Shown here in pieces: positions 1 through 20,344 of a DNA stretch of 20,344 nt. The notes under the pieces are model-generated. The model saw nothing but the letters and a program-made list of their open reading frames with translations, was not told where the DNA came from and made no database searches. The translations under genes were made by a program, and so were the position numbers. The stretch's first letter is position 1. Each line of letters begins with the position of its first letter. The DNA is from Komagataeibacter kakiaceti JCM 25156 (lineage in GTDB: Bacteria > Pseudomonadota > Alphaproteobacteria > Acetobacterales > Acetobacteraceae): assembly GCF_000613305.1 (NCBI RefSeq), contig NZ_BAIO01000015.1, positions 1-20,344 on the forward strand, in the 5' to 3' direction.

Positions 1-3000
1 CGCGCGGCGATGACCGGCGTGCGGCTGGCCCACATGGCCACGGCGGGTGACAGGCACCACAGCAGGGCGACCGGCAATTCCAGAAACAGGCTCCACGGCG
101 CCCACATGGCCACGCAGAACGTGATCCCCATCGCCAGCAGCGGCGCGGCCAGCATCCGGCCATAATACCCGGCAAGGCCCGAACGCAGCAGCCCCGCGAT
201 CTGGGCGGCTGGCACCCACTGGAGCATGTGGCGGCGGGTGATGCCCATGCGCACGAGTGTGCGCATGATCGCATCGGTCATGAGAAAGGCCTGATGCGCC
301 AGAAAGGTGATGTTGAGGAACGTGGTGATCGCCGCCTCGGTGCTGGCGGCGCCGAGGACGCTCAGGTAACTGCGCAGCGTGATCCATTCACGGCGCGGGA
401 CGATGTCGGGCACCACGGGCAGGAAGGCCGGTGTTGCGATGGCCAGCACGATGAATCCCGTCCAGACCAGGGCGGCGTGCAGCGGCAGGAACCAGCCCGC
501 GACCAGTGTCAGCAGCGTAAGCGGCGTGCCGAGCGTACGGCGCAGGTTGTCGAGCATTTTCCACCGGCCCGTGCCCGGAATCCGGTCGCGTGCGGGGGTG
601 TTGCGGCGCAGCGCGCCCGATACGATCCATGGCAGCAACTGCCAGTCACCGCGTGTCCAGCGGTGCAGCCGCTGGGCGGCGACAAGGTAGTCGGTCGGGA
701 AATCCTCCACCACTTCCACATCCGTGACCAGCCCGGCGCGGGCGAATATCCCTTCGAACAGGTCGTGACTGAGCAGCGTGGAGTCTGGCACGCGGTTGGC
801 GAGGGCGGCCTCGAAGGCGTCAATATCGTATATGCCCTTGCCCGCGTAGGAACCTTCGCCAAACATGTCCTGATACAGGTCGGACACGGCGGCGGAATAG
901 GCGTCGATTCCGCTGGCGCTGGAGAAGATGCGCTGGAACAGCGTGCTCTGGTGCCCGACGGGCAGGGCGGGTGTCACGCGGGGCTGGAGAATGCCATACC
1001 CGTCGCGCACCCGGCCCGATACCGGATCGAAAGTGGGGGCGTTGAGGGGGTGCGCCATCTTGCCGATCAGGCGGCGCACGGTTTCCAGCGGCAGGCGGGT
1101 ATCGGCGTCCAGTGTGATGACATAGCGGACATTGGCGGGCAGGCCATGGGCGGGTGGCAGAAATGTCGTATCCGTCGCCCCGCGCAGCAGGCGGTTGAGT
1201 TCATGAAGCTTGCCACGCTTGCGCTCCCACCCCATCCAGACCCGCTCGCTTTCGCTCCATACACGCCTGCGGTGCAGCAGGTAGAAGCGCACGCCATCGG
1301 GCAGGGGGGCGTATTTGCGGTTGAGTGCTCCATGCCCGCCAGGGCGCGTTCCAGCAGCCGCTGGTCGTCCGGGCCTTCGGCGTCCGTATGATCGGTCCAG
1401 TCGGTCAGCAGCGCGAAATGGATGGAATCATCCCGGGTGGCGAGATAATGCACTTCCAGCCGCGCCAGCAGGGCGTTGACCGTTTCATCCGTGGTCAGCA
1501 GCGCGGGTACTACAACCATGGTGCGCAGCCGGGCGGGAATACCGTCCAGCAGTTCCAGCCCCGGCAGCGCCGTTGCATGCACCGCCTCCAGCGCCACGCG
1601 GTTGACGCAGGCGACCGCGGCCTCCGAAACCGGCAGGAAGGCCAGGACCGCCAGCAGCCACAGGCCGTCCACGCCCGTTCCATAGGTCAGCCACAGGGGC
1701 AGGGCGAGGAAGAGCGCGGTCAGCAGGGTGACCATCAGGCTGTACGCCATAATGCCGTATGCGCGAAAACCACGGCCCAGCCTGCGGGAGAAGGGCGGGC
1801 GGAAGCGGATTTCGGCTTCCAGCATCCTGCGCCCCGCCATGAGCAGGTAATAGCCGGGATCGGCCTGTCGCGGGTCGCGCCGGTGCTTTCCCGCGCCCGG
1901 CGCGCCATGGTCACGGCCTGTTCGGCTATTGCCATTTCACTGTGGCTGCTGCCCCGCGCCAGATCCTCGATGGCCTTGCGGTACAGGTCACGGCTGGCGA
2001 AATCGGCCTGCGTGAAACTGTCGTAACCGGCAAAGACCGTGTTGACGAGACAGACGTGATCAAACGCTTCCGTCCAGTCAAAACCGGCGATCAGCCGCAG
2101 GCTGGTGATGACGTTGCGGATGGTGGCGTTGAACATGCCCTGTTCGTGCAGATCATCGCGCACCGCGTCATCAATGGTGGTGCCGCGATCGACAAGGCGC
2201 TGTTCAAGCCAGACAAGGGCGGAATCCTTTTCCGGATCCAGCCCGCGCGACCGGTAGGCAAGCTGCGCGGCAAAGGCGTTGTTGAGAACGGTGGGGTCCA
2301 CCGTGGCGAGAAAGGCGGGAATGGCAGCGTCCGGTTCCTTGCGGTAGGTGTCAAGCCTGTCCGCCAGCCTGTCGGCGTCCCGCCTGCTGGCATTGTTGGC
2401 CATGATCGCCGCGACGACACGCCGCAGGTTCTCGATCAGGACAATCCGCAGCGTGATCGGCACCGCCCATAGCTCACCAATGGTCAGCGGGACCACGCTC
2501 TGGTACGCCATCAGGTAGTTGTACAGCACTTCAGGCTGAAGGTTGCTGTCCGTATGAGCCACCAGCGCCCATGTCACGCCAAATACCCGTGGCAGGCCGG
2601 TAAACGGGCCGTTGGCCAGCTTGGGCAGGCGCGCGTAATAACGCGGTGGCAGATCCAGATCCGTCTCGCGTATCTGCATGTCAACCAGGGCGTAGTTGTC
2701 GGCCAGCCACTGGGCCGCGGGCGTCAGTTGCTTTCCGGCCTGGATGGCGTCGGCAATGCGTATGTCGGCCGCGCGCAGGAAGGCGCTGTTTTCCGCCAGG
2801 CGTTTTGACAGGGGCTGTCCATAGCCGCCGGTGCGGGATGTGACCTTCTGGGCGCTGGCAAGGCTTCGGGCATGGGCTTCGAGCCGTTCCATGCCAAAAA
2901 TCTCGCTGCGGACCGGCGCGGAATCATCCAGCCATGTCAGTTGCGGCGGGTGACCCAGCAGGCGCGCCATCCAGGAGCGTCGTTTCGCCCGGAACATGTA

Positions 3001-3036
3001 ACCGGCCTGTAGGGATGATGCGGTGTTCCCGTCCAT
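1..3036 (-). CDS. ndvB: Cyclic beta-1,2-glucan synthase, N-terminal part (two apparent frameshifts, runs off left edge)
   Basis: This is the first ~1,010 residues of a very large inner-membrane enzyme that makes cyclic beta-1,2-glucan from UDP-glucose and exports it to the periplasm; family members are near 2,800 aa, ending in a GH94-type phosphorylase region outside this window. Visible are an N-terminal soluble region, a hydrophobic segment following GFRAYGIMAYSLMV, then a glycosyltransferase core with VITLDADTRLP (DxD-like) near 1,105-1,140 and HRWTRGDWQLL, followed by more membrane segments. The frame breaks twice: near 1864 (restoring one base gives RADPGYYLLMAGRR) and near 1328 (restoring one base gives MEALNRKYAPLPDGVRFYLL). 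Both look like one-base losses in a G/C pair. I chose ATG at 3036, with GGAG six bases upstream, over an in-frame GTG at 3048 that lacks a site. Family call is strong; start is good. Confidence 0.85.
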
Positions 3037-3092
3037 TCTCTGCTCCACTTACAGGCGCACGGGAACAGCGAGAGGCTGGTCCGGATGCTGTT

Positions 3093-3302
3093 TTATTTAC
3101 GGAACAGGCTTCTTCGTGGTTGCTGCGTGGATGTTGCGCCGGGTCGCGACACAAGGGATGCGCCATTTCCGCCCGGGCGTGATGGCGCGCCCGTGCGTAC
3201 GGGCGGCAGATCGGCCTTGAGGGGGATCGCGGCGTTGGCCTGGGGCGTGGCTGACCGGTCAGCCGGTGGGTCGGAGTGGCGTGTTTCGGGGGATGTACCC
3301 AT
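3093..3302 (-). CDS. Possible 69-aa Pro-rich leader ORF upstream of ndvB
   Basis: An unrecognised 69-aa ORF begins MGTSPETRHSD and ends PRRSLFRK. It is rich in Pro, Ala, Arg and Ser, with no hydrophobic segment, so it would be a disordered, basic peptide. What supports translation is its start: ATG preceded by GAGGAG at a spacing of about nine bases, the best ribosome site near ndvB. Its stop lies about 57 bases before the ndvB ATG, so it could be a short upstream cistron or leader. Alternatively it is an N-terminal extension of NdvB cut off by another lost base; restoring one base between 3037 and 3093 could join them. No homologue is recalled. Confidence 0.35.
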   Translation of the reverse strand: MGTSPETRHSDPPADRSATPQANAAIPLKADLPPVRTGAPSRPGGNGASLVSRPGATSTQQPRRSLFRK

Positions 3303-3461
3303 TTTTCTGTTCTCCTCTATCCGGGAATTGGGGGAAGAGTGCGAACGCTACAGCGAAGTTGTGAATTCGGTGGGACGTAGGGCCGACATGGGGCCTGACT
3401 GCCACAGCCCAGCGTAAACGTGCAAAATCAGGCAGTGTTGCACGGTTATTTTCATCTTCTT

Positions 3462-3545
3462 TGGAGACTGTTTGAAAAAACCTGCTTCAGGAAACGCCGC
3501 CTTTGTTGAAAAAGGCGGCCCCGGAAACTTCCCCGGAACTGACAG
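3462..3545 (+). repeat. Dispersed intergenic double-hairpin repeat, copy 1 (partial)
   Basis: Contains ACTGTTTGAAAAA at its left end, the right arm of hairpin A reduced to GCTTCAGGAAAC, and an intact hairpin B: GCCGCCTTT (3496-3504), six-base loop, AAAGGCGGC (3511-3519), followed by CCCCGGAAAC. The same order of blocks is seen in the other five copies in this window. It lies downstream of the 71-aa minus-strand gene. Confidence 0.7.
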
Positions 3546-3634
3546 GGTGTTTCGGGGCGAGGGTATCCGGTTCTTGCGCAGATGACATGGTGCGCGGCCT
3601 GTTCCCGCCGGAGGTAGGCCGCCGCCCGCACAGC

Positions 3635-3666
3635 AACGGGCCGGACCCTGCTGGATCCGGCCCGTT
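3635..3666 (-). terminator. GC-rich hairpin downstream of the 71-aa gene
   Basis: A perfect 11-bp inverted repeat, AACGGGCCGGA (3635-3645) and TCCGGCCCGTT (3656-3666), with a ten-base loop, about 50 bases after the 71-aa gene's stop. It lacks a clear U-run on either strand, so termination is inferred from stem strength and position. Confidence 0.45.
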
Positions 3667-3714
3667 TCACATTGTACCCTCTGGCCCGCCGATCGGTATA
3701 TCAGCGGGACCGGA

Positions 3715-3930
3715 TTACCTGCTGCCGGTAAAAGCCTGCATGCCCGCATGCGCGCGCCGGTAAAGGCGCGTGACCTGACGGGTCAGGTCATCCTGCCCAC
3801 GCAGGGTCTGGTTATGAAAGGCGCGTACGCTGTCATGCGCGGCATAGAAGCGCCGCGTTTCACGGTCTGCTTCCAGAATAACCGTGCCAAGGAAGGTGCC
3901 GTCAATTTCAACAATATGGGATTCAAGCAT
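3715..3930 (-). CDS. Small hypothetical protein, 71 aa
   Basis: Encodes 71 residues starting MLESHIVEIDGTFLGTVI and ending LYRRAHAGMQAFTGSR. There is no signal peptide or membrane segment. The first half alternates in a way that suggests a beta-hairpin (HIVEIDGTFLGTVILEADRETRRFYA), and the second half (DDLTRQVTRLYRRAH) looks helical and basic. The pattern 'VEIDGxFLGxxI...RFYAxHxxVR' resembles small conserved hypothetical proteins I associate with acetic acid bacteria, but no function is known to me. The start is ATG with only a weak AAGG upstream. It stands alone, with a strong hairpin after it, so it is probably monocistronic. Confidence 0.55.
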   Translation of the reverse strand: MLESHIVEIDGTFLGTVILEADRETRRFYAAHDSVRAFHNQTLRGQDDLTRQVTRLYRRAHAGMQAFTGSR

Positions 3931-4571
3931 GGAAGTGCTGCCTTTACATGCCCGCGTATCATGTTGCGGGTGTGGGTCCGGCAGTATGTCCGCCGGTTGT
4001 TCTACTGGGTGCCCGCCTTCACCATGGGGGCGACGGGTGATGTACTACATCGGTGAATGTGACAGGTTCGTCCGGTTGTCTGGATCATGTGGGATCACTC
4101 TGCTCCATATTGCCGAAAGGGGTGTTCGCGGCGGATCATACGCCGTGGCTGTATCGCGTCAACCATAATAACTAAAAAAATGTGTGATAATTTATTTTTC
4201 GTAAAATTAAGTTAATTTTAGGAAAAGCCAGACTTTTAGTCCGAAGAGTTCATATAATAACATTTAATAACAATGTTTTAATATAAACTAACCTATTAAT
4301 GGAATTTCATGCGGCTTGTCCGGTCGCGTCCCTATGGAATGGTCTGGGGGCAGGATAACGGGAATGAAACCGAACGCCTGAACCTGAAAATATTCATAAA
4401 ATATGTATAATTTTAAAAATAACAATTTAATGTGTTTTATGCCCCGGTCCCATGTCCGGGGCGTGAACACATGACGGCGCAGGGATTCATCCGCTTTCAC
4501 GGGCTTTAAATACTGACTGCCCGCTGGCCATAAGGGAGCCTGCGGGCAGTATTCAGCGTGCCTGTTATGTT
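3931..4571. other. AT-rich intergenic gap with several perfect palindromes
   Basis: About 640 bases without a convincing gene. Its middle (roughly 4165-4440) is strikingly AT-rich against GC-rich surroundings. It contains inverted repeats at 4039-4051 (GATGTA-C-TACATC), 4202-4220 (TAAAATTAA-G-TTAATTTTA), 4259-4277 (AACATT-N7-AATGTT) and 4441-4462 (GCCCCGG-N8-CCGGGGC). It could hold promoters or an unannotated RNA; nothing specific can be named. Confidence 0.5.
4516..4550 (-). terminator. Likely terminator of the yceI gene
   Basis: Perfect 9-bp inverted repeat ACTGCCCGC (4516-4524) and GCGGGCAGT (4542-4550) about 20 bases past the YceI stop. In the gene's direction the stem is followed by CAGTATTTAAA, a weak T-rich tail, so this is a moderate call. 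Confidence 0.55.
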
Positions 4572-5189
4572 TCAGTCCCGCCGTTCAAAAGCCCCGGCAA
4601 TGCGCAACTCCACGTCATCGCCTACATAAGGCACATACATCTTTACGCCGAAGTCGCTACGCCTGATCGTGGCCGTGGCTTCGAAGCCGGTGGTATATTT
4701 CTTGTCTATCGCGTTGATGCCCGCCCCGATGAAATGAACCTTCAGCGTTTCGGGTTTCGTGACACCATGCAGCGTCAGGTTGCCAGTGACGACGGCATCG
4801 TTCTGTCCCGTCTGGCGTATGGCGGTGGAGACGAAGGTTGCGGCAGGGAACCTGCCGGCGTCAAACCACTGTTCGCCCTTCAGTTCCCCGGTCAGCCTGC
4901 TGCTGGTGGTCTGCACGGAATCCACCGGAATGGTGACGGACAGTTTCGAACGGGATGGCGCGCGGGTATCAAGTTCCAGCGTGCCGGAGGCATTGGAGAA
5001 AATGCCCGTGTAATTCGTAAACCCGAGATGCAGCACCGTGAATGTAACCTGCGTATGCGCGGGTTCGACGTCATAGCTGCCGGACTGCACCTGCGCCGGG
5101 CTGGTCACGACCTGTGCCGCAGCCGGGCCGACATGGGACAGGGACAGGGCAATAATCGCCAGCGGTAAGGAAGGAAAGCCGTATTTCAC
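4572..5189 (-). CDS. yceI: YceI-family periplasmic protein
   Basis: A 205-aa secreted protein of the YceI family, small lipocalin-like beta-barrels that bind isoprenoid-type or amphiphilic ligands and are often linked to acid, base or oxidative stress; the ligand here is unknown. Residues 1-25 form a signal peptide with a likely cut after PAAA, before QVV. The mature part opens with SGSYDVEPAHTQVTFTVLHLGF, the typical family start, and continues with FDAGRFPAATF and VTGNLTLHGVTKPETL (classic YceI strands), then RSDFGVKMYVPYVGDDVEL near the C terminus. Full length. The start is GTG at 5189 with GGAG eight bases upstream. A hairpin terminator follows, so it is probably transcribed alone. Confidence 0.93.
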   Translation of the reverse strand: MKYGFPSLPLAIIALSLSHVGPAAAQVVTSPAQVQSGSYDVEPAHTQVTFTVLHLGFTNYTGIFSNASGTLELDTRAPSRSKLSVTIPVDSVQTTSSRLTGELKGEQWFDAGRFPAATFVSTAIRQTGQNDAVVTGNLTLHGVTKPETLKVHFIGAGINAIDKKYTTGFEATATIRRSDFGVKMYVPYVGDDVELRIAGAFERRD

Positions 5190-5477
5190 GTAAGGATACT
5201 CCGGTCAGGATGCGTTCTGGTATCAGGGCCGGAGGTCTGGCGTTATCGGATGGATGCGGTCGGCATCAATGTATGTCCGCCCTGTCTCGCACCGGAACCG
5301 CCCCCGGCCAGTGCGCAGCACCCTCATTACCGGGATGACCGGACCCGAAAAACAACGATGATGGAAACATATGGTTTCCCATACTTTCCGCTTCGTGCCG
5401 CTGTAGGGAGGGGGCGACAGGGTGTCGCGTTGTCGGGTCGGCGCGCGGTCGTATGGTCTGTTCCCGCATTGTCAGGC

Positions 5478-5819
5478 TCAGTTCAGGCGGTGCGACTGCG
5501 GGTCGGTAATGCCGTAAGCCTGCAACATGTTATCGAACGATTTTTCAAAGACGAGACGGATACGGGGCTTGGGCCTGCCGTTTTCAAATGTATCGTCCGT
5601 TGCGGCCAGAAGCGGGCTGAGCGGGTGCATTTCGGTCATCGCACGGACCTGGGCGCGATGGCCGGTATCGGATGCGGTCATGATGGTCAGTTTCCGCGTA
5701 ACTTCCTGCAACCGTTTTTCCAGCCGCCTGGCGTACAGTTTCCATGCCTGAAAGTCGGTTTCCTTTCGTTCGGCGGCTTCTTTGTAATCAGCGTCGGATT
5801 TGAACGGATTATCAAGCAT
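5478..5819 (-). CDS. Hypothetical 113-aa coiled-coil protein
   Basis: I do not recognise this protein. It is 113 aa, without signal peptide or membrane segments. Residues ~8-45 (DADYKEAAERKETDFQAWKL then RRLEKRLQEVTRKL) are charged and heptad-like, predicting a helical or coiled-coil hairpin; a middle part (SDTGHRAQVRAMTEMHPLSPLL) and a C-terminal segment (RIRLVFEKSFDNMLQAYGI) may fold separately. The reading frame stays open upstream to 5975, but the ATG at 5819 is chosen because AGAGAGGA sits six bases before it and the upstream part is not protein-like. It lies between yceI and copA on the same strand but with large gaps on both sides, so no operon is implied. Confidence 0.65.
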   Translation of the reverse strand: MLDNPFKSDADYKEAAERKETDFQAWKLYARRLEKRLQEVTRKLTIMTASDTGHRAQVRAMTEMHPLSPLLAATDDTFENGRPKPRIRLVFEKSFDNMLQAYGITDPQSHRLN

Positions 5820-6202
5820 GTCTGATCCTCTCTGGTCAGGATTTACGCATGTGCGGAAATGTCTGTCGGCCTGTGGGGAAACATGTGGAAGCTCCGGAGA
5901 AGCAGGCCATAATATCATTGCGTGAATGTTATGCGGATTGATATTTTTTTGTTTCGTATTCAGAATTAAAAGCAATATCCGTGCCAGCCTGATGGTCGCG
6001 CCGGGGCGACGGGTTCAGGACCGATCACATCACTGTAACAGGTCGGTCCCGCAAGCCGTCGGTCTGTAACGAAAGGCAACCTGAAAAACTCTGCCCGGAG
6101 ACCATTCCACAGACCATAAGGAAATTTCCGGTAAAGCCCTTTTAAAAAGCCCCGGAAAACACGGTCTTTTTAAAAAGGCCGGCATTCCGGTGCTTTGTCC
6201 AT
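5820..6202. other. Intergenic gap between copA and the 113-aa gene
   Basis: No gene seen. It holds repeat copy 2, an inverted repeat GGACCGA (6018-6024) / TCGGTCC (6043-6049), and an AT-rich stretch near 5930-5975 that could carry the promoter of the 113-aa gene. Confidence 0.5.
6105..6195 (+). repeat. Dispersed intergenic double-hairpin repeat, copy 2 (diverged)
   Basis: Shows the shared block order: CATAAGGAAATTTCCGG, then a diverged hairpin A (AAAGCCCTTTTAAAAAGCC), CGGAAAAC, then hairpin B (GGTCTTTTT / AAAAAGGCC), and CCGG. It begins within ten bases of the copA stop. Confidence 0.6.
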
Positions 6203-8596
6203 TTATCCGGTCGCCTTCTGGTCCTGACGGCTGGATGGCGCTTTCCAGCGGTTGAGAAGGAGCGAGTTGCTGACAACGGATACCGAACTCATGGCCATGG
6301 CGGCCCCCGCCACGATCGGGTTGAGCATGCCAAAGGCGGCCAGCGGCAGGCCAAGAATATTATAGATGAAGGCAAAAAAGAGATTCTGCCGGATTTTGGC
6401 CAGTGTCGCGCGGGAGAGTGAAATGGCGTCCAGCACACTGCCCAGTTCACTTTTCATCAGCACGACATCGGCCGTATCCAGCGCAATGGCGGCGCCCGCC
6501 CCGATGGCGAAACCGACATCCGCCGCCGCCAGCGCCGGGGCGTCGTTTATGCCGTCGCCCACCATGCCCACGGTCTGCCCCTCGGCCCGGTATTTCGCCA
6601 CGCCCTTCGCCTTGTCACCGGGCAGCACGCCAGCCAGATAGTCATCCACGCCAACCTGTCGCGCCACGACCGCCGCCGCGTGCTCGTTATCTCCGGTCAG
6701 CATCACGACCCTGATTCCCGCCCTGTGTAGCGCCGCAACGGTTTCAGTCGCATCGGCGCGCAGGCGGTCGGACAGGGCGATATAGCCCAGGGCGCGCGCA
6801 TCCGCGGCCACCGCGATGACGGTCTTGCCTTCCTGCTCCAGCCTGGTGATGAGGGGGGTATCCAGCGCAAGTCCGGCCCCGGTCAGGAAACGGGGGGAGC
6901 CGAGGCGGATCAGCGCGCCTTCCATCCGTGCGGTCACGCCCAGACCCGGCAGCGCCTGAAAATCCGTAACGGTCCGCGCCGGGATTCCGGCGCTCGCGGT
7001 GTAATCGGCAATGGCGCGGGCCAGAGGATGCTCGGAATCCTTCTCCAGCGTGCAGGCGACGGCCAGCAGATGCGCGGGCTCAACGCCCGGTGCGGGCCGC
7101 ACATCGCTCACGCCCGGCTGGCCTTCGGTCAGGGTGCCGGTCTTGTCCATGATGATGGTGGTCAGTTTTTCCGCCTGTTCCAGTGCGTTGGCGTTGCGGA
7201 ACAGGATGCCCGCGCGCGCGCCCAGCCCCGTGCCGACCATGATGGCCGTGGGTGTGGCCAGCCCCAGCGAGCAGGGGCAGGCGATGACCAGAACGGACAC
7301 GGCGGAGACAAGGCTCCATGTCGCGCTGCCTGTCACCAGCCACCCGATCAGGAATGTCAGCAGCGCCAGAACCAGCACGGCGGGCACGAAAATGGCCGCG
7401 ACCCTGTCGGCCAGTCGCTGTACATGGGCCTTTGACCCCTGCGCCTGTTCCACCATGTTCACGATATGCGCCAGCGCCGTATCCGCGCCCACGCCGGTAG
7501 CCCGGATGCGCAGGGCGCCGGTGGTGTTCATCGTGCCGCCAAACACCTTGTCCGCGGCCTTTTTCAGTACCGGTAAGCTCTCCCCCGTCAGCATGGCTTC
7601 GTTCACATCGGACGCGCCATCCACAACCTCGCCATCAACCGCGATACTTTCGCCCGGCCGGACAATCACAATATCGTTCACGCGCACATCCGCGACCGGG
7701 CGGTCGGTGACCACGCCATCACTTTCCACATGTGCGACCTGGGGCTGTAGCCGCAGCAGCCTTTCAATTCCCGCGCTGGTCCTGTCGCGCGCGCGGGTCT
7801 CCATCAGCCTGCCCAGAGAGATCAGCGTGATGATGGCGACATCCGCCTCGAAATAGACAGGCTGCTTCAGGCCCAGCACCATGACGGCGGTGCTGAAGAC
7901 ATAGGTGATGCCCGTGCCCAGCACCACCAGCACATCCATGTTGGCCGAACCGCCACGCACCGCGTTCCATGCGCGCCGGTACAGGTGGCGCGCGCAGTAA
8001 AACTGCACCACCGTCGCCAGCGCGCATTGCAGCCAGTCGGGCATCATGTAGGGAGAGCCCGCGAACATCGCCGCCATCTGCGCGAAGAAGGGGAGGGACA
8101 GGGCCAGTGTCAGCACGAAGCCGTTGCGTTCCGCCCGCCATGCCTGTTCGCGCCGCGCATGTTCGTCCACGGGCAGGCTGTCATCCAGCACGGTTGCGCC
8201 AAAACCGGCTTTTTCTATCCGGGCGATAAAGGTATCCGGCCCGACAATGCCGGGCACGAAGGCGACATGCGCCCTCTGGGCCGCGAAATTTACGCTCGCC
8301 CGTGTCAGGGGAAGGCGGTTGAGGATTTTCTCGATCCGCGCGGCGCAGCTGGCGCAGCTCATGCCGGTCAGGGACAGGTCCACACTCTGTTCAGCCACCG
8401 TGAAACCGGCCTTGCGCACGGCGGCGATGACATTGGCGATGGACGCCGTGGGGCTGTCCAGCATGACCTGCGCGCGACCGGCGGCGAAATTGACCGCCGC
8501 CTTCACCCCGTCCTGACGGTTCAGGATCTTTTCGATCCGCGCGGCGCAGGCGGCACAGCTCATACCGCCGACAGGGAAGCCAAAGGTCTCGGACAC
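6203..8596 (-). CDS. copA: Copper-exporting P1B-type ATPase CopA
   Basis: A 797-aa inner-membrane ATPase that pumps Cu(I) out of the cytoplasm. Two N-terminal metal-binding domains carry GMSCAAC (Cys14, Cys17) and GMSCASC (Cys81, Cys84). Then come eight membrane segments with the actuator TGE (ending at Glu339), the transport site CPC (Cys440, Cys442) in ACPCSLGLATP, the phosphorylation motif DKTGTLT (Asp484), SEHPLARA (His523) and GDGINDAP (from 680). FIYNILGLPLAAFG and MAMSSVSVVSNSLLLNR supply the Tyr-Asn and Met-Ser-Ser residues expected of copper-type pumps. Most CopA have CPCALGLATP; here Ser replaces Ala. The start is GTG at 8596, seven bases after AAGGAG; the frame is open further upstream, but that includes the promoter. 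Unlike its neighbours, it is unbroken. Confidence 0.96.
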   Translation of the reverse strand: MSETFGFPVGGMSCAACAARIEKILNRQDGVKAAVNFAAGRAQVMLDSPTASIANVIAAVRKAGFTVAEQSVDLSLTGMSCASCAARIEKILNRLPLTRASVNFAAQRAHVAFVPGIVGPDTFIARIEKAGFGATVLDDSLPVDEHARREQAWRAERNGFVLTLALSLPFFAQMAAMFAGSPYMMPDWLQCALATVVQFYCARHLYRRAWNAVRGGSANMDVLVVLGTGITYVFSTAVMVLGLKQPVYFEADVAIITLISLGRLMETRARDRTSAGIERLLRLQPQVAHVESDGVVTDRPVADVRVNDIVIVRPGESIAVDGEVVDGASDVNEAMLTGESLPVLKKAADKVFGGTMNTTGALRIRATGVGADTALAHIVNMVEQAQGSKAHVQRLADRVAAIFVPAVLVLALLTFLIGWLVTGSATWSLVSAVSVLVIACPCSLGLATPTAIMVGTGLGARAGILFRNANALEQAEKLTTIIMDKTGTLTEGQPGVSDVRPAPGVEPAHLLAVACTLEKDSEHPLARAIADYTASAGIPARTVTDFQALPGLGVTARMEGALIRLGSPRFLTGAGLALDTPLITRLEQEGKTVIAVAADARALGYIALSDRLRADATETVAALHRAGIRVVMLTGDNEHAAAVVARQVGVDDYLAGVLPGDKAKGVAKYRAEGQTVGMVGDGINDAPALAAADVGFAIGAGAAIALDTADVVLMKSELGSVLDAISLSRATLAKIRQNLFFAFIYNILGLPLAAFGMLNPIVAGAAMAMSSVSVVSNSLLLNRWKAPSSRQDQKATG

Positions 8597-8603
8597 GGCC
8601 ACG

Positions 8604-8609
8604 CTCCTT
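8604..8609 (-). promoter_or_regulatory. Ribosome binding site that fixes the copA start
   Basis: AAGGAG in the transcript direction, seven bases before GTG at 8596. An in-frame GTG at 8602 would sit one base from it, and a TTG at 8641 lies inside the promoter, so GTG 8596 is favoured. Confidence 0.75.
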
Positions 8610-8624
8610 GCGTATTCACCGCTG

Positions 8625-8652
8625 ATTTTATACCCCCTCAAGGTATTATCAA
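8625..8652 (-). promoter_or_regulatory. copA promoter with a copper-regulator-like operator in the spacer
   Basis: In the copA direction, TTGATA (-35, 8652-8647) and TAAAAT (-10, 8630-8625) are 16 bases apart. The spacer carries the dyad ATACC-N7-GGTAT (8630-8646), which also has a G/C run. TSS would fall near 8618, giving a leader of about 22 bases. The 16-bp spacer argues against a MerR/CueR activator, which uses 19-20 bp, and the dyad resembles the TACCC/GGGTA-type sites of CsoR repressors. The regulator's identity is inference. Confidence 0.55.
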
Positions 8653-8718
8653 GAACGTCCCGATGTTTTTCTGAAAAGACGATACTGCCGCTATTGCCCG
8701 GCGGGGGCGCTCATCACT

Positions 8719-8758
8719 TCACGGAGCCGTGTATCCGTGATTGCAGTATTACGTAATA
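8719..8758. promoter_or_regulatory. Two adjacent dyads, candidate operator sites
   Basis: TCACGGA-N8-TCCGTGA (8719-8740) is a perfect 7+7 inverted repeat of 22 bp. Six bases later is the perfect 12-bp palindrome TATTACGTAATA (8747-8758). They have the form of dimeric regulator sites; no protein is assigned. Confidence 0.4.
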
Positions 8759-8890
8759 TTTCCGCGCCCGATCCTGTGTTGTCGTACACCAGACGTGAAC
8801 CTGCCATTCGCTAATATAGGGGCCGCAGAGGTTGCGGCATCCCGTTACGTGGCGGTATCCGTAACATTCAACCACCGCATTCCGCTCAGC

Positions 8891-8933
8891 CATGCCTGTT
8901 TCTTCCGGCATCCCGGCTGGACAGACAGGCATG
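8891..8933 (+). promoter_or_regulatory. Leader hairpin abutting the ribosome site of the dehydrogenase operon
   Basis: CATGCCTGT (8891-8899) and ACAGGCATG (8925-8933) form a perfect 9-bp stem, with inner CCGG/CCGG pairing possible in the loop. The 3' arm ends on the first G of the GAGAGG site used by the small-subunit gene, so folding could affect initiation. Confidence 0.4.
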
Positions 8934-8947
8934 AGAGGCGACACCAT

Positions 8948-9562
8948 ATGGCTGTAGACCGGTCGTGTTTTTCCACCAGCGTGCATCTGACCGCCCCCAA
9001 CAGCATACGGATGGCTCAGGCGCTGCGTATGTCACGCCGTGACATGCTGCTGGGCGCCATGGGGCTGGCCACCGTGGCGCTGGGCGCGAAACAGGGCCTG
9101 GCCGCGACGGTTGATGAAGACCCGGTGGCGCCGCTGTTCCTGGCCCTTTCCCAACGGCTGACGGATCGTGACACGCTGGACCCGCAGGTCGGTCACGCCC
9201 TGTACGCCGGGATCATCCACGCGGTGCCCGACCGGCGCGCGCAGATCCAGAACCTTCACGCGCTTATGGCGGGCGGCACCTTCAGCAGCGCCAGCGCGCT
9301 GGCCCGCGCGGCCGAACATGCGGACCCGGTGTTCAAGGATGTGATCCATGACATCATGACCGGCTGGTACCGTGGCGTTGCCGACCAGAAGGTCGTGGTA
9401 TACCGCTCGGCTCTGATGTTCGACATTACCAGCGACGCGGTCTACCCCAAGACCTATGCCGCCGGGGGGCCGTTCTACTGGACCCGGACCCCGCCGGAAG
9501 TGGCGGTTCCAACGGGCGAGCCTGCCCTTTCGCCTTCAAAATTCGTTGTAGAACCCACCTGA
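8948..9562 (+). CDS. Membrane-bound FAD dehydrogenase, small subunit (gluconate 2-dehydrogenase subunit 3 family)
   Basis: A 204-aa small subunit of the three-part dehydrogenases of acetic acid bacteria (sorbitol, gluconate, 2-ketogluconate and fructose dehydrogenases). It binds the flavoprotein and carries it through the Tat system. The N-terminal part has a twin-arginine motif, SRRDMLL (Ser29-Arg30-Arg31), then a hydrophobic stretch GAMGLATVALGAKQGLAA with a likely cut near residue 53. The mature part (FLALSQRLTDRDTLDP, HDIMTGWYRGV, YPKTYAAGGPFYW) fits the family. The start ATG 8948 has GAGAGG nine bases before; in-frame ATGs at residues 22 and 28 would also keep the Tat motif. It is the first gene of the operon, with the large subunit 14 bases on. 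Confidence 0.88.
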   Translation: MAVDRSCFSTSVHLTAPNSIRMAQALRMSRRDMLLGAMGLATVALGAKQGLAATVDEDPVAPLFLALSQRLTDRDTLDPQVGHALYAGIIHAVPDRRAQIQNLHALMAGGTFSSASALARAAEHADPVFKDVIHDIMTGWYRGVADQKVVVYRSALMFDITSDAVYPKTYAAGGPFYWTRTPPEVAVPTGEPALSPSKFVVEPT

Positions 9563-9576
9563 ACCCGGAGCGTCCC

Positions 9577-11211
9577 ATGCCATCTGAACAGGATCTTTCA
9601 GCCGATGTCGTCATCGTCGGCTCTGGCGTCGCGGGCAGTTCCATTGCCAATGAGCTGGCGCGGGCGGGCATTTCCGTCATCGTGCTGGAGGCGGGGCCGC
9701 GTGTCGACCGGCAGCATTTTGTCGAGAATTTCCGCAATCTGGAAAACAAGCCCTCCTATCAGGGGCCTTTTCCCTCCGTGCCATGGGCGGAGCATCCACC
9801 CAACCAGATCACGCCAAACGAGTACCTGCATACCACCGGCCCGGACGCGGAGGCCTATCAGCAGGTCTATCTGCGCATGATGGGGGGCACCACGTGCACT
9901 GGGCAGGGTGCGCATGGCGGTACCTGCCATCGGATTTCGAACTGAAGACCCGGTATGGGCAGGGGCGTGACTGGGCGCTGAAATACGACGATCTGGAACC
10001 GTTCTACTATCAGGCGGAAGTCATGATGGGGGTGTGCGGGCCGGACGCGGCGAAGGAGGATCTCGGCTCCCCACGCCGCCAGCCCTACCCGATGGAGCGC
10101 TGCCCATTTCGTACGCGGCGCAGCAGTTCCGCAAGCTGATCAGCGAAAAGACGCCCTATCGCGTGGTGCATGAACCGCAGGCGCGCAACACCCGCCCCTA
10201 CGATAACCGCCCCACCTGCGAAGGGCACAACAACTGCATGCCGATCTGTCCCATCGGGGCCATGTATAACGGCAGCTACTCCGTCTATCATGCCGAGGCG
10301 GCGGGCGCGCGTTTCGTTCCCAATGCGGTGGTGTACAAAATCGAGCGTGACAGCGCCAACAAGCGTGTTACCGCCGTGCATTATTATGACCCCGACAAGG
10401 ATCGCACCGCGTTACCGGCAAGTATTTCGTAATCGCCGCGCATTGTATCGAGACGGCGAAGCTCCTGCTGGTTTCCGCCGATGAGCAGAGCCCCGATGGC
10501 ATCGCCAACAGTTCCGGCCATGTCGGCCGGAACATGATGGACCATACGGGGGTGCAGGTCACCTTCATCAGTGGCGACAAGGCGCTGTGGCCGGGCAGGG
10601 GACCGCTTGAAACCAACGTGATCGACAATTTCCGTGATGGAAACTGGCGTAACGAACGCGGCGCCTATCTCGTGCACATGGTGGATGACAACCAGGTTGA
10701 CCTGGCCACGTCGCTTGCGATTTCCAAGGGATATGTCGGGAAGGAACTGGAGGAGCAGATCCGCTATCTCGCCTCCCATACCGTCCGGCTGTTCAGCCAT
10801 AATGAAGGGCTGGCCGACCCGCAGAACCGCCTGACGCTGAGCAGCACGTACAAGGACGCGCTGGGTATTCCGCACCCGGAAGTCTTTTATAAACTTCCCG
10901 AATATACCGTGAAAAGCTGCGAGCATACCCGTGGTCTGTTCCGGGAACTGATCGGCCTCATGCACGGCACGGACGAGCAGTGGACGCCGGGCTACTTCCC
11001 GCAGGACCATCCCGCCGGCAGCACCATCATGGGGAGCGACCCGAAGGATTCCGTGGTGGATGGCTTCTGCCGCACGCATGACCACGAGAACATGTTCATC
11101 GCGAGTTCGTCCGTCTTTTCCTCGGTTGGAACCGGCAATATCACCCTGACCGTCGCAGCACTCGCATTGCGTGTGGCCGACACGCTGAAAAAAGAACTTT
11201 CCCATGCCTGA
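9577..11211 (+). CDS. Membrane-bound FAD (GMC-type) dehydrogenase, large catalytic subunit (three apparent frameshifts)
   Basis: The catalytic flavoprotein oxidises a sugar, polyol or sugar acid in the periplasm and hands electrons to the cytochrome c subunit. After restoring three bases it is 545 aa, matching fructose dehydrogenase large subunits (~544). It shows the FAD motif GSGVAG (15-20) in DVVIVGSGVAG, then MMGGTTWHWAGCAWRYLPSDF, a C-x5-C-x3-C cluster motif (about Cys215, Cys221, Cys225; CEGHNNCMPIC) fitting a [3Fe-4S] centre, and the catalytic pair His479 (QDHPAGSTIMG) and Asn522 (GTGNITLT). Breaks lie near 9896 (TGGCAC read TGCAC), 10100 (CGCCTG read CGCTG) and 10407 (ACCCGC read ACCGC). 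The start has GGAG six bases upstream. The substrate cannot be read from sequence; gene order small-large-cytochrome matches sorbitol and 2-ketogluconate dehydrogenases. Confidence 0.9.
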
Positions 11212-12525
11212 TGTTGCACACAAAATCCTGTGGTCGGTTCTGGGGGCGGGAGTAGGGCTGGCTGTTCTGTCCACGGAACCCGCCCGCGCGGATGAGCCTT
11301 CCGCCGAGCTTCTGGCGCACGGCAAATATATCGCCACGGCGGGGGACTGCATTGCCTGCCATACCAAACCCGGCGGCCAGCCCTTTGCGGGCGGGCTGAG
11401 CATCACGACGCCGATGGGTGATGTCATTTCAACCAACATCACCCCCGATCCCGACCACGGGATTGGCAAATATACGCTACAGGATTTCGAGAAGAGCGTG
11501 CGCCACGGCATCCGCCGGGATGGTAGCCGCCTTTACCCGGCCATGCCTTATGTCTCCTATTCCGGCATGACGGATGACGATGTCACGGCACTGTATGCGT
11601 GGTTCATGCATGACGTGAAACCCGTGGCCGAAACCCCGCCCGCCACGGCGCTCAATTTCCCGGCCAACCTGCGCATCACCATGGCGGTGTGGAACCTTGT
11701 GGCGGGTGAGAGCGACCCGGAAACGGGGGACGCCGCGACGTTCGACAAGCTGCGGCGGGGAAAATACATCGCCCATGCGCTGGCGCATTGCGGCACCTGC
11801 CATACGCCCCGCAACGTCATGCTGAGCGAGAAAGAGGACAGTTATCTGGCCGGTGCGTCCCTGCTGGGGTGGTACGCGCCTGATATTACATCCAGCAAGA
11901 CCAGCGGCATCGGGGACTGGAGCGAGGATGAACTGGTGGCCTATCTGCGCACCGGTCATATCGACGGGCTGAGCCAGGCGGCCGGACCGATGGGGAGGTG
12001 GTTGAGCACAGCACCAGCCACCTGACCGATACGGACCTGCACGCCCTGGCCGCCTATATCCTTCAGGTTCCGGCCAAGGAGGACGATGCCGAACACGCGC
12101 CCCGCGCACGTATCGGGCAGGCCCTGAATGTGCCGGACATCCGTTCGGGCGATCTTACCCGCATCGACAATCTCGATCCGATGGACGGCAAGGGCGTGTA
12201 TGACGCCAACTGCGCCTCCTGCCATGGTGATAACGGGGCGGGGTCGAGCAACCGCTATGTACCTTCCCTGTTCCATAACGCCGTTGTCGGGTCCGGGCAT
12301 CCGGATAACCTGATCATGACCGTGCTGGAGGGTGTGGACCGGACCGCGAATGGCGTTCATGCCTATATGCCCGGCTTTGGCCAGAATTCCGATGTGCAGC
12401 GCCTGAGCAACACGGAAGTCGCGGCCGTGGTCAATTATGTGACCAAAACCTTCGGCAGTGGCGATCATGGCGTCACACCCGAACAGGTCGCCACGCAGCG
12501 TGGGGAAACGCCTAAAACGCCCTGA
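11204..12525 (+). CDS. Membrane-bound dehydrogenase, triheme cytochrome c subunit (one apparent frameshift)
   Basis: The electron-exit subunit anchors the complex and passes electrons to ubiquinone. After restoring one G it is 440 aa. A signal peptide (residues 1 to about 29, ending EPARA) is followed by three heme c sites: CIACH (49-53), CGTCH (196-200) and CASCH (337-341), the three-heme layout of this family; GDCIACHTKPGG and HCGTCHTPRN are typical. Its ATG overlaps the last eight bases of the large-subunit gene, so the two are translationally coupled. The break is in a G run at 11992-11995: reading five G instead of four changes GPMGRWLSTAPAT-stop into GPMGEVVEHSTSHLTDTDL and keeps the third heme domain. 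Repeat copy 3 follows the stop closely. Confidence 0.92.
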
Positions 12526-12534
12526 ACTACCCAG

Positions 12535-12697
12535 AGGCCGATTGAAAACAACTGATTGATAAAAAACAATAAAAGTTTTTGGGTGCCGCCTTTTTTCAAA
12601 AAGGCGGCGTTTCCCGAAGCTTTTTGAAAAAAGCTTTACCGAAAACGTCCCTAAAATTTAGGGAATGTCCCAAAGGCCGGTTTTTCAAACAGTTCCT
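12535..12697 (-). repeat. Dispersed intergenic double-hairpin repeat, copy 3 (longest and best preserved)
   Basis: On the plus strand it runs: TTGAAAACAACTGATTGAT end; hairpin B, GCCGCCTTTTT (12585-12595) / AAAAAGGCGGC (12598-12608), a perfect 11-bp stem; GTTTCCCG; hairpin A, AAGCTTTTT (12617-12625) / AAAAAGCTT (12628-12636); a third hairpin CCCTAAA-A-TTTAGGG (12649-12663); and an end TTTTTCAAACAGTTCC. The two ends are imperfect inverted copies around TTGAAAA, giving a MITE-like outline of about 160 bases. It starts 10 bases after the cytochrome c stop. Confidence 0.75.
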
Positions 12698-12726
12698 TGC
12701 ACCGGGACGCGCCTGCTCCTTATGAT
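12697..12726 (+). promoter_or_regulatory. Promoter-like pair ahead of the PAP2 gene
   Basis: TTGCAC (12697-12702) and TATGAT (12721-12726) with an 18-base spacer. The -35 starts exactly where repeat copy 3 ends. The TSS would be near 12733. Confidence 0.4.
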
Positions 12727-12858
12727 GGGTGCGTCCTCGGGGCTTTCCTGCCGGGGCGTGTAACCTCCGCGCCTGTCATGCGTTAGTGCGTATTGCTGGC
12801 GATCGTGCCGGTCATATGCTATGCGGGATGGGTAGGTGGCAGGAAAATACGTTTCGTT

Positions 12859-13448
12859 ATGATACGTTTCATCACCGATTTCGCCGATCAGGGCGACATT
12901 CTGCCGGTCGTGGCCACGGTTGCGGCCGTTATGGTCTGGCGGGAGTGGCGGCGGGGCGCTTCCGTCTGGCTTGGCACGGTTATCCTGACGCTGGCGCTCA
13001 TGCTGGTCCTGAAAATTATGGGCCTGTATTATGCCGTATTCATGCAGGCCCCCGTTTTCAGCCCCAGTGGCCATGTCGCGTCGGCCTGCCTTGTCTATGG
13101 CAGCCTGTTGATCATGATGGGGCGTGAGGCGTTTATCGGCCTTCCCTCCCTTACGATGCTGCCCCTGATGGCCGTGGCGGCTGTCATGGCCTATACCCGG
13201 CTTGTATTACACGCCCATTCGGTGTCCGAGGTTGTAACCGGCGCATGATCGGATCAATAGCCGCCGTGGTGCTGGGGTTCAAATGCGGCCCGGTGCCGAA
13301 GGCGTTGTGGCTTTACCTGTTGCCCGCAGTGGTCGGGAGCGCCTTCCTGTTTCATGGATGGCATTTGGGGGCGGAAGTGGCCATCAGGAACCTGGTCCTG
13401 TCTGAAGGAAGTTCGGTAAGTCATTTCGTATATAAAATATTTGTATAA
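12859..13448 (+). CDS. PAP2-like phosphatase-superfamily membrane protein (one apparent frameshift)
   Basis: A small multi-pass membrane protein resembling PAP2 phosphatases (lipid phosphate or undecaprenyl-pyrophosphate phosphatase-like). Visible are PSGHVAS (second PAP2 motif) and YTRLVLHAHSVSEVVTG, which fits the third motif as R-x5-H-x3-E, with Glu in place of the usual Asp. The first motif (K-x6-R-P) is not recognisable, so catalysis is uncertain. The frame breaks near 13242: restoring one G turns VVTGA-stop into VVTGGMIGSIAAVVLGF and adds the last hydrophobic segments. The start is uncertain: ATG 12859 gives the family-like MIRFITDFADQ, while TTG 12793 would add a hydrophobic N terminus; neither has a good ribosome site. 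About 197 aa with the ATG. Confidence 0.7.
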
Positions 13449-13494
13449 TATCTCTTTTTTTGTATTTCATAATCTGATCCCCTTCAGGAAACAT

Positions 13495-13620
13495 CCCATA
13501 AATCATAAGAAAGTTTTTGGTGAAGCTTTTTTTCAAAAAGCTTCGGGAAACGCCGCCTTTTTGAAAAAGGTAGCACCCAAAAACATTTATTATTCATTAT
13601 CAATACACTGTTTCTACTTC
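13495..13620 (+). repeat. Dispersed intergenic double-hairpin repeat, copy 4
   Basis: Reads AATCATAAGAAAGTTTTTGG, then hairpin A, GAAGCTTTTT (13522-13531) / AAAAAGCTTC (13535-13544), CGGGAAAC, then hairpin B with a decayed right arm (CGCCGCCTTTTT / AAAAAGGTAG), CACCCAAAAAC, and an end TTATCAATACACTG similar to the TATCAATCAGTT end of copies 3 and 5. Confidence 0.75.
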
Positions 13621-13884
13621 CATCATGTCATTTCCAGCAGATGGATAGTGCATTTTATGCCGGACGAGGCGGCATGATCACAGGGCATTACCTGTAACAT
13701 ATCAGATTTCAGAAGATCAGACGCGGTAATGTGTGGCGTCAAACGATCTTCATACCGTCGCCTTGGCATGTTTCATGCCTGCTCAAGAAAGCTGACAGTA
13801 AAGACCCAGATCCATTTCTTTGTAAGATCAGTATATTCGTAATCCGCATCGGGACAGGAAGCCAGGTGCCCCCGGAATACGAAA

Positions 13885-13925
13885 CCCCTCACCCATATCA
13901 GGATCGTCCTGATGCGGGTGAGGGG
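13885..13925 (-). terminator. Strong terminator of the aldehyde dehydrogenase gene
   Basis: A long stem: CCCCTCACCC (13885-13894) pairs with GGGTGAGGGG (13916-13925), and inside it ATCAGGA (13897-13903) pairs with TCCTGAT (13907-13913) around a three-base loop, with one two-base mismatch. In the gene's direction it is followed by TTTCGTATTC. It lies about 50 bases after the stop. Confidence 0.8.
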
Positions 13926-13973
13926 CTGGTCCGTCGCTGGTTGACCCGGACGGGATCAACCAGAAGCAGGGAT

Positions 13974-15364
13974 TTAGAACGGTGCGTCGATATCGACGAC
14001 ATCAATCAGCTTGTGATTGACGAATTCCTTGATGCCAAGGCCAATCAGTTCACGGCCATAGCCGGAACGGGCCACGCCACCAAACGGCAGGTCCGCCTTC
14101 ACCATGGTCGGGTGGTTGACATAGACCATGCCGGTATAGATCTGTTCGGCAACCTTCACGCCGCGCTTCGTGTCCTTCGTGAAGACGGAGCCACCCAGCC
14201 CGAACGGGGAGTCGTTGGCGATGCGGATGGCGTCCGCCTCGTCCTTGGCGCGGTAAAGCTGCGTGACGGGACCGAAGAACTCCCACAGGCGGGCTTCATT
14301 GTCCTTGTGCAGGTTGGTCATGAGCAGCGGACGGAAGAAGGCCCCGTCATTGGGCACCGGCGCGCCGATGGTCTCGACCACCGCGCCGTGCTTCTTGGCT
14401 TCCTCGACCTGTGCCGCCAGTTCATCAGCCGCCTTCTGCGAGGACAGCGGGGCCAGCGTCGTGGTCGGGTCCATCGGGTCACCGGCCTTCAGTTCGGCCA
14501 CACCCTTCTTGTACAGTTCGACAAACCGGTCATAGACCGCGTCCACCACGATCATCCGCTTGGCCGAGACACAGACCTGGCCGGCATTCCAGTGGCGACC
14601 GAACACCGCCCACTTCACCGTCTTTTCCAGATCCGCGTCTTCCAGCACGATGAAGGCGTCGGAGCCGCCCAGTTCCATCGTGGATTTCTTGAGCGCCTTG
14701 GCCGCGACACCGGCCACGATCGCCCCGGCGCCTTCGGAACCGGTCAGCGCCACGCCACATACGCGCGGATCGCTCAGGATCACTTCGGTATGGTGGCGGG
14801 CCGCATACAGGTTGCGGAACGCGCCCTTGGGCAGGCCGGCTTCCTGCATCAGGCTGTCAAACGCGGCGGCGCACTGCGCACGTTGGATGCGTGCTTGAGC
14901 AGCACCGTGTTCCCGGCGGAAAGCTGCGGCGCGATGATGCGGGCGATCTGGTAGTAAGGGAAGTTCCACGGTTCGATCGCGAAAACGATGCCCTGCGGCT
15001 GATGGACCAGAACGGCCTTGCCTTCCTTCGGGTCGGCAACGGGCAGCGTTTCGGGGGCCAGCAGGCGTTCGGCATTCGCGGCGTAATATTCAAAGATTTC
15101 CGCCGAAAGTTCGGTTTCCAGCTTTGCTTCCCCGTAGAGCTTGCCCATTTCAAGGGTCAGCAGGCGGGCGTATTTGTCGATATCACGACGCAGAATGGCC
15201 GCCGCCTTCGTCATGACCTTCGCGCGTTCGGCAAAGGAGACGTGACGCCATGCCTTGAAGGCTTCATAGGCGTCGGTCAGGGCGGTCTGGATTTCCTGAT
15301 CAGTTGCTTCGGGGAAGGTTTTCAGCTTCTCGCCAGTATAGGGGTTGGTCGTTGTATAAGCCAT
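13974..15364 (-). CDS. NAD(P)-dependent succinate-semialdehyde-type aldehyde dehydrogenase (one apparent frameshift)
   Basis: A cytoplasmic aldehyde dehydrogenase, most like the Sad/YneI group that oxidises succinate semialdehyde to succinate; other aldehydes are possible. After restoring one base it is 463 aa, the usual length. Visible are PQGIVFAIEPWNFPYYQI (cofactor-side motif), ALTGSEGAG, ELGGSD with the general base Glu231, NAGQVC with the nucleophile Cys265 (34 residues apart, as expected), WEFFGPVTQLY, NDSPFGLGGSVF and FGGVARSGYGREL. ELGGSDAFIVLEDADLE and GQVCVSAKR are closest to the YneI pattern. The break is near 14878, where restoring one base gives KHASNVPQCAAAFDSLMQEAG. Start ATG 15364. 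It stands alone between a clear promoter and a strong terminator. Confidence 0.92.
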
Positions 15365-15394
15365 GGACGGGTCTGTTCCTGTATCGTTTGGTCA

Positions 15395-15422
15395 AGTATA
15401 TATTTCGCGCGCGGGCGTGCAA
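15395..15422 (-). promoter_or_regulatory. Promoter of the aldehyde dehydrogenase gene
   Basis: In the gene's direction, TTGCAC (15422-15417) and TATACT (15400-15395) with a 16-base spacer; the TSS would be near 15388, giving a leader of about 24 bases. An AGGA lies about 12 bases before the ATG, a weak site. Confidence 0.5.
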
Positions 15423-15861
15423 GAATCGTTTTTGCTACCACCAACGGACATAACCTGCAAAAGTTCATTTGAACACAGGGGGCATAAACGGCCCATATAC
15501 GGGAGAAAACCCGTCCTTTTTGCCGTTTTTCTGGTAACCCGTCTTGCCGGTGGCGTGAAACCCGCAAGATCGCCGCGCCTGATATAACACATTATTTAAT
15601 AACCACCGGCGCGTGCGGTGAAATCCGTGGGAATGCGGAGAGGAAGCGCATCCGGTCATGACGGCATGAAATTGGCGCTTTTTTATGGCAATGCCCGAGC
15701 GTGGCGCACGGGCGCTGTGGCCCGGAGCGCTCGACTGTGGAGAGGCCGTTGGGCGGCGCCGGTTTGTGCGTTTTCAGACATCTGGCAGGGAAGTGGGGCA
15801 GGGGAACCATCCGCAAAGTCGGCGGAAGCGGTCCGTCGCCAGATTTCGGAGCAGGTTTATC

Positions 15862-15990
15862 AGGAAGTTGTTTGAAAATAACTGATTGATAAAATTAGGT
15901 GTTCTGAACGCTGCCTTTTTTCAAAAAACTTCCCCCGAAACTTCCTGATTATTTTTGCGGAATGTCCCTGAACAGGCTTTTCAGGCAGCC
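15862..15990 (-). repeat. Dispersed intergenic double-hairpin repeat, copy 5 (internally deleted)
   Basis: It shares both outer parts with copy 3: GTTTGAAAATAACTGATTGAT at the left and GGAATGTCCC further right. In the middle, the left arm of hairpin B (GCTGCCTTTTTT) runs directly into the right-arm type sequence of hairpin A (CAAAAAACTTCC), as if recombination between the similar T/A loops removed the section between. Confidence 0.6.
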
Positions 15991-16339
15991 TCCTGTCGCG
16001 GCCCTGCTTCATTGCCTCCCACAATACATCTGGCCCGGATCTGGGGCGGCGTAGTCCTGTGCGGAACCTGGCACATTTCTTGCGCTGTCAGAATTACAGC
16101 GGGGTCCGGATGCGGCAGTTGGGTGTTCAGGCAAAGGGCGGGTCCAAAGGCTCATATGATCCGGATGATGCATAAAGGGTGATTGCCACAGGCAGGCGTG
16201 AATGGGGTGGAGGTCCGGATGATGACGCTACATGATCGGCATGGATGTTATCGCTCCTGATAAAGTTGTAAATGGGGGGATATGACCTGGCATCCATGTC
16301 GCGGCGCGGAGGAATGGATCGGATCAATTCATAAATTGC

Positions 16340-16370
16340 ATTGCGATTTGTTCTCATTCGTGTTTATGCT
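16340..16370 (+). promoter_or_regulatory. bfd promoter overlapped by a Fur-like site
   Basis: TTGCGA (16341-16346) and TATGCT (16365-16370) are 18 bases apart. The 19 bases at 16340-16358 (ATTGCGATTTGTTCTCATT) overlap the -35 and spacer and end in TTCTCATT, a typical half of Fur boxes. Iron repression of bfd is known in other bacteria; here it is inferred. Confidence 0.5.
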
Positions 16371-16400
16371 GGATTCACATTTTATGGGTGAGATGGATAA

Positions 16401-16622
16401 ATGTTTGTCTGCTCTTGTAATATGCTGACGGATGCGGATGTGGAGAAGGCCGTACGTAATGGCGCGGTCCGGCCGAAGGAAGTCTATGAATCCAAGGGTT
16501 GCCGTGCGCAGTGTGGCAACTGCGTGCCGGGCGTGGTGTGCATTCTGCGGCAGCTCGCCCGGCAGGGATGCATGACCGTGGCGGAGACCGCCCACCTGTC
16601 CGGTAACCTGCAACCGACCTGA
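16401..16622 (+). CDS. bfd: Bacterioferritin-associated ferredoxin
   Basis: A 73-aa [2Fe-2S] protein that donates electrons to bacterioferritin to release stored iron. The ligands are exactly spaced: Cys4-x-Cys6, then 31 residues, then Cys38-x2-Cys41 (MFVCSCN at the start and KGCRAQCGNC later), the diagnostic C-x-C-x31-C-x2-C of Bfd rather than of plant-type ferredoxins. Two further Cys (34 and 47) flank the second pair. Full length for the family. The ATG at 16401 puts the first pair at residues 4 and 6, as usual; the ribosome site is weak (GAGATGG). No bacterioferritin gene is next to it. The Fur-like site upstream fits induction under iron limitation. Confidence 0.93.
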   Translation: MFVCSCNMLTDADVEKAVRNGAVRPKEVYESKGCRAQCGNCVPGVVCILRQLARQGCMTVAETAHLSGNLQPT

Positions 16623-16660
16623 ACCGGGGGCGGAGTCCGCTCTGCTTTACGGTCAATAAA

Positions 16661-16688
16661 AAACGGCACCAGGTGAAGGGTGCCGTTT
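16661..16688. terminator. Shared terminator between bfd and the symporter
   Basis: A 10-bp perfect stem, AAACGGCACC (16661-16670) and GGTGCCGTTT (16679-16688), with an 8-base loop. On the minus strand it continues into TTTTTT, a classic terminator for the symporter transcript; on the plus strand the T run is only three, weaker for bfd. Confidence 0.75.
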
Positions 16689-16787
16689 GAAATGCTCAGG
16701 ATCAGGGGCGGGGCTGCCGCCCGCATTCGCATGGCCCGTAGGCCGTGGACTGAGGGGCTATCGGAAAAGCCCGGCACAGTGAATGCC

Positions 16788-16880
16788 CCACGAATCATAA
16801 GAAAGTTTCTGGTGAAGCTTTTTCCAAAAAGCTTCAGGAAGCGCCGCCTTTCCGAAAAAAAGGCGCGCCCGGATTTTAAA
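16788..16880 (+). repeat. Dispersed intergenic double-hairpin repeat, copy 6
   Basis: Reads AATCATAAGAAAGTTTCTGG, then hairpin A, GAAGCTTTTT (16814-16823) / AAAAAGCTTC (16826-16835), perfect with a two-base loop, CAGGAAGC, then a decayed hairpin B, CGCCTTT (16845-16851) / AAAGGCG (16859-16865), and CGCCCGGATTTT. Nearly identical to copy 4 over its first half. It begins just past the symporter stop. Confidence 0.75.
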
Positions 16881-16886
16881 TGGCTT

Positions 16887-18397
16887 CTACCGCCGCGCCC
16901 CTTCCTGCCTCGGCAGGGGAGCGGGCGAGGCCCCCGTGGCGAGGCGCATGGCCGCCGCCAGTGCGAATGTCGCCGTCATGTTAATGCCCAGCGCCAGCAG
17001 CCCGGTTGAAACGGAAGCCGAAAAACCGGCAAAGGCGATGGGATGCACCGGCTTCAGCCCGTCCATCCAGCATAGCGCCAGCCCCGATACGGACCCGATG
17101 ACCCAGCCGGTGATCAGCGCGCGCGCGGGCAGCCGCAGCGGCAGCAGGCCCATGATCAGGGCGGGAAACGTCTGCAGGATAATGACGCCGCCCAGCAGTT
17201 GCAGGTCAATGGCGAATTTGGCGTTCAGGAACACGACGCAGCCCAGCGCGCCTACCTTCACCGCAAAACCGGCAATGCGCGAACCGGTGACGGAATCCGC
17301 CCGGTGGGGCAGGATGTTATGCATGATCAGGTTGGCCGCCCCGATCGCCATGACGGAGGCCGGCACCAGCGCGCCCACCGCAATCGCGGCGAAGCAGAAC
17401 CCGGCGAACCATGAAGGGAAAATGGCCAGGAAAAGCTGCGGCACCACCTGTGAGGAAGACGTGGTCACGATCCCCGCCGCATGCGCCATGAGACCGAGCA
17501 GCGCGATCAGTCCCAGCACGATGGTATAGATCGGCAGGAATACGGCGTTCTGCCGGATCGTATCGGCCGATTTCGCCGCAAGGATGCCGGTCAGCGTGTG
17601 TGGGTAAAGGAACGCCGCGAAGGCGGAGGACAGCGCAAGCGTGGCGTAGGGCACGATCTGCCCCTGCCCAAGGATATGCCCGCCCGGCGCATCGGGCAGA
17701 TGCTGTGCCGCGGTATGGAACATGGCCCCGTACCCGCCCAGATGGATCGGCACGATAATGACCGCCGCCAGCACCGCGATATAGATCATCACATCCTTGA
17801 TGAAGCGGTCAGCGCCGGCGCGTGCAGCCCCCCAAGCCACGTGTACCCGGCAAGGGAGAAGAAGGCGATCAGCAGCGGCAGCATGCCGGTAAAGCCCAGC
17901 GCCTCGATCACGGTGCGGATGCCGATAAGCTGGAGCGCGATATAGGGCAGCACGGCAATCAGGCCGCTGAGCGCCACGGCCATTTCAAGTGTGCGGCTGC
18001 CAAAGCGCGCGCGGACGATGTCCGCCGCCGTGGCGTGTCCCCCATCGCGCGCGATGGTCCACAGCCGGGGCATGACGGCGAATATGAAGGGATAGACGAT
18101 AATGGTGTACGGCAGCGCGAAAAAGCCGAAGCCCCCGGTGGAATAGACCAGCGCCGGTACGGCGATGACAGTATAGGCGGTATAGAAATCGCCCCCGACC
18201 AGGAACCATGTGACCCAGGCGCCGAATTCACGCCCGCCCAGCCCCCATTCCTCGCCTTCGGTATGGTGGGCGGCGGCCTTGCGGCGCATCAGCAGCGGGC
18301 GCCACAGCCTGACCGTGCTGCCCAGCACGATGGTGGCCAGAAAGCACAGCACGAACACGGCGATGGCGGCGTTATCGGGCAATGTGGATGTGTTCAT
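16887..18397 (-). CDS. Sodium:solute symporter family protein, probably for a small carboxylate (one apparent frameshift)
   Basis: A multi-pass inner-membrane carrier of the SSS family, which couples Na+ (or H+) entry to solute uptake. After restoring one base it is 503 aa, normal for the family, with about 13 hydrophobic segments. Typical parts are WGLGGREFGAWVTWFLVGGDFYTAYT near the N terminus (the GREFG region), GGFGFFALPYTIIVYP and LPYIALQLIGIRTVIEALG. The pairing with a DUF3311 gene is typical of the MctP-like branch (pyruvate, lactate, acetate, alanine), so a monocarboxylate is likely. The break is near 17805: restoring one base gives APALTAFIKDVMIYIAV. The start ATG 18397 shares ATGA with the DUF3311 stop, so the two genes are coupled. 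Confidence 0.9.
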
Positions 18398-18570
18398 GAC
18401 GGCCGTTCCGACTTCCATGCTGCCCAGATCAGGACGGATGTTACGGGAACCCAGGCGAGCTGGTACCAATAAAAGAACGGGAAGCCGAACAGCACCGGAT
18501 CGTGCCGGTTATAGAGCGGCACCCACAGGAGCCCGGCAAAGGGCAGCAGGAGGAATATGGCTTTTTTCAT
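18394..18570 (-). CDS. DUF3311 small membrane protein, symporter partner
   Basis: A 58-aa protein with two hydrophobic segments: KAIFLLLPFAGLLWVPLYN and FFYWYQLAWVPVTSVLIWAAW. The central WVPLYNRHDPVLFGFPFFYW is the hallmark of DUF3311 proteins, which are almost always encoded just before an SSS symporter and are thought to be its small accessory subunit. Start ATG 18570 has AAGAAG nine bases before it; the open frame upstream (to 18642) is not family-like. The stop overlaps the symporter start by four bases. Confidence 0.88.
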   Translation of the reverse strand: MKKAIFLLLPFAGLLWVPLYNRHDPVLFGFPFFYWYQLAWVPVTSVLIWAAWKSERPS

Positions 18571-18652
18571 ATGACCGTACTTCTTGTTTTTCTGATGTGG
18601 CCGACGGGGATGTTTCTGGAATATGAAGCCCGGTGTCAACACAATTAAGGTA

Positions 18653-18746
18653 TATCCAAAGTATTTTTTTGGATAACGATATGTTATTTTAGTTGTTGTC
18701 TATTTTTTATTGTGCAGCGCGCAATGTTTTTGTTGCGTTGCACAAT
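18653..18746. promoter_or_regulatory. Two stem-loop/dyad elements upstream of DUF3311
   Basis: TATCCAAA (18653-18660) and TTTGGATA (18668-18675) form a perfect 8+8 dyad with a 7-base centre. Further along, ATTGTGCA (18709-18716) pairs with TGCACAAT (18739-18746), with inner CGCAA (18720-18724) / TTGCG (18733-18737). Neither is followed by a T run, so operators or structured leader RNA are more likely than terminators. Confidence 0.4.
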
Positions 18747-19048
18747 GAACTGCCGGGCAAAGTCAGGGAAATCCTGATGGGGTATATATAAGATAATCAC
18801 ACAACTGTTATTTATTATAATATTATAATGGGAAAGCCTTTCCGGGAGCATCTGTCGGCCCATGTCGGGGATTTTTTGTTTATATCATTATAAATAAACG
18901 TATTTTACGTAGTCGCCGCATTGGTTGATTTGTTGCGTTATCATTGTTTATGAATGATATGTTGCATATGTCGTGAAAATAGTGATTGCCTCCGTATGGC
19001 CGGGGCGGCTAAATTCATCACCCGGACCTGCCAACAACAAACAATATT

Positions 19049-19098
19049 AAAGCGCTTTCGCCTGTTTTTTTGACCTGTTCCGGAGCAGGCGTCATTTT
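19049..19098 (+). promoter_or_regulatory. Candidate ppdK promoter with two dyads
   Basis: AAAGCGCTTT (19049-19058), a perfect palindrome of the type bound by LacI-family regulators, lies just before TTGACC (19070-19075, possible -35); CATTTT 17 bases on is a poor -10. CCTGTTCCGGAGCAGG (19074-19089) is a 16-bp palindrome with one mismatched pair, sitting in the spacer. Confidence 0.35.
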
Positions 19099-19131
19099 CT
19101 GACGGACGAACGCGCGTAGGAACGAACAGAC

Positions 19132-20344
19132 ATGACCAAATGGGTTTACAGCTTCGGAGATGGCCTGAACGAAGGGCGCGCGGATATGCGCAACCTTCTG
19201 GGCGGCAAGGGCGCCAACCTGGCGGAAATGGCGTCGATCGGGCTGCCCGTGCCGCCCGGCTTTACCATTACGACGGAAGTCTGTTCGGCCTTTTATGACA
19301 ACGGCCGGAAGTATCCCGACGCGCTTCAGGCGCAGGTGGCCGAAGCCCTGCGCCGGGTCGAGAAGTCAATGGGCCTGCGCTTTGGCGATGCGGATGCGCC
19401 GCTTCTGGTCTCGGTCCGTTCCGGCGCGCGGGTGTCCATGCCCGGCATGATGGATACCGTGCTCAACCTCGGCCTGAATGACCAGACGGTGGAAGGGCTC
19501 GCCCGCTCCTCGGGTGATGCGCGTTTCGCGTGGGACAGCTACCGCCGGTTCATCCAGATGTACGGTTCGGTGGTGATGGGCGTGGCCCACCATCATTTCG
19601 AGGATGTGCTGGAGCAGTTCAAGCGCGCCAACGGCGTGGAGGAAGACACCGCCGTCACAGCGGAGCAGTGGCGCAGCATCGTGGCGGATTACCGCCTGAT
19701 CATCAGCACCCATGCGGGCGTCGATTTTCCCAACGACCCGCAGGAGCAGCTCTGGGGGGCGATCGGGGCGGTGTTCGGGTCATGGATGAACCCGCGCGCC
19801 AACACCTATCGCAAACTGCACGAAATCCCGGCCTCGTGGGGCACGGCGGTCAATGTGCAGTCCATGGTGTTCGGCAACATGGGCGATGACTGCGCCACGG
19901 GCGTCTGCTTCACCCGCGATCCCTCCACCGGGGAAAACGTGTTCTATGGCGAATACCTGATCAATGCGCAGGGCGAGGACGTGGTTGCGGGCATCCGTAC
20001 GCCCCAGCCCATGGCCTGCGCGCGGGCCGAAGCCGGTCAGCACCCGATGGAAACCGTGCTGCCGGAAGCCTATGGCGAACTCATGCGCGTGCGCTCCATA
20101 CTGGAGACACATTACAAGGACATGCAGGACATCGAATTCACCGTCCAGCGCAACGTCCTGTACATTCTCCAGACCCGCAGCGGCAAGCGTACCGCCGCCG
20201 CCGCGCTGAAAATCGCCATCGACATGGCGCGTGAGGGGCTGATCACGCAGGAAGACGCCATCCGCCGGGTGCCCGCGTCCTCGCTCGACCAGCTTCTGCA
20301 TCCCACCCTCGACCCCAAGGCCGAGCGCGTGCAGCTGACCCGTG
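19132..20344 (+). CDS. ppdK: Pyruvate phosphate dikinase, N-terminal part (runs off right edge)
   Basis: Interconverts pyruvate + ATP + phosphate and PEP + AMP + diphosphate; in acetic acid bacteria it supplies PEP for gluconeogenesis during growth on ethanol, acetate or lactate. The first ~404 residues of about 890 are present and unbroken: MTKWVYSFGDG at the start, LLGGKGANLAEMASIGLPVP, the ATP-binding SVRSGARVSMPGMMDTVLN (about 94-112), GEYLINAQGEDVVAG (about 272-286) and IEFTVQRNVLYILQTRSGKR (about 334-353). The phosphohistidine domain lies beyond the edge. The start ATG 19132 has AGGA about ten bases before. It is divergent from the carboxylate symporter pair, which fits a role in turning imported pyruvate-type carbon into PEP. 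Confidence 0.95.
   Translation, partial: MTKWVYSFGDGLNEGRADMRNLLGGKGANLAEMASIGLPVPPGFTITTEVCSAFYDNGRKYPDALQAQVAEALRRVEKSMGLRFGDADAPLLVSVRSGARVSMPGMMDTVLNLGLNDQTVEGLARSSGDARFAWDSYRRFIQMYGSVVMGVAHHHFEDVLEQFKRANGVEEDTAVTAEQWRSIVADYRLIISTHAGVDFPNDPQEQLWGAIGAVFGSWMNPRANTYRKLHEIPASWGTAVNVQSMVFGNMGDDCATGVCFTRDPSTGENVFYGEYLINAQGEDVVAGIRTPQPMACARAEAGQHPMETVLPEAYGELMRVRSILETHYKDMQDIEFTVQRNVLYILQTRSGKRTAAAALKIAIDMAREGLITQEDAIRRVPASSLDQLLHPTLDPKAERVQLTR

What the first reader, a model, noticed from the sequence alone, without database searches (positions are those of the whole stretch)
3462..16880. Six copies of one undescribed-looking intergenic repeat built of two hairpins
Copies at 3462, 6105, 12535, 13495, 15862 and 16788 share a block order: (CATAAGAAAGTTT)-TGG-hairpin A (GAAGCTTTTT/AAAAAGCTTC)-CGGGAAAC-hairpin B (GCCGCCTTTTT/AAAAAGGCGGC)-CACCCAAAAAC. 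Copies 3 and 5 also share ends (GGGACATTCC and TATCAATCAGTT-TTTTCAA), with imperfect terminal inversion around TTGAAAA, a MITE-like outline of about 130-160 bases. Six copies in 13.5 kb, all outside genes, is a high density. I do not know a named family for it.
Basis: partly seen in the sequence, partly recalled or inferred. Interest (0 to 1): 0.8.

Follow-up and report, generated by a model that had tools for sequence, protein, structure and literature searches.

The report
Mobile hairpin element behind stop codons
The six repeats are copies of a small mobile DNA element that vinegar-making bacteria carry in large numbers; it sits mostly just behind the ends of genes, sometimes exactly on a stop codon, where its hairpins probably mark where messages end.

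Summary
The repeat is real: a profile built from 16 copies in other genomes recovers all six places, though copy 5 has lost most of both hairpins and copy 2 is diverged. The full element is about 162 bp: 15-bp ends (GAGACTGTTTGAAAA) with a TNA target duplication (32 of 66 full copies have identical 3-mers, 11.8 expected), around a core of two palindromes inside a third, outer stem. It is a MITE-type element with IS5-like ends. In 2.3 Mb of three K. xylinus-labelled genomes there are 282 copies. Of 276 placed, none is centred in a predicted gene, 147 lie between convergent genes (44 expected), and the median distance to a stop codon is 9 bp. In 22 of 66 full copies the target triplet is a gene's stop codon. 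The core alone, without the ends, is kept at the same convergent gene pairs in 8-9 Gluconobacter species, often inverted, and its stems covary across genera. Best reading: a transposon-spread, orientation-independent 3'-end signal, probably a bidirectional terminator. Termination is not shown, and K. xylinus orthologues show no purifying selection. No named family was found (nine paper searches; Rfam).

The parts
3464..3532 (-). Copy 1: perfect 15-bp terminal repeat GAGACTGTTTGAAAA at 3464-3478, remnant of hairpin A, intact hairpin B at 3496-3519
   Evidence: sequence; profile hit 3462-3530, model 40-108, E 5.9e-9; fold z -3.54
6084..6184 (-). Copy 2, diverged, ending 18 bp from the stop codon (at 6203) of the copper-ATPase-type gene on the minus strand
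   Evidence: profile hit E 1.9e-12; gene call 6203-8602; Pfam E1-E2_ATPase and HMA; fold z -1.89
12534..12696 (+). Copy 3, full length 163 bp with both ends (3 and 2 mismatches to GAGACTGTTTGAAAA); begins 8 bp after the stop at 12525 of the cytochrome c frame; flanking 3-mers differ (CCA/TTG)
   Evidence: profile hit E 2.1e-40; ends measured; gene call
12569..12583 (+). Copy 3, outer-stem 5' arm ATAAAAGTTTTTGGG
   Evidence: sequence; part of it pairs with the 3' arm in the fold
12585..12608 (+). Copy 3, hairpin B GCCGCCTTTTTTCAAAAAGGCGGC
   Evidence: sequence; fold
12616..12637 (+). Copy 3, hairpin A GAAGCTTTTTGAAAAAAGCTTT
   Evidence: sequence; fold
12638..12649 (+). Copy 3, outer-stem 3' arm ACCGAAAACGTC
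   Evidence: sequence; fold
13480..13614 (-). Copy 4: outer arms, hairpin A (13522-13544) and hairpin B (13552-13574); between the PAP2-type gene (plus) and the aldehyde dehydrogenase gene (minus), i.e. convergent, 231 and 359 bp from the called frames
   Evidence: profile hit E 1.5e-34; fold z -4.49; gene calls; Pfam
15864..15992 (+). Copy 5, decayed: both ends recognisable, the hairpins reduced to one fused half-hairpin; lies in a divergent gap
   Evidence: profile hit 15869-15991, E 1e-6; fold z 0.00; sequence
16758..16873 (-). Copy 6: hairpin A (16814-16835), altered hairpin B (about 16841-16867); ends 13 bp from the stop at 16887 of the minus-strand gene, convergent with the small plus-strand frame 16422-16622
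   Evidence: profile hit E 1.3e-21; fold z -1.95; gene calls

Best explanation
A non-autonomous transposable element (MITE type) of acetic acid bacteria that carries a gene-end signal. Shown: 15-bp inverted ends, a 3-bp TNA target duplication, and a core that pairs as an outer stem around two palindromes. Shown: copies sit behind stop codons and between convergent genes, and the stop codon itself (TAA or TGA, a TNA triplet) is used as target about twice as often as other TNA sites, so an insertion there duplicates the stop and spares the gene. Shown: the core occurs in opposite orientations at orthologous sites, and it is kept without transposon ends at the same convergent gene pairs across Gluconobacter. 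Inferred: an IS5-type transposase moves it in trans; in RNA the core ends messages from both sides (A-rich arm, stem with two hairpins, T-rich arm CTTTTATT) as a bidirectional terminator and/or a block to 3' exonucleases; because it reads the same from both sides, inversion is tolerated; after insertion the ends decay while useful cores stay.
For: Ends and target: 66 distinct full copies, 32 with identical flanking 3-mers (11.8 by cross-pairing), 30 of those 32 being TAA, TTA, TGA or TCA; 2- and 4-mers not above expectation. Stop codon as target in 22 of 66; 22 of 58 copies with a gene-like stop within 100 bp, against 20.5% of TNA sites (p 0.0018). Position: 276 copies, 0 centred in genes, 147 convergent (44 expected), 16 divergent (77 expected), median 9 bp to 3' ends and 141 bp to 5' ends, 104 of 113 tandem copies nearer the upstream stop; the same in G014 alone (87 of 162 convergent, 26.8 expected; 82 of 147 convergent gaps hold a copy). 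Tandem median 18.5 bp after the stop against 80.9 simulated. Structure: 49 cores of several genera, 98.1% of cells paired, 35 two-sided changes against 9.4 in shuffles (0 of 500 reach it), 1 to 15 when slid. Retention: three Gluconobacter loci in 8, 9 and 9 species, mean core identity 0.905, 0.943, 0.962; core above both flanks in 16 of 28, 22 of 36 and 32 of 36 pairs; inverted relative to G. oxydans in 5, 4 and 3 species. 28 of 29 Gluconobacter copies have frames of at least 100 codons converging from both sides within 51 bp.
Against: Orthologous same-orientation K. xylinus copies diverge more (hairpins 8.6-9.5%, arms 12-14%) than their flanks (5.2%) or element-free tandem and divergent intergenic DNA (5.0-5.3%), and two-sided pairing changes between them (2) do not exceed slid controls (1-3). 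Within K. xylinus the outer stem shows no covariation excess (23 against 20.9). Wobble pairs do not clearly follow the transcribed strand (119 G-U against 101 A-C in tandem copies; 131 against 146 for the nearer stop in convergent copies). Canonical terminators are not significantly rarer where the element is present (37 of 137 against 26 of 69 convergent gaps, p 0.15; 9 of 118 against 77 of 564 tandem, p 0.09). The element passes a simple intrinsic-terminator test in only 60 of 196 copies in one direction and 7 in the other. A fourth Gluconobacter locus (3 species) is not better kept than its flanks (0 of 3 pairs). No transcript data were available.
Confidence: 0.6

Rival explanations
1. A purely selfish MITE. 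Insertions in genes and promoters are weeded out, insertions at stop codons and between convergent genes survive, and the hairpins are only the element's own body. No gene-end function.
For: K. xylinus copies evolve faster than surrounding DNA with no pair-preserving excess between orthologues; canonical terminators are not significantly replaced; a TNA target that can be a stop codon gives harmless insertions.
Against: Survival alone does not readily predict a tandem median of 18.5 bp against 80.9 simulated, retention of the end-less core at three convergent loci across 8-9 Gluconobacter species at about the identity of the flanks or above it, or the covariation across genera.
Confidence: 0.25
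2. A DNA-level site: the palindromes extrude as cruciforms or bind a protein (nucleoid, recombination, replication or polymerase-collision role between convergent genes), and the transcript does not matter.
For: Opposite orientations in 8 of 53 callable K. xylinus orthologous pairs and in Gluconobacter suggest the DNA palindromes are recombinationally active; the T/A stems of the hairpin tips are nearly invariant; no transcribed-strand bias of wobble pairs.
Against: Tight placement behind stop codons in tandem as well as convergent gaps points to the transcript; palindrome-driven inversion needs no dedicated function.
Confidence: 0.1
3. A REP/BIME-like family moved by a REP-associated tyrosine transposase, not by a DDE transposase.
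For: High copy number, extragenic position, hairpins and gene 3' ends.
Against: 15-bp terminal inverted repeats and a 3-bp target duplication fit a DDE element. A REP-associated transposase was not searched for.
Confidence: 0.03

Closest known systems
IS5-family insertion sequences with TNA targets (family and IS1031-like group recalled, not tested) and MITEs derived from such elements
   Same: ends GAGACTGTTTGAAAA resemble those of an 884-bp IS with a 278-aa transposase frame (GAGCCTGTTTGGAAA, 13 of 15; a relative, L269, has 14 of 15 at one end and 12 of 15 at the other); TNA duplication
   Different: the body is a conserved three-stem structure that also exists without the ends; a shared interior with the IS was not looked for systematically
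[quoted passage not shown] seen in passages of the review PMC10969869)
   Same: small dispersed repeat with terminator-like structure
   Different: other phylum; the passages seen mention no stop-codon target, convergent-gap enrichment or inversion
REP/BIME, ERIC, Correia/NEMIS, RUP (passages of PMC2229807; otherwise recalled)
   Same: high-copy extragenic hairpin repeats; ERIC and NEMIS are reported to affect message stability or processing
   Different: the two-hairpin-in-stem plan and the placement behind stop codons are not in the passages seen
Paired DNA-uptake sequences acting as terminators in Neisseria and Haemophilus (recalled, no call)
   Same: a repeated sequence used as inverted pair behind genes
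   Different: uptake sequences are not transposon-borne

Membership tests
MITE (bacterial miniature inverted-repeat element) | terminal inverted repeats | tested here: met
   GAGACTGTTTGAAAA at both ends with at most 4 mismatches each in 66 distinct copies; backwards-pattern control 0 in 3 genomes
MITE (bacterial miniature inverted-repeat element) | target-site duplication | tested here: met
   32 of 66 identical 3-mers against 11.8 expected; TNA beside one end in 56 and beside the other in 41 of 66
MITE (bacterial miniature inverted-repeat element) | short, non-coding, multi-copy | tested here: met
   50 of 66 are 160-163 bp; 282 copies of at least 30 bits in 2.3 Mb; absence of coding capacity inferred from length and structure
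MITE (bacterial miniature inverted-repeat element) | clean empty site in a close relative | tested here: inconclusive
   8 of 59 G013 copies located in G014 lack more than 60 bp there, but none shows a clean one-TNA junction at about 95% identity
IS5-family derivative | autonomous element with the same ends | tested here: inconclusive
   nearest IS ends 12-14 of 15 bases; in the listing of ends with 0-1 mismatch in 3 genomes the only facing pair I see 600-2500 bases apart belongs to two neighbouring copies of the element (G013:C52)
Intrinsic terminator | G+C-rich stem directly followed by a T tract | tested here: inconclusive
   simple test met in 60 of 196 copies forward and 7 reverse; arms AATAAAAG/CTTTTATT seen in Gluconobacter copies such as L317
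Intrinsic terminator | RNA ends at the site in vivo | not testable with these tools
   no transcript data
Any Rfam family | match at gathering score | tested here: not met
   0 matches in the window; 6 sub-threshold hits in 12450-13650
REP/BIME with REP-associated transposase | REP tetranucleotide and linked tyrosine transposase | not tested
   not searched

The most novel reading that the evidence does not exclude
A mobile element that supplies a bacterial genus with its gene-end signals: it inserts into stop codons without harming the gene, delivers a direction-independent terminator, and the terminator core, free to flip in place, is then kept by selection across a whole genus after the transposon ends are gone.
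Probability: 0.4. Interest if true: 0.82.

Novelty: new variant of a known kind. Interest (0 to 1): 0.62.

Why it matters
Where new terminators come from is little known, and a 2024 review of prokaryotic MITEs calls it conceivable that they form terminators (passage of PMC10969869). Here easily grown, food-associated bacteria hold many copies in what look like successive states: intact element on a stop codon, element with decayed ends, end-less core fixed between convergent genes. The claim can be tested directly with 3'-end sequencing and single deletions. Komagataeibacter is also the main producer of bacterial cellulose (recalled), so an abundant native terminator would be useful.

Tried and rejected
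Clean empty sites: 59 of 92 G013 copies and 13 of 35 G006 copies could be placed in G014; most are shared and the differing sites are not clean. Autonomous partner with identical ends: transposase loci sought by PF13340 in 5 genomes and by the 278-aa frame in 60; only near-identical ends found. L131, first suspected as partner, has only one such end. The transcribed-strand test was inconclusive. The ortholog compensation test showed no signal. The terminator replacement test was not significant. The plasmid search with a 30-base end gave mostly chance hits. A first divergence table mixed inverted pairs in and gave higher core values (14-16% in stems and arms); it was replaced on same-orientation pairs.

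Corrections on re-check: one search listed 67 full copies; one was the same copy read on both strands, so (66 copies) replaces it and its p 9e-4 becomes 0.0018.

Limits: gene calls are from a home-made codon-usage caller; the stop-codon test uses open frames of at least 120 codons for the copies and called genes for the background. G013 and G014 share many insertion sites, so the 276 copies are not independent; one search gives each genome alone. Contigs were not a random sample: many were chosen because earlier searches had hits there, and four small G013 stretches because they held or adjoined ends. One search scored 2 candidates per genome and at most 17, so absences there are weak. Six of 282 copies lacked a gene on one side and were dropped before the count of 276. 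Alignment A1 used 46 of 51 listed cores (5 with long linkers or awkward ends left out; L341 was cut short) and 3 of 6 window copies. Some cores were cut unevenly. Species names of G handles come from named loci that lie in them.
Full report
What is in the window. The window is from an acetic acid bacterium; its aldehyde dehydrogenase is closest to that of Komagataeibacter saccharivorans among the loci fetched (96% of residues; 82-88% of bases over the syntenic stretches), and no genome of its own is held. The six repeats exist. A profile built from 16 copies in other genomes finds all six window places with E-values from 1e-6 to 2e-40. The copies are unequal: 3 is full length, 1 and 4 keep strong structure, 6 has a changed hairpin B, 2 is diverged, and 5 is a wreck whose fold is no better than shuffles.

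Anatomy. The full element, written in one orientation, is: end GAGACTGTTTGAAAA, a linker, an arm ATAAAAGTTTTTGGG, palindrome B GCCGCCTTTTTTCAAAAAGGCGGC, a short variable linker, palindrome A GAAGCTTTTTGAAAAAAGCTTC, an arm ACCAAAAACTTT, a second linker, and the inverted end. The arms pair with each other, so the core is a three-way junction. In the consensus the tips of A and B are reverse complements of each other.

Mobility. Among 66 distinct full-length copies 50 are 160-163 bp long; 32 have identical 3-mers on both sides (11.8 expected from cross-pairing), 30 of them TAA, TTA, TGA or TCA; 2-mers and 4-mers are not above expectation. A smaller first set gave 15 of 40 against 4.9. Such ends with a TNA duplication fit the IS5 family; that TNA is typical of its IS1031-like group is recalled. 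An 884-bp IS (L156) with a 278-aa frame matching PF13340 has ends GAGCCTGTTTGGAAA, 13 of 15 matches. Relatives are flanked by TAA/TAA (L268) or TTA/TTA (L269); the L156 copy itself by TTA/TGA. An autonomous element with identical ends was not found.

Copy number and spread. In 2.3 Mb from three genomes there are 282 copies of at least 30 bits: 162 in 1,368,400 bases of G014, 88 in 763,806 of G013, 32 in 163,820 of G006; the reversed control has 0. That extrapolates to roughly 400 per genome (inference; not a random sample). Only 22 of 282 reach both ends of the profile, while model positions 41-113 are covered in 232-274 copies. In the family, 20 of 299 genomes have a match at E 1e-6 or better, in several of them to the core only (2 candidates scored per genome). 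Of 47 genomes reached through named loci, 17 match, one of them (G. thailandicus) only in flanking sequence of the query; nine Gluconobacter species have 4-6 matches each, counting some flank and opposite-strand matches, while G. frateurii, G. japonicus, G. cerinus, most Acetobacter and both Bombella have none at that threshold.

Position. Of 276 copies with a gene on both sides, 0 are centred in a predicted gene; 147 are in convergent gaps (44.1 expected from repeat-free intergenic length), 113 in tandem gaps (155.2) and 16 in divergent gaps (76.7). Median distance to 3' ends is 9 bp (407 ends), to 5' ends 141 bp (145 ends); 104 of 113 tandem copies are nearer the upstream stop. Each genome alone shows the same: G014 87 convergent of 162 (26.8 expected), G013 45 of 83 (11.7), G006 15 of 31 (5.4); in G014, 82 of 147 convergent gaps over 30 bp hold a copy, against 65 of 485 tandem and 10 of 179 divergent gaps. 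Full-core tandem copies lie a median 18.5 bp after the stop, against 80.9 for random placement in the same gaps (n 76); in convergent gaps the nearer-stop distance is 9 against 13.6 (n 113), a weak difference because those gaps are short.

Stop codons as targets. In 22 of 66 full copies the trinucleotide directly beside the element is the stop codon (17 TAA, 5 TGA) of an open frame of at least 120 codons; no other distance from 0 to 100 holds more than 3. Among 58 copies with such a stop within 100 bp the share is 38%, while the stop codon makes up 20.5% of TNA sites in that range at 945 gene ends without an element; p 0.0018. So the preference is about twofold, not exclusive. Insertion there duplicates the stop and leaves the gene whole.

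The core without ends. In Gluconobacter the core stands between convergent frames: 28 of 29 copies have frames of at least 100 codons ending within 51 bp on both sides; of 11 copies from other genomes, 7 do within 98 bp. Three loci (between HlyD-type and prolyl-oligopeptidase genes; EPSP-synthase and mannitol-dehydrogenase genes; UPF0093 and a short-chain-dehydrogenase gene) are shared by 8, 9 and 9 species. Mean pairwise core identity is 0.905, 0.943 and 0.962; left and right flanks, largely coding, 0.915/0.789, 0.935/0.898 and 0.913/0.873; the core exceeds both flanks in 16 of 28, 22 of 36 and 32 of 36 pairs. The short linker between the hairpins varies, arms and hairpins much less; the G. 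kondonii copy at locus 1 is decayed. A fourth locus in 3 species does not exceed its flanks (0 of 3 pairs). Across 49 cores of several genera, 98.1% of pair cells form, with 35 two-sided changes against 9.4 in shuffles (0 of 500 reach it); slid controls give 1 to 15.

Inversions. Relative to G. oxydans the inner segment has the opposite orientation between orthologous flanks in 5 of 8, 4 of 9 and 3 of 9 species. Between K. xylinus genomes, 8 of 53 callable orthologous copies are inverted, 45 are not, 3 could not be called (the 56 pairs are those of similar length among 72 placed, and all 8 are G013 against G014). The flipped copies also differ in sequence, so replacement by another copy is not excluded. 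Template switching between the inverted arms is the simplest cause (inference).

Against a function. In K. xylinus, same-orientation orthologous copies diverge by 8.6-9.5% in hairpins, 12-14% in arms and 16% in the linker; flanks 5.2% (39 pairs). Element-free tandem and divergent intergenic DNA diverges by 5.3% and 5.0%; convergent element-free DNA by 19.9%, but from 5 gaps only. Two-sided pair-keeping changes between orthologues number 2, slid controls 1 to 3. Covariation among 196 K. xylinus-group copies exceeds independence in hairpins (35 against 9.1 in B, 7 against 2.2 in A) but not in the outer stem (23 against 20.9). Canonical terminators are somewhat rarer beside the element, not significantly. 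Hence many Komagataeibacter copies look like freely decaying insertions, while the Gluconobacter cores look constrained.

Verdict. The family is a MITE-type element (confidence about 0.9). That its core works at gene 3' ends is supported by position, retention and covariation (about 0.65), with bidirectional termination the likeliest mechanism (about 0.5) and a 3'-exonuclease block next. No step of expression was measured.

Literature. Paper searches listed no description of this repeat as far as titles and abstract starts show. Passages found by word search were read in PMC6528568, PMC4686929, PMC6382973, PMC2229807 and PMC10969869; none of them names it. The library lacks most subscription papers.

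Noticed in passing
window 9577-11211, 11204-12525, 13974-15364, 16887-18418: Several genes (GMC-type dehydrogenase, cytochrome c, aldehyde dehydrogenase, the large minus-strand gene at 16887-18418) appear as two or more adjoining frames, which suggests frameshifts from sequencing errors or decay. Described only.
   Followed up: no
L346 768-1032: In Acetobacter estunensis a copy of the element is followed within a few bases by a stretch that begins like the 884-bp IS of L156.
   Followed up: no
L317, L326, L333 and alignment A1: The two-base tips of the hairpins sometimes change together in a complementary way (TC/GA, AC/GT, CC/GG) at Gluconobacter locus 1, but not regularly at loci 2 and 3; kissing loops or template switching could explain it.
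   Followed up: partly
G013 versus G014 and G006: The number of near-perfect ends (0-1 mismatch) differs strongly between similar genomes: 64 in G013, 24 in G006, 22 in G014, as if the element had been active more recently in G013.
   Followed up: no
K. xylinus copies, hairpins A and B: One-sided changes between orthologues lean to wobble pairs in hairpin B (35 of 57) and to mismatches in hairpin A (30 of 51), an unexplained strand asymmetry.
   Followed up: no
L356 (G154): A distant copy has hairpin A rebuilt with a longer G+C stem while the T/A tip is kept.
   Followed up: no
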